64,000 nt of DNA from Patiria pectinifera. Lineage: Eukaryota > Echinodermata > Asteroidea > Valvatida > Asterinidae. Shown here in pieces: positions 1-64,000 of the stretch. Position 1 is the stretch's first letter. The number at the start of each line of letters is the position of its first letter. A model generated the notes under the pieces. The model ran no database searches. It was not told the DNA's origin and saw nothing but the letters and a program-made list of their open reading frames with translations. The stretch lies in contig CM057149.1 of the NCBI GenBank assembly GCA_029964075.1, positions 36,848,900 to 36,912,899 on the forward strand. The letters are read 5' to 3'. The translations under genes and the position numbers were made by a program.

Positions 1-1
1 G

Positions 2-2269
2 TGCAGCGCAATGTACCAGCAATTCATCTCTACTGACTTGGTCTCAGGCGACATTGAAAAGGACTGGAAATGCTTCAAAGATGCAGTCCACACAGCAGCT
101 TTCGAAACTTTGGGCCCTGTTGTTCGGAAACACCAAGACTGGTTTGATGAAAATGACGAGGAGATCAAGAAACTTCTTGAAGAGAAACACCGCTTACACC
201 TATCCATGATCAATGATGAACAATCCGCATCAAAGAAAGCAGCCTTCCAGAGAATCCGTAAGACACTGCAGGCCAGACTCAGAGCTATGTGCGACTCATG
301 GTGGAGCAAAAAAGCGGACGAGCTCCAGTCCTACTCAGACTGTAAAGACATGAAGAAGTTCTATGATACGCTCAAGAAAACTTATGGGCCAAAATCATGT
401 GGTTCTACCCCCGTCGTGAGCTCTGATGGAACCACACTAATCACAGAAAAGAACCATATCATGGACCGTTGGGCTTCTCACTTCGAAAATCTGTTAAACA
501 GAGACTCAAACATCAGCACTGAGGCATTAGATCAACTGCCTCAGAGCACTGTCAATGTAGCCCTAGCTGAAGTGCCCACTACCTCCGAGACTGAAGAAGC
601 CATTGATGTACTATCCATGGGTAAAGCAGCTGGTTCCGACTCAATTCCCGCCGAGATATACAAAGCAGGAGATGCTTCGTTCGTGCAACGCCTCACAGAG
701 CTATTCCAACTGATGTGGATCAAAGGAGTGCTTCCTCAAGAGTTCAAGGATGCCTCCATTGTCCACATTTATAAGAAGAAAGGCAACCGTTTCATTTGTG
801 ACAACCACAGAGGAATCTCCCTGCTGGTCATTGCTGGTAAGATCCTCGCCAGAATCATGCTTAATCGCTTCACAACACACATTGCCAACACATTTCTACC
901 CGACAGCCAGTGTGGTTTCAGAAAAGGAAGAGGTACAGGCGACATGATCTTTGCAGCCCGGCAGCTACAAGAGAAATGCAGAGAGCAGAATACCGACCTC
1001 TACTGTGTCTTCGTCGACTTGACAAAGGCATTTGACACCGTCTGTAGAAAAGGACTCTGGAAACTCCTGTCCAAAATTGGCTGCCCTGAAAAGTATATCG
1101 AGATGGTTAAGCAGTTTCATGATGGTATGATGGCGCGAGTAACGGACGATGGGGAGTCTTCAAAACCCTTCCCAGTATCAAATGGAGTTAAACAAGGCTG
1201 TGTCCTTGCCCCAACGCTCTTCAGTGTCGTGTTTGCTAGCATGCTCCTTGATGCTTTCCGTGACATCAGCATCGGCGTGAAGATGAGATTCAGGACTGAT
1301 GGTAAACTCTTCAATCTGAGAAGACTTCAAGCAAAAACAAAGGTATTCGATGAATTGGTTCGTGAACTCCTATATGCCGATGACTGTGCTCTTGTCGCCC
1401 ACACCCAGGAAGACTTACAACTCATCATGGACTGCTTCGCAACGGCTTGCTCACGCTTTGGACTTTCAATCAGTCTGAAAAAGACAGAAGTGATGTTTCA
1501 ACCTGCTCCAAGTAAGCCATATGTTCCACCCGTTATCACCATTGGAGATCACATCCTTCATTCTGTTGACAAGTTTACATACTTGGGCAGCACCCTGTCA
1601 AGAGAAGTCAACATAGACCAGGAAATCACAAATCGGATATCCAAAGCCAGCTCAGCTTTCGGAAGATTTCGTGAGCGTCTGTGGAATAGGAGAGGCATAA
1701 GCTTGAAAACAAAGCTGCGTGTGTATCAAGCTGCAGTCCTGACTTCCCTGCTGTATGCCTGTGAAACTTGGACTACCTACAGCCGCCACATCAGAAAGCT
1801 GAACCACTTCCACCTTTCCTGCATGCGTAAGATCTTGCGCATCAGATGGCAAGACAAGGTCCCAGACACTGAAGTCCTCAAGCGAGCGGAATTGCCCAGT
1901 GTAGGTGCTTTGATCATGAGAGCTCAACTTCGCTGGTCAGGTCATGTAGTACGGATGCCTGATGATCGACTCCCCAAAAAGATCTTCTACGGTGAACTAA
2001 CAACAGGCAAAAGATCGGCTGGTGGTCAATTCAAGAGATACAAGGATTGCCTTAAAGCAACCATGAAGCAATGCAACTTCAATGTGAGCAGCTGGGAAGA
2101 ACTTGCCCATGATCGAACGGCATGGAGAAGATTATCACACGAAGGTGCATCAAGCTTCGAAGCCCGTCGCATCAGGGAGGCTGAGCTGAAACGACAGCAA
2201 CGAAAATCTCGTCAGCTAGATGCTTCCCTACGTGTCCACCCCACCCCCAACCTAGTGTGTCCAGTGTAG
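2..2269 (+). CDS. LINE ORF2, reverse transcriptase part (5' end outside window)
   Basis: This is the pol-like protein of a non-LTR retrotransposon, which copies element RNA into DNA at a nicked target. Counting from the Met at position 11 (752 codons), the frame shows a long basic linker. RT block motifs follow: the GKAAGSDSIPAEIYKAG region, then NHRGISLL, QCGFRKGRGT, FVDLTKAFD, NGVKQGCVLAPTLF and LLYADDCALV, with the catalytic YADD at residues 455-458. After these come YLGSTLS, LRVYQAAVLTSLLYACETWT and a conserved C-terminal tail. The frame is open to base 2, so Met11 is not the real start and the endonuclease domain should lie upstream of the window. Proteins of this type are often annotated as 'craniofacial development protein 2-like'. 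No internal frameshift is visible, so the copy is fairly young. Clade (RTE/Nimb-like) is not assigned. Confidence 0.9.
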   Translation, partial: CSAMYQQFISTDLVSGDIEKDWKCFKDAVHTAAFETLGPVVRKHQDWFDENDEEIKKLLEEKHRLHLSMINDEQSASKKAAFQRIRKTLQARLRAMCDSWWSKKADELQSYSDCKDMKKFYDTLKKTYGPKSCGSTPVVSSDGTTLITEKNHIMDRWASHFENLLNRDSNISTEALDQLPQSTVNVALAEVPTTSETEEAIDVLSMGKAAGSDSIPAEIYKAGDASFVQRLTELFQLMWIKGVLPQEFKDASIVHIYKKKGNRFICDNHRGISLLVIAGKILARIMLNRFTTHIANTFLPDSQCGFRKGRGTGDMIFAARQLQEKCREQNTDLYCVFVDLTKAFDTVCRKGLWKLLSKIGCPEKYIEMVKQFHDGMMARVTDDGESSKPFPVSNGVKQGCVLAPTLFSVVFASMLLDAFRDISIGVKMRFRTDGKLFNLRRLQAKTKVFDELVRELLYADDCALVAHTQEDLQLIMDCFATACSRFGLSISLKKTEVMFQPAPSKPYVPPVITIGDHILHSVDKFTYLGSTLSREVNIDQEITNRISKASSAFGRFRERLWNRRGISLKTKLRVYQAAVLTSLLYACETWTTYSRHIRKLNHFHLSCMRKILRIRWQDKVPDTEVLKRAELPSVGALIMRAQLRWSGHVVRMPDDRLPKKIFYGELTTGKRSAGGQFKRYKDCLKATMKQCNFNVSSWEELAHDRTAWRRLSHEGASSFEARRIREAELKRQQRKSRQLDASLRVHPTPNLVCPV

Positions 2270-2332
2270 GACTGTAGCTTCCTAGCTAGAATTGGACTTA
2301 TTAGCCATCTGCGAACACACAACACCAACTAG
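2267..2332 (+). pseudogene. LINE ORF2 C-terminal zinc-finger tail behind an in-frame TAG
   Basis: The LINE frame ends in CPV-TAG at 2267-2269. The same frame then continues for 20 codons (DCSFLARIGLISHLRTHNTN) to a second TAG at 2330-2332. The RIGLISHLRTH block is the C-terminal C2H2-like finger usual for this ORF2 family. The TAG therefore looks like a point nonsense mutation (or readthrough site) inside the finger rather than the native end. Confidence 0.7.
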
Positions 2333-2429
2333 TATGGAGATGTTGGCTGTCATCTTCGAATTTCGAAGGACGAACTATATATGCAGTGCTATTCACCCAT
2401 TGATCCATTAGTATTCACCCATACTGGAC

Positions 2430-3772
2430 AATGTATCGCCCTGCAATGCACGTGCGCGTGCCCGTCCTTTTTGCATTGTTTGCGTCATATTGAGCACGCG
2501 CGCTTTAGCTTAAACATGACGTTAACAATTGAAAAGAACGGCAGTGCGTGCGGGTGTTATGTTCTAAGCTATATACTGCCACGTTTGCCTCAGAAAATAT
2601 TGCTTTTTGCAGCTTTTTCGAGAACCGCTGGTCCAAACAACTTCAAACTTTGCACTGCACATTCTGTTGTCCCGAAAAATATACCCGCCGATTTTCAACT
2701 TCATACGGTGCCCGGTTCTGGAGATAATCGACGGACAGACAGACAGACTGAGATTCCTGGAATTATAGTAAGACTAGTGCAGGGCCAGTCGAAAATATGC
2801 GTGTTCGGAAGGGGCAGTAGAACTGCAGCTCGTGCAAACAACGCACATTATTCAGTGGTGTGAATGCACACTCGCAAGTTAAACGCACATGTCGTCACCC
2901 CCTGGCACTGATATTTATCCCTACTGGACAATATGGTATCGCCCTACAACTGTAGGGCGTAGTTGTAGGGCGATGCAATATTCTATTAGAGTTGCTCAGT
3001 CGACCGCCTACATACAGTGCAGTGATGGTTGCTCAGTTGACTACAAAATGCATGTGCCCGTGCATGCCACTCACGTATATATACGTACGAAGACATGGTG
3101 TGCAGTGCTATCGCCCTACAATGTGCCCGTCCCTTTTGCACTGTTTGCGTCATATTGAGCACGCGCGCTTTAGCTCGAACATGACGTAAACAATTGAAAA
3201 GAACCCCATGATGTGCCCGTCCTTTTTCCATTGTTGCGTCATATTAAGCACGCGCACTTTTGCTCAAACATGACATAAACAATTGAAAAGGACGAAAATG
3301 TGCCTGTTCGAGGGGGGCAAGTTGAAAATGTGCCTGTTCGGGAGGGGCAAATTGCTTGACCGCTGCGTTTTTGAGAACTTTTCGTGCAAACAACGCACAC
3401 AATTATGAGGAAGAAAAGTGTACCAAGTTGTTTATTTACCCTCTATTCTATGCGAGGACGCGGCATATTGACGCCATAGATATAGAACTATACCTATGAT
3501 TGACGCGGCATATTATTCTACACGCAGCTTATTATTCTATGCGAGCACGCGCGCTTTAGCTCAAACATGACGTAAACAATTGAAAAGGACTGCGCGTGTT
3601 CTAGGCTATACTCTGCCACGTTGAAGCTCAAAAAATACTGCTTTTTTGCAGCTTTTTGGACAACCGCTGGTCCAAACCACTTCAAACTCGGCACTTCACA
3701 TTCGGTTGTCCCGAGCAATACACCCGCCGATTTTCAACTCCATACGGTGCCCGGTTCTGGAGATAATCGGCG

Positions 3773-3806
<34 letters not shown>

Positions 3807-4456
3807 GATTCCTTGAATTGTAGTATAGACTAGTGCAGGGCCAGTCGAAAATGTGCGTGTTCGGAAGGGGCAGTTGAGAACTGCAGCTCGTGCAAAAAAA
3901 CGCACATTATTCAATGGTGTGAACGCACACTCGCAAGTTAAACGCACAAAATGTCGTCACCCCCCGGCACTGATATTTTCCCCTACTGGACAATATGGTG
4001 TCGCCCTACAACTGTAGGGCGTAGTTGTAGGGCGATACCATATTGTATTAGAGTTGCTCTGTCGACTGCCTACATACAGTGCAGTGATGGTTGCTCAGTT
4101 GACTACAAAATGCATGTGCCCGTGCATGCCACTCACGTATTTTATGTACGTACGAAGACATGGTGTGCAGTGCTGTCGCCCTACAATGTGCCCGTCCTTT
4201 TTCCACTGTTGCGTCATATTAAGCACGCGCGCTCTTGCTCAAACATGACGTAAACAATTGAAAAGAACATCAGTGCGCGGAGTTCTAGGCTATATTCTGG
4301 CGCGCTAGGCTTCAGAAAAGACAGCTTTTTTGCAGCTTTTTCGAGAACCGCTGGTCCAAACCACTTCAAATTTGGCACTGCACATTCGGTTGTCCCGAGC
4401 AATACACCCGCCGATTTTCAACTCCATACGGTGCCCGGTTCTGGAGATAATCGGCG

Positions 4457-4490
<34 letters not shown>

Positions 4491-4515
4491 GATTCCTTGA
4501 ATTGTAGTATAGATA
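2430..4515 (+). repeat. Tandemly reiterated (CAGA)n-containing repeat, three to four units
   Basis: A block with shared landmarks recurs. It opens with GTGCCCGTCCTTTT, then AACATGACGTAAACAATTG, a stretch ending CGGTGCCCGGTTCTGGAGAT, a (CAGA)n tract and CGCAAGTTAAACGCAC. The last part is a GTAGGGCG inverted pair and a TGCAGTGATGGTTGCTCAGTT stretch. Units cover about 2430-3130, 3128-3300 (short), 3541-4200 and 4190-4500. The CAGA tract grows from about 4 repeats near 2735 to about 8 near 3775 and 4457. Short open frames here are incidental. This looks like a dispersed element multiplied in tandem; the family is not recognised. Confidence 0.7.
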
Positions 4516-4667
4516 TATGATTTTTTTTCGACTTTTGTTTACCATTTTGGCAGCCATATTGGCCACCATCCTGGCCGTCATCATGAATTTGAAGCACGAT
4601 AGCAAAAAAAGAGATACCTGAAATGAATTTCAGAGTGTCAAAATCATATTTTACCATTTTATATATG

Positions 4668-4726
4668 TCAAATTAGGTTTTGCCCTTCACCGACGTATAA
4701 ATCAAATTAGGCAAAACCTAATTTGA
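4668..4726. repeat. Perfect hairpin built from a shared SINE-like core
   Basis: TCAAATTAGGTTTTGCC at 4668-4684 and its exact reverse complement at 4710-4726 form a 17-bp stem with a 25-nt loop. The left arm plus CTTCACC recurs at about 50137-50160 and in degraded form near 47170, next to tRNA-like SINE heads. Confidence 0.7.
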
Positions 4727-5697
4727 TTTATATCACCCCGGGGCAAAAGTTTCATCTTATAATTTTATATATGATTTTAGCACATTGTTTGACTGATATG
4801 TCTTTTTTTCCAGTTTTTAGCAATTTTGGCGGCCATATTGGCCGCCATCTTGGATATCTTCTTCGCATCGGATTTTTTTTTCTGTTAACATCCAAAATGT
4901 GTTTTAGGACCATAAAAGGCACCCAAAAACATTTGTGAAAGTTAGTTCTGGGGGCGCACGGGGGGGGGGGTCCCCCATACATACTCAACTATAGGGCGTA
5001 GCTGCGACAGCGGGCAGAGAAGTAGGTGAATTGCTTGTACTCTGCTTATGTGTAATTGCTTACGCGATTTGTGTACAAAGTCTGTGTAGCTGTACGGGGT
5101 TACGTTGGTGTGTGTAGCTGAATTCTGGCTTACACACGTACACCCGGCGTAGTTGGTACCCTGCTATAGGACTGTATACATTGCTAAGCGGCTGTCGTGC
5201 GCTTGTGACGCTGTGTTTTGCTGACTTAATTAGCGATTCATTACTAGCGTTGTGCATAGTTAGTTGCCCATTGCTGCCATTGTCGTCTAGTGCTTAATGC
5301 TGTGTGCGTTGTTGCATAGGCGAGCAGCAGGCTATCTCCAGTAACTCAAGACCCTGTTCCTAAAACAACCCACCGAATCACATCCTAATTAATGTACTTG
5401 ATTATTGTTGAATAAATTATGATCTTTGTTGTTTGAGATTACCGACAATTCTGCTTCCGGTGTTTATGTTTATTTATTGTGCAATTAATTAACAGAGATA
5501 AATAATCAACACTCATTCACAATCGGGCGGTAGATTCCCACCAAAACGGACCTGCACCCTTAGCCTTGAAGGTCGCTCTGAGTGATCTCTCGTCTAGGGA
5601 AGAGCCTTGGTTTGGGAGGATTGTTTTCACACCACTAGGAGTCAGACTTATTCAAACAGACTTAGGTTGGCCCGGGGGGGGGGGGGTTCCCGCCACA
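4727..5697. other. Non-coding stretch, no gene seen
   Basis: This holds an A/T-rich part, G homopolymers (about 4962 and 5675) and a T/G-rich region. The last 350 bases have an AATAAA-containing section and end in CCCGCCACA directly at the left edge of the segmental duplication. It might be an LTR-like or other element end that was inserted in P450 intron 1, but no paired terminus is visible in the window. Confidence 0.4.
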
Positions 5698-5786
5698 GTA
5701 TGTACAGACTGAACTCTGCAGCACAAAGAAGCTGATATTCTGAACACTTAAAAATCATTTAAATTCACATTGTCTTTTTTTTTCAG

Positions 5787-8761
5787 GCGCATACTCATTT
5801 TAAACAGCTACGAGTCCATTAAAGACGCCTTCGTGAAGCATTCAGCATTGGTTTCTGACCGTCCTAGTGTGTGGTCATTTACGTATGTCAATGAAAATCT
5901 TCAAAATGTTGGTAAGTATAATTATACTCGAAATTTGATCTACCCGGCTCCTGAGGCCTAATTACCTGCATTCCCTGAAAGATGCTCGTTTTATGCTTGA
6001 AGGAAATGACAGACAAAATGTCTTATGTCTTGGATCTCATTTTATCGGAATAGGCCTATGCCTGCATATTAAAGCTCTTAATGTTTGATTTTTACCTGTT
6101 ATATAAATAGTCAGTGAGGAATGTCAAACTCAAAAATTGGCACGATGACGTCATTACTTGACGAAAGGACGTCAACTATAGATAAAACTCGAAGTGAAAA
6201 ACCATTCGTCACAGTTTTACCAAATTCACCTTTAAATTGTCTTTGTGCAACCTTTAACGACTTTGTGAGGTTTCAGAATCGTGATATAAAAATGTGGTTA
6301 ACTAGTCTAAAACCCGTCGTGTTACGCCCTGGCCTTACAGAGACCACAAAATGGTAGGAACTAACTCGTGCTAGAAGGCACACTAACCCCTCGCTCCTTG
6401 ACCATTCCTCATTTTCAAAAACAGTACCAGCGCTGCAGTGCAAACAGGTTGTTTAAACAACATGTAATTTCAGTGCGTACGACCGGTACCCACAGCACCC
6501 CGTTTCCGCGAGCTTGCATGTCTCCCGTTTTCAGGCATGTGCACTTTAGGGGTGCAGACCAGTAAATCGGTCCGAAATTGCCTGCGCGGGCCAAATCGCG
6601 ATTTGCATGCCCTCAAAATCTTCGGTATTTGAGCATGCTGTGGCCCATGAACTTGAGGGTCTGTAAAAAATATGGGTGGAAGCCGTGCACAGGACTGGGA
6701 GCTTGCAGTTCTGTGTAATTTGGATGTAATTTGCACCCTAAAAGCGCTCTATTTTGCAATGGAGTGTAGGCATCGTTTTTCAAAATGGCGATGGGCTTCA
6801 GGACTATTTTCAGGGGTGATCGTCTTCAGATGGAAATTTCTCCTAAAAGTCATCAGTTGACCCCCCGTAAATTGAACAGAAAATGAAAGATGATGAAATA
6901 AGCTTTAATTTGATGGGTGTCTTGAACACCTTGGAGAGTTGTGAGTATTTTTCCCGAATTTTTGAAGTGGGAGCATTTACCATTGGGGTCTATGGAAGTT
7001 TATTTACTGGTCTGCTACCTTAGCAGGGACAACACATACCTGTGACCAAATCGTGTTTGCTTATGATATAATATGGCAAACGTAAGCGCAAAGATACGGT
7101 AGGACAAGGGTCTGATTTTTTTTTAATAGGCGTCAAACGCCCGAAGCGCTACTGCGCAAAGGAATTCCACCAGGTCATAAATGGAGCACGATAATAATTA
7201 ACATTATTATAAAGTGTTTTAGTTTATGGATTTTTTTTTTGGCACCGATGCGCGTTGTTCGCTCAGTCAAGTTTGTTTACTTTTCAAACAAGGTGTCTTC
7301 TTGGAGGCTTTCACCGAGAGTTGGAAGAGAGAGAAGAAGTACATGTTGCGAACCGTTCGTCAGTTTGGCTATGGTACCTCCGGCTCGGAAAGCATCACCC
7401 TCCAAGAAGCTAATCACCTAGCCGAGCTGATCAAGAAGAGGGGCGGGAAGCCATTTGAGCTCGGCCTCCCTCTCAGCCTCTGCCTCCTCAACGTGACCTT
7501 CTCCATGATCCTTGGTACCACCTACGAGGAAGATGACAAGGAGTTCAACAAGTTATTGGATTATGTCCTGTCGTGGTATCTTGAGGTCTTCATGCTCTAC
7601 GACATAGAGCCGCTTTTGCCCCTCTGCAATAAGTTCGGCCTCAGCCCTCGACTGAACAAGGGAAAGATGATGACAAAGGAGATGCTGGCGTTCGTACAGA
7701 AGCACATTGACAATCACAAGGCTACCCTGGACCCAGACCATCCTCGCGACATGGTGGACGCGTGTCTGATCGAGATGGCTAAAGGTGACCCCAACAGTGA
7801 CCTGAGAGAGTTCACCGACGAGAAGTTCTTGTGGATGCTCTTCTTCTTCATCCCGGACCAGGGAGACACGGCCTCCGGTCTATTCCTCTTCCTGATGCTG
7901 GCCACTGCCCTGCATCCTGAGGTGCAGCAGCGCGTCTTCCAGGAGATTCAAGACGTCATCGGGGACCGACCGCCTTCGCTGAAGGATAAAGAGAAGATGC
8001 CGTACACGGAGGCTGTTATCCTGGAGACCCTTCGCATGGATACCACCTTCTGGCTTCTGGTCCCACACTTCACCGCAGACGATGTTGAGATTCTCGGCTA
8101 CAAGATTCCAAAGGATACCACGGTCATTCCAAACATCTATGCGGTCCACTTTGATCCGGAGCTGTGGGGTGATCCGGAAAACTTCCGACCTGAGAGGTTT
8201 ATCGACGAACATGGCCGCATCAATCGACCAGATTACTTCATTCCCTACTCAACCGGTTGGTAACTTTTGAAAAATGTCACAAGACTTTATTATTGGTCAC
8301 CTTATTTCGATAAAATTAAAAATGATTCAGATTAGCTTTACAATCTGTGTTCAGAAGATACATGTATTGCGATTCCACAGGCCTTTCGAATCGCACCCAC
8401 AGAAAACATGCAGTTTTGAGGTCTTGCGTAGGGATAAAAAAAACTATATATATCCCATCGCACAGGACAATATATGGATAGAGTCAAGATATGACGATTT
8501 TAATCTTCACAGGCTCTTGATAAGACTTTAATGACAATCAGTGTCGACACCAGTAACAGTGTTGTGTCAATATTATGTACAGGACGCAGGTCGTGTGTCG
8601 GAGAGCAGATGTCCCAGAAACAGTTCTTCCTGTTCTACATCACTTTGATCCAGAAGTACAAGTTCAAGCTCCCAGATGGTGACCCCATACCCAAGTTGGA
8701 ATCGCAGTGGTTGTTTGTCAGCCCGCCCAATTACCGTCTGCAAGCAGAGCCCAGGGAGTAA
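5787..8761 (+). CDS. CYP2-clan cytochrome P450, copy A (exons 2-4 only in window)
   Basis: Heme-thiolate monooxygenase of the CYP2 clan. Exons are 5787-5911, 7293-8255 and 8583-8761, with lengths 125, 963 and 179 nt identical to copy B and no stop or frameshift. Visible motifs are WKREK (C-helix), PDQGDT (I-helix), ETLR (ExxR), FRPERF and a split heme loop STG/RRSCVGE. Exon 4 is identical in protein to copy B. Exon 3 differs at seven positions (K/E, D/G, P/S, M/T, F/L, L/I, H/Q) and exon 2 at one (A/S). Exon 1, with the membrane anchor and proline hinge, is not found in the 5.7 kb upstream. The homology to copy B stops abruptly at 5698 inside intron 1. It is either a 5'-truncated duplicate or has its exon 1 left of the window behind inserted DNA. 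Confidence 0.88.
6549..7019. mobile_element. 471-bp TIR element in intron 2 of P450 copy A
   Basis: The ends are inverted repeats around GCAGACCAGTAAAT (left) and ATTTACTGGTCTGC (right). The element is flanked by TTA on both sides (6546-6548 and 7020-7022). Copy B has the uninterrupted site near 24705, so the insertion postdates the duplication. It has no coding capacity. A 3-bp TTA target duplication fits PIF/Harbinger-type MITEs. Related, reversed sequence lies at about 34510-35782 and a fragment near 37300. Confidence 0.75.
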
Positions 8762-10065
8762 ACGAAATGCATCGGTGGAGAACAGCGTGCATGGTATAAT
8801 CATCATTATAAAATAATTGTTTCTAGCTTTGCTTTAAATTTCGATTGTACTGATCAGCTGCACGTAAAGATCCTGCTTGCCTTGTCATTGCGGAGAGAAG
8901 TGATGTTTATCAACTTATTATAAGATCACTTTAAGTGCACGTGCTAAAGCGTTTGTACATACTTTAATAGGTGTGATGGAACTGATTTTCTTAAGTAAGA
9001 TCAAATCGATAAATTATTGATGTAATTAATGGACCAATCGGCACATTGCAAACAAAGTAATTAATGTTGGAACTGATGCATCTTTCGTCTGAATCTCGAA
9101 AACTTTATAAAAAGCAAATCTTGATTAACCCGCCCAGCAAACAAACATTCTGCATTTGCAAAGTTGTCCTTTCAGTCAAAACGGTGACTGTTTTAAACAG
9201 TTAAGACCTCCCTGCCTACATAAAGTAGGATTGACTGGCTGTGACTGTTTATGTAGCTTGATACAGCTATGCTTTGACTGTATACACAAGCCCGCGGGAA
9301 CGGGGGGTGCTGTGGGTGCTGCAGCACCCCCAACTTTTTGGATTGGGGTGCTGGAATATACTTCAGCACCCCCTACTCCCGGTCAAAAATGTGTTCCAGC
9401 CAGCAGTGTTCTACGAAGTTGAAATTGCGCCGCTGCAAATATCTCCTTCGTTTTGTTCGTTTCTAGTTTTGCCGCGGCTGAGCGCGGCGCTTCGAACCGT
9501 CTAACACTGTAAAATATCAGGAGGAAGTATTTTCTAAAGCAATAACCTCGGCCATGACAATGGTGGCAAAGTTGATTATGCTTGCCAGGATTTTTTTCAT
9601 TCGATCTTTCAATAGGGGCAAATGTTCATACCTTTCCCCTGAAGGTTTTTCTTTTTATTTAAAAGTTTCATTGACGTTGCTAGCATTCTGTACTCAACAT
9701 TTACAAATAGCAAGGTTCACACACATCCCAACTTAATAGGAGTGGGACGGGCTTCCATTGAAACTAGTTCCAGTGTAGTTTCGTTTTAATTAAAAAGCTA
9801 TTCATGGGTGTGTTATCCCCTGCAAGTTTTTTCCTCATAAAAACTCAGTAGACCGATAAATCCTTGCCTAGCCCCAAATTTGCCACCTACCGATCATAAA
9901 CCTAAAGATGCATATGGTCTGTTAGTTTTTTTATATTTGCCATTCCCTGTAACAAACAAATAACACTGCAAATATATCAAGAGCTACATCGTTTAGGCCT
10001 ATGTGAATATTTTTATGAACAGAAATTCATCCGCTTCCAGTGGAACCATTTTGTTTTAACTTTTA

Positions 10066-11271
10066 CACAGATACTGAGGAACAACTTGGTGGCCAGGGGT
10101 CACAGCTCTCACCAAGTTCATCGTGCCATTGCCAGAGCTAAAGCTATCCCCAGAAATCTAGCTCTCACGGGAAAGGCCCCTGATGCCATGGCCAAACCCA
10201 TGATTCCCTTGGTTACCACGTTTCACCCCAATCTTCCTCCCCTTCGCAAAATCACTAATGGCAATCATCATATCCTCCATACTTCAGATCGCCTTGCCCG
10301 CGCCATCCCCAACGGCCCAACATTGGCTTACAGGCGTCCTCGAAATCTACGGGACTTGATTGTTCGAGCTGAAGTCCCATCCTTAGATGCATCCCCTCCC
10401 ACCCAGCTTGGTACTTTCAAGTGCAGTTCCAGATGTGTTGTCTGCCAGATTCATATCCAGGAGTCTGACTCCTTTTCTGGCCACTCTTCTGTCACTACCC
10501 ACAGAACCATTGGTAACATCACTTGTAACACCTCCAATGTCATATATCTCATTTCTTGCAGGGTCTGTGGAGTGCAGTTTGTAGGTGAGACTAAGAATAC
10601 GCTCAAGAAGCGTTTCTATGCCCACCGGTCAACGGTCAACACCAAGAAACTAGACACCCCTGTTGGGCATCACTTCAACCTGCCTAACCACTCCATTTCT
10701 GATATGATTTTGCAGGGCATTGAATCTCTTGGCCATCGCAAGGACTCAGTTCGCCTCAGCAGAGAGAAAGTGTGGATGAATCGTCTTCGAACTATTCAAC
10801 CACATGGTCTCAACATCCAACTTGGAAATGATTAATCCTTTCCTTCCTCCATTGTCTTCAGTTACAGATAATCCATCTGGTCTTCCTTGTTTGTGTTTAC
10901 CCATCTTCCCCCATCTTTCATACCTTTCCACCTCAGTACTGTTCCCCCCCCCGCATCATCCCTTCACTCTCACACTCTTTTGTCCGTTCCCACTCCCTGT
11001 GACCTTTGATCCTTCCCCTTTCTGGTCCCTCCCCAGTTTACACCAGACCCCTTGTGGTTTGCCATCTCCCTTTGATTCTTTGTTCTCTCATCCACCCTCC
11101 CCTGCATCTTTCCACACCTTTCCCACCTAATCCTCCTTTTGTGTTTCTTCTTTCAGCCCTGCATGTTTGTGTGCACCCCCATGTTAATGTATGTACCTCT
11201 GTCATTTCTGTTTTAGCCTCTGAAGAAGAACTTGCCAAGTTCGCAACGTCAAGCCACATTAATTTTAAGAT
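10066..11271 (+). mobile_element. 5'-truncated Penelope-like retroelement
   Basis: This 1.2-kb insertion is in copy A and absent from copy B, where the empty site near 30100 reads AACTTTTATAAGTTT. A TTTTA repeat flanks it (10061-10065 and 11272-11276). The right part contains GAAGAAGAACTTGCCAAG followed by CGCAACGTC. That resembles the tail commonly seen at the 3' ends of Penelope-like elements. Only the linker and endonuclease coding part is present; the reverse transcriptase is missing. Confidence 0.85.
10071..10835 (+). CDS. Penelope-like GIY-YIG endonuclease domain (partial protein)
   Basis: The frame is open from the 5' truncation. It reads the conserved linker (PLVTTFHPNLPPLRK, HHILHTSDRLA, LAYRRPRNLRDLIVRAE), a Cys pair region (FKCSSRCVVCQIH) and then a GIY-YIG type endonuclease. 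The endonuclease shows VIYLISCRVCGVQFVGET for the Y..G region, the Arg in LKKRFYAH, the spaced His in VGHHFNLPNH, and EKVWMNRLRTIQPHGLN with the late Glu. The enzyme nicks target DNA to prime reverse transcription. It ends naturally at TAA (10833-10835). It cannot be autonomous without its RT. Confidence 0.88.
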   Translation: MLRNNLVARGHSSHQVHRAIARAKAIPRNLALTGKAPDAMAKPMIPLVTTFHPNLPPLRKITNGNHHILHTSDRLARAIPNGPTLAYRRPRNLRDLIVRAEVPSLDASPPTQLGTFKCSSRCVVCQIHIQESDSFSGHSSVTTHRTIGNITCNTSNVIYLISCRVCGVQFVGETKNTLKKRFYAHRSTVNTKKLDTPVGHHFNLPNHSISDMILQGIESLGHRKDSVRLSREKVWMNRLRTIQPHGLNIQLGND

Positions 11272-12226
11272 TTTTATAAGTTTAAGTATATACTTCAGTA
11301 TATTTCATCACAGTGCATCCAGAATCCAACATTTTCAGGGGCCTTAAAGCAGGCCCCTGGCCCTGTGGCTCCACGCCGTAAGGGCTCGGAAAATAAAACA
11401 AAACATACACGACGGAATTTGCTAAATGAAAGAAAGCAGCCTAGCAACAGTAATATTTACATGCGATGTCATGCATAATGATACAATTCTTTTTCCAGAA
11501 TTAAATGGAACAAAATATGGAGATAAAAATACAGGGTTTTCGACTTTTCAGTACAGTAGAAACGTTATAAGAGCAACAGTATATTCTAAACAAAAAAAAG
11601 GGGAATAAATTGTCTTTATAATCTCAAAAAACGTTTGCTAAAAAAGTCATATGAAAGTGGCCAGGAATCGCCTCATATTGCACCACAGAGCATTCATATT
11701 CCAAAACTTTTAGGGGCCCTTTAAGCCACGCCGTAAGGGCTTTGCGCTCCGCGTTCGCATTAATTTTGTCCGTCCTTTAGAAATTCCAGCACCCCCTGGC
11801 AAATGTCTGTTCCAGCGGGCTTGTTTATACATGTATAGTGATTGATAAGCCAGCTGTGCCAACCGTTTGTGTCTGTTGACTGAATTTGACTAGTCACAGA
11901 GCTTGCTACTATGCTTGAAATACGGTCTGACTGTTGGTGACTAGCCTGTGTAAAAGGGCACGGCATGGATGGAAGAGGAGTGATTGGTCTTTGACTGTCT
12001 GTGACTGTTCAGAAAGCAGGAGTGTTTACCCTTTATGCGATCTCGTATGCTTAATACAAAGTTAATTGACCATAGAGTCTACTGTGAAACATTATTTCTT
12101 AATATATATATTGTTGAAGGGTAAAATGTGAACGGAATGCCTTCCAAATGTCAGAAAGTATAACTCGGTTCTTCCCTTTTATACGCAAGCTTTCTCGGTC
12201 GTAACTTTAATACCACCAATTAAAAT

Positions 12227-12785
12227 CAGAGTTGTAATGACTCGAGTCAATGACTCGACTCGAGTCCGACTCGAGTCACATTTTTTGGTGACTCGACTCG
12301 ACTCGAGTCCCTCATCAGAAGACTCGACTCGACTCGAGCGAAGGCCAATAAGACTCGAGTCCCAGAAATATAAGCAAATTTTGCGAAAAGTATTTGCAGT
12401 GACTTAGGGTGCAAAATTTATTTTGTTTATACTTTGCGAATACATTATATGATACAGCAGCCGCTTGTCATGTACAACGTGTCACAGACTCCCACCTCAT
12501 GGTTCTAGAACGCACAAAATACTGTCAGGAACCGGATTTAAAACACATTTTCCAATTCGTTGTTGCATCATTGACTTTGAACGATTTCTTATAAAGCTCT
12601 TGGATTCGAACGCCGGCTAAATTTATGCCCTCTATAAATTCTGGTATATGTGTGCAAATATTCGTGATTCAATTGACTGGAGTTAAATATTTGACTCGAG
12701 TCACTCGAGTCACAAAAATCAGTGACTCGTTACCCGAAATCAAGCAAGCAGCGATCGACTCGGAGTAAGCCCGAGTAAACTGAGA
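12227..12785. mobile_element. CTCGAG-rich hAT-like MITE, copy in duplication A
   Basis: It begins CAGAGTTGTAATGACTCGAG and carries dense ACTCGAGTC palindromes at both ends (12236-12360 and 12695-12780) around an A/T-richer core. The start matches the better-preserved element at 61122-62159. Copy B (31047-31700) keeps extra repeat blocks missing here, so this copy has internal deletions. The right end is approximate. Confidence 0.6.
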
Positions 12786-13239
12786 GTTACAAATTACTTT
12801 TCAAGTTGTGTATCAACATATCCGCTGAATGCATGCATTCTTGCCCACTTTTAATGCATGTTGTGAGTATATAGCAAGAACCGATGAAGAGTATTATTCC
12901 CAATACGCGATAAACGCCAGTTTGTTACCTTTTTGAATCCTGCTTTCCCCTGACTGCCAAAAGTCAGTTTCGACGAGTTTTACATAGGTAAACACCATTT
13001 CAGAAGACAGTAAAACGAAAACTGATAAATACTTGAAGTTGAGAAACAACTGTAATATTGTTTATTCCTTAAACTTCGATACACGTGCACAATCATGTTT
13101 CACTCTGTTTCAATCGGACTTATATCGCGCTTTAGAAATAAACTCTTCCGATTAAAGTAGGCCGTATACGAAACCCCCTTTTCGTGTTGAATGAACACAA
13201 CAACGCAGGGTTTCGAAAGACGAGAACCAACACGCGACG

Positions 13240-14215
13240 CGAACAGTGTTCGCGAATGAAGGTAAACTCTTGTAAATGTTAGGGGAAAATTATTGATGAA
13301 ACTTTAAGTTGGGGCCCAGACATTGAATACGTGAAGAAAACCGTTTCTTCTAAACTAGGTATGCTAAATAGAATACGCGACTGTGTCCCCCAAAGCAGCC
13401 TGCACTCTCTCTTTGTTAGCTTAGTATATGTTATGCCATCTTTAGAGTATACTGTTTGGGGAGGACGGTACATATCTCATGACAATATTCTTATGACAAT
13501 ATTTAAGCTGTTATAATTATATGTAAAATATGTGTATACGTAATCAGAACCCGCACAGATAGGTCTGAAAATTCTCATATCCCATACCTTATAAATCATT
13601 AGCTTTTTATCAGCAGCTTCGTTGAATGAGTTTTTAAGATTATTGCACTTAATTTTAAAATGAATTTTTATATCCTGAAAATAACCGGTATTTTTTTTTA
13701 ACGCGATCTCCTTTTGTTTGATCTGCTTGTTTTCTTATGTTTTAGCTTGGGATCATTGTTCGTGGTATTTTGCATCTGTTAATCTCTTTTATGTGTATTT
13801 TAAGCTGTTATAAATTCATGTAAAATTTGTGTATTATGTAATCCAACCTAACGGTTGCCAATATATTATCCTATTCTATCTCAAAAGAGCCGCGCGGATA
13901 ATCCCGAAGTGTGCATTCTTAATTCCATCAGTCGATATGTTTGCCAGACTTAATTGGATATCGCTCTCTGAAAGAATTGTGTATTAAAAGGCTATTCTTG
14001 TTTACAAATGTGTAAACAAAATTACTCCTTTGTATATGACAAATCTGTTTACATCACTTATTCAGATTAAAACGAGACAATCCACATGGCAGGACACTGA
14101 AGATTCCTTTTGCTGTAACTGGTACAATCATATGGAATAATTTGCATGCACAGTTGAGAACCATGATTTCTCTAACCTCATTCAAATCTGAACTACGAAA
14201 AACATTCAGTCAGTA
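13240..14215 (+). pseudogene. Degraded LINE RT 3' fragment, duplication copy A
   Basis: Broken frames encode the post-RT part of a CR1/L2-like ORF2. One piece reads IIDETLSWGPDIEYVKK followed by LGMLNRIRDCVPQSSL and VWGG. After a non-coding interruption (about 13510-13880) a second reads RAARIIPKCAFLIPSVDMF and LNWISLSERI. Stops and frameshifts are frequent. The same relic with the same interruption is at 32150-33150, so it was inserted and decayed before the segmental duplication. Confidence 0.65.
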
Positions 14216-14623
14216 ATATTTCTGCATTTATGTGAGAATTTGTTTTTGTCGCTGCCTTTCCTGATTATACGAATATGAAAATACGAAAATCTGTGCTGAC
14301 TTACGGAGTTAACAAACTTGGCTGCCATAATAATGAGCGGGATGGGAATTTTCCCGTTTTTCTGCCAAAAAGGATTTTCATGGGTTTTTGCCCCTCCCGT
14401 AATCAGCAAATGTATAGAAATATATTTTCCCGATGTCACAAGAAATGTCCAAATTCTTCGTGTTCAATTCACCTGAGGCCTTCAGGAGTCTGTTAGCGAT
14501 GTCGTTTCAAACTGTACATGTTTCTTTGAGATAGTTGAACAATATTATAGGCTTAAATCAGTTGCTTAACAATCATGCAGTAATCCCATATGCTTTTATT
14601 TTATTTCATTGTGTTGTGTTGTA

Positions 14624-15124
14624 CAGGGTGAGTAAAAAAAAGCGAAACCCAAATGTCGGGACCATTGTTTTAGTGAAGTTCTTTATGTAGCCCTTTCAAA
14701 ATCAAGGATACGAAAGCCCAATACATAGGCTTTCTTTTAGTACAAGAATCATTCACATCACTCATGTACTTTTCAAGTTACGGAATTTTAAACACAACCA
14801 CCGTTTTAAAGTTTTGCCCACAGATCACAAGAAGGTAAGTGTTCTTTCAGCAAAACGAAAACAAATCACATAGGGATGTGTGTGAATTGTTTTCGTTTTG
14901 CTGAAAGAACGCACACCTTTTTTGTGATCCGTGGACAGAACTTTAAAACGGAGATTTTGTTTAAAATTCCGTGACTTGAAAAGTACATGAGTGATTTGAA
15001 TGGTTCTTGTACTAAAAGAATGCTTACGAATTTGGCTTTTATATCCTTGATTTTGAAAGTGCTACATGCAGAACTTCACTAAAACAATGGTCCCGACATT
15101 TGGGTTTCGCATTTTTTGACTCTG
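14624..15124. mobile_element. 500-bp foldback element with mariner-like ends, copy A
   Basis: Almost the whole element is an inverted repeat: CAGGGTGAGT... AGCGAAACCCAAATGTCGGG pairs with CCCGACATTTGGGTTTCGC near the right end. The arms continue to a centre near 14870. TA flanks both ends (14622-14623 and 15125-15126). The right terminus lost five bases (CACCC), which are kept in copy B. TA target duplication and the CAGGGTG start fit a Tc1/mariner-type MITE. Confidence 0.75.
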
Positions 15125-15358
15125 TATTATTTTGTAATGTGTATTTGTACATTATGTGTGGTCATTAAATAAGCAGGGCTCCATGGAAATGGGAACCAGT
15201 TTTAAACTGTTTGGATATATGTAATAAATAAGTAAGTAAATATATAAATAACAAGATTTTCTTTCACTCACCTTTGATTGGGGAACAGATGAAGAACTTC
15301 AAGAATAAAGATGGCTGACTAACCTCAACATGCGGTAATTGTTTATGAATAAAATTGA

Positions 15359-16949
15359 TTGCTCTGGGCAGGGGCTTTAACTTTATTCCCAACCTTAGAA
15401 ACCTTAAAGGTCGACCATCCTTCGCTACTTCCCACTCATTCTTCATAATGAGACTTCGTTTAAAATGGGAGGGAGAGTAAGACCGTCTGACTCGCATCCA
15501 TTCAAACTGCTGATGCCGATAACAAATCCTCATTTCCTTCCCCTTTAAATCAATTTTAATTCACGTCGGCAATTTTCTTGTTATTGTCCACCAATTCCTT
15601 GATTTTTGCCAGTACGTACCGGTTCTTTTTTTGCATAAAACACTTCTCTCTCAGAAATAGGCAAAACTTGACAAAATTAATCACCGGTGGCGGCCCCCTA
15701 AAAAAACATCCCCGTCCTTTAACTGATATGACTTGAAATGTATAGCGTAAAGTGCCTGACACGCTACTTTCGTTACACACGAACTCGTCCGCTGCACGTG
15801 CAGCAAGCTCCGTTAATACTTATAATTATCTCGTGCGCAGGAGATAATTATCTCGTGCGCACGAGATATATGTCGTGCGCACGTGATAATTATCTCGTGC
15901 GCACGAGATATTATGTCGTGCGCACGAGATAATTATGTCGTGCGCACGAGATATATGTCGTGCGCACAACATATATGTCGTGCGCACGAAATAAAAAATA
16001 ATAATTTTGGATGTCCCTTTAGGGGCTTCGTATAATAATGTAGGACATTCTGTTAAATGTATCTGTGTTGTTAATTCACAATTCCTGTCACTCGCTCATG
16101 CTCCGTTTCGAATCACGAACGGTCGGATTACATTATGCGACGCTCAAAATTTTGTCCACATGGTCAGCAATGACACAGAAATCACATCCGGTATGGAATG
16201 TGCGCAATTCTATGGGAAGTTTTCGGATAGCATTTGCGCACATTGTCTAAATGCGGTCACGAACAGCTGCAGCCAGATGCTTTATACATAGGTCATATTC
16301 CACTTCCTTCACAAGATTCTGTGAAGCTCATCAGAGTATCCCAGCGTCCTGTTTGCAGGGCGGGGGTACGAGCGAAGTGTTGATCACAGCGCGTCGTGGA
16401 GAACGGACGTGAATTGCGGCGTCTCGTGGAGAACGAACGTGTGTGTGCGTTGTCGTGTTGCTGCACTGACGTGCTGACGACTGGGCGAGGACACGAGGTT
16501 AGTAGCCGGAGACACACCGGGGATCTGAAGCTTGGTCTGTGTGTTGCTACCTCGTGGGCTGTATACACTGGGGCATCGGGAGTCCTGCCGCCGGTAACTT
16601 GGGGTTGCCTGATAATAAGTCGCAAAAGAGCGTGGGGGGGGGGGGCGGTGCGAATAGTCCACCCTTGATGCAGGTGCCGTTTCATTCAGTAATTATTGTT
16701 GATTAACTCTTACATTCTAATTGAACCCAATAGAGAATTAGGCTTATAACTTGATTGTCGTTGTTGTCTGATAAATAAAGGTGTCAGTGTCTGTTCCTTC
16801 AGTTTGTTCAGTCTGTCAGTTGGAGTCCCTCCCTATTAAGTGAACACCCTTAAGGAGACTACTTTGTACGTGTTGGCGGCAAACGGCCTTCCGAACGGAC
16901 GCATTCCCTAGGTCACCTAGATCACCGCTCGTCTAGGCTTACCAAAGGT
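15359..16949. other. Unassigned spacer between the duplication and the LINE cluster
   Basis: Apart from the palindrome array no gene is evident. 16290-16690 is GC-richer with a run of G near 16635. 16690-16930 includes an AATAAA-containing part and a GC-rich end, loosely resembling a retroelement terminus. Short open frames here (for example 16007-16291 +) show no recognisable domain. Confidence 0.4.
15826..15990. repeat. Tandem array of TCGTGCGCACGAGATA palindromes
   Basis: Roughly seven units of the palindrome CTCGTGCGCACGAG alternate with ATAATTAT or ATATATG linkers, themselves self-complementary. Periods are about 20-22 bp. One unit reads GCACAACATATATG, showing decay. There are no unique spacers. 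Confidence 0.85.
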
Positions 16950-17640
16950 TTAGTCAGGAGGCCAGGGCGACCCGAGTTGGGGGAGCCCCGGTACAATCAG
17001 CGCCACAATATCAAACAACTCATTTGCCGGATGAAATTCATCATTGATAGCACTGGACTTCTTCAATCTGGTAGTAAAAATTTCCGAAACTGACGGGAGA
17101 TCTCTACCCACAATACGTGTAGCCGACCTAACAACTCTCTCCAGTCCCCGCCGATTGGCCATGATCGTACTTCCATACCACACAGTGATGGACTGTATTA
17201 ACACAGTTTCCACCACTGCACGATAATACTTGACCAACAGATCACTAGATAAGTGGAAACTCTTGAGTCGACGAAGGTAAAACACCCCTTGTTGTGCTTT
17301 CCTAATGCAGTGATCAACATGGGCGTCCCAACATAAGTGATTTGATAAAGGAATACCAAGAAATTTGAAACCGTTCACAATTTCTACATTCTGCCCATTG
17401 ATAACAAGAGGAGAGATAACATTCAATCTTGAACGAAATTGACTATAATCTCCTTGTCTTCGCAGCATTGAGGCTCAAGTTGTTATCAGAGCACCACTCC
17501 GTTAAATGCTGAATTTGATTGCGATCATTCTGATTATCATTACCTTTAATCAACCCGACAACAGTCGTATCGTCAGCGTATTTAACAATTGTACAATCAT
17601 CAAATGAGGCAACACAGTCGTAGGTATACAATGGATACAA
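16950..17640 (-). pseudogene. Rex1/CR1-like LINE RT fragment, frameshifted
   Basis: Read on the minus strand, the first piece carries IVKYADDTTVVGLI, then HLTEWCSDNNLSLNAAKT. A frameshift near 17450-17468 leads to the second piece: FKFLGIPLSNHLCWDAHV, AQQGVFYLRRLKSF, LLVKYYRAVVETVLI and SATRIVGRDLPSVSEI. These are the RT catalytic YADD box and the thumb/C-terminal region of a CR1-clade LINE. It is truncated at both ends. At its 5' side (17637) it abuts the AGGTCA tandem repeat. Confidence 0.8.
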
Positions 17641-19232
17641 AGGTCAAGGTCACCGTGGTGAGTTAAAGGTGAATGGTTTCCGGATGATAACTTGTGTTAG
17701 AAATTAGATTTTGGTGTCTAACTAAGGTAGGGGGTTGTCCTTGGGAGTAGGCAAGTTGGGATTGGTTTTGGGGTCAAAAGGTCAAAGGTCAAGGTCACCG
17801 TGGTGAGTTAAAGGTAAATGGTTTCCGGATAATAACTAACTGTGTTGGACCGCAGCTATTTTCCTTGTATATTTACCCATTGTCAGACATAATCGGACAA
17901 CACCCGAGTAGAGTGTCAGTTTTCATTTTTATGCTGACGACATTCAACTGTATGTTTGCACTGATCCCCGAAAGCCTGGTGATATAGAGCAATCTCTCAC
18001 CGTTTGAACAACCTGTATCTCGGACAGCAACAAGTGGATGTGCCAAAACATGCTTCTCCTCAACCATGCAAAAACGGAATTGTTTGTCGCTGCACAACCA
18101 AAAATAAGTCAACTGTTACCCGAAGTCTCTCTCACGCTTGAAGATACCATAATCAAACCATCCCCTACTATAAGGAATTTGGGTGTTGTGTTCGATTCTG
18201 CCATGAGTATGTCTCAACATGTTTCCACACTTTGTAAAACGGTCAATTTTCATCTTAGGAGCCTGTCTCGCATTCGTAGCCTAATTGATGAAACCACATG
18301 CCACCATGCTGTGCGAGCTCTTGTCAAATCTCGATTTGACTATGGCAACTCTCTTCTTCAAGGATTACCCAGCAAAGACATCAAACGCATCCAACGACTC
18401 CAAAACAGAGCAGCCAAACTCATTTTTATGGCAAAAAAGTCAGACCATGTTTCGCCTCTTCTTCAACGACTTCACTGGCTTCCTATCAATGAACGAATCA
18501 TTTTCAAGTTATTAACAATCACTTATAATTGTTTGAGTGACAGTGTTCCGTCTTATCTCACTGAACTCATCACCCGTACCAGCCGAATCGTACCCTGCGT
18601 TCCAGTTCCGATACCAGAATCCTCATTAAACCCAAAACTCGTTCTTCAATCTCAGAAAAAGGTTTTTATGCAGCTGCTCCAAACCTCTGGAATAATCTTC
18701 CTTATGAAATCCGTCATGCCACTTCCCTCACTGATTTCAAAACATTGCTGAAAACACATCTCTTCCAGACTTAATTGCCCCATAAGTTGTTATTATTTCC
18801 TTTCATCGTTTTGTATTATACACTTTAATTGTTTTCTTGTGTAAAGCGTTGTGATACCAGTTTGTGTATTAAAGAACGCTATATAAGTGCCCTGATTATT
18901 ATTATTATTATTATTATTAATTGAGTTAGAAATGAGATTTTGGAGTCTAACTTTGGCAGGGGGTTGCCTTTGGGAGAAGCAAGTTGGATTGGTTTTGGGG
19001 TCTAAAGGTCAAAGGTGAAGGTCACCGTGGTGAGTTAAAGGTAAATGGTTTCCGGATGATAATTTGAGTCAGAAATGAGGTAGGGGGTTGCCTTTGGGAG
19101 TAGGCAAGTTGGGATTGGTTTTTGGGTCAAAAGGTCAAAAGGTCAAGGTCACCGCGGTGAGTTAAAGGTTAATAGTTTCGGGATGATAACTTCACTCTGG
19201 CTGAGGGGTTTCAACAGCAATGCTGTTATTTT
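17637..19232. mobile_element. Helentron-like tandem-repeat element split by a LINE
   Basis: Units with GGTCAAGGTCACCG, GAGTTAAAGGTAAATGG and TTTCCGGATGATAACTT lie at 17637-17845 and again at 18919-19190. They are interrupted by a plus-strand LINE (17846-18918). The right end reads GGCTGAGGGGTTTCAACAGC and closes with the small hairpin AACAGCAATGCTGTT before a T tract. The same right end is seen at 26868 in the intact copy. Confidence 0.65.
17846..18918 (+). pseudogene. 5'-truncated L2/CR1-like LINE with (ATT)n tail
   Basis: It starts abruptly at VGPQLFSLYI and continues through FYADDIQLYV (frame broken near 17930 and a stop near 18005). The best frame is 18038-18751, with NHAKTELFV, RNLGVVFDSAMSMSQHV, ALVKSRFDYGNSLLQGLP, RLQNRAAKLIF and LHWLPINERI. 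Another frameshift near 18660 puts FYAAAPNLWNNLPYEIRHA and FKTLLKTHLFQT in the next frame. The 3' end is a run of ATT (18893-18918), typical of these LINEs. Dead copy. Confidence 0.85.
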
Positions 19233-20725
19233 TCCAGCATATCAAGCCCAAAACGTGAAACAAGCCAGCTTAACAATATTTGCTATAACATACTAATCCT
19301 CCAAATCCATTTATTCCTGAAAACTGCAGCAAAAGCAAATGTTGTACATTCCCTCTAATGCATAAGGTCTATTGCACATTGCACATTATGGTACATGCAT
19401 TTTCGTACAGTGCCCGGCTGTAGAGTCCGATCGGCCCCTCCCCGCACATTATCGATCACCAACTTCTTGGATTGACACCCTGTCGCAACTCAAATACATG
19501 TACATGTATTATACCCAAAAGCAGATGCCCACTTTTGAACCTTCATACTTTTCGGCCACTTCAGAAAAGCAAACAAATGCATCGTCACAAACCGTTTGTA
19601 TTCGCGTATGTATTTGATACTGGAGAGATTTTGGGGTGAGAAAATTGGATCCAGATTGACCTTCTTGTTACCTTTTGGTCTTTTTATTTTTTTCTCATGT
19701 GAATACAGAGTGAGAGATATAAAGGAGATAACTTTATGACCACTGGACATGGGAATTAATTTTTATCAGTTATTTAGTGTGAAAAAAGGGCACAAATTGG
19801 ACACCAAAAATGTGACATGCAACATAAGGGGTTAGAACTCTTCTATTTCCTGATAAACTGTTATCTATTTTACTTCTTTTTGACACCTGATTTTTCCCAT
19901 AAATGGTTCTTGTTATAAATACTAGACTTTCCTATGGAAAATACTTAAAAATTCTTTAAAAAATGAGGAATATGAAAACTCTAACGTTTGTAACATTTGG
20001 TGTCCAATATGTTACATGTTTTGTGGATGTTGGTGTCTTTCGTTACGTACGTTAGATATCATGACATTAATGTCTAATAAATATCTCCCAATATGGTATG
20101 TACAATATTATACCACATTTTTGTACTTCAAATGACAAACTGATTGTAATAATATAACATTTAGTAACTAAAATTTACCAACAGCAAAATTTGAAGTGTT
20201 TTCTGTACATTTTGTGTAACGTTTGTAACGACGTCTTTCAGTACATTAATCAACTGGCCATTTGTCTATAATCCAAAGTCCTGGTCCAAATAGTTCGATA
20301 CTTCAAGTATTGGGCTCCCTGACTAATGCCAACGCATAACACATATCATAAGTTACCAACCTCATAAATGTTGTTTATAGCACAAACAGGACACCATGTT
20401 ACATACGTTACATTTGGATTTCAGAAAATAAATAACTGTGAAAAATGTACTTTTGTTTGAAAAACTATCTCTGTACTTTTAAGTTGCTTCCTACACATAT
20501 CATAGATTAAAATAAACACAGACATTTTACTGTTTTTTGAACTATTTTTTTTTTAGGTGCATGTCACACTTTAGTGACCCAGTATCTAAAACATACACAT
20601 TCATGTTTATCATGAACTACATACTTGGGTCAAAGTGCCACACTATATCGATAGTTGCACAGCTAAAATCGGTGCCTGGTAATCCAGGGTTTGCTGGGTC
20701 CTCAGAGACAGATCTGTCTGCCAAC
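19233..20725. other. Upstream region of P450 copy B
   Basis: No gene is seen. The region is A/T-rich, with scattered GTTACAT/TGTAAC motifs (19797-20410). 19233-19345 is related to 58855-58950 (AACGTGAAACAAGC block), a dispersed repeat. 20537-20725 is an open frame in phase with the P450 start, preceded by a T-rich AG (about 20556). It could be 5' UTR or an acceptor of a non-coding exon. A GGGTCAAAGTGCCA motif sits about 86 bp before the ATG. Confidence 0.4.
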
Positions 20726-23700
20726 ATGGCGATCACGGACAGAGTCATCTCCGTTTTGACAAACGCCAATTACATTTCTACCGTGCCTTTCCTCCTGTGT
20801 GCGGTCGTGACGTTCTTGGTCACGGCGCTGATATGGCGGCGACTGACGTACTGGAGCAAATACACCTGGCCGCCCGGGCCTCGGGGCTGGCCCTTGGTCG
20901 GTAATTCACTGCTGATCGCTCCACACTCTGGACAGACTAATGCCAACATCACCAGGATTGGAAAGCAGTACCATCCAGATATGTTCACGCTGACTTTGTA
21001 CTTTGGAAAGTAAGTAATTACTTTTCTTACTTCTCTGTGCCCCAAGAATTAGTACAGTTACCTCGCCACGAAAAATATTACAACCTGACGCCACTTCAGC
21101 GGTTGTGTACAAAGTCTGTGAAGAGTCAAGACAATTTTGTAAGTATTTCCTAACAAAATTGGAAATGTTTCTCAGTCCCAGATTCATGTCTCACCATCAT
21201 TTTTGCAATGACTGACCTTCATTGAGATGATATATGAAGAAGCATGTGGCGTCAGGTTGCAACATTCTTTCCCTTGCCTGAAATTTCCACTTTTTGGGAT
21301 GAAATTGAAATAGAAGGAAAGATTCCCATATCTGGCCATCACTAAGTTTTCCTTTCCGTGACCTATCAGCCATCTGACAGTGATAATATGTCCTAACCAT
21401 TTTCAGACCAATCTCATAGGGTTTGTGCACAGGGTGACAATTGATGGCCAGATACGAGAATCTTTCCAAATAGAACAAACCAAACCCGATCCGCATTTCT
21501 ATATGACTACGGCATGGCATGATTTTGATCAATTTTTAGTCAATTTTTTTTTGGTAAATTTGCGGGGACAAACAGACAGACGACAGACAGACAGACAGAC
21601 CGACTGACCGACCGACCACCAAGTGTCACACAGAAGCTCCCGCCACAGCTTAAAAAGAGAATTTTATTGCAACCCATTGTGTTTGTCAGTGGTAAATAAG
21701 AATGATCGCAGTAATGGGCATATTTTCTTGATTCAGTTTAAGAGATCCACGATTCTCCTAAAGCCAGATTTAATCATCATCAAAATAAAAAAAAACACCA
21801 GTTCTCTCTGGAGACGAATGAATGGCTTTAATCCAAATTTAGAACTGCTCTGTTGTGTGGTTTTCGAAATGTTTGATAGATTATCCAAGGTGTGGAGTCC
21901 ATGAGTCGTTGGTAATGTGCTGCACAGTGTAGAACAAATATTATTCTCAAATTTTACCAAAATGATCAAAGTGCACAACTGTTTGCTTGCGATAAATTTA
22001 GGGCTCACTATCATTCCATGTACGGTATCTGATACTGGACTTCAAGTACATGTAAACATGTATGTACAGACTGAACTCTGCAGCACTAAGAAGCTGATAT
22101 TCTGAACACTTAAAAATCATTTAAACTCACATTGTCTTTTTTTCAGGCGCATACTCATTTTAAACAGCTACGAGTCCATTAAAGACGCCTTCGTGAAGCA
22201 TTCATCATTGGTTTCTGACCGTCCTAGTGTGTGGTCATTTACGTACGTCAATGAAAATCTTCAAAATGTTGGTAAGTATAATTATACTCGAAATTTGATC
22301 TACCCGGCTCCTGAGGCCTAATTACCTGCATTCCCCGAAAGAAGTTCGTTTTATGCTTGAAAGAAATGACATACAAAATGTCTTATGTCTTTGATCTCAT
22401 TTTATCGGAATAGGCCTGGGCCTGCATATTAAAGCTCTTAGGAGTCATTTCGTGTAAATACTTCATATAAGTGTCCACGCTCAAAAACTGGGATGAAAGG
22501 ACTTGGGGAGCAAGTAACCAAAATAGACTTTTTAAACCTTTATTTTGCCCGTTGCCATGGTTTGCGGGCTATTATGTGTTTTGTCCATTTTTGTGCAACT
22601 TTGAGGCTGCAAAAAATCTTTCTTTTGCGTTATTTTCAAAGGTCATCAAGCCAAACTGCGAAGTAATGTCACAAAAGTAACTATGTCACGACAAAGATCA
22701 TCCTTACCCTTACAAGAAAAAAATAGAAGGAAAAAACGGTACAGATTGAAAGGTGAAATTACATGGGCTTCTCGCGCCAATGGCGGCCACGTTACATACT
22801 GAGCATGTATTGTTGTTAATTATATAGCCATGAATTTCAGTCTAAAGATGATACTTTTGTGATAGGTTTTGAAAATGGAAATATTTTTGACTTTAGTTTA
22901 TGAGCACCGATGTCTTTACATCGGTTGTCATACTACAGAAGCGTGTTTGGTGCCATGGTGACCACTGTTAAAAGTTTGGAAAAGTCACAAAATTTCATGT
23001 TGATCCGGCAAATACAAATTTGGAAGACACTTCCACTTAAAAAATACTTCAGACCCTAACTACATGTACAGTTTGTATATAGCCAAGTCAAGTCAGATTG
23101 AAATACATTCAATCAAATTGATGCTGTTTTCTCTCGGAGTTTTCACTGGAGTGATCCTTGTTTTGAAGAACATGTATTTCAATATAAACAAATAAGAGTT
23201 AGTTGCTGTCTTAATCGCCCGATCTTTTCCGTTTTGAAAATAACAAAATAAACGTCTTTTTGTTCACTACACCTTTACTGTAATTCCAAACGTAACTTGC
23301 AATATAAAAAAAATATGTACAGTGTACATGCGTGTGTCCAGATCACCCTTATATCGGTTTAAAAAGTCTATTGTCGTGACTTGCTCTCCAAGTAACGAAG
23401 TATAAAAAAATTCGAATTTTTGAGCGTGGACATTTATATGAAGTATTTACACGAAATGACTCTTAAAGGGACACAAGGTCCTGGAACAGCCCAATTGGGC
23501 TACAAAACGCGCTTTGAACGAGATGATGTTAATCGGAAATAACATTTAAAAGTAGGATATAAACATCCACACAACTATCCTTTCAAAACTTGGCGTTTTA
23601 GTGTTATTCCTGTATTATGCGTGCGAAAACGAATTTCGGGGTCCACTAAATTCGAGCTGTATGGATAGTTGTGAATTTATTCGTAAAATGTTCGCCTTTT

Positions 23701-26700
23701 GCGGACGTTGGAGACACCACTTTTTTGCATTGGTGATTGGTCACCGCTGTTCCTGAGCCACACAACATGTATATCGTACACTGAGAACGACACGAAAAAC
23801 GTTTTCGTAGTCCGTCGTGTCCGATGTAAACAAGCGGTTTTTTCGTCTTTTCTCGGGAACGGTAAGACTTTAAGTAAGATTTGAGGCTTTGCATGGTGGA
23901 AATGCTAAATAATGAAAGGTTTGCGGAAACACCATGTGCGAATAATTTCTCAACTGAGAGAATGGTTCTGAAAAGAACCAGAGGTATAAACTCGACGTTC
24001 CGGTCAGTATGCTCTGACCGTCTTCAGGAGACTTTAGGTTGGTTTCCTTTCAACCAGATGTTTGAAATAGGCGAAGTAAGCAATCCAACCAAAACATGAC
24101 ATTTTCGGGGATTTCAGGACCTAGTGCCCCATTAATGTTTGATTTTTACTTGTCATATAAATAGTCAGTGAGGAATGTCAAATACAAAAATTGGCAGGAT
24201 GACGTCATTACTTGACGAAAGGACGTCATCGTCTCCTGACGATGACTAGAGCAGGCTAGTCGAAACGTTGAGACCAAAGACAAGTTCTTTTAGAACGTAA
24301 AGCAGGACTGTTCTTATCAGAACAAAAACTACATTGCGAAAGTTGATAATAAGCAGGACAAGTTTTTTTCAGAACTAAATATCTTTTAAGCAATACATGT
24401 AGTTATTACCACATGGTGTTACCGCAAACCGAAACGATGACGTCAACGACAGTTTGAAGTGAACCATTTGTCACAGTTTTACCAAATTCACCTTTAAATT
24501 TTCTTCAGAATCATGACATCAAAATTTGGTTAACTAGTCTAAAACCCTAAAGCCCTGGCCTAGTAACAGAGACCCATAAAATGATAGGAACTGGTGCTAG
24601 AAGGTTGTTTAAACAAAATGTAATTTCAGTGCGTACGACTGGCACCCACAACACCGCATTTCCGCGAGCAACTGCATGTCTCCCGTTTTCAGGCATGTAC
24701 ACTTTAGTGGGGACAACACATACCTGTGACCAAATTGTGTTTGCTTATTATATAATTTAGCACACGTAAGGCCCTGTCACACTTCTGCGTATCCTAATTC
24801 CTTATGAGTTGCGCATTGACATTTTCTTCATACGCAGTCGTACGCACAATACGCACCTCATATGCATCTCTATCGTTTTGTGTAGGTTTTATGTACGCAG
24901 ATATACGCATGGTACGGCCCAGTACGCAGGATAGTTTTGGGCATGCCATGCACAAAACTACGCTGCGTACGCTGTTACGCAGGTCATAAGCATAGATATA
25001 GAATAAAAGTCTTTTTATTCTATATCTATGGTCATAAGTTATAAATACGCAGCGCATCTGTCCCGCATCGGTCGAGTGCGTTACGAGTACGCTATGTGTT
25101 CGTGACGCACCCCGTCAGCATATGAGCCGCCTTCATTGGACGTATACATAGCGTACTTGCAGCGCATATGCAACGCACGCTGGACGGCAAGCGGCGGAAA
25201 TGCGGCGGGAAAACGCTCAGAAGTGCGTCAAGCATGCGGTCGGCATAAGTCGGGTGCGTCCGGAATACGCTCGGCATGCGCAATGCATACTGTTTTCGCA
25301 GCCCGAAAAATAATGTTGTGCACTGCATACGCAACTCATACGCAATGGATGCGCTGAATTCGTTACTCGTACGCTAGATGTGCGTCGCACATAAGTCAAA
25401 GTGATCAAAACATTTCGACGTTAATTGAACGTTCGGCTGCGTATTGAAATTTTTTGATAAGGAACTCATAAGGAATTAGGATACGCATAGGTGTGACAGG
25501 GGCTTAATCGAATACTGTAGGACAAGGGTCTGATTTTTTTAACAGGCGTCAAACGCCCGAAGCGCTACTATAAATGGAGCACGATAATAATAGTAACATT
25601 TTAAAGGTGTTTTATTTAATGGGTTTTTACCCCTCAGCCGAGAGGCTCGAGTGGTATTGTCATCGCCTACGGCGTCCGTCCGTCCGGGCGGCCGTCCGTT
25701 CTGACCGTCCGTCCGGACGTCCGGCGGGCCGTCCGTCCGTCTGGGCAGCTCAGTTTCTGGATGATAACTTGAGTTAGAAATGTCATTTGGGATTGGAACT
25801 TCGGTAGGAAGTTGCCCTTGGGAGTAGGCAAGTTGGGATTGGTTTTGAGGTCAAAAGGTCAAAGGTCAAGGTCATCGTGGTGAGTTGAAGGTAGGCTAAA
25901 TGGTTTCCGGATGATAACTTGAGTTACAAATAAGATTTTGGTGTCTAACTTTGGTAGGGGGTTGCCTTTGGGTACAGGCAAGTTGGGATTCGTTTGGGAG
26001 TCAAAAGGTAAAAAGTCAAGGTCACCGTGGTGAGTTGAATGTCAATGGTTTCCGAATGATAACTTCAGTTTCAAATGAGATTTTGGTGTCTAACTTTGGT
26101 ACGGGGTTGCCCTTGAGAGTAGGCAAGTCGGCATTGGTTTGGGGGTCAAAAGGTCAAAGGTCAAGGTCATCGTGGTGAGTTAAAGGTAAATAGTTTCCGG
26201 ATGATAACTTGAGTTAGCAATGAGATTTTGGTGTCTAACTTTGGTAGGGGGTTGTCCTTGGGAGTAGGCGAGTTGGGAATGGTTTTGGGGTCAAAAAGTC
26301 AAAGGTCAAGGTCACCATGGTGAGTTGAAGGTAAATGGTTTCCGGATGATGACTTGAGTTAGAAATGAGATTTTGGTGTCAAACTTTGGTGGGGGTTGTC
26401 CTTGGGAGTAGACGAGTTAGGAATGGTTTTGGGGTCAAAAAGTCAAAGGTCAAGGTTACCGTGGTGAGTTGAAGGTAAATGGTTTCCGGATGAAAACTTG
26501 AGTTAGAAATGAGATTTTGGTGTCTAACTTTTGTAGGGGGTTGTCCTTGGGAGTAGGCGAGTTGGGAATGGTTTTGGGGTCAAAAGGTCAAAGGTTAAGG
26601 TCACCATGGTGAGTTAAAGGTAAATAGTTTCCGGATGAAAACTTGAATTGGACATTAGATTTTGGTGTCTAACTTAGGTAGGAGTTGCATTTGGGTACAG

Positions 26701-28392
26701 GCAAGTTGGGATTGGTTTGGGAGTCAAAAGGTCAAAAATCAAGGTCACTGTGGCGATTTAATGGTTTCTACGTGATAATTTACGTTACACATGATATTTG
26801 AGATTAGAATGTCAATTTGCCCTTTCGACAAACTGCGGCTGAGGGGTTTCAACAGCAACGCTGTTAATTTTTTTTTGCACTGATGCGCTTTGTTCACTCA
26901 GTCGAGTTTGTTTACTCTTCAAACAAGGTGTTTTCTTGGAGGCTTTCACCGAAAGTTGGAAGAGAGAGAAGAAGTACATGTTGCGAACCGTTCGTCAGTT
27001 TGGCTACGGTACCTCCGGCTCGGAAAGCATCACCCTCCAAGAAGCTAATCACCTGGCTGAGCTGATCAAGAAGAGGGGCGGGGAGCCCTTTGAGCTTGGC
27101 CTCCCTCTCAGCCTCTGCCTCCTCAACGTGACCTTCTCCATGATCCTCGGTACCACCTACGAGGAAGATGACAAGGAGTTCAACAAGTTATTGGGTTATG
27201 TCCTGTCGTGGTATCTTGAGGTCTTCATGCTGTACGACATAGAGCCGCTATTGCCCCTCTGCAATAAGTTTGGTCTCAGCTCTCGACTGAACAAGGGAAA
27301 GATGACAACAAAGGAGATGCTGGCGTTCGTACAGAAGCACATTGACAATCACAAGGCTACCCTGGACCCAGACCATCCTCGCGACATGGTGGACGCGTGT
27401 CTGATCGAGATGGCTAAAGGTGACCCCAACAGTGACCTGAGAGAGTTCACGGACGAGAAGCTCTTGTGGATGCTCTTCTTCTTCATCCCGGACCAGGGAG
27501 ACACGGCTTCCGGTATATTCCTCTTCCTGATGCTGGCCACTGCCCTGCATCCTGAGGTGCAGCAGCGCGTCTTCCAGGAGATTCAAGACGTCATCGGGGA
27601 CCGACCGCCTTCGCTGAAGGATAAAGAGAAGATGCCGTACACGGAGGCTGTTATCCTGGAGACCCTTCGCATGGATACCACCTTCTGGCTTCTGGTCCCA
27701 CACTTCACCGCAGACGATGTTGAGATTCTCGGCTACAAGATTCCAAAGGATACCACGGTCATTCCAAACATCTACGCGGTCCACTTTGATCCGGAGCTGT
27801 GGGGTGATCCGGAAAACTTCCGACCTGAGAGGTTTATCGACGAACAAGGCCGCATCAATCGACCAGATTACTTCATTCCCTACTCAACCGGTTGGTAACT
27901 TTTGAAAAATGTCACAAGACTTTATTATTGGTCACCTTATTTCGATATAACTAAAAATGATTAAGATTAGCTTTACAATCTGTGTTCAGAAGATACATGT
28001 ATTGCGATTCCACAGGCCTTTCGAATCGCACCCACAGAAAACATGCAGTTTTGAGGTCTAGCGTAGAGATAAAAAACTATATATCCCATCGCACAGGACA
28101 ATATATGGATAGAGTCAAGATATGACGATTTTAATCTTCGCATGCTCTTGATTAGACTTTAATGACAATCAGTGTCGGTACTAGTAACAGTGTTGTGTCA
28201 ATATTATGTACAGGACGCAGGTCGTGTGTCGGAGAGCAGATGTCCCAGAAACAGTTCTTCCTGTTCTACATCACATTGATCCAGAAGTACAAGTTCAAGC
28301 TCCCAGATGGTGACCCCATACCCAAGTTGGAATCGCAGTGGTTGTTTGTCAGCCCGCCCAATTACCGTCTGCAAGCAGAGCCCAGGGAGTAA
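20726..28392 (+). CDS. CYP2-clan microsomal cytochrome P450, copy B (complete, four exons)
   Basis: Exons 20726-21009, 22147-22271, 26928-27890 and 28214-28392 join in phase to 516 codons plus TAA. The Met at 20726 was chosen because it directly precedes an N-terminal anchor helix (residues about 16-36) and the hinge PPGPRGWP (49-56), the usual layout of ER P450s. Further motifs are W147/K151 in the C-helix, PDQGDT (324-329) where AGxDT is usual, E381-T-L-R384, PERF (436-439) and the heme loop STGRRSCVGE with Cys462. The family oxidises small lipophilic substrates with NADPH-P450 reductase. Intron 3 uses CCG/GTTGGT, a weak donor. Only this choice, not GTAACT four bases later, restores the heme loop. 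Intron 2 is 4.66 kb, swollen by mobile elements. Substrate and subfamily cannot be told. Confidence 0.92.
21010..22146. other. Intron 1 of P450 copy B with CAGA/CCGA microsatellite
   Basis: An inverted pair CAACCTGACGCCAC (21081-21094) / GTGGCGTCAGGTTG (21246-21259) may be the ends of a small element. CAGACAGA-type repeats turning into CCGA lie at 21568-21616, followed by CTCCCGCCACAG. The similar CCCGCCACAG also occurs just left of copy A at 5690-5698. No coding sequence. Confidence 0.5.
22441..23462. mobile_element. 1.0-kb TIR element in intron 2 of P450 copy B
   Basis: About 45-bp terminal inverted repeats begin GGAGTCATTTCGTGTAAA and end TTTACACGAAATGACTC. TTA flanks both sides (22438-22440 and 23463-23465). 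The empty site in copy A is at about 6076-6080. No transposase frame. PIF/Harbinger-like by the 3-bp TWA target duplication. Confidence 0.8.
23466..24131. mobile_element. 666-bp TIR element adjoining the previous one
   Basis: The termini AAGGGACACAAGGTCCTG and CAGGACCTAGTGCCCCA are imperfect inverted repeats. It shares one TTA (23463-23465) with its left neighbour and has TTA again at 24132-24134. The pair was therefore built by two insertions at the same trinucleotide. A fragment of the same family, including the GTTCTGAAAAGAACCAGA palindrome, is at about 38280-38402. Confidence 0.7.
24229..24438 (+). mobile_element. 210-bp Penelope-like 3' tail insertion
   Basis: The segment is absent from copy A and is flanked by GACGTCA (24222-24228 and 24439-24445). 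It opens TCCTGACGATGACTAGAG and contains GTCGAAACGTTGAGACC, a tail motif seen with Penelope-like elements. No coding part remains. Confidence 0.55.
24770..25504. mobile_element. 735-bp TIR element rich in TACGCA
   Basis: The left end GGCCCTGTCACACTTCTGCG and right end CATAGGTGTGACAGGGGCT are inverted. The arms continue with GTATCCTAATTCCTTATGAG and its complement. TAA flanks both sides (24767-24769 and 25505-25507) and copy A lacks it. The interior is crowded with TACGCA and its complement TGCGTA. No conserved frame. Confidence 0.8.
24991..25030. repeat. 40-bp perfect palindrome flanked by GTCATAAG direct repeats
   Basis: CATAGATATAGAATAAAA (24991-25008), loop GTCT, and the exact complement (25013-25030). 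GTCATAAG stands immediately left (24983-24990) and right (25031-25038). It is nested inside the TACGCA-rich element. Confidence 0.85.
25624..26868. mobile_element. Helentron-like (HINE-type) non-autonomous element in P450 intron 2
   Basis: Copy A lacks this block. The left part has ACCCCTCAGCCG (25629-25640) and the right part its complement CGGCTGAGGGGT (26837-26848). The end is the small hairpin AACAGCAACGCTGTT (26852-26866) before a T tract. Inside are a (GTCC)n-like stretch (25673-25745) and about seven units of a roughly 145-bp tandem repeat. Subterminal inverted repeats, a central minisatellite, a 3' hairpin and insertion in T-rich DNA are the known layout of Helentron-associated elements. 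No Rep/helicase is encoded. Confidence 0.6.
25848..26760 (+). promoter_or_regulatory. Array of AGGTCA nuclear-receptor half-sites
   Basis: At 25848-25874 four AGGTCA copies stand at spacings 2, 1 and 0. At 26151-26169 three stand at spacings 1 and 0. Related clusters, some decayed to AAGTCA or AGGTTA, recur near 26000, 26290, 26435, 26580 and 26725. AGGTCA-A-AGGTCA is the DR1 layout used by RXR-type receptors and TCAAGGTCA is the extended monomer site of SF-1/ERR-type receptors. Use in this gene is inference only; the array ends about 170 bp before exon 3. Confidence 0.4.
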
Positions 28393-28910
28393 ACGAAATG
28401 CATCGGTGGAGAACAGCGTGCATGTTATAACCATCATTATAAAATAATTGTTTCTAGCTTTGCTTTAAATTGCGATTGTACTGATCAGCTGCACGTAAAG
28501 ATCCTGCTTGCCTTGTCATTGCGGAGAGAAGTGATGTTTATCAACTTATTATAAGATCACTTTAAGTGCACGTGCTAAAGCGTTTGTACATACTTTAATA
28601 GGTGTGATGGAACTGATTTTCTTAAGTAAGATCAAATCGATAAATTATTGATGTAATTAATGGACCAATCGGCACATTGCAAACAAAGTAATTAATGTTG
28701 GAACTGATGCATCTTTCGTCTGAATCTTAAAAACTTTATAAAGAGCAAATCTTGATTAACCCGCCCAGCAAACAAATATTCTGCATGTGCAAAGTTGTCC
28801 TTTCAGTCAAAACGGTGACTGTTTTAAACAGTTGAGACCTCCCTGCCTACATAAAATAAGATTGACTGGCTGTGACTGTTTATGTAACTTGATACAGCTA
28901 TGCTTTGACT

Positions 28911-30653
28911 GTATACACAAGCCCGCGGGAACGGGGGGTGCTGTGGGTGCTGCAGCACCCCCAACTTTTTGGATTGGGGTGCTGAAATATGCTTCAGCAC
29001 CCCCTACTCCCGGGCAAAAATGTGTTCCAGCCACTGGCAGTGTTCTACGACGTTGAATTTGCGCCGCTGCGCTATTCATTATGCTTGCTCTACAAATATC
29101 TCCTTCGTTTTGTTCGTTCGTAGTTTTGCCGCGGCTAAGCGCGGCGCTTCGAACCGTCTAACACTGTAAAATATCAGGAGGAAGTATTTTCTAAAGCAAT
29201 AACCTCGGCCATGACAATGGTGGCAAAGTTGATTATGCTTGCCACGATTTTTTTCCATTCGATCTTTCAATAGGGGCAAATGTTCATACCTTTCCCCTGA
29301 AGGATTTTCTTTTCATTTAAAAGTTTTATTGACGTTGCTAGCATTCTGTACTCAACATTTACAAATAGCAAGGTTCACACACATCCCAACCTAATAGGAG
29401 TGGTACGGGCTTCCATTGAAACTAGTTCCAGTGTAGTTTCGTTTTAATAAAAAAGCTATTGATGTGTTACCCCCTGCAAGTTTTTTTCTCATAAAAACTC
29501 AGTAGACCGATACATCTTTGCCTAGCCCCAAACTTGCCACCTGCCGATCATTAACATAAAGATGCATTTGGTCTGTTAGTTTTTCATATTTGCCATTCCC
29601 TGTAACAAACAAATAAGGCCAAAAAAAAATAATAAGTCGTTCTCTGGTCAGCGCGCGCGTCGATTTTAAGCATGCGCGTCGATCTTTTTTCCCCCCAAAA
29701 TGTTCCGCGGTAGCTCCAACAGCGCCCTCTATTTCCGCACCTCCTCAATTTTTTTTACCAAAGAGCACCAAGGAATGGGAAATTGCACCAAGGCAAATGA
29801 TCGAAAGCACCAAGGCAAATTATGGAGGACACCAATGTACATGAGGACACCAAAAAAGCAAAATAGTACCCACCTTGTCTGTACAATCCAAGCTTGAAGA
29901 AAAAAAAAAGAAAAAAAGAAAGAAAAAAAAGCCGCGTGGCCGCGTCAATTCCGGAACTTTGGTCTGACCAGAGACCGAATATTTTTTTTTTTGGCCTAAC
30001 ACTGCAAATATATCAAGAGCTACATCGTTTAGGCCTATGTGAATATTTTTATGAACAGAACTTCATCCGCTTCCAGTGGAACCATTTTGTTTTAACTTTT
30101 ATAAGTTTAAGTATATACTTCAGTATATTTCATCACAGTGCATCCAGAATCCAACATTTTCAGGGGCCTTAAAGCAGGCCCCTGGCCCTGTGGCTCCACG
30201 CCGTAAGGGCTCGGAAAATAAAACAAAACATACACGACGGAATTCACTAAATGAAAGAAAGCAGCCTAGCAACAATAATATTTACATGCGATGTCATGCA
30301 TAATGATACAATTCTTTTTCCAGAATTAAATGGAACAAAAAATGGAGATAAAAATACAGGTTTTCGACTTTTCAGTACAGTAGAAACGTTATAAGAGCAA
30401 CAGTATATTCTAAACAAAAAAAGTGAAATAAATTGTCTTTATGATCTCAAAAAACGTTTGCTAAAAAAGTCATATGAAAGTGGCTAGGAATCGCCTCATA
30501 TTGCACCACAGAGCATTCATATTCCAAAACTTTTAGGAGCGCTTTAAGCCACGCCGTAAGGGCTTTGCACTCCGCGTTCGCATTAATTTTGTCCGTCCTT
30601 TAGAAATTCCAGCACCCCCCGGCAAAAGTTTGTTCCAGCGGGCTTGTGTATAC
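28911..30653. mobile_element. TIR element downstream of P450 copy B
   Basis: Partner of 9280-11830, with GTATACACAAGCCCGC and GCGGGCTTGTGTATAC ends. Here the terminal repeats match perfectly over 16 bp. It lacks the Penelope insertion but has a different nested insert at 29617-29996. Confidence 0.55.
29617..29996. mobile_element. 380-bp MITE with GGCCAAAAAA ends
   Basis: About 35-bp imperfect inverted ends: GGCCAAAAAAAAATAATAAG then TCTCTGGTCAG on the left, CTGACCAGAGACCGAAT then TTTTGGCC on the right. TAA flanks it (29614-29616 and 29997-29999). Copy A has the intact site AAATAACACTG near 9960. It is present only in copy B. Confidence 0.85.
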
Positions 30654-31046
30654 ATTGTATAGTGATTGATAAGCCAGCTGTGCCTACCGTTTGTGTCTGT
30701 TGACTGAATTTGACTAGTCACAGAGCTTGCTATTATGCTTGAAATACGGTCTGACTGTTGGTGACTAGCCTGTGTAAAAAGGCACGGCATGGATGGAAGA
30801 GGATTGATTGGTCTTTGACTGTCTGTGACTGTTCAGAAAGCAGGAGTGTTTACCCTTTATGCGATCTCGTATGCTTAATACAAAGTTAATTGACCATAGA
30901 GTCTACTGTGAAACATTATTTCTTAATATATATATTGTTGAAGGGTAAAATGTGAACGGAATGCCTTCCAAATGTCAGAAAGTATAACTTGGTTCTTCCC
31001 TTTTATACGCAAGCTTTCTCGGTCGTAATTTACCACCAATTAAAAT

Positions 31047-31700
31047 CAGAGTTGTAATGACTCGAGTCAATGACTCGACTCGAGTCCGACTCGAGTCACA
31101 TTTTTTGGTGACTCGACTCGACTCGAGTCCCTATGGGTAAATGACTCGGCTCGACTCGAGTCCCTCATCAGAAGACTCGACTCGACTCGAGCGAAGGCCA
31201 ATAAGACTCGAGTCCCAGAAATATAAGCAAATTTTGCGAAAAGTATTTGCAGTGACTTAGGGTGCAAAATTTATGTTTTGTTTATACTTTGCGAATACAT
31301 TATATGATACAGCAGCCGCTTGTCATGTACAACGTGTCACAGACTCCCACGCACAAAATACTGTCCAGGAACCGGATTTAAAACACATTTTCCAATTCGT
31401 TGTTGCATCATGACTTTGAACGGTTTCTTATAAAGCTCTTGGATTCGAACGCCGGCTAAATTTATGCCCTCCTTTATAAATTCTGGTATATAGTGTGCAA
31501 ATATTCGTGCCTCAATTGACTGCAGCTAAATATTTGACTCGACTCGACCTTTTTGACCTAATAACTCGACTCGACTGAAGTCACTTCTTTAAAATGACTC
31601 GACTCGACTCGAGTCACTCGAGTCACAAAAATCAGTGACTCGTTACCCGAAATCAAGCAAGCAGCGATCGACTCGGAGTAAGCCCGAGTAAACTGAGAGT
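31047..31700. mobile_element. CTCGAG-rich hAT-like MITE, copy in duplication B
   Basis: Same start (CAGAGTTGTAATGACTCGAG) as 12227, with longer GACTCGACTCGAG blocks at 31060-31220 and 31530-31630. The right boundary is approximate. Confidence 0.6.
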
Positions 31701-32149
31701 TACAAATTACTCTTCAAGTTGTGTATCAACATTTCCGCTGAATACATGCATTCTTGCCCACTTTTAATGCATGTTGTGAGTAGCAAGAACCGATGAAGAG
31801 TATTATTCCCAATACGCGATAAACGCCAGTTTGTTACCTTTTTGAATCCTGCTTTCCCCCTGACTGCCAAAAGTCAGTTTCGACGAGTTTTACATAGGTA
31901 AACACCATTTCAGAAGACAGTAAAACGAAAAAAAAAATACTTGAAGTTGAGAAACAGCTGTAATATTGTTTATTCCTTAAACTTTGATAAACGTGCACAA
32001 TCATGTTTCACTCTGTTTCAATCGGACTTATCGCGCGTTAGAAATAAATTCTTATGATTAAAGTAGGCCGTATACGAAACCCCCTTTTCGTGTTGAATGA
32101 ACACAAGAACGCAGGGTTTCGAAAGACGAGTCTAACCAACACGCGACGC

Positions 32150-33150
32150 GAACAGTGTTCGCGAACAGTGTCCGGACAGTGTTCGCGAAGGTAAACTCTT
32201 GTAAATGTTTGGGGAAAATTATTGATGAAACTTTAAGTTGGGGCCCAGACATTGAATACGTGAAGAAAACCGTTTCTTCTAAACTAGGTATGCTAAATAG
32301 AATACGCAACTGTGTCCCCCAAAGCAGCCTGCACTCTCTCTTTGTTAGCTTAGTATATGTTATGCCATCTTCAGAGTATACTGTTTGGGGAGGACGGTAC
32401 ATATCTCATGACAATATTCTGATGACGATATTTAAGCTGTTATAATTATATGTAAAATATGTGTATACGTAATCAGAACCCGCGCAGATAGGTCTGAAAA
32501 TTCTCATATCCCATTGTACCTTATTAATCAGTAGCTTTTTATCAGCAGCTTCGTTGAATGAGTTTTTAAGAAAATTGCACTTAATTTTAAAATGACTTTT
32601 TATATCCTAAAAATAACCGGTATTTTTTAACGCGATCGCCTTTTGTTTGATCTGCTTGTTTTCTTATGTTTTAGCTTGGGATCATTGTTCGTGGTATTTT
32701 GCATCTGTTAATCTCTTTTATGTGTATTTTAAGCTGTTATAAATTCATGTAAAATTTGTGTATTATGTAATCCAACCTAACGGTTGCCAATATATTATCC
32801 TATTCTATCTCAAAAGAGCCGCGCGGATAATCCCGAAGTGTGCGTTCTTAATTCCATCAGTCAATATGTTTGCCAGACTTAATTGGATATCGCTCTCTGA
32901 AAGAATTGAGTATTAAAAGGCAATTCTTGTTTACAAATGCATAGACAAAATTACTCCTTTGTATATGACAAATCTGTTTACATCGCTTATTCAGATTCGT
33001 AAAACGAGACAATCCACATGGCATGCATTGAAGATTCCTTTTGTTGTAACTGGTACAATCATATGGAATAATTTGCATGCATAGTTGAGAACCATGACTT
33101 CTCTAACCTCATTCAAATCTGAACTACAAAAAACATTCAGTCAGTAATAT
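32150..33150 (+). pseudogene. Degraded LINE RT 3' fragment, duplication copy B
   Basis: Partner of 13240-14215. A longer open piece (32155-32445) reads CLGKIIDETLSWGPDIEY, LGMLNRIRNCVPQSSL and VWGG. Broken post-RT sequence follows to about 33150. A local GTTCGCGAACAGTGT expansion precedes it. Confidence 0.65.
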
Positions 33151-33564
33151 TTCTGCATTTATGTGAGAATTTGTTTTTGTCGCTGCCTTTCCTGATTATA
33201 CGAATATGAAAATACGAAAATCTCTGCTGACTTACGGAGTTAACAAACTTGGCTGCCATAATAATGAGCCGGATGGGAATTTTGCCGTTTTTCTGCCAAA
33301 AAGGATTTTCGTGGGTTTTTCGCCCCTCCCGTAGTTCAGCGAATGTATAGAAATATATTTTCCCGAAGTCACAAGAAATGTCAAAATTCTTTTCGTGTTC
33401 ACTTAATTCACCTTAGGCATTTAGGAAAGTCTGTTACCGATGTCGTTTCAAACTGTACATGTTTCTTTGTAATAGTTGTACAATATTATAGGCTTAAATC
33501 ATTTGCTTAACAATCATGCAGTAATCCCATATGCTTTTATTTTATTTCATTGTGTTGTGTTGTA

Positions 33565-34058
33565 CAGGGTGAGTAAAAAAAAAGCGAAACCCAAATGTCG
33601 GGACCATTGTTTTAGTGAAGTTCTTTATGTGGCCCTTTCAAAATCAAGGATACAAAAGCCCAATACGTAGGCTTTCTTTTAGTACAAGAATCATTCAAAT
33701 CACTCATGTACTTTTCAAGTTACGGAGTTTTAAACACAACCACCGTTTTAAAGTTTTGTCCACGGATCACAAGAAGGTAGCAAAACGAAAACAAATCACA
33801 TAGCGATGTGTGTGAATTGTTTTCGTTTTGCTGAACGAACGCACACCTTTTTTGTGATCCGTGGACAGAACTTTAAAACGGAGATTTTGTTTAAAATTCC
33901 GTGACTTGAAAAGTACACAAGTGATTTGAATGATTCTTGTACTAAAAGAAAGCTTACGAATTTGGCTTTTATATCCTTGATTTTGAAAGTGCTACATGCA
34001 GAACTTCACTAATACAATGGTCCCGACATTTGGGTTTCGCTTTTTTTGACTCACCCTG
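33565..34058. mobile_element. Foldback element with mariner-like ends, copy B
   Basis: Both termini are intact here: CAGGGTGAGT at the left and ACTCACCCTG at the right, flanked by TA (33563-33564 and 34059-34060). The arms span nearly the full length around a centre near 33805. An (AAAT)n run at 34178-34205 follows. Confidence 0.8.
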
Positions 34059-34174
34059 TATTATTTTGTAATGTCTTGTATTTGTACATTGTTGTGTGGT
34101 CATTAAATATGCAGGGCTCCATGGAAATGGGAACCAGTTTTAAACTGTTTGGGTATATGTAATAAATAAGTAAG

Positions 34175-34205
<31 letters not shown>

Positions 34206-34509
34206 CAAGATTTTCTTTCACTCACCTTTTATTGGGGAACAGATGAAGAACTTCAAGAATAAAGATGGCTGACTGACCTCAACATGCGGTTATTGTTTGT
34301 GAATAAAATTGAAGGGAAAAAAGGAGAAGTAATGATAAAAATAAAATTTGTTCTCAAACATAGAGCGGGCTTGTGTTTACCAATTCTTGTAGCTGTTTTG
34401 ATATTTTAATTATTTTCATAAGATCGTTAGTTATCCCTTCTTTTCATTAAATTTAATATGGCGGTAGCTGTCTTCAATGCGCGGCCTGCTGCACTCCAAA
34501 CAAACTTCA

Positions 34510-35782
34510 GGTTGCAGACCAGTAAATAAATTTCCATAGGCCCCAATAATAAATGCCCCCACGTCAAAAAATTCAGGAAAAATACAACTCTCTGAGGTGT
34601 TCAAGACGTACATCGAATTAAAGCTTATTTCATCATCTTTTATTAAGGGAATAACAGTGTGAGGAGCCGGTCTTCACTGCGTAATAATGACCGGGTGTGG
34701 GGGTGACCACTGTTAATGGACCGAGACGAAGTCGAGGTCCATTAACAGCGGTCACCCCCGGCCCACACCCGGTCATTATCACGCAGTGAAGACCGGCTCC
34801 TCACACTGTTATTCCCATTAATAAATACCTTTATAACGAAATAAACAGTTAAAATGCTCCAAATGTTCATGTTCATGGGCCATATTTTAGCTTAACAACA
34901 GCTACAACGACGTAAACTCAACAGAAACTGCTGCCGTAGCCGGAAACAAATTACAACAATGTTTTCATATCTTTACCTGATGGAGGAAGCTGAAATCTCG
35001 TTTACACATTCCTTGTGTCCGGAATTACAAAGATGCTTGGTTTAGGAAAGGTAAATATGTCGGTGGGTGAAGTGTTCAAAGAAAATAAATCGTAGATCTA
35101 CGCTTTCGTCGTAAACATCCTCAGTATATAATGCACTGCCGTACGATGTCGTTTCAAAACTTCCTTACGCGCACGCACGCACGCATCCCTAGCAACTGTG
35201 TTGCGTACGCGCGCGTCAGTCACGCGATGGGGGTTGAGCGCATGTGCAGTGCTCAACTGTTAAAAGCTACCGCAGGACTTTACTATATTTTGACCAATTA
35301 TTGGGGCTGGATCAATGCTGGTTCAGGGGCCATTTATTCGCTTGATCTTTGAAGCCGGTCCATTATCACCGTTAATGACCGGCCACGTGATCGAGTCTCG
35401 ACCAATCAGAAACCATCAACTCTCCAAGGTATTTATTAATGTCTGTTCAATTTTTGGGGGTTAACTAATGACTTTCGGGAGAAAATAAAATCCAAAGATG
35501 ATCACCCCTAAAAGCAGTCCTGAAGCCTATCGCCGCATTTTCAAAATGGACGCCTACGCTCCATTGCAAAATAGAGCCATTTTAGGGCCCAATCATCATC
35601 CACATTTCACAGAAATACGAGCTCGCAGTCCTCTGCACGGCTTCCAATCTTCTTCTTTTTTTTTTACAAATCATCAAGTTCACGGCCTTCTAAATGCTCT
35701 AATACTGAAGAATTCGAGGGCATGCAAATCGTGATTTGGCCGGCGTAGGCAATTTGGGACCGATTCACTGGTCTGCACCCTT
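34510..35782. mobile_element. Nested element cluster: relative of the 6549 element with later insertions
   Basis: GGTTGCAGACCAGTAAAT at the left and ACTGGTCTGCACCC at the right are the ends of a reversed relative of 6549-7019. It is interrupted between about 34641 and 35436 by an element with TTAATAAATACCTT / AAGGTATTTATTAA ends. That element is itself joined by a small foldback at 34647-34816. No coding frame. Confidence 0.55.
34647..34816. mobile_element. 170-bp near-perfect foldback
   Basis: GGGAATAACAGTGTGAGGAG through about 75 bases pairs with the complementary right half ending CACACTGTTATTCCC, with only a few mismatches. ATTAA flanks both sides (34642-34646 and 34817-34821). RNA from it would form a long hairpin. 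Confidence 0.85.
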
Positions 35783-35948
35783 CCGGGCCGGGCGTTGAAT
35801 CGGGGCGACAACCCGAAAACACTTTTGGCGGTCACTCGAGACTGGGTTCAGATACGCCCGTAAAACACCCACAAATATCACCTGCTGTAGTATTCACACC
35901 TAGATTAATCTCAGATAAAGCATCTTTTGGTATAGACGTAAATATATA

Positions 35949-36088
35949 CCTGAGACATAATAACGTCATGCAATTATTGTTTACATGTGCACTTTCCCAT
36001 ATGGGAGTCAGGTGGGGACAAGAGGCACCAAGCTCCCATAGGAAAGCGCACATGAAAACGAAGCGTGACGTCATTATGTCTTGGGTCT
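35949..36088. mobile_element. 140-bp foldback with CRE-like arms, copy 1
   Basis: The arm CCTGAGACATAATAACGTCA through CATATGGGAG pairs imperfectly with CTCCCATAGGAAAGCGC through GACGTCATTATGTCTTGG. A second copy is at 45149-45269. Confidence 0.65.
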
Positions 36089-36099
36089 GTTAAAAGAAC

Positions 36100-38756
36100 T
36101 GAGGATTTACAAACACAACGATACATCATAATGATAGAAGTACCGGTGTAGCGGGAATATCCGACTCCATGGACTCTCTGGTAGTATTGCGCAAGCGTAA
36201 GTATGATAATTAGGAGAGTGACTGGCCACATGCGAGGGATTAACCAATAATAGGGAAACGGAGGCCGACTTTCACTGAAGTCGGATTTTCATACGACACC
36301 GGCTAGGCTAGAGAGGAGTAGCCAGTCGCTGTACCAATGTCTATGTTATGAACAACACAGGGAAAAACTGGACTGCGCAATAAAAATGTTATTTAAAATT
36401 TCGCTCGCACCCTTCCGTTATAATAGCACTAGAGACGTACCTCTATGCATGGTGACCCAAAAAGGTAACCCTGACACATTTGCCTTTTTATAAAAAAAAC
36501 TCACGGTGAATTTTTATTTTTTTGGATAGCAGGTAAAAGCTGAGAGCTTTTTCTTTCAAATACTGGAAAAAATATCATGAAAACAACACAGTCATTGGGT
36601 TGCTGAGAAAATGCCAATTATGTTAAAGAAGTGATTTTTCATCCGTTCCAATGACATTACCGCAGTTAAAGGGCCAGGGCCTTGTTTTGTGCAACTTTCT
36701 ACTCTTAAATGTGTGAAACTACTTGACATCCCTTTTTTGTTAATCTTATTGAAAAGTGCACTTCTTTAACCATTTAAAATTGTTCATGCTTTTCTGGACA
36801 AATGAGGGCGCTGTTGCTGTGATGTAATTTTAGGAAGACGCTGTTCAGTTGAGGGGTTTTTGGTTCAAATTGTGAACCCAAAATTCATTGAAAATATTTT
36901 GTGAGAAAACTCTGCTCACAGGCCTACTGTTATGTACTTAAACAACAGCGAATCAACAGAAAAGAAAATTAACGACGGCAAAAAATGATATCCAATATTC
37001 TGGCAAAGTAAACCAAGTAAATAATTTTTGAAGACATCAAAGATAAATTGCCTTCGTTAAAAAAAAATCAAGAAAAATACAACATTCCAAGTAATCCGGA
37101 TCAAAGACACACATCTCTCCCGTTCTATTCGTATCTTTTTTTGGGGGGGGGGTACCAAAGACTTTTGGACGATTTTCCCCAAAACATGATCTCCCCCTTA
37201 AAGTTGGGCCTAGTCCTGAAGCCCGTTGCCATTTTGAATTTTTTCCCGATATCTATCTTCAAACCGATCCAGTGCGCACGTGCACGCTTACTGCACTTTC
37301 GGTTGCAGACCTGTAAATATGCTGCCATAGACCCCTGTGACAAATCCACCCAATTCCAAAAATCAGCCACAGCCAGAGATCGAAAGTGTTTGATTTTTGC
37401 GGAGGGAGGAAAACCGGAGGGCCCGCAGAAAAACCCTCGTGGCACAGGAGAGAACATAACCAACGCACAACTTTACTCACTTTATGGTCCTATAGCCGGG
37501 AATGAACCATGGCCACAGTGGTGAGAGGCGAGTGCTTTACGCACTAGCCACCCATGCCACCCCATATAATGTACAGTCTGTGAACGACACTGAACACGAT
37601 ATCAAATTTTTATTTACTGAATATAACAAATTTGTTTATTTTATAATTTGCAGGTTTATTAACAATGACGAAAACCCCCACCCCAAAAATAATAATACAA
37701 TAAATTCATCAACATCTGGAACGAAGAAAATTTAAGTAATAACGGTAGAACAAATGCGAATGACACTAATTAGTTTCAATTCTTCAAACTGGCCACATCA
37801 GGGCTTCTTTCAATATTACTTATCGTTTATTTTTGTTTTAGGTTTCAAAAATAGACCTAAATAATAATTATATAAGTAGCCTGGATAATGGATAGATTTC
37901 AACCAAATTCTTTATCACAAACAAAACCATCACCTGATTCAAATTCCCATTGTTTTCAAAAAGCGTGACTTACTTTTTACAAAAAATTGCGTTGCCATTT
38001 CACCTTTTATTGACGGAAAATTAGCCCTTAGATCAGGACCTTTTGGATTTTAAAGTATTGTTTCTTTCGTTGATCTGAAATAAAGGTCTATCAATGAAAA
38101 GTTCAAAATACATTAAGGTAAGAGCACCATGAGTTTTTTTTTCAATTCTTGCCATTTTTTAATTGTATCAATTCAGCCGATCTTAATTTGGCCGCATGAC
38201 GCATTCCCCCCCCCCCCGAATATAGGCGGGTGAAGCCAATCGTGAATAATACAGTACTCTTGATGGGGAAAGTATGAGTTAGACTTGAGGCTTTGCACGG
38301 TGGAGATACTAATGAATGAAAGGTTTGCGGAAACAAAATGTGGGAATAATTTCTCAGACTAAATGGTTCTGAAAAGAACCAGACGTATAAACTCGACGTT
38401 CCGGAAATCACAAGTGGACCGAAAAATTAATTTTATTTGAAGTCTAAAGGTAATTAATTATTGAGTTCATTGCAACTTTAAGGCCATAATTCCAGCACAA
38501 CTGTTTTTTGAGTTTTGCAATTGACTCAAAAGCAGTAAATCTCAAATTAAGACCCATCTGAAACGGGCGTTTTGTGAGTGGCAACGGCTGCGGCTATGGA
38601 CGTCACGTGAGGATCGCAATGGCCCGCGGATGAGCGTTCGATTAGCCCGGCTGTCGCGGCTATAAACCCATCTGCCTTTACGCCAGTCGATCCGGTTGAG
38701 CTACTCGAATGCACCCTACACGAGCTGTTACGCCCACTAGTGCTATAGCGAGCATT
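36100..38756. other. Intergenic repeats, no gene supported
   Basis: Homopolymers (T near 37135, G near 37145, C near 38207), a fragment of the TTTACTGG/CAGACC element family (about 37200-37350) and a fragment of the 23466 element family (about 38280-38402) are visible. A 158-codon frame at 37048-37524 overlaps these repeats and has no recognisable domain. Confidence 0.5.
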
Positions 38757-41700
38757 CAATCAATCAATCAATCAAATCTTTACATTGTTCATTTTTCATT
38801 GTTCATTTATTTTCCACAGTGCCACACATTTTTAATGATCGTAATTAATACAAAAAAAGATACTATATAAACAGATAGTGAGACTGTAGAGGAACCCACT
38901 AAGAAGCTAAGCTTGTAATCGTAGGCCCCTTGTATACAAATTTAAAGTTGCTTTTAATACATAAGACACAGGACAGACAATAGACAAGGACAATACACAA
39001 ACTTTACATGCCAGTTAACAAGCAGGATAAGATTTGTTGCACAAGCAATTCTCGAAGTTAATGGGTTACACGGGATCATAATAATTATACAACAGGGTCG
39101 ATTTATATTTCCGTTTGAAAGTAGACAAATTTTTGGATGTTTTCAGGTTCTCGGTAAAGGAGTTCCACAGCCTGGGTCCCTCATATCTAATAGTTTTTTG
39201 GGCTAAAGTTGTGCGAGTCAATGGGAGATGAAAGTTAGAGACTTGACGAGTATAATGGGAATGAACATCAAAATTCCGGGTAAAAATTGAAGTAATGGAA
39301 GATGGTGAGGTGCCTGAAGCAGATTGATACATTAGAGACCCAAGCTGGTGGAAATAAATATCTTTAACTTTCAAAATTTTGTGTTTGAAAAATAGGGGAT
39401 CAGTATGGGCATTAAAATCAGTAAAATTAATTATTCGAAGAGCCCGTTTTTGTAAAAGGAAAAGCCTATTGAGATTACCGAGGGAACATGCTCCCCAGGC
39501 TAGAATACCATTACTGAGGTACGACAATATTAATGTATTATACAGGAAACTAAAATTGTGGGAGGGATAAAATATTTGATCTTGTTGATGACACCTATGT
39601 TTCTCGCAATAATTTTACATAAATAATCTATATGATTAGTCCATGTTAATTTAGAATCTATATATAATCCAAGAAATTTAAGACAATCTGCTTTTTCCAT
39701 GGCCATGTCATTAATTAATATGTTGGAAGGAGATTACTGGCAGTTTTACTAAATAAAATATAGTTGGTTTTCTTAATGTTAAGTGACAGCTTATTAACTG
39801 CAAACCAATTACAGATAGATTTTAACTCATAATTAACTGTGTTAGTGAGAGTAGTCAAATTGCTATTCGAGATAAATAAGTTGGAGTCATCAGCAAATAA
39901 AATAAATGAAAATACATCAGATGATTTAACAAAGTCATTAATATAGATCAGAAAAGCAATGGGCCCAAAATTGACCCCTGTGGAACACCACATTTTAGGG
40001 CCTTACAAGTTGAATTTGAACCGCCTATAGATACATACTGTTGTCTGTCTGAAAGGTAACTTCTGAACCACTCTAGGGCTACTCCTCGAACACCATAATA
40101 AGAAAGCTTATATAGCAAAATGTCATGATCAATGGTATCAAAAGCTTTTGAAAGATCGAGGAATATCCCCAGAGTGTGTTCAGAGTTATCCATAGCAGTT
40201 GTTACTTTATCAACAAAATCAAGTATTGCATGTGTAGTTGAATGATTACTTCTAAATCCGTATTGACAGTCAGTTAAAATATTACATTTATTAAGAAATT
40301 GAATAATACGAACATAAACACATTTTTCAAAAATCTTTGAAAAACAGGTCAAAATAGAAATGGGTCTATAATTGATAACTGAATGAAGATCACCATTTTT
40401 AAAAATAGGAACAACCTTGGCAGTTTTAAGTGAGTTAGGAACAATGCCAGTTTTAAAGGAAGCGTTGATAATGTGAGTAATAGGTCTACTGATGACAGTT
40501 ATAGTGTTTTTAATAATAGAAGAGTTAATCAGGTCGTGACCGGAGCTTGTTTTGTTCTGTAAGTTGTTGACGATATCAATCACTTCCTGTTCAACTACTG
40601 GTTGTAAAAACAAAGACCTTGGGTTCGGATCATTAAGAAAATCAACAAATGAACCATGTGAACTAGGAATATTTTTAGCGAGATTAGGGCCTAAATTAAC
40701 AAAATAATCATTAAAGCAATTTGCAATATGAGTAAAATCATTGATTAACTTGCCTTCATGCATGATACTACTAATATGTTGAGAGGATAACTTATTATTA
40801 AGGACTGAATTTATGACCTTCCACGTGTTATGAATGTTGTTCTTTTCCTTCTCAAACTGACAAACATAATATTGCTTTTTAGAATTTCGTAAGAGACTAG
40901 TCAAAATATTTTTATATTTAATATATTTGAGTTTCCGCATGTTTGTCGGATTAGCAATGTAATGACGATATAACTTATTTTTCTTGTTAATTGATTTAAG
41001 AAGAAGTTTAGTAATCCACGGGGCAGTTTGGTTAGAATTAGACTTTGATGTGGGCTTATGTAAATTAGGTGGAATATTTTTATCAACTTTATCATTGAAA
41101 TTGTCAATAAATAAATTAAATGCATAATCGGGATTATCACAGGTAGTAATGTTAGACCAGTCGGTTGCATGCAGATCTTCTTTAAGCCTCTGGATATTAA
41201 AATGAGTGAATTTACGGGAACCAACATAGTTAAAATGATTAGAGGAGGCACTAGATTTATGGGAGGACATTATCATAAAAATTGGTAAATGATCGGAAAT
41301 ATCAGACAAAATTATGCCTGAGTTGGGAGATGGTAACACATTCGTCAAAAAATTATCAATTAGCGTAGCAGAAGAATCAGTTATTCTAGTGGGCTTATCA
41401 GTTAATGGTAAAAAAGAATAAGAAGTAATGAGATCAGTAAAAGCCTGTGTGCTGGGGGCTGTATGATTGAGTAAATTAATATTAAAATCCCCAGAAATAA
41501 TACAATTTTTGTTGGAAGATGTCATTCTACAAAACAAATTTTGAAAAGGTGGTAAAAAATCAAGTACATTGACAATTGGAGGTTTATATAAGACGTCTGT
41601 GATAATATCCTTAGATTTGGTAAACGAAATTTCAACAAAAAGAGATTCTAAAACATCTTCAGAATGGGTAAGATCCTGTCTAATTTTAAAATCGAGGTCA

Positions 41701-42021
41701 CAGGAAATATACAGAGCTACGCCTCCACCCATCTTTTCCTGTCTGTTATTAACAATGAGTTTATACCCTGGTAAAAAAATAATAATTATGGGGATATGTT
41801 TTCAGCCAGGTTTCAGATAATGCGATGACCGAGAACTTATATTTCAATGTAAGCAACAAAAGTTTAAGTTGATCGAAATGTTTTTGAAGACTCCTAATAT
41901 TGATATGAAGTAGAGAAAATCCATCAATATTTTTATAGGTCCCCGAGAACTGTTCACTAGAGTAATATTGTGAATTATTAAATAAATGGAAAGGATTATT
42001 TGGGTCAACATAATCAGGCAT
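38757..42021 (-). pseudogene. Near-full-length CR1/L2-like LINE ORF2, several frameshifts
   Basis: On the minus strand the protein begins at 42021 (MPDYVDPNNPFHLF) with the endonuclease N-terminus (LLHINIRSLQKHFDQL, VIALSETWL). A frame change near 41760 leads into 41732-39948. That frame has the rest of the AP-type endonuclease ([19 protein letters not shown]), a basic linker, and RT blocks [52 protein letters not shown] and [14 protein letters not shown] further shift gives 39993-39715, with LFADDSNLFIS as the YADD-equivalent FADD box. The tail is 39527-39066 (LQKRALRIINF, GPRLWNSFTENL). The 3' end is a (CAAT/ATTG)n run at 38757-38772. At least three frame breaks make it inactive. Confidence 0.88.
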
Positions 42022-42654
42022 ACTTTACTTTACAGGCACACACAAAAACAAGAAGACAAGAACAAGTAATTCAAATACTAAACAATTAGGTTAAGTGATT
42101 GAAATGAGCACTGATAATCGAATTATCCTTGTTAAAAGATGTATGGATCGACATCCAAACAGTATATTTGTACTAGGCCGCCACGAACAAATAAATATAC
42201 ACGACAATGTACATCAAAAAGAAACTATGCGTATTTTTACTAATCGCGACACTCGCAGCCCTTGGTCCAGGAAGGGCAACTCAACATAGGAACTAACTAG
42301 TCCAACCATGGAGCTATAAAAAGATGGCCCAACCATGGGAATTTGTCAGATAGTTTATTTGAGTTTGTTGAGGTCGTCAGCACAACCGATTATGATGCGG
42401 GCACCACTCTTTTTCCGGACTTGTACATATAATATTATTTAACATTTGAATTATTGTGTATGGATGGATGGAGGTCTCCAAAAAGCATAAGCTTGTCGAG
42501 TGGAGCCCCCCCCCCCCACTGTAATAGAGAACAATTACAATTACAACTAGAGGTTGTAGGAACAACCACACGGTGTTGGGCCATGGACTACCGCAAAATC
42601 TTCCAAACACATCAACTGAAAATGCATGTTTTAATCCATGTTTAACTTAGTCAA
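42022..42654. other. LINE 5' region and spacer
   Basis: Probably the 5' leader of the minus-strand LINE up to an unknown point, then a C-run (about 42509) and short repeats. No gene seen. Confidence 0.4.
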
Positions 42655-43860
42655 CATGCCGCTAGAGGGCGCTGTCACATTTTATGACGTCACCTGTAAT
42701 ATTTTTGTAAAGTACAGCCTAGGCAGAACTTCACATCGTTGAAAGCAAGTTCACATCTTTTGGCAATTTCAAATTATAAGACACCTCCGGTTCGACCGGA
42801 AGGAAAGGTCACGTGATTTTGCACTTAATACCCAAAAATGAAGACCCTGCAAAATTGTATCAATTGTCATAAAAAACAAAATCAAATCTGTAGCAGTTGA
42901 TTTTATATTGATTTTCAAAGATTAAATATGGAAATCTTTATTTGCTTGTAATATGACACTTGATGACGTCATTGTGACGTCATTGCCAGAAACCTCCAGA
43001 GCTATATTTACTGTGCTATATATAGCCACATCTTGATTATATCTCGCACGGTTGATTTTTTAGCAATTGTTTACGGTTTAAAGGCTTTTTCTTTATAGCT
43101 TCCGGTCTGATGACGTAATCAATGTTTTTTTCGCTCACAGGTCTTTTCTGCATTAAGTTCATCATGTATATTAAGTTTGAAGCGATTACCGCAAATTTCG
43201 CCACATACATCAAGTGATAATTCGTTTTTGACGTTTTTTAACCTGCCGCTAGAGGGCGCTCTAACATTTTATGACGTCACCTGTAATATGTTTCTGAAGT
43301 ACAGCCGAGGCAGACACCCACATCGTTGAAAGCAAGTTCATATCTTCTGCCAATTTTAAATAATATGGCACTTCCAGTTTCGACCGGAAGGAAGGGTCAC
43401 ATGATTTTGCACTTAATACCGAAAATTACGACCCTGCAATATTGTTTCAATTGCCATAAAGAACAAAATCAAATCTGTAGCAGTTGATTTTACATTGATT
43501 TTCAACTAAAGATAAAATCTAGAAATCTTTGATTGCTTGTAATATGACACTTGATGACGTCATTGACGTGACGTCATTACCAGAAACCGCCAGATCTTTA
43601 TCTACTGTGCTATATATAGCCACATCTTGATTACATCTCTCACGGTTGATTTTTTAGCAATTATTTAAGGTTTAAAGATTGTTTTATTGTAACTTCCGGT
43701 CTGATGACGTAATCAATATTTTTTTCGCGCGGAGGTCTTGTCTGCATTATGGTCATCATGTACATTAATTTTGAAGCGATTACCGCAAACTTCGCCACAG
43801 ACATCAAGTGAAAATGCGTTTTTGACGTTTTTAACCTGCCGCTAGAGGGCGCTCCTACAC
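42655..43860. repeat. Two-plus copies of a roughly 590-bp tandem repeat with CTCF-like and CRE motifs
   Basis: Units start with CCGCTAGAGGGCGC at 42659, 43246 and 43839 (periods 587 and 593). Each of the first two contains TTTTATGACGTCACCTG, a double GACGTCATTG site, GGTTTCGACCGG-like and CTTCCGGTCTGATGACG blocks, and TGCTATATATAGCC. The third is cut after about 20 bases. No protein frame is conserved between units. Confidence 0.85.
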
Positions 43861-46562
43861 TTCATGGCGTCACCATAGACATAAAGAACCTATAGACGGA
43901 CAGCGCCTATGGAAATCAACGTCAGGGTACCGTAATTTTGACGGCGCCCGACTAGGTATGAAACCGTGGGCGGAAGTTTTGAATAAATGTGCATGACTCT
44001 ATGGAATAACAGCGGAAGGAATGATACAAATCGACAATTTCGGTTGAAAACGCATAGATGGTGACTGAAAACCCTTTGAAATGTTCACTTCATAATGCTG
44101 TACAGCTATGTATTTGTGTGTGTGTTATTTCAAAATAAATTAATTAGGCCTACAACCGCCGCGAAACGCGGCATGCTGGGTGCTGCGTTGGTCATGTATT
44201 TCTGACACATGTCCGAGTCATGTGAGTTGTCATAATTGTATGTGTTTGTGCGGTACACGTATACGGCCGCGCGGTGCGAGTCTTTTGACTTTGAGGAAAT
44301 CGAAATCGGGACTGTTTGTTTCACTTGATATTGACTACGGCGGATACTTGTTTGGTTAATCATGTTAATATAAAATGGGCCTAAAAACAAGGGAAATCAA
44401 TAAAGGGTCGAGTGTACATCCCCGAGTAAAATATCTGCAAATGAATCTGCAAATTTCGCCTGAAATTTACAGGATAAATAGATATCTATACAGAATTTAA
44501 TTTCCCTGGACATGCTGGATAATATTAACCAGGTAACTTCAGGTAGGACTTTCAAGTGGAAAAACTCTTGATTTCAATTTTCTTAGACAACTTTTCCTCA
44601 CACATAGCTAATCAGAAAAGCATGTGCTGTGTGTTGTCAGGTTGTGGCTCAGTATAAAAGGAAAACCCTACTACTACTACTAGGCCTAGGAAAGAGAGTA
44701 TTTGAGTCACATTTATGCGTCAGTTGTCATGGTAACAATTCATTACACCAAAAAACTGTTTCATCGGTTGCCAGGGGGAGATCCAGGACGTTTTTTTTTT
44801 TGGGGGGGGAGGGGTTTCGGGCCTATCAGGCACATGTAATTTTTTTATTATTAATACTAAGGAGCCCTGTCAAATAAGGGGGGGGGGTGTTTCTGACCCC
44901 CAAACCCTCCCTCTGGATTTGCGCCTGGTTGCTACGTCACGTGTTACTATTCAGCACTAGTCCAGAATCATTGAGCTTTCAAGCGATCTACATGTAGAAT
45001 GTACATGTATTGTAGGTCAGGGAGCTACATCAGCCAATGTCCACGCCCACCCCACCTATATGCCTACTACTGTCAGCCATGATAGTTACTTCAAAAAGTG
45101 GGGTCTGATTGTTATGTGTTCTCCACAGATTCTGTTCATCATTTCAATAGACCTAAAATATAATGACGACACTCTCTGTTTACATGTATGCTTCCCTATT
45201 TGAGCCAGCTGGGACGTAATAGGAAAGCGCACATGCAAACAAAGCGTGACGTCATGATGTCTTGGATCTAATTGGAGACTCATCTCTGATTTATAGTTAT
45301 TTTTATTAAATAACTTTATATGAAAGAAAAATTGAGAGCCAAAGATGTGATGTACATGTACCCAGGTATTAATGAAAAAAGAAGGCCTGTTCATGTACAG
45401 CATGTCCACTCTAGCTGCCATGCTGGTTGTAAGTGATACAATGTATTATTTGTACACAATTAGCTTTCAAAATAAATTTCAATTTATTTGTAACAATTGA
45501 AATCAAACAAAGCAATATTCATAGAAGGATACATTTTATATAGGCTATATTTTCTATAAATTATGTACTACGTGGGTGTTATCTTCTTCCAAATGTAGAG
45601 ACGTTAAGAAAAATAAACTAAAATAAGTCTATTATGTTCGATGTTTAAGTTAACCTTGTTCCATTCATGAATACTAAAACATCTTTGGAAAGGCATGTAC
45701 AAATGTAACTAGTTTGAGAATTTAAGGTCCAAAATCGCATTGTGCAATGAGCACAATACACAATTAATGGATGTAATGAGTGTTTAATGTAACTCCACTT
45801 GCATATTATTCGCACAAAATCAACAACCTTTTCATTTTGTGTTTTCAAATAAATATTGGCTTTGTAAAAATAAATGGAGGTAAAACTGTGGAAATAAATT
45901 TTCAAATAAATAAGTATGATTCTAAAAAAATAAAAGGGTACACACCCAGATTGTAAAATGTCAGTGTACAATTATACACAGCAAAAAATATCAATTAAAA
46001 TAAATATGCAAAGTTGTTTGTTTACGTTTACATTTTCCCATTCATATGATCCGTTTGCAGATTATGTGCATTTGAGAATGTGAATACACATGCGTGTCCA
46101 CAAAAATAGAAATATACCCGGTACAATAAACACATAATAATTCTAATATACAAGTACAAGTTCTTAATTCCATTTTGCACTTGAGCGTCAATAAATAGAA
46201 ATCTACGATATATTAACACAAATGAATTGTAATACATATTGTATACATTTGCTTATACAAGTACAATTTCTTAATTACACTTTGCAGTTTTGTACAAAAT
46301 TAATAAGCTGTTCATTCGATATACATACATGTATAAAAATAAAATATACGGGAGGTAAAATTGTTGAATTAAAATTTTCTTGGAATAAATATAATTGTGA
46401 AAAGACAGAAGGGTTCAAACACAAACTGTAAAATTGTATGTACAACTATACACAATGAAAGCATTAACTTCAATAAATATACCATAAAACTTACTGCAAC
46501 CTGTATTTTTTCATAATACAAAATTTCAGCAAAACGCTTTGCCAAATTCAGTACCTTGTCTT
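43861..46562. other. Intergenic, A/T-rich, small elements only
   Basis: It contains the MITE-like 44772-44937 and a second 120-bp foldback (45149-45269). Weakly repeated blocks share a CAAGTACAATTTCTTAATT / ACAAGTTCTTAATTCC motif and a GTAAAATTGTATGTAC / GTAAAATGTCAGTGTAC motif between 45640 and 46490, suggesting an old duplication of about 470 bp. No gene seen. Confidence 0.45.
44772..44937. mobile_element. Short hAT-like MITE
   Basis: It starts CAGGGGGAGATCCAGGACG followed by T and G runs, and ends CCCTCTGGATTTGCGCCTG, a complementary pair. A CAGGGG...GATCCAGG terminus followed by T and G tracts is common for hAT MITEs. A clean 8-bp flank repeat is not visible. Confidence 0.5.
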
Positions 46563-47062
46563 NNNNNNNNNNNNNNNNNNNNNNNNNNNNNNNNNNNNNN
46601 NNNNNNNNNNNNNNNNNNNNNNNNNNNNNNNNNNNNNNNNNNNNNNNNNNNNNNNNNNNNNNNNNNNNNNNNNNNNNNNNNNNNNNNNNNNNNNNNNNNN
46701 NNNNNNNNNNNNNNNNNNNNNNNNNNNNNNNNNNNNNNNNNNNNNNNNNNNNNNNNNNNNNNNNNNNNNNNNNNNNNNNNNNNNNNNNNNNNNNNNNNNN
46801 NNNNNNNNNNNNNNNNNNNNNNNNNNNNNNNNNNNNNNNNNNNNNNNNNNNNNNNNNNNNNNNNNNNNNNNNNNNNNNNNNNNNNNNNNNNNNNNNNNNN
46901 NNNNNNNNNNNNNNNNNNNNNNNNNNNNNNNNNNNNNNNNNNNNNNNNNNNNNNNNNNNNNNNNNNNNNNNNNNNNNNNNNNNNNNNNNNNNNNNNNNNN
47001 NNNNNNNNNNNNNNNNNNNNNNNNNNNNNNNNNNNNNNNNNNNNNNNNNNNNNNNNNNNNNN
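46563..47062. other. Assembly gap (500 N)
   Basis: Exactly 500 undetermined bases, most likely a placeholder of unknown true length. Any long open frame across it is meaningless. Confidence 0.98.
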
Positions 47063-47165
47063 TTTTTTCAATAAATTTCCTCACGACATTATTTTCTTTA
47101 AATCTTTACCAGGCCACCAAGCTTGCTCAACCGAGCCACAGGTCACCAAGCTTGCTCAAATAAGA

Positions 47166-47430
47166 AATTCAATTTTGGGTTTTGCCCGTCACTGACATAT
47201 TTTATAAACACTGCATACTCAAGTGTTCATAGATTCATTGATTCACAGATTCAAATTGTATTAGTCGTGTAAGTTAAAAAACAGACATGAAATTCTTTTC
47301 CTGGTGTTGTCTTAGTGCTTGTGAGAAGAAGTTTCACAAGCTACTTGGGTGGGACTCGAACCCACGACCTCCTGCTTACCAGTGCAGACGTCTTACCACT
47401 CGACCACCGAGCTGGCTGGAGTTTGCCGGC
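47166..47430 (-). mobile_element. tRNA-derived SINE, copy 1 (3' of RENBP)
   Basis: On the minus strand 47414-47345 reads a tRNA-like head with A-box GTGGTCGAGTGGTAAGA, a CTGC/GCAG anticodon stem and B-box GGTTCGAGTCC (47352-47362). A body related to TTTTGCCCGTCAC and TATAAACACTG follows. It lacks a full acceptor stem pairing, so it is a SINE rather than a functional tRNA. Confidence 0.65.
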
Positions 47431-47820
47431 TGGTTCTAATTAAACAAGAAAATTGGCTGCCGTGTCTAACCTAAACAACGGTTCCCCTCTGTTTGTCATA
47501 CTTTTCATAATTTTGTGGCAAAGCATGACAGGCAAAACTGCTTTTCCAAAACTAGTTTTAAAACCAGTCGCTAATGTAACATATCAACGAAACTCTGGCT
47601 GTTGACCTGTTCCATTCCAAGTAAAATCTGCCTGCTTAGCATGCTCAGTAAATCAGCCCCAGTGTAAACCATTCATTTCAGTCACCTCGATTAGAGTCTA
47701 CATAATCATCTACAATCCGAGTTGAATTTCAGTACAATCATCTTCAATCCATCATGAGCGATATATATCACGGTTTTGAAGCCACTGACTGCGTTCTTCC
47801 TAATACTGCAATGTTTGACG

Positions 47821-50800
47821 TCATTCTCCTTTGAGGATCTTCTGCAGCATTTGTGTGCACAGCAAGAGGCATCGGGGAACGTGGAAGCATCCTACAGTAT
47901 CAGATACAAAATAACACTGTTAGTGTCATATGGTATAGACTAATTTGGCAAGGAGACATTTTCTGAGGTGACACCAGGCTCGTGTGAGTCGCACTCAGGT
48001 AGTGCGCACGCACTTGGGGCTTCTTCGACCAACAGGATTGACAAAATGTGCCTGATCTCGTCTTTAAAAAGGCATCCAGACATGGTTCCACTTCAAACAA
48101 GCCTTCTAATCTGGTTTGCCGAATTAGTCTACAGCAGTACATACAAGAACATTTATCTTCAAGTAAACTTGAATCCTCAATCCTGATTGGCTGATCCATG
48201 GCAACAACATCCCAATCCACGTATTGCGTTATTCCAAGATGCATGTGATATTCCTACTGCATGCACGTGTACTAGGATAACTGTTGAAAAGTTCGTGTAC
48301 AGCGTGCGTGTGCCATCTTACTGTACATCAAGTTTGCTTTAAGATAAATTAAGATAAATTTAAGATAAATTCCGTGGAACACGGAAAGTGTAGTGCGTCT
48401 TGCGTCCCACATACTCAGCCTTTGGGACACAAACGCACTTCATAATTCCGTGTTCAACTCCCACTCGTGGGATAACTAACAATTTTCAATGACATTTGTC
48501 TGAAAAAAAGTCTACTCTATGTCACTACTTTCACACAGACACGTACCTTTGAAGGGGCCACCTTTGAAGTCTTGCGTGACTTTGCCTTCTTGATTGAGGT
48601 AGCCAAACCATTCTCCATGCTCCAAATCAACAAACTGGGTCAGAAAGGAAACAATGTGGTAATTACATCATCACAAGTGAGCTTGAATACAAGAAAATTA
48701 CGATATTCATATAGACAGGTGGCCTGTAGAACGGATGGTACTGTGTGACCCCTAACTAGACCTCCAGTGTGCAGGACACATGAACACACTGATTCGAGCC
48801 CACATGGTAGTGAGTACTGCTTGCATCTGAATACTGAAATGACCTGTAGCATTTTGGTGTGGGTACCAGCGCCCAATTTCATGGTGCTGCTTAGAACAGG
48901 CATGCAACTGGGAAATCACAAAAAAAGAGGAAATTCAAATTTTTCCCAGACTTTGTACAGTGTTTTTCTATTTTCAATGGCACACATGGGAAGTAAAAAA
49001 AGAGGAAGTCAGCTGATCCGAGGAGAATTTGCATGCCTGTTAGAATGTGATTTTCAGAATGTCCGTCTATTTCATGGAGACTGTAAGCAGTGAGCACAGC
49101 AAAAGCACCTTAACTCCGGAGAAAAAAAGTTGTTTAAATCAGTGACGTAACAATAGAAATCTCCATAAGTGCACAACCACGGCACAAAATAGAGCTTAAG
49201 ATTACCAAAATTGTCTGCTATAGTAAGCACAACTTTTCTGCTAACTGTTCAGCAGCACCATGAAATTGGGCCCAGGTACATGTGGATCACTTCCATAGAA
49301 TGGTAATTCAACTGTAACCCTTCAAAGTCCATCAAGAGATTCTTAAAGGAATTTTCAGGATTGGGAAAGGAAGAACCCAGCCACCACGACTTTCTGTTGG
49401 ACTTGATGTCTCTTGAAAATATGAGGACACAAGAAAAGTGGGGCTGTAAAGCAACATCCATCTTGATCCATTCCTGAATTACGGATTTAAAATCCCATTA
49501 TACTCACCCGTGAGAATGTATAATCAAAGACTTTCTCAAACATGTCCAGGAAGCGTTCTTCTTTGGTCTCCCGGTAGGCCATCAGGGTGGCGATGAGCGC
49601 CTCGCAGTGCGGCCACCACAGCTTCATGTTCCACTCCAGCTGGGTCGGCGACAGCCCGTCCACGTCCAGGAAGGAGTAGAGCCCACCGTTCTCCTGGTCC
49701 CAGCCCGTCTGGAAGGGCCTGGCGATGAAGTTGTCCACGGCCAGCTTCTTGAGCTCGGCCAGCTCGTGCTTCGTGCCACACTGCAGCAGGAACCAGCCCG
49801 TCTCGATGGCGTGACCTTGATCAACGGGAGAGGGAGTGCAAGTTTGGGGTATATCAAGAAAGAGCCTGCAGATACTACAATCCACGAAAGTATGTAGTTA
49901 CAAAGAGCCAGCCATGTCTGCATAGTGCATACTCTCTGACCCATGTTCAATACCAGGGTTTTATTTGCTATATTACCTTTCGTTGGCACATTAAGTACAA
50001 GCATCAATCAACATTTTGCAGATTGTCTGCAGAATTTGCAGTTGAAAAGGATCAGCCAGTCTGAGTGCACACTCTTGGTCCATGTTTACTACATTTGTTG
50101 TTCGTAAGGTAGAATTTTTGCGTCGGGGTGATGTAAATCAAATTAGGTTTTGCCCTTCACCACGTATAAACACTGTATACTCAGTGTGTTACCTCCGAGT
50201 GAAAGTTGGAAAAAATCACTCGGGTGGGACTCGAACCCACGACCTCCTGCTTTCTAGTGCAGATGTCTTACCACTCGACCACCGAGCTAACGGGATCGGT
50301 TGGCTGGTTCGGTTGGCATTTGTTGTTGTTGTTTGTTTGGTTTTTGACACCTCGCATACGTGCCTCTGCTTTCATTATATATCTTTCATACTTTGTTCTA
50401 ATTTTAATTTTTCAATTAACAGTCCACCAATTCCACTAATTAGTATTCACTTCAAGGCAACTCAAATTCAAATTTATTCCATGATTTGTCAAGCCCCCCA
50501 AAAAGAAGCTTTACCCAAAATGGCTGCACTTGAGTTGTGACTCCAACTCCCTAATTGACTAGTTAAAGTCATCACCTTGGTTTAACTTGAGTGAGTACTA
50601 ACCTGGGTTCATCAATCTGCCAGCAGAGCCTGGTAGTTCTTTGCCCTCCGTACTGACTGTTTCTAAAATCACAGTCCCTTCTCTCTGAAATGCAAGTAAA
50701 AAGGAAAGACAACACCTTTTTAACCACTTTGAAAATCAATTTCAAAGATGCTTGATAAATTATTATAAACTTTACCGCCCTTTAAGTTTCTGTGTTTGTA

Positions 50801-53800
50801 CAGAAAGAAGACGTACAAGTATTTATAACACTGACCTTAACCTTCCCAAGTCCCCTGAAATCCTCTTTGCAAAATGGAGGATTTTGCAGGATTGAGGCAC
50901 TTAGTGTCAAGGTCTTGGATTGGACCATGTATTGTTTATGCTCAGCCGTGCGTAAATTTAGGCCTAGATTATACTCAAAATCCTCCGCACTGCTCCAGAA
51001 TGTGACTGGCTACGAATTCACAGTAACTGCTGGAGGATTTTGCAGGACTGAGGCAGTGGTCACCCCTCCAAGGACCACAATCAAGAAATAACGGAGGATT
51101 TTGCAGGATTAAGGCTGTATGCAATGTTTACATGGAGGCAGTTGGAGGATTATGCAGGATTGAGGTTGCATCCTAGCAAAAATACCTAGCGAGTTATGGT
51201 TAAAACAGGAAATTTTATATCTGATAAGCACAGTTCTTTGCGGAAAAGAGGAGTAAAGAAAAACATTTGTTTAACCTAGTTTTAAATCGTTGACAACTAT
51301 TTGAGGTTTAAATTTTCACAATTTATTTTTTACACTTGCTACAAAGAAAGAGGCCCCCCCCCAAAAAAATGCTTTTCTGGCAAAACTAAAGCAAAATATG
51401 TCAACAACTTATGCAGATTGTTTTGAAAATGTCTTAAGCAGTCTACAGTATTTTTGTGATCTGAAGTCTTGTAAAACTACTTTCAAACAATGAGTTTGGC
51501 TTCGATTAGCACCTGTCGAGTAAATTAAACAAAACAAATCAGTAAAACTAAATAACATGTACATCCTCTGTTCTCCTACCTGCATATGCTGTAGTGACTG
51601 TTCAATGCTCCACTTTTCAAGCGAGGCGTACTTCTCCTGTAGTGCCGGGTCACCGGCCGTCAACTCGTCCAGTAGATTGAGGAAAATCATACCTCTAGCG
51701 AGTGAGTTAACTCGTGGCGCGCCCAGCAGTTGAGGGCGCCCTAAGCCTGTGTCGTCCACGCAGACCCAGTGCTGGAGCAGGTCCAACATCTTGATTGCCT
51801 CTTGCTGTGAACCACGAAAATCAGTACAAAGTTTTTTTAATATTTCATTCAAATTCTGTTGCAAAATGGAAGACATTGTAAAGACCGGCAATGGCACAGG
51901 CCAATATGAGAAGAAGCTTCAGTTGCTCCATAGGCCCATGTGTGATTGCAAGCTAAAGCAAAGTAATTCGGTCGCAGTCTTTCTCTTTTCACTTCGGTAT
52001 AAACATGAGCTTTTATATAAAAAGTGTATGGTAACTGACTGCCATCTGTAACTTTTCAAGCAATCCCAAACAAATTTAGAACTATAGCGATTGCGTAAGT
52101 TGAAGCATGTAATACATGCAACAGTCCATTTTGTGCTTACTAAAGAACTTTTCAATTTCATTGGTTCCTTCTATGATTCTGGATGGATATTGTGGATTAT
52201 GCCCTTTTCAGACTGCCGCTCCAGAGTCGCGGTGAACCAAAGTATACTGAAGACTTGAAAAAGGTACTAGAAATGTCGAAATCTGAAACAGTTTGGAGAG
52301 ACTGCATCAAAAGATCGACTGTTGCAGTTGTTTGAAAGGACACCAGAGCCTCGTCAATGAAAACTAAATTTACATCCAGTTTGCCTTTCTCTGAAGCAAA
52401 TATATTTTGGTCAAACTGAGTATCTCCTAACACTATTTGGTTCAAGTGGTGAAGTTCGAATACCTTATCGGCTACTGGGCTTAAGATGTGCACCTTACCT
52501 TATATATGTCGTCATTTGTCGCCCTCGCCAGTTCTGACATGGCCAGCAAGTAGAAACATTCGCTGAATATCGTCCTCTGTACCTTGACTGCTTTTCCCTC
52601 CTTCGTCACGGTGAAGTAGCATTTCCCTGTCGTTGGATTCTTCACGTAATTCATCAAAAACTGACCCCCTACACACATTAAAAATTTACATATTCAGCTT
52701 TTTCTTGTTACAATAAAAGGTATGAAATGAGAATTGAAAGAAGTCTACTTTTCTTCGAAAAAACTTTTCTTTAACCAGTTCGCGCTGGAGGCCGTGTATA
52801 CACGCAACGGTTTCGCAGTATTCGGAACGGTTAACAGATAAATACGCAGGGAGCGAGGCTGGAAATATCTGTCAGTGACCCGCTCGCAACGAGCGAGACC
52901 AGAAATATGAGTGTGCTGCCCGAGGTAATGGCCTCAACCCGCCTGGCTTGAGGCCGAGTGAAAAGTAATCCCACGCCTTGTTCCATTCTTGTCAAAATAA
53001 TACCAACGTTAACTTGTTAATAGTTCAAACTTGCAATAATATTGAAAAAGCACTTTACTTTTTCATGTTTTCTCCCATGATTGTCTTAAAACCTAAATAA
53101 ACCCAAGCACATTCTGTGACACCATGATACTCTTGTTACAAAGAATATTACACTGGTTTACCACAGTTTTTGAAGGGTTCATGAACAATTTCAACAAAAA
53201 TTCCATAAATGTATATTTTAAAAGTAATGACATTAAAATTAGCCCAAAAAGTAAAATTTATAAAACTTTATAATCTATCTGGATCTAATTAATAAAACAA
53301 AGGACGGCACTTTAATATCACAAAAGAAATTTTCTTTTTTTTTTTTAAAGGAAACAAGATGTTGCTTATTTAGTTTTTAAAATGGCTGAAATGTTCACAT
53401 TATTTCTTCAAACTTTTATGAAATAAATTTTCTACAGTTATAAGGAAACTGCCTGACCTTTCTTGGCTGCCTGGAGTATTTCTGGAGTGTGATACTTGGG
53501 AAGATTGTTGTACAGCTTACAGTACATCCATACCTGTGGCAAAAGAAGAAACATTCACAGGATTATAATTAGGGATTTGGAATTCTAAATACTGTTAGCT
53601 TTGTAGTCGAGGCGTTTGTGATATCACAAGTCTATCACAAGTCCATCAATTTGGGGATTTCATGAACCAGTTTTACTGGGCTTGCATAGTTTTATTTCTT
53701 TTTCTTTTTTTGAGGGGGGGGGGATGTGGGGATTAGAACACTGCTGGGTTAATCGTTTCAAGGGGAAAAAAAGGAAAATACTGCTTTGGTGTTGGATATT

Positions 53801-55399
53801 CATGGATAAAATCTATAAAAAGCAGTTTTCTAACCTGTCTTCCCTGCAGCCAGCAGTATTTGAGGTCATCATAGCGTTTACCATCTCGACCAAGACACAC
53901 ATAAAAGCCACTGAAAAAAAAAACACAAAAAAAACAGCAACAGTAAATATAACCCATTTGAACTTATATTGTACCACAACTGTCCTTACTCATTGATGAC
54001 CATGTAAAACCATAGAGGGCTGGTGCGTTTGTTTGTTTGTTTGGGTTTTTTTTTTATAAGGGGAGTATAAGGAATAATAGATAGGCTGCTAGGCAGAACA
54101 GGGACTAACACTGTGAGGCCCGAAGATGTGAAAACCTTTCGTTGGAACAAAAACATTAAAAGTTAACAATAGGGTTAAAGTCTATCACAATTTGCTTTTT
54201 TCACACTTTCGCCATGGGAACCAGGGACAAATATTGTGACACTGTTTTATTTTTCATGCAAGAATATATCAACTAATCAAATTGGAAAAAAATTAAGTGT
54301 TGTATGCCCAGCCAGGTGGCCAGCATTTCTTCACAATGGGTATGGCATCCCCAAAATTTGTATTAACCCTAAACAATCCCCATCCAGTCAAACTCCAACA
54401 CCAGGGTTTGTTGGAATCTGTTGGAGTGAGTACTGCACTAGTAAACTGATTATGGGTTACATGGGGTTAGGCATACCACCATAATCAGAGTTTGGGTGTT
54501 GAGTTTACCATATTGTGTTGGAATTTGCAGGAGTGAGGAACGTTTCTAGTAAATCACTCAAGGGCGTTAGGGTTAAAGTATACAGAAAATACCATGGTTA
54601 CTCCTATAGATTTGGCTAGAAGTATCCTAGTGACTTCTGAGTTTGTTTTGTAAAAAAGATGATTCATGTACGAAGTTTTAAAATAATAATGTTGTCCTTC
54701 AGCTACGTACTAGTATATTACTGTCCGCGAGCTCAGCTTATTAGTACAAATTTTCACACGCTTGCTTTGGTGGGGCTAGTCTATGGAATAGCCTCATGCA
54801 CAGCAAGCATCTATGATATGCATGTAGATTCGGCGATTAATAATGCAAAACAAGACTGCGTCTTGACCTCCAGATTCTGACCATTCAGCGAGTACTTTAC
54901 ACTCATTCGAGTACTTTTGTTGTGACAAAAAGCCCAGCCTGTTCTGGCTTGGAAACACTCAAGGTTAGGCTGAATTTCTGCTCGAAATGACTGCACAATT
55001 TCAAAGTGAACTCTGATTGGCTGGTTTTGAAGTTCTTATTTATCTTTAATTCCAATTATTAAATGGGTTTCATTTTCTGTTTAAGTTTATATAATAACCC
55101 TGCAATCAGGTTAAGACTTGGAATTGGTGCAATAAATATGAAAGGATGAATGAATTAATTTTTTTCCCTCACCAGCTCTAGGACAGCCTTGAGCAGAAAG
55201 CTTGTATAAATTGATTTTGGTTAAGGTCAAAACCACACATCGAGAATAAAGGTTAAAACCAAGTTTGAGTTCATGTTAAGGTCACTCACCCGTTGATGGT
55301 GTCGTGGGAATTCTTCAACCAGAAGTCCATCACTCTGTCCAACTCCCTCTCCATCATCTCCAGAAATTCTGGCAACCTCGCCTTTGCTGTTGTTGCCAT
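47821..55399 (-). CDS. RENBP: N-acylglucosamine 2-epimerase (renin-binding protein), nine exons
   Basis: Interconverts N-acetylglucosamine and N-acetylmannosamine, feeding or scavenging sialic-acid precursors; a soluble alpha6/alpha6-barrel homodimer in known cases. Exons (minus): 55399-55290, 53910-53835, 53533-53458, 52668-52499, 51804-51580, 50684-50603, 49815-49508, 48634-48547 and 47891-47821. All introns are GT-AG and phases agree, giving 401 residues. The family signatures appear in order: [106 protein letters not shown] and [15 protein letters not shown]248 and E251 (in GHxxE) and H382 (in CFHVPR) fall at the positions of the catalytic residues of mammalian enzymes. The ATG is supported by length and the EL-DRV start of the fold. 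The C-terminus is shorter than in human (about 427). Confidence 0.95.
50132..50297 (-). mobile_element. tRNA-derived SINE, copy 2 (RENBP intron 6)
   Basis: The tRNA-like head at 50288-50219 has the same A-box (GTGGTCGAGTGGTAAGA) and B-box GGTTCGAGTCC (50227-50237). The anticodon-loop region differs from copy 1 (CTAGAAA against CTGGTAA). The shared body TCAAATTAGGTTTTGCCC and TATAAACACTGTATACTC follows. It lies in the same orientation as RENBP. Confidence 0.7.
50872..51165 (+). repeat. Dispersed 20-bp motif repeated in RENBP intron 5
   Basis: GGAGGATTTTGCAGGATTGA or close variants occur four times (about 50876, 51032, 51092 and 51143). Irregular spacing of 50-155 bp rules out a simple tandem repeat. 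Function unknown. Confidence 0.7.
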
Positions 55400-57233
55400 T
55401 TTACTGAACACACACACACAAAAACAAATTTAAAACAAAAACATTTCAGTTGAGCACCGACGTAGCGATACACTAAACTGCAATCAGACTCCATGGCTCC
55501 ACAAAGCTTCAATAATTGTCCTGGTAGTTTTGCTGGTAGCCTAGCTGGGAAGGCTTTCTGAAATCTCCAAAGTTCACCACTGCACAGAGTGGAGCCGCAC
55601 ATCCTTTGCTCTGCATGTATGAGTTTCATTTGAGCTTCAAGCCCCATGGAATGAAACAGCGCTAAGGTTCTAAACCATGCTCAATGATGCCAACAAAAAA
55701 TATTCAAAAATATCCTTGTAGGTTTTGGAGGATCACAAGTAAGTCCTCATTTTGTAAGTAATACAAATGAGGTGAAATAATAAATAAACCAAACTCACTC
55801 TAGAAAAATAAAGCTAGTTCCTGTCCCCAAATTGAACCTTTGGCAATACTTACCTTGTGCAGGGGGTTTTCATTATACCCCTGTATATTTTCCTTTGCCA
55901 ATTTTACTGTGCCAGCTTCTGCAATTACTTGTTACCTGGATGTCAGCAGTACAAAACTACATGCCTGAATCACTACAGATCCATACTTCTTACTTTCCGA
56001 CAAACTGGGCAAGAATTTGTGGCGATTAACATCTAATTCATTTTATTTTGCTCGACATGCATGCCTTGCAGTGAATGCGGTGGTTGAATTCATATATCTT
56101 TCTTCTTCGTGCGCGTAAAGTCATATTCAGCGCTGCACAAAAGCCTATTGAGCGATTGAATGGAATACAGACCTCGAGTGTTTCCAAGCCAGAACAGGCC
56201 GGGTTTTTTGTCACGACAAAAGGGCTCGAAAATGAAAGGAAAATTGAACAAAAGATCCCTCCTGTGGACTACACAACAGCTGAAAATCGGCACAGCTGAA
56301 TGGGATTTATGCCTGGACTACTTCGCTCTGCAACAACAAAGTGTTTATCAAAACAACATTGCATGTACTAGATGCATGCAATATGTACATTTCAAAGACT
56401 TTTTTTTTAAATAAAAAAACTTAGAATTAAAAAATCCTGATATATGTTTATAGTGATGTGGTTTCCAAAGAATTCTATTTTATAAGTTTGACAAAAAAAA
56501 TCACACAATTTTCATTGTAAATTGGTTGAATTGAACAAAATGTCCTATTTTGTTGTCTAACTAGGTATTCACTTTTATAAAAAAAAAATTTTAAATTCTT
56601 TTCTCACATTTTTCGAGCTGCTTAAATAGGCATTTTATCTCGTGGAACTATTGATTAAGACACTGTTAAGTATAAACGAAGTTTGGCAACTTGGCAGACT
56701 CTTAGAGGTCTAAACTATTTACAAAAACTTAAAATAGCAGTGAACCCGCCAAACTTTTTTTTTCTGTTATTGAGCTGGTATATCATAAAGCGCCCTCATG
56801 CACGTGTATGAGTGGATAGCATGTTCGCCTCATGAGCATGCCGCGCGAGTTCGAGTCCAACTCCCAGCCTTGCTGTTGTTTTTTAACTGTATTTGTTGTG
56901 TCCCAAAAAGTAAACATTTTCCATTTTTATTGTTTAAAATCAAACATTTAGAATTTAGAAAAAAAAAATTTTTCTGATTTGTGGCTTCGGAGGATTTTTT
57001 TTTGGGGGGGGGGATGTAAGTCCAAAATTGCATTAGGTCTGATTCCCAGCTCTTGTGAACACGAAGTCACAACAACAATGGGAGCTTGGGGCCAGACCAA
57101 GACTCGTCACTATAAAAATTGCCAAGTCCCAAAAATACACTCACTGCATGCATTCAGCATGTTCAGTCCAATGCCGGTTTAAACAACAAAAACAATCAAG
57201 GAACAGTTCACACTCAAATATCCACTTCAATAA
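55400..57233. other. Upstream of RENBP, no gene seen
   Basis: RENBP's 5' UTR and promoter should be here, but no clear TATA box or CpG-rich core is apparent. A (CA)n run directly precedes the ATG (55409-55420). 56150-56240 is the reverse of a block at 54890-54975 (AAGCCAGAACAGGC), a dispersed repeat. Confidence 0.4.
56806..56870 (+). mobile_element. tRNA-like SINE head, second family
   Basis: GTATGAGTGGATAGCATG resembles an A-box region. GCCTCATGAGC lies in the anticodon position and GAGTTCGAGTCC is a B-box. The acceptor ends do not pair, and a T-rich stretch follows. It is a SINE fragment or tRNA pseudogene, of a different family from the two RENBP-associated SINEs. Confidence 0.5.
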
Positions 57234-57867
57234 AAGTGTTCTAGTCGAGTACTTTTTTCCGAGTACCACCAAGTACTTAGGTTGCCCAGTATGAATACGA
57301 GTACTTGTACCTCCGAGTACAAGAACAGGTCTCCGAGTACGAGTACTTGTGCTTCCGAGTCCGAGTCCGAGTAATCACATTTCCAAATACGGCCATACAG
57401 CAAATGGTTCATTGTGTGTAATTGGCCCTGGCCCAGTCAGACCGATATACAGACCCACTCACGGCTAGCTGTTAAATGTGTTTGTCCGAACTTTCACAGA
57501 GGAAAATCAGGAAATCTCGAACTCGCGCGGCATGCACAAGACAATCAATATCAACCATTTTAAACTGAAAGTATCGATAAAATAAGGCTATGGTAAGTGA
57601 AGCTATAAGTATAACATTTCCTCCCCCTCCCCCATCCCCCCGAGTACTACTATTCGAGTACGACTACGAGTATTTTAATGATCGAGTACAATTTCAACAT
57701 GTCGAGTACGAGTACCGTCATTTTGAGTTCGAGTACTTTGACTCCAAAAAAGTACTCGAGTAGTACTCGAGTACAAGTACCCCTAGAACTATGGGTATTA
57801 CTCGTATTACCCATAGTTCTAGGGGTAAGTACCGAGTACGACTATGAGTACTACTAGTTCAACACTG
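57234..57867. mobile_element. 634-bp hAT-like element packed with GAGTAC motifs
   Basis: It is flanked by a perfect 8-bp duplication TTCAATAA (57226-57233 and 57868-57875). The right end AACACTG complements CAGTGTT; the left end is AAGTGTT, one base off. GAGTACT/AGTACTC motifs crowd both subterminal parts (57245-57375 and 57640-57855). No transposase. The 8-bp duplication and CAGTG-type end identify hAT. Confidence 0.8.
57778..57827. repeat. Perfect 20-bp-arm palindrome nested in the hAT-like element
   Basis: TACCCCTAGAACTATGGGTA (57778-57797) and its exact complement (57808-57827) with a 10-nt loop. AAGTAC overlaps both borders, so it may be an insertion at that motif. Confidence 0.8.
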
Positions 57868-58529
57868 TTCAATAATAAATAAATTTAACAAACATTTTGA
57901 AAGAAATTTTCTGCAAACTGAGATACTCTGTACACAATTATAATGTCGTATGATGAGTGATATGATCATATTTACCAAAAGAAGGACGGTCAAATTGAAA
58001 GTGCTTGCGTATTGAGCCACAGCTAGTGTAGGCCTATGTGTACACGACTTCCGCAAAACCAATGCAGAAATGAAAAGATCGTCTGTTTCGAAATTACCAA
58101 ATTCTAGTACAGACTACCGCAATCTTTTACAGCTTCTGTCCCTCCTTTAACTATGCACCTTGTTCAGGAAGTGTCAAGGATGCACAGAATAAATATTCGA
58201 ACGCCAAATGTTTACTTTTTAAGTCCTATTGTTGCAGCGTTTTAATCTATATAGCTCATGTGTTTACCAAGGCTATGTCATGTGGTGAACTGTGGAGTCA
58301 GCTGATCAGCTTGACCTCTGACCCACCAGCGATTTTTTTCCATCAGTGGTTTTTTTGTGCAATGTCTTTTGCACTACTAGCGCCCTCTATTGTCAGTTAT
58401 TTGTTATCGTTTTCGAGGTCTGTTATTTGCTAGCAGAGGGCACGCCTACATTATGAGTTAAAGGGAAGATACAACATTTTGCAAACATCAAAAAAAACGA
58501 AATGATCAAATTATAACGAAATATCTTAC

Positions 58530-58723
58530 TGGACTGTTAGTGAATGACAATCTAAAGCATCCTGTAAAATCGTGGCTACTGGTGTGCTGACATTTTCAAG
58601 AAAACTGTATTTTTCCAATGCTGGTGGGCCGACCATCGTTGGAGAAAACTGGCTTTTTTTAAAAACTGCTCCTAATTGTTCATATTTAGTCATTCCGCAT
58701 TTTCTTTGCAAGTGATGACACAT
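58530..58723 (-). CDS. Possible orphan internal exon
   Basis: A 194-nt open stretch on the minus strand is bounded by a good acceptor (CCCTTCACAG) and donor (GTAAGATAT). It reads MCHHLQRKCGMTKYEQLG, FSPTMVGPPALEKYSFLEN and VATILQDALDCHSLTV. No domain is recognised. It lies on the same strand as the FLYWCH gene 4.4 kb upstream. However, direct splicing from that exon (phase 2) would hit a stop, so it would need an intervening exon or belong to another gene. It may also be chance. Confidence 0.25.
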
Positions 58724-59479
58724 CTGTGAAGGGGTACAATCCTGTTAGACTGATTTTCTTACCTTACAATCCCCAAAGTCTACAAATTGCAACGTCTCTT
58801 TTTAAGTTGGGTCTGGGAACCAGACTACAAGAACACGGTTGGTTTTCTTAGATTTTCCAGCATCTCCGAACCCAAAACGTGAAACAAGCTAGTTTAACAA
58901 TATTTTCTATAGCACACTTATCCTACAAATCCATTTATTTCTGAAAATTGCAGAAAAAGCAAATGTTTCACCCCTAAAAAAAATTCCTTCTGTAAATTTC
59001 TGTATTTCTAGCAGTACAAAAGTTTTTCACTTTTGAACCAGACATCGACCGAAAACTAAAAAAAAAAAATCAACCCACTTAAGTACTCGCGGCCCTCATT
59101 TTCGTGGGATAGGCTGGTACTTGGTGCCAAAGTATTGAAAGCCAGCCCCCCCCCCCCAAAAAAAAAGAAAATTAGAAAAAGAAAGAAGTTTTCGGAGACC
59201 CTGGGAACGCCAAATATTACAAAACTAAATGTTTGCTCATTATGAATTCATATCTATGCAGAGTAACAAAACTTTCGACTAACAATTGGAGAAACCAAGT
59301 TTACAAATTGAAACCAAAAACATGATGCTATGCGTCTGATGCCACCAGACCTAAACATACAATTTTAAAAATTGGGCCTTTGTAATATTCCCCCAAAGTC
59401 AATGTGGATTCCATGCATGCCGAGCGCGGCACAGTCGACATGCATGATGTACTGTACGTGCCCGACGAGTCCAGGAAAA

Positions 59480-60660
59480 GTGTAGAGAACAACACCGTGA
59501 CCTCTTCATGGTCTATCGACCTTCAGCAGAGAAGGTCTGTGGAAGCTCCAGCACAAGGTTGGCTGCCCAGCCAAAATCATTGACATCATCAAATCCCTGC
59601 ACGATGGTATGGTCGCCCGTGTAAGGGGCTGCGCCGACTCTACATCATGTCCCGTTTCCCAAACTTGCATTATAGAATTGTTGTTTTCATCCATAATCAA
59701 TGAAACCAGTTTCAACGAGGCTGCACGCGGGCCGGGGACTCTGATCCAGTTTCGCACTGAAGGCCAAGACCAAGAAAACCGAACTATTGCTCCTGGATCT
59801 TCTCCGTGCTGATGATTGTGTTCTTGTCAGCCACAACCCTGAGGACATGCTGCATATTGTTGATCAATGTACACAATCTGCAAGCCGTTACGGGCTCACA
59901 AGTTAAGACGACCGAGGTTTTGCTCCAACCGACGGAAGCCCGGTGGTTCACCAACCGTAACAGCCTAGCATCACACAAATTTTTGCTATCTTGGAGGTGT
60001 GCTCTCCCAAAATGCCATGATCGTTGACGAAGTAACATCTAGAATACGCAAAGCGCTTCCTTTGGGAAGCTAAACGACATCGCCTTTGGCATAAGCGATC
60101 CGCTTGGTATACCAAGATCAATATGTCTATACCATAATCTTTCACCATATACTTTCAACACTCTTGTGTGGCTGTGAATCATGGACGCCCTACCGACGGC
60201 ACATCAAACGCCTTGATCGCTTCCACAAACAGTGTCTTCGAGAGATACTTGAGATCTCTTAGCGTGATCGTGTATACCTGACACCCGAGTCCTCGAGCGC
60301 TGTCATATTCCTGGTATTCTTTCTGACACAAGCTCAACTTCGCTTGTCGGGCCACCTTGTGCGCATAGTATTGCTGAATACCAAAATCAATCTTCTATGG
60401 TCAACTGACCAACTCACATCTGGCAAAAGATCACAATACAAGGACGCCATCAAGGCAAATCTCAAGGCATTTTGCAGTCCCTACAGACACCTGGAAAAAT
60501 CAAGAATCAAAGAGGTCAGCATGGCGCAACACCTGCCACAAAGGTGTCGACCAATTTGGGCGGGTGGGAGACTTGCCGCCAAGAGACAGCGGCAAAGTCC
60601 CACATGATCAGGATATCACGCCAATTCAGGTTGGGCGTGAGACCGATGAATATCTAAGGT
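59480..60660 (+). pseudogene. Old relic of the same LINE family as 1-2332
   Basis: Broken frames match the left-edge LINE in order: EGLWKLQHKVGCPAKI, SLHDGMVARV, then LRADDCVLVSHNPEDM (YADD decayed to RADD), YGLTS, KTTEVLLQP, RRHIKRLDRFHKQCLREIL, AQLRLSGHLVRI and LTSGKRSQYKDAIKANLK. About 80 bases of unrelated sequence replace the segment after position 59635. Many stops and shifts. Confidence 0.75.
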
Positions 60661-61121
60661 GGAATGAGGGTGGAGTTGAATTGGCAAAATGTTGCAGAGT
60701 TATAACCGACATGTATAGCCACTTAAGGAGGTGGTTGCAGATACCGTTAGGCCTTGGCAAAGTCTAATAATCGCAACGACTTGTTTTCGACGGTCCATGG
60801 TATTAGCGATATCATTACCACTACAAGAACACATTCGTAAAGAAAGATATTTTAGTAATCAACATGCACACTGTTTACAAAACAAATAATTTCTGCAATC
60901 AAAAATAACAAAATATATTTTATATAAACTTTGGTTTAGAAAAAAGAAAGGTTTCGTTACCTTAAACGACCTTGATTTCAATAAAGATTAAATATTTTTT
61001 TACAATGGGAGTGGTTGAGGCTGGTTCCCACGCTACATTCGAATGAATTGATCGGAAACCAGTGCGTAGCTTCATTTTTTATGTACAGCTCGGAATGGCC
61101 AATGAGCATTCCAGATTTGTT

Positions 61122-62159
61122 CAGAGTTGTTATGACTCGAGTCAATGACTCGGCTCGAGTCCGACTCGAGTCACATTTTTTGGCGACTCGGCCGCCGACT
61201 GGAGTCCCAACTAAACGGGTTGCTGAGTCGACTCGAGTTAATGCGAAAATGACTCAACTCGACTCGAGTCACTTATCGGAAGGCTAGTCTCGACTCAAGT
61301 TGAAGGCTTATAACACTCCGAGTCCCAAAACTTTGCGAAAATATTTATGGTGACTTACGGTACAAAGCTACCACTATTTATGTTCGAGCACTTCACATTG
61401 ACGTCAAGTTGTGCCCGCTTATCGCGTACCACGTACTTCCATCTTCTGGTTTTGTAATGAAACGCACTAACTGCTATCCCCGAACAAGACTTTAAACGCA
61501 CCATCATCGGCTTTTCGTGCGATTTCTTAAGCCCTTGATGGAACTCCGGCTATATTAGACCATATTTGAGATATGGCAGACACAATAGGAGGCCGCTGTT
61601 TTTTAGGGAATTTAAACTGGAGGTGTGGTATGGTGAGAGTGGTCGAGATTAACTTTTGTCACAAAGAGCATGTTTGATTTGGTTAAACCCTTTCGTATTT
61701 ACCCAAACCAAATAGCGCCCTCCTATTGTATTCGCCACATCTCAAATAGGCTCCGTATTATTTCTCATAATCTGAAACAGTGTCTTGTGTTGAAATTTGG
61801 TTTTGACGTTGTCCGTGTATAAGCATTATTCCAGACCCGAAGCCAAACCAGAGATAAAACCGAAACTTCACTTGTGTCAACTGTAGAAACGTCCAGCAGA
61901 ATTAAGCTGCTCTTGGGTACCATGTCGCATATTTGAAGTATTTGAATGCTCATAATAAACTGGTGCCTTGTGTTCCTTCTTCCATTCCATAATTTATTAG
62001 ATGGTGTTCAAATATCAGTGACTGGAATTGACTCGAGCATTTTGGAGCATAAATTTGACTTGACTCGACCACACATTGTGACTCGACTCCGGCGAGTCAC
62101 TTAATTCCTTAAATATGACTCAACTCGAGTTACAAAATAAATTGACTCGTTTAACTCTG
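61122..62159. mobile_element. 1.04-kb CTCGAG-rich hAT-like element
   Basis: Ends CAGAGTT and AACTCTG, flanked by GATTTGTT (61114-61121) and GATTGTGT (62160-62167), a decayed 8-bp duplication. ACTCGAGTC blocks fill 61133-61310 and 62025-62150. The middle is A/T-richer and non-coding. It is the most complete member of the family also at 12227 and 31047. Confidence 0.7.
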
Positions 62160-63150
62160 GATTGTGTTACGTGCAAATCAGTGGTGGCCTACTTGCAAAG
62201 TGTACTAACATCATTCTGTAGTGCTGCTGGAGCACGCGTGGGCTGAATTCTGAACTTTGCTTGCGGATATAGGTGCATGCGAGCATTCACGAGTGATTTT
62301 GAAAAGAACACTCAACCTCAAAACTATGTTATACAATGCCTTTCAAAAAGTGCTGTAAACTTCTTTTCACTTTTCCAGGATAGAAAGATGTGATCAGGCT
62401 ACCGTGAACATGCAGAGCACGACCTGTTTGTAGGTTGGATTACACTATACAAATCGATCGATGTATTATATTGTTGGCCTATATACCAGACGCCGCGACT
62501 ATTGAAATAAAATTGGTCATGTGGGAATAAATATGAAGCTAACATTTGGCGATAAAATACACATACCTTAGAAAAAAATAACGTGTGTAGGGGTTGTCAC
62601 GGAAAGATTTCCATATACGAAGTTCACGCAACACCCTGTGTACAAACCCTATGAGATAGAACTGAAAAAATCTAAGTGTTTTCTAAGAAAATGCTTGTAT
62701 TTTCTCACTGCTCAAATTGACTTTGATGACATGAAATTGCTATCTGGGGGCTTGTTAGTCAATACAGAGGAAAAGTAGTGAACTTCGTATATGGAAATCT
62801 TTCCTTTTTTTTTTTTGGTGGGGAAGGGCGGCATATTATACGTCCAGTTCGACTCTGTTCAGAATTTTTTTTTTACATGGCAGGGGATCTAAGATATGGT
62901 TTTGTACAAAACCCATGATTTTCAAAAACAAACATTACAAAAATGAGTCCTTCTCCAGTATCCTTTCTCTTGCCACTAATGTTTGTAATCAAATACTTCG
63001 TTTTCTGAGAGGCATCTGTCATGCACTGACATTATTTTATATAGCACAAACTATCGTTTCCTTTTAGGATTGATATACATGTAAGTCCAGTCCAGCTCTG
63101 GTTAGAAAATCTAAATGCAAGTATTTTGCTCGATATTGAAAAAGAATTAC
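62160..63150 (-). other. Intron or 3' flank of the FLYWCH gene
   Basis: No coding sequence is recognised. It holds a perfect 27-bp inverted pair described separately and T/A homopolymers. Confidence 0.4.
62601..62804. repeat. Perfect 27-bp inverted repeat, 150-bp spacer
   Basis: The arm at 62601-62627 (begins GGAAAGATTTCCATATACG) is exactly complementary to 62778-62804. It may be the ends of a small foldback element, but no target duplication is clear. Confidence 0.8.
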
Positions 63151-64000
63151 CTTGACTGTAGAGAACGGACATATACGATTCTCGGTATAGCATCACTCTG
63201 AGAACCAGGAGGCATTGATTTCCAAGCACCACCTCCTGGGTGCGGTCTTGATGGAGGCATCATCTGAACTGAAGAAACACTATCAGGTCCTCCTCCTATA
63301 CCCTCGCTGGGTGAGTCACTCGGCGGAGACATTGAGTACCTCCTCTTCCGGGCTTTCTGTGTAATATCCGAGGGAGGAGGGTGGTTGTGAGAGTTGTTGA
63401 AGACCGTGGCTCGTCTGATGTCGCCCATGATCATGGCACGGGCGCCACAGCCTCTCTGGCGACACCTGAGATACGTCTTGTCAAGCTGTTGGCGGTTCTT
63501 GGTGTATGCATAGCCGCTGATGACATAAGCCACGGATCTCTGGGTGTAGACCTCGCTGTAAGTGTGAGGGAAGAGCGTCTCGTCTAACGATGCCATGTCG
63601 GTACTGTCCTGCTCCGCCGTTTCTTCGTCATCCTCGCGATATCCCTCCAACGCGGATCCGCCTTCTGATCCGAAAGATGAAGCATCTGACAGGACCTCCA
63701 CTCCCTCTTCAAACTGACTCGTGTCATCGTCGTCTGGGATTTCTTCACATTGCATTATGACGTTGTCCTGGAGTCTACCATCGGGGGATTGGAGGTGGTA
63801 CGAACCTCGGGAGTACCTCCCGTCATCACCACCCAGAGAGTGAGCTGACAAGTTGGTTGCCGAGGTAGTCAAATCGATGGGTGAAATTCCCGCTAGCGCC
63901 GGACGCTTAACTCCACCAGAGCTCGGTAGAGTTTGTCCCGGGATGAAAGTGTTGTTCTCCAGGACAGGACTTGGCACAGCAGGAAATCCCGAGGGTCGGT
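63151..64000 (-). CDS. FLYWCH-type zinc-finger protein, partial exon
   Basis: A long minus-strand exon, open to the right edge of the window and ending at a donor AAG/GTAATT (63151, phase 2), so both ends of the gene are missing. Numbering from the GTG codon at 63977, residues 75-135 are strongly acidic and Ser-rich. 147-203 is a FLYWCH-like finger: SVAYVISGYAYTKNRQQLDK, then YLRC (C172), C177, ARAMIMGDIRRA and HNH (H197, H199). 208-214 (KARKRRY) is a basic, NLS-like patch, and 215-262 is Pro/Ser/Gly-rich and disordered. The family binds DNA or protein partners in the nucleus. The usual Trp of the YWRC signature is Leu here. Real upstream codons continue past 63977, so that GTG is not the start. 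Confidence 0.8.

Follow-up and report, generated by a model that had tools for sequence, protein, structure and literature searches.

We analyzed a window of 64,000 nt from Patiria pectinifera (contig CM057149.1, positions 36,848,900 to 36,912,899; the window is this whole stretch) and found that an element in intron 2 of a P450 gene is very probably an ordinary HINE, a non-autonomous Helentron, which entered one of two gene copies after their duplication and whose nuclear-receptor half-sites are the standard cargo of a repeat. Four observations carry this reading: the anatomy of the element, an empty site in the paralogue, the presence of the half-sites throughout the family and a conservation of the half-sites that does not exceed that of the rest of the unit. 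At the focal locus, the half-sites showed no detectable constraint or improvement. An earlier note on this DNA had proposed that a Helentron-like element delivered receptor half-sites to the intron and could have rewired its gene; the Helentron-like insertion, the empty site and the half-sites are real, while selection or rewiring was not borne out.

Two P450 copies and an intronic HINE

20726..28392, + strand: copy B, a CYP2-like P450 gene with coding exons 20726-21009, 22147-22271, 26928-27890 and 28214-28392
5787..8761, + strand: copy A, coding exons 2-4 (5787-5911, 7293-8255 and 8583-8761)
7226..7240, + strand: empty site in copy A, a T-run with approximate bounds that matches the copy B flanks at 25628 and 26868 (copy A alignment)

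Judged by their sequences, both P450 copies are of the CYP2-like type; copy B matches Pfam p450 with an E-value of 8.1e-89, and its best solved relative is human CYP2D6. Each copy consists of four exons that add up to 1,551 coding bases and are free of internal stops, and the splice signals of the two are identical. A broken paralogue was rejected because copy A keeps the reading frame through all four exons, of which exon 1 falls 7.6 kb ahead of the window start (L009:2358-2642). Copy B is thus not the sole intact P450 that the earlier note had implied; copy A is equally intact.

Between the coding sequences of the two copies there are 33 base and 11 residue differences (dN 0.0096, dS 0.065), and the three longest aligned blocks differ by ~4-6%. 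Differences of this size bear on an alternative in which A and B are two haplotypes that the assembler set in tandem, making the insertion an allele difference. The published assembly has a reported heterozygosity of 5.16% and a length of 615 Mb, compared to a k-mer estimate of 426 Mb (PMC10511450), figures that favor such an alternative and that probably describe another release (615 Mb, 22 + 1,458 pieces) than the one analyzed here (613,548,705 bases, 1,020 contigs). However, the 20 kb preceding the window and the window itself as far as position 46562 contain no N run, which places A and B on one gap-free stretch. Identity falls to 87-90% near exon 1, the flanks past the duplicated block have no match, and the duplicated BUSCOs are reported at 2.1% (PMC10511450). 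We consider the haplotype explanation unlikely. An assembly gap of 500 N occupies 46563-47062.

The aligned blocks of A and B run in order through both copies and are interrupted at the element; at the aligned position the T-run of copy A is unbroken, and, as the earlier note had claimed, the array is absent from the paralogue. The empty site carries no duplication beyond the Ts. Ordered blocks that break at the element, together with the T-run in copy A, fit an insertion after gene duplication, and we infer that the gene duplication came first and the HINE insertion second.

Intron 2 differs between the copies at other places as well. A further insertion in copy B, absent from copy A, occupies 24767-25506; it has inverted ends of ~80 bp that are 78.6% alike and contains many TACGC-like words. 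Conversely, copy A intron 2 has a stretch (6552-7017) that copy B lacks at the corresponding position; segments of this stretch align in reverse with 34509-34644 and 35442-35780.

25624..25629, + strand: T-run and A before the 5′ end, TTTTTA (sequence)
25630..25654, + strand: 5′ inverted repeat CCCCTCAGCCG with an internal inverted repeat
25673..25741, + strand: degenerate CGTC/GTCC tetranucleotide microsatellite (Tandem Repeats Finder)
26836..26846, + strand: 3′ inverted repeat CGGCTGAGGGG, complementary to the 5′ inverted repeat
26851..26865, + strand: 3′ palindrome AACAGC-AAC-GCTGTT, followed by AA and a T-run

By its anatomy, the focal element (~25630-26867) is a HINE, and the Helentron-like identity proposed in the earlier note is supported by this anatomy and by the empty site in copy A. 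We compared the element ends with eight loci by Blast and counted motifs over 28 loci. The anatomy common to the family begins with TTTTTA and CCCCTCAGCCG with its internal inverted repeat; a GTCC microsatellite and between 5 and 15 unit matches come next, and CGGCTGAGGGG, AACAGCAACGCTGTT and a T-run come last. Longer copies carry several tens of half-sites per element. Since this family-wide anatomy matches the HINE features described in PMC7492417 and PMC4067079, the assignment to HINEs is made by anatomy.

One inverted repeat marks the 5′ end and a second lies slightly inward of the 3′ end (CCCCTCAGCCG and CGGCTGAGGGG), each present in 27 of the 28 loci with at most three substitutions (over 21 bases for the 3′ repeat). 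The internal inverted repeat has a GAGA loop, followed by GGCTCGAGTGG in the focal copy and by GGCTCGAGGGG in most copies. The start is T-rich in 24/28 loci (at least four Ts in the six bases before the 5′ module), the end is T-rich in 21/28, and a GTCC-type microsatellite pattern occurs in 18/28. A microsatellite (25673-25741) and central tandem repeats (25753-26753) are both present. The 3′ palindrome, in its exact form in 22 of 28 loci, could form a stem-loop on its sequence; folding prediction for the DNA of 26827-26870 gave a structure only slightly more stable than those of shuffles (z = -1.94) and favored another pairing over the simple hairpin. The T-rich insertion without target duplication was observed at one empty site, that of copy A. 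No coding capacity of its own is apparent in the list of ORFs of at least 100 aa: those touching the element are a 103-aa frame on the minus strand at its left end (25539-25850) and the P450 exon frame, which runs from 26843.

The HINE would have inserted into the T-run of copy B intron 2 by rolling-circle transposition, with the enzymes presumably supplied by an autonomous Helentron partner.

Half-sites in the focal array and across the family

25753..26765, + strand: tandem array of seven ~145-bp units with one to four RGKTCA half-sites each (Tandem Repeats Finder, unit profile)
25848..25874, + strand: block in unit 1 with four AGGTCA at spacings 2, 1 and 0 (sequence letters)

Tandem Repeats Finder delimits the focal array at 25753-26753, with a period of 145 and 6.9 copies, and with a unit profile we obtained seven matches spanning 25753-26765, which carry 4, 1, 4, 3, 2, 3 and 2 RGKTCA half-sites, respectively. 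The array that the earlier note had described (about seven 145-bp units with one to four half-sites each) is thereby confirmed, as is its densest block of four half-sites in 27 bp, whose letters are AGGTCA-AA-AGGTCA-A-AGGTCA-AGGTCA. The distance from the array end to exon 3 (26928), given there as about 170 bp, is 174 bp; the element itself ends (26867) ~60 bp before the exon.

We counted receptor motifs on both strands of 25624-26927 and compared them to 500 dinucleotide shuffles of the same sequence. AGGTCA occurred 15 times (shuffle mean 0.80, maximum 4) and TCAAGGTCA five times (mean 0.02), while DR1, DR0 and DR2 occurred two, three and three times (means 0.01, 0.00 and 0.01). Receptor-type arrangements (DR0, DR1, DR2 and TCAAGGTCA) therefore exceed chance in the focal element, and the DR1- and TCAAGGTCA-type sites named in the earlier note are present both by their letters and by this test. 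The counts lie so far above the shuffles that chance base composition is ruled out as the source of the half-sites, which are copies of one repeated unit and hence not independent of each other. Outside the focal element, and with a second HINE counted in, the window holds 44 AGGTCA (mean 30.2, maximum 45, 20 shuffles).

The family set comprised 211 units from 27 loci and the window, each covering at least ~110 model positions (214 matches, of which three short ones were dropped). The unit consensus is built around a run of GGTCA with A-runs of falling length in between (GGTCAAAA GGTCAAA GGTCAA GGTCA), so that its block reads as GGGTCA-N2-AGGTCA-N1-AGGTCA-AGGTCA. Half-sites were found in all 27 further loci examined, and every non-focal unit has at least one RGKTCA (204/204).

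We detected no extra conservation of the half-sites over the rest of the unit in these 211 units, which come from the best matches to the focal copy rather than from a random sample. Half-sites match the consensus with an identity of 0.929 and the remaining positions with 0.922, and the half-site block is surpassed in conservation by 36 of the 117 windows of 27 bp. A smaller set of 74 units gave 0.928 for the half-sites and 0.928 for the rest. The half-sites were rejected as the most conserved part of the unit on both sets. In the focal copy, half-sites have diverged by 6.5% and the rest of the units by 9.4%, a difference in the direction expected under constraint (p = 0.30). Single loci among the other groups deviate both ways, with less divergence at half-sites in L047 and L053 but more in L008 and L041 (p <0.02, uncorrected). 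All p-values on units assume independence, and units of one array are not independent.

Compared to the other copies examined, the focal array is poor in half-sites. Its mean of 2.71 RGKTCA per unit, against 3.47 in non-focal units, is the lowest of 29 groups, and an intact DR1 remains in 2/7 focal units compared to 143/204 others (Fisher p = 0.032). The differences in TCAAGGTCA (5/7 focal units versus 181/204, p = 0.20) and in units with all four half-sites (2/7 versus 104/204, p = 0.28) are not significant. By its sequence, the focal array thus represents the unit found throughout the family in a normal or somewhat degraded state. The claim that the array was selected or rewires its gene is unsupported: the block of four half-sites is the family consensus, it has no extra conservation, and the focal mean count is the lowest. 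On half-site counts alone, the array holds no more half-sites than other copies of the unit; half-site numbers no higher than in unit copies far from genes were part of what the earlier note had named as speaking against its own proposal.

We suggest that the HINE brought in a satellite-like array of 145-bp units in which the half-sites would be passengers of the repeat, probably neutral at the focal locus. A motif array that looks designed can be the standard cargo of a dispersed repeat, and comparison within the family is a useful control; without the other copies, four half-sites would resemble a local innovation.

A second HINE and possible effects on copy B

17636..19233 (about), + strand: second HINE, of the same family as the focal element, with the 5′ module missing and split by an insertion at ~17838-18912

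The second HINE lies 1.5 kb upstream of the copy B start codon. The insertion that splits it has an ATT run at its end and holds a 247-aa frame without a Pfam match. Half-site constraint in this copy, suggested by its three units (p = 0.008), was no longer seen with the larger alignment (p = 0.25).

In each gene copy, we scanned 5 kb upstream, introns 1 and 2, and the interval from exon 3 to exon 4, using simple patterns rather than matrices and the generally known DR1, ERR and HNF4 receptor consensus sequences. Copy B contains six DR0, three DR1 and six DR2, all within its two HINEs; none of the three was found in these regions of copy A with the same patterns. TNAAGGTCA occurs once in copy A and 12 times in copy B, 11 of them inside HINEs. 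The scanned regions of copy A hold no HINE array, compared to two in copy B. In favor of the earlier note, all DR0, DR1 and DR2 sites in the scanned regions belong to copy B, spread over a pair of HINEs instead of a single one. Should any of these sequences be regulatory, the upstream array would be a better candidate than the intron array.

That all such matches fall in copy B favors an explanation in which its two HINEs would act as nuclear-receptor enhancers and would have changed the expression of B relative to A. Precedents exist in part: receptor sites in Alu repeats are reported to bind in vivo (PMC1785376, PMC3252374), and the ISX helitron is reported to have spread MSL sites on the young X of Drosophila miranda (PMC4384637). 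We nevertheless regard this explanation as improbable, since the half-sites are a family-wide consensus without extra conservation and the focal array is poorer than other copies. There is likewise a slim chance that HINE pairs with ready-made half-site clusters would have put one fresh P450 duplicate, and not the other, under receptor control. Should binding be demonstrated, the family would be well suited to testing whether receptor control is spread by satellite-carrying Helentrons, and the intact, nearly identical paralogue with the empty site next door would offer a ready comparison.

The insertion could instead act via splicing or transcription length. It ends at ~26867, close to exon 3 at 26928, and intron 2 spans 4,656 bp in B compared to 1,381 bp in A. 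However, the last 60 bp before the acceptor were retained and align with A, and the splice signals are alike in both copies, making an effect of this kind highly improbable. An ordinary HINE with half-sites as repeat cargo is the reading that we retain.

Known elements, abundance and other features

The closest description is that of Cg_HINE in the Pacific oyster, which has a left module with an 11-12 bp inverted repeat, an internal inverted repeat and a GTCY/GTCC microsatellite, a 140-180 bp satellite-like repeat array, and a right module with an inverted repeat and a palindrome; its insertion sites are T-rich and without target duplication, and some copies lie in or near genes (PMC7492417). 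The Patiria pectinifera HINE resembles it in all of these modules, as compared by description rather than by sequence and across different phyla. Nuclear-receptor half-sites are found in the Patiria pectinifera unit and go unmentioned in the portions of PMC7492417 consulted.

Drosophila DINE-1 and a mite HINE are described with subterminal inverted repeats, a microsatellite, central repeats and a 3′ stem-loop, a preference for TT, no target site modification and, in DINE-1, an internal inverted repeat (PMC4067079). The likeness of the Patiria pectinifera HINE to them is one of anatomy and not of compared unit sequences. An autonomous Helentron partner is known for DINE-1 and the mite HINE (PMC4067079), whereas the Patiria pectinifera HINE was assigned by anatomy.

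Like the Patiria pectinifera HINE, Alu is a dispersed repeat with receptor half-sites in its consensus; it carries DR2 and HNF4 sites, with binding reported by ChIP (PMC1785376, PMC3252374). When half-sites belong to a repeat consensus, many sites arise without selection at each place. Alu differs from the HINE in being a SINE whose single copies hold few sites and for which ChIP demonstrated binding; the sites of the HINE are tandem and were read from sequence. The ISX helitron of Drosophila miranda is similar to the focal HINE in that it carries and spreads a protein-binding motif, but this motif is reported to have been made by deletion and improved by selection, with binding shown, and the focal HINE has no sign of such refinement (PMC4384637). 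Transposons near P450 genes were already known (PMC1852546), as were repeats with receptor half-sites. Our literature search found no match to the unit sequence, and matches to the half-site block were, judging by titles, not about transposons.

A first look at the genome (613,548,705 bases, 1,020 contigs) gave 511 candidates, which is not a count of confirmed copies; 40 of these were scored, yielding 100 match rows. On contigs C20 and C21, 18 sampled regions, each 10 kb long, were free of units, which sets an upper limit of ~10,250 copies (95%, random scatter assumed). These 18 regions (179,500 bases) hold two TCAAGGTCA and four DR1, and because they are so poor in both, the HINE family may be the source of a fair share of such composite sites genome-wide. 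Two unit patterns also occurred in viral contigs, in 6 and 2 stretches. Only L036 fits the unit profile, weakly (13.9 bits, E = 0.0015) and within the half-site block; we therefore read the viral-contig matches as chance.

Several other features were observed in the window. An array of a 22-bp near-palindromic unit with GTGCGCAC occupies 15822-15994. The duplicated block includes a 309-aa frame (9906-10835) whose GIY-YIG match scores 21.6 bits against a Pfam cut-off of 22.6; GIY-YIG is typical of Penelope-like elements. On the minus strand, a 617-aa open frame (39948-41801) presumably resembles a non-LTR reverse transcriptase, and another open frame (49487-49897) resembles what we take to be an exon of a renin-binding protein / N-acylglucosamine 2-epimerase.
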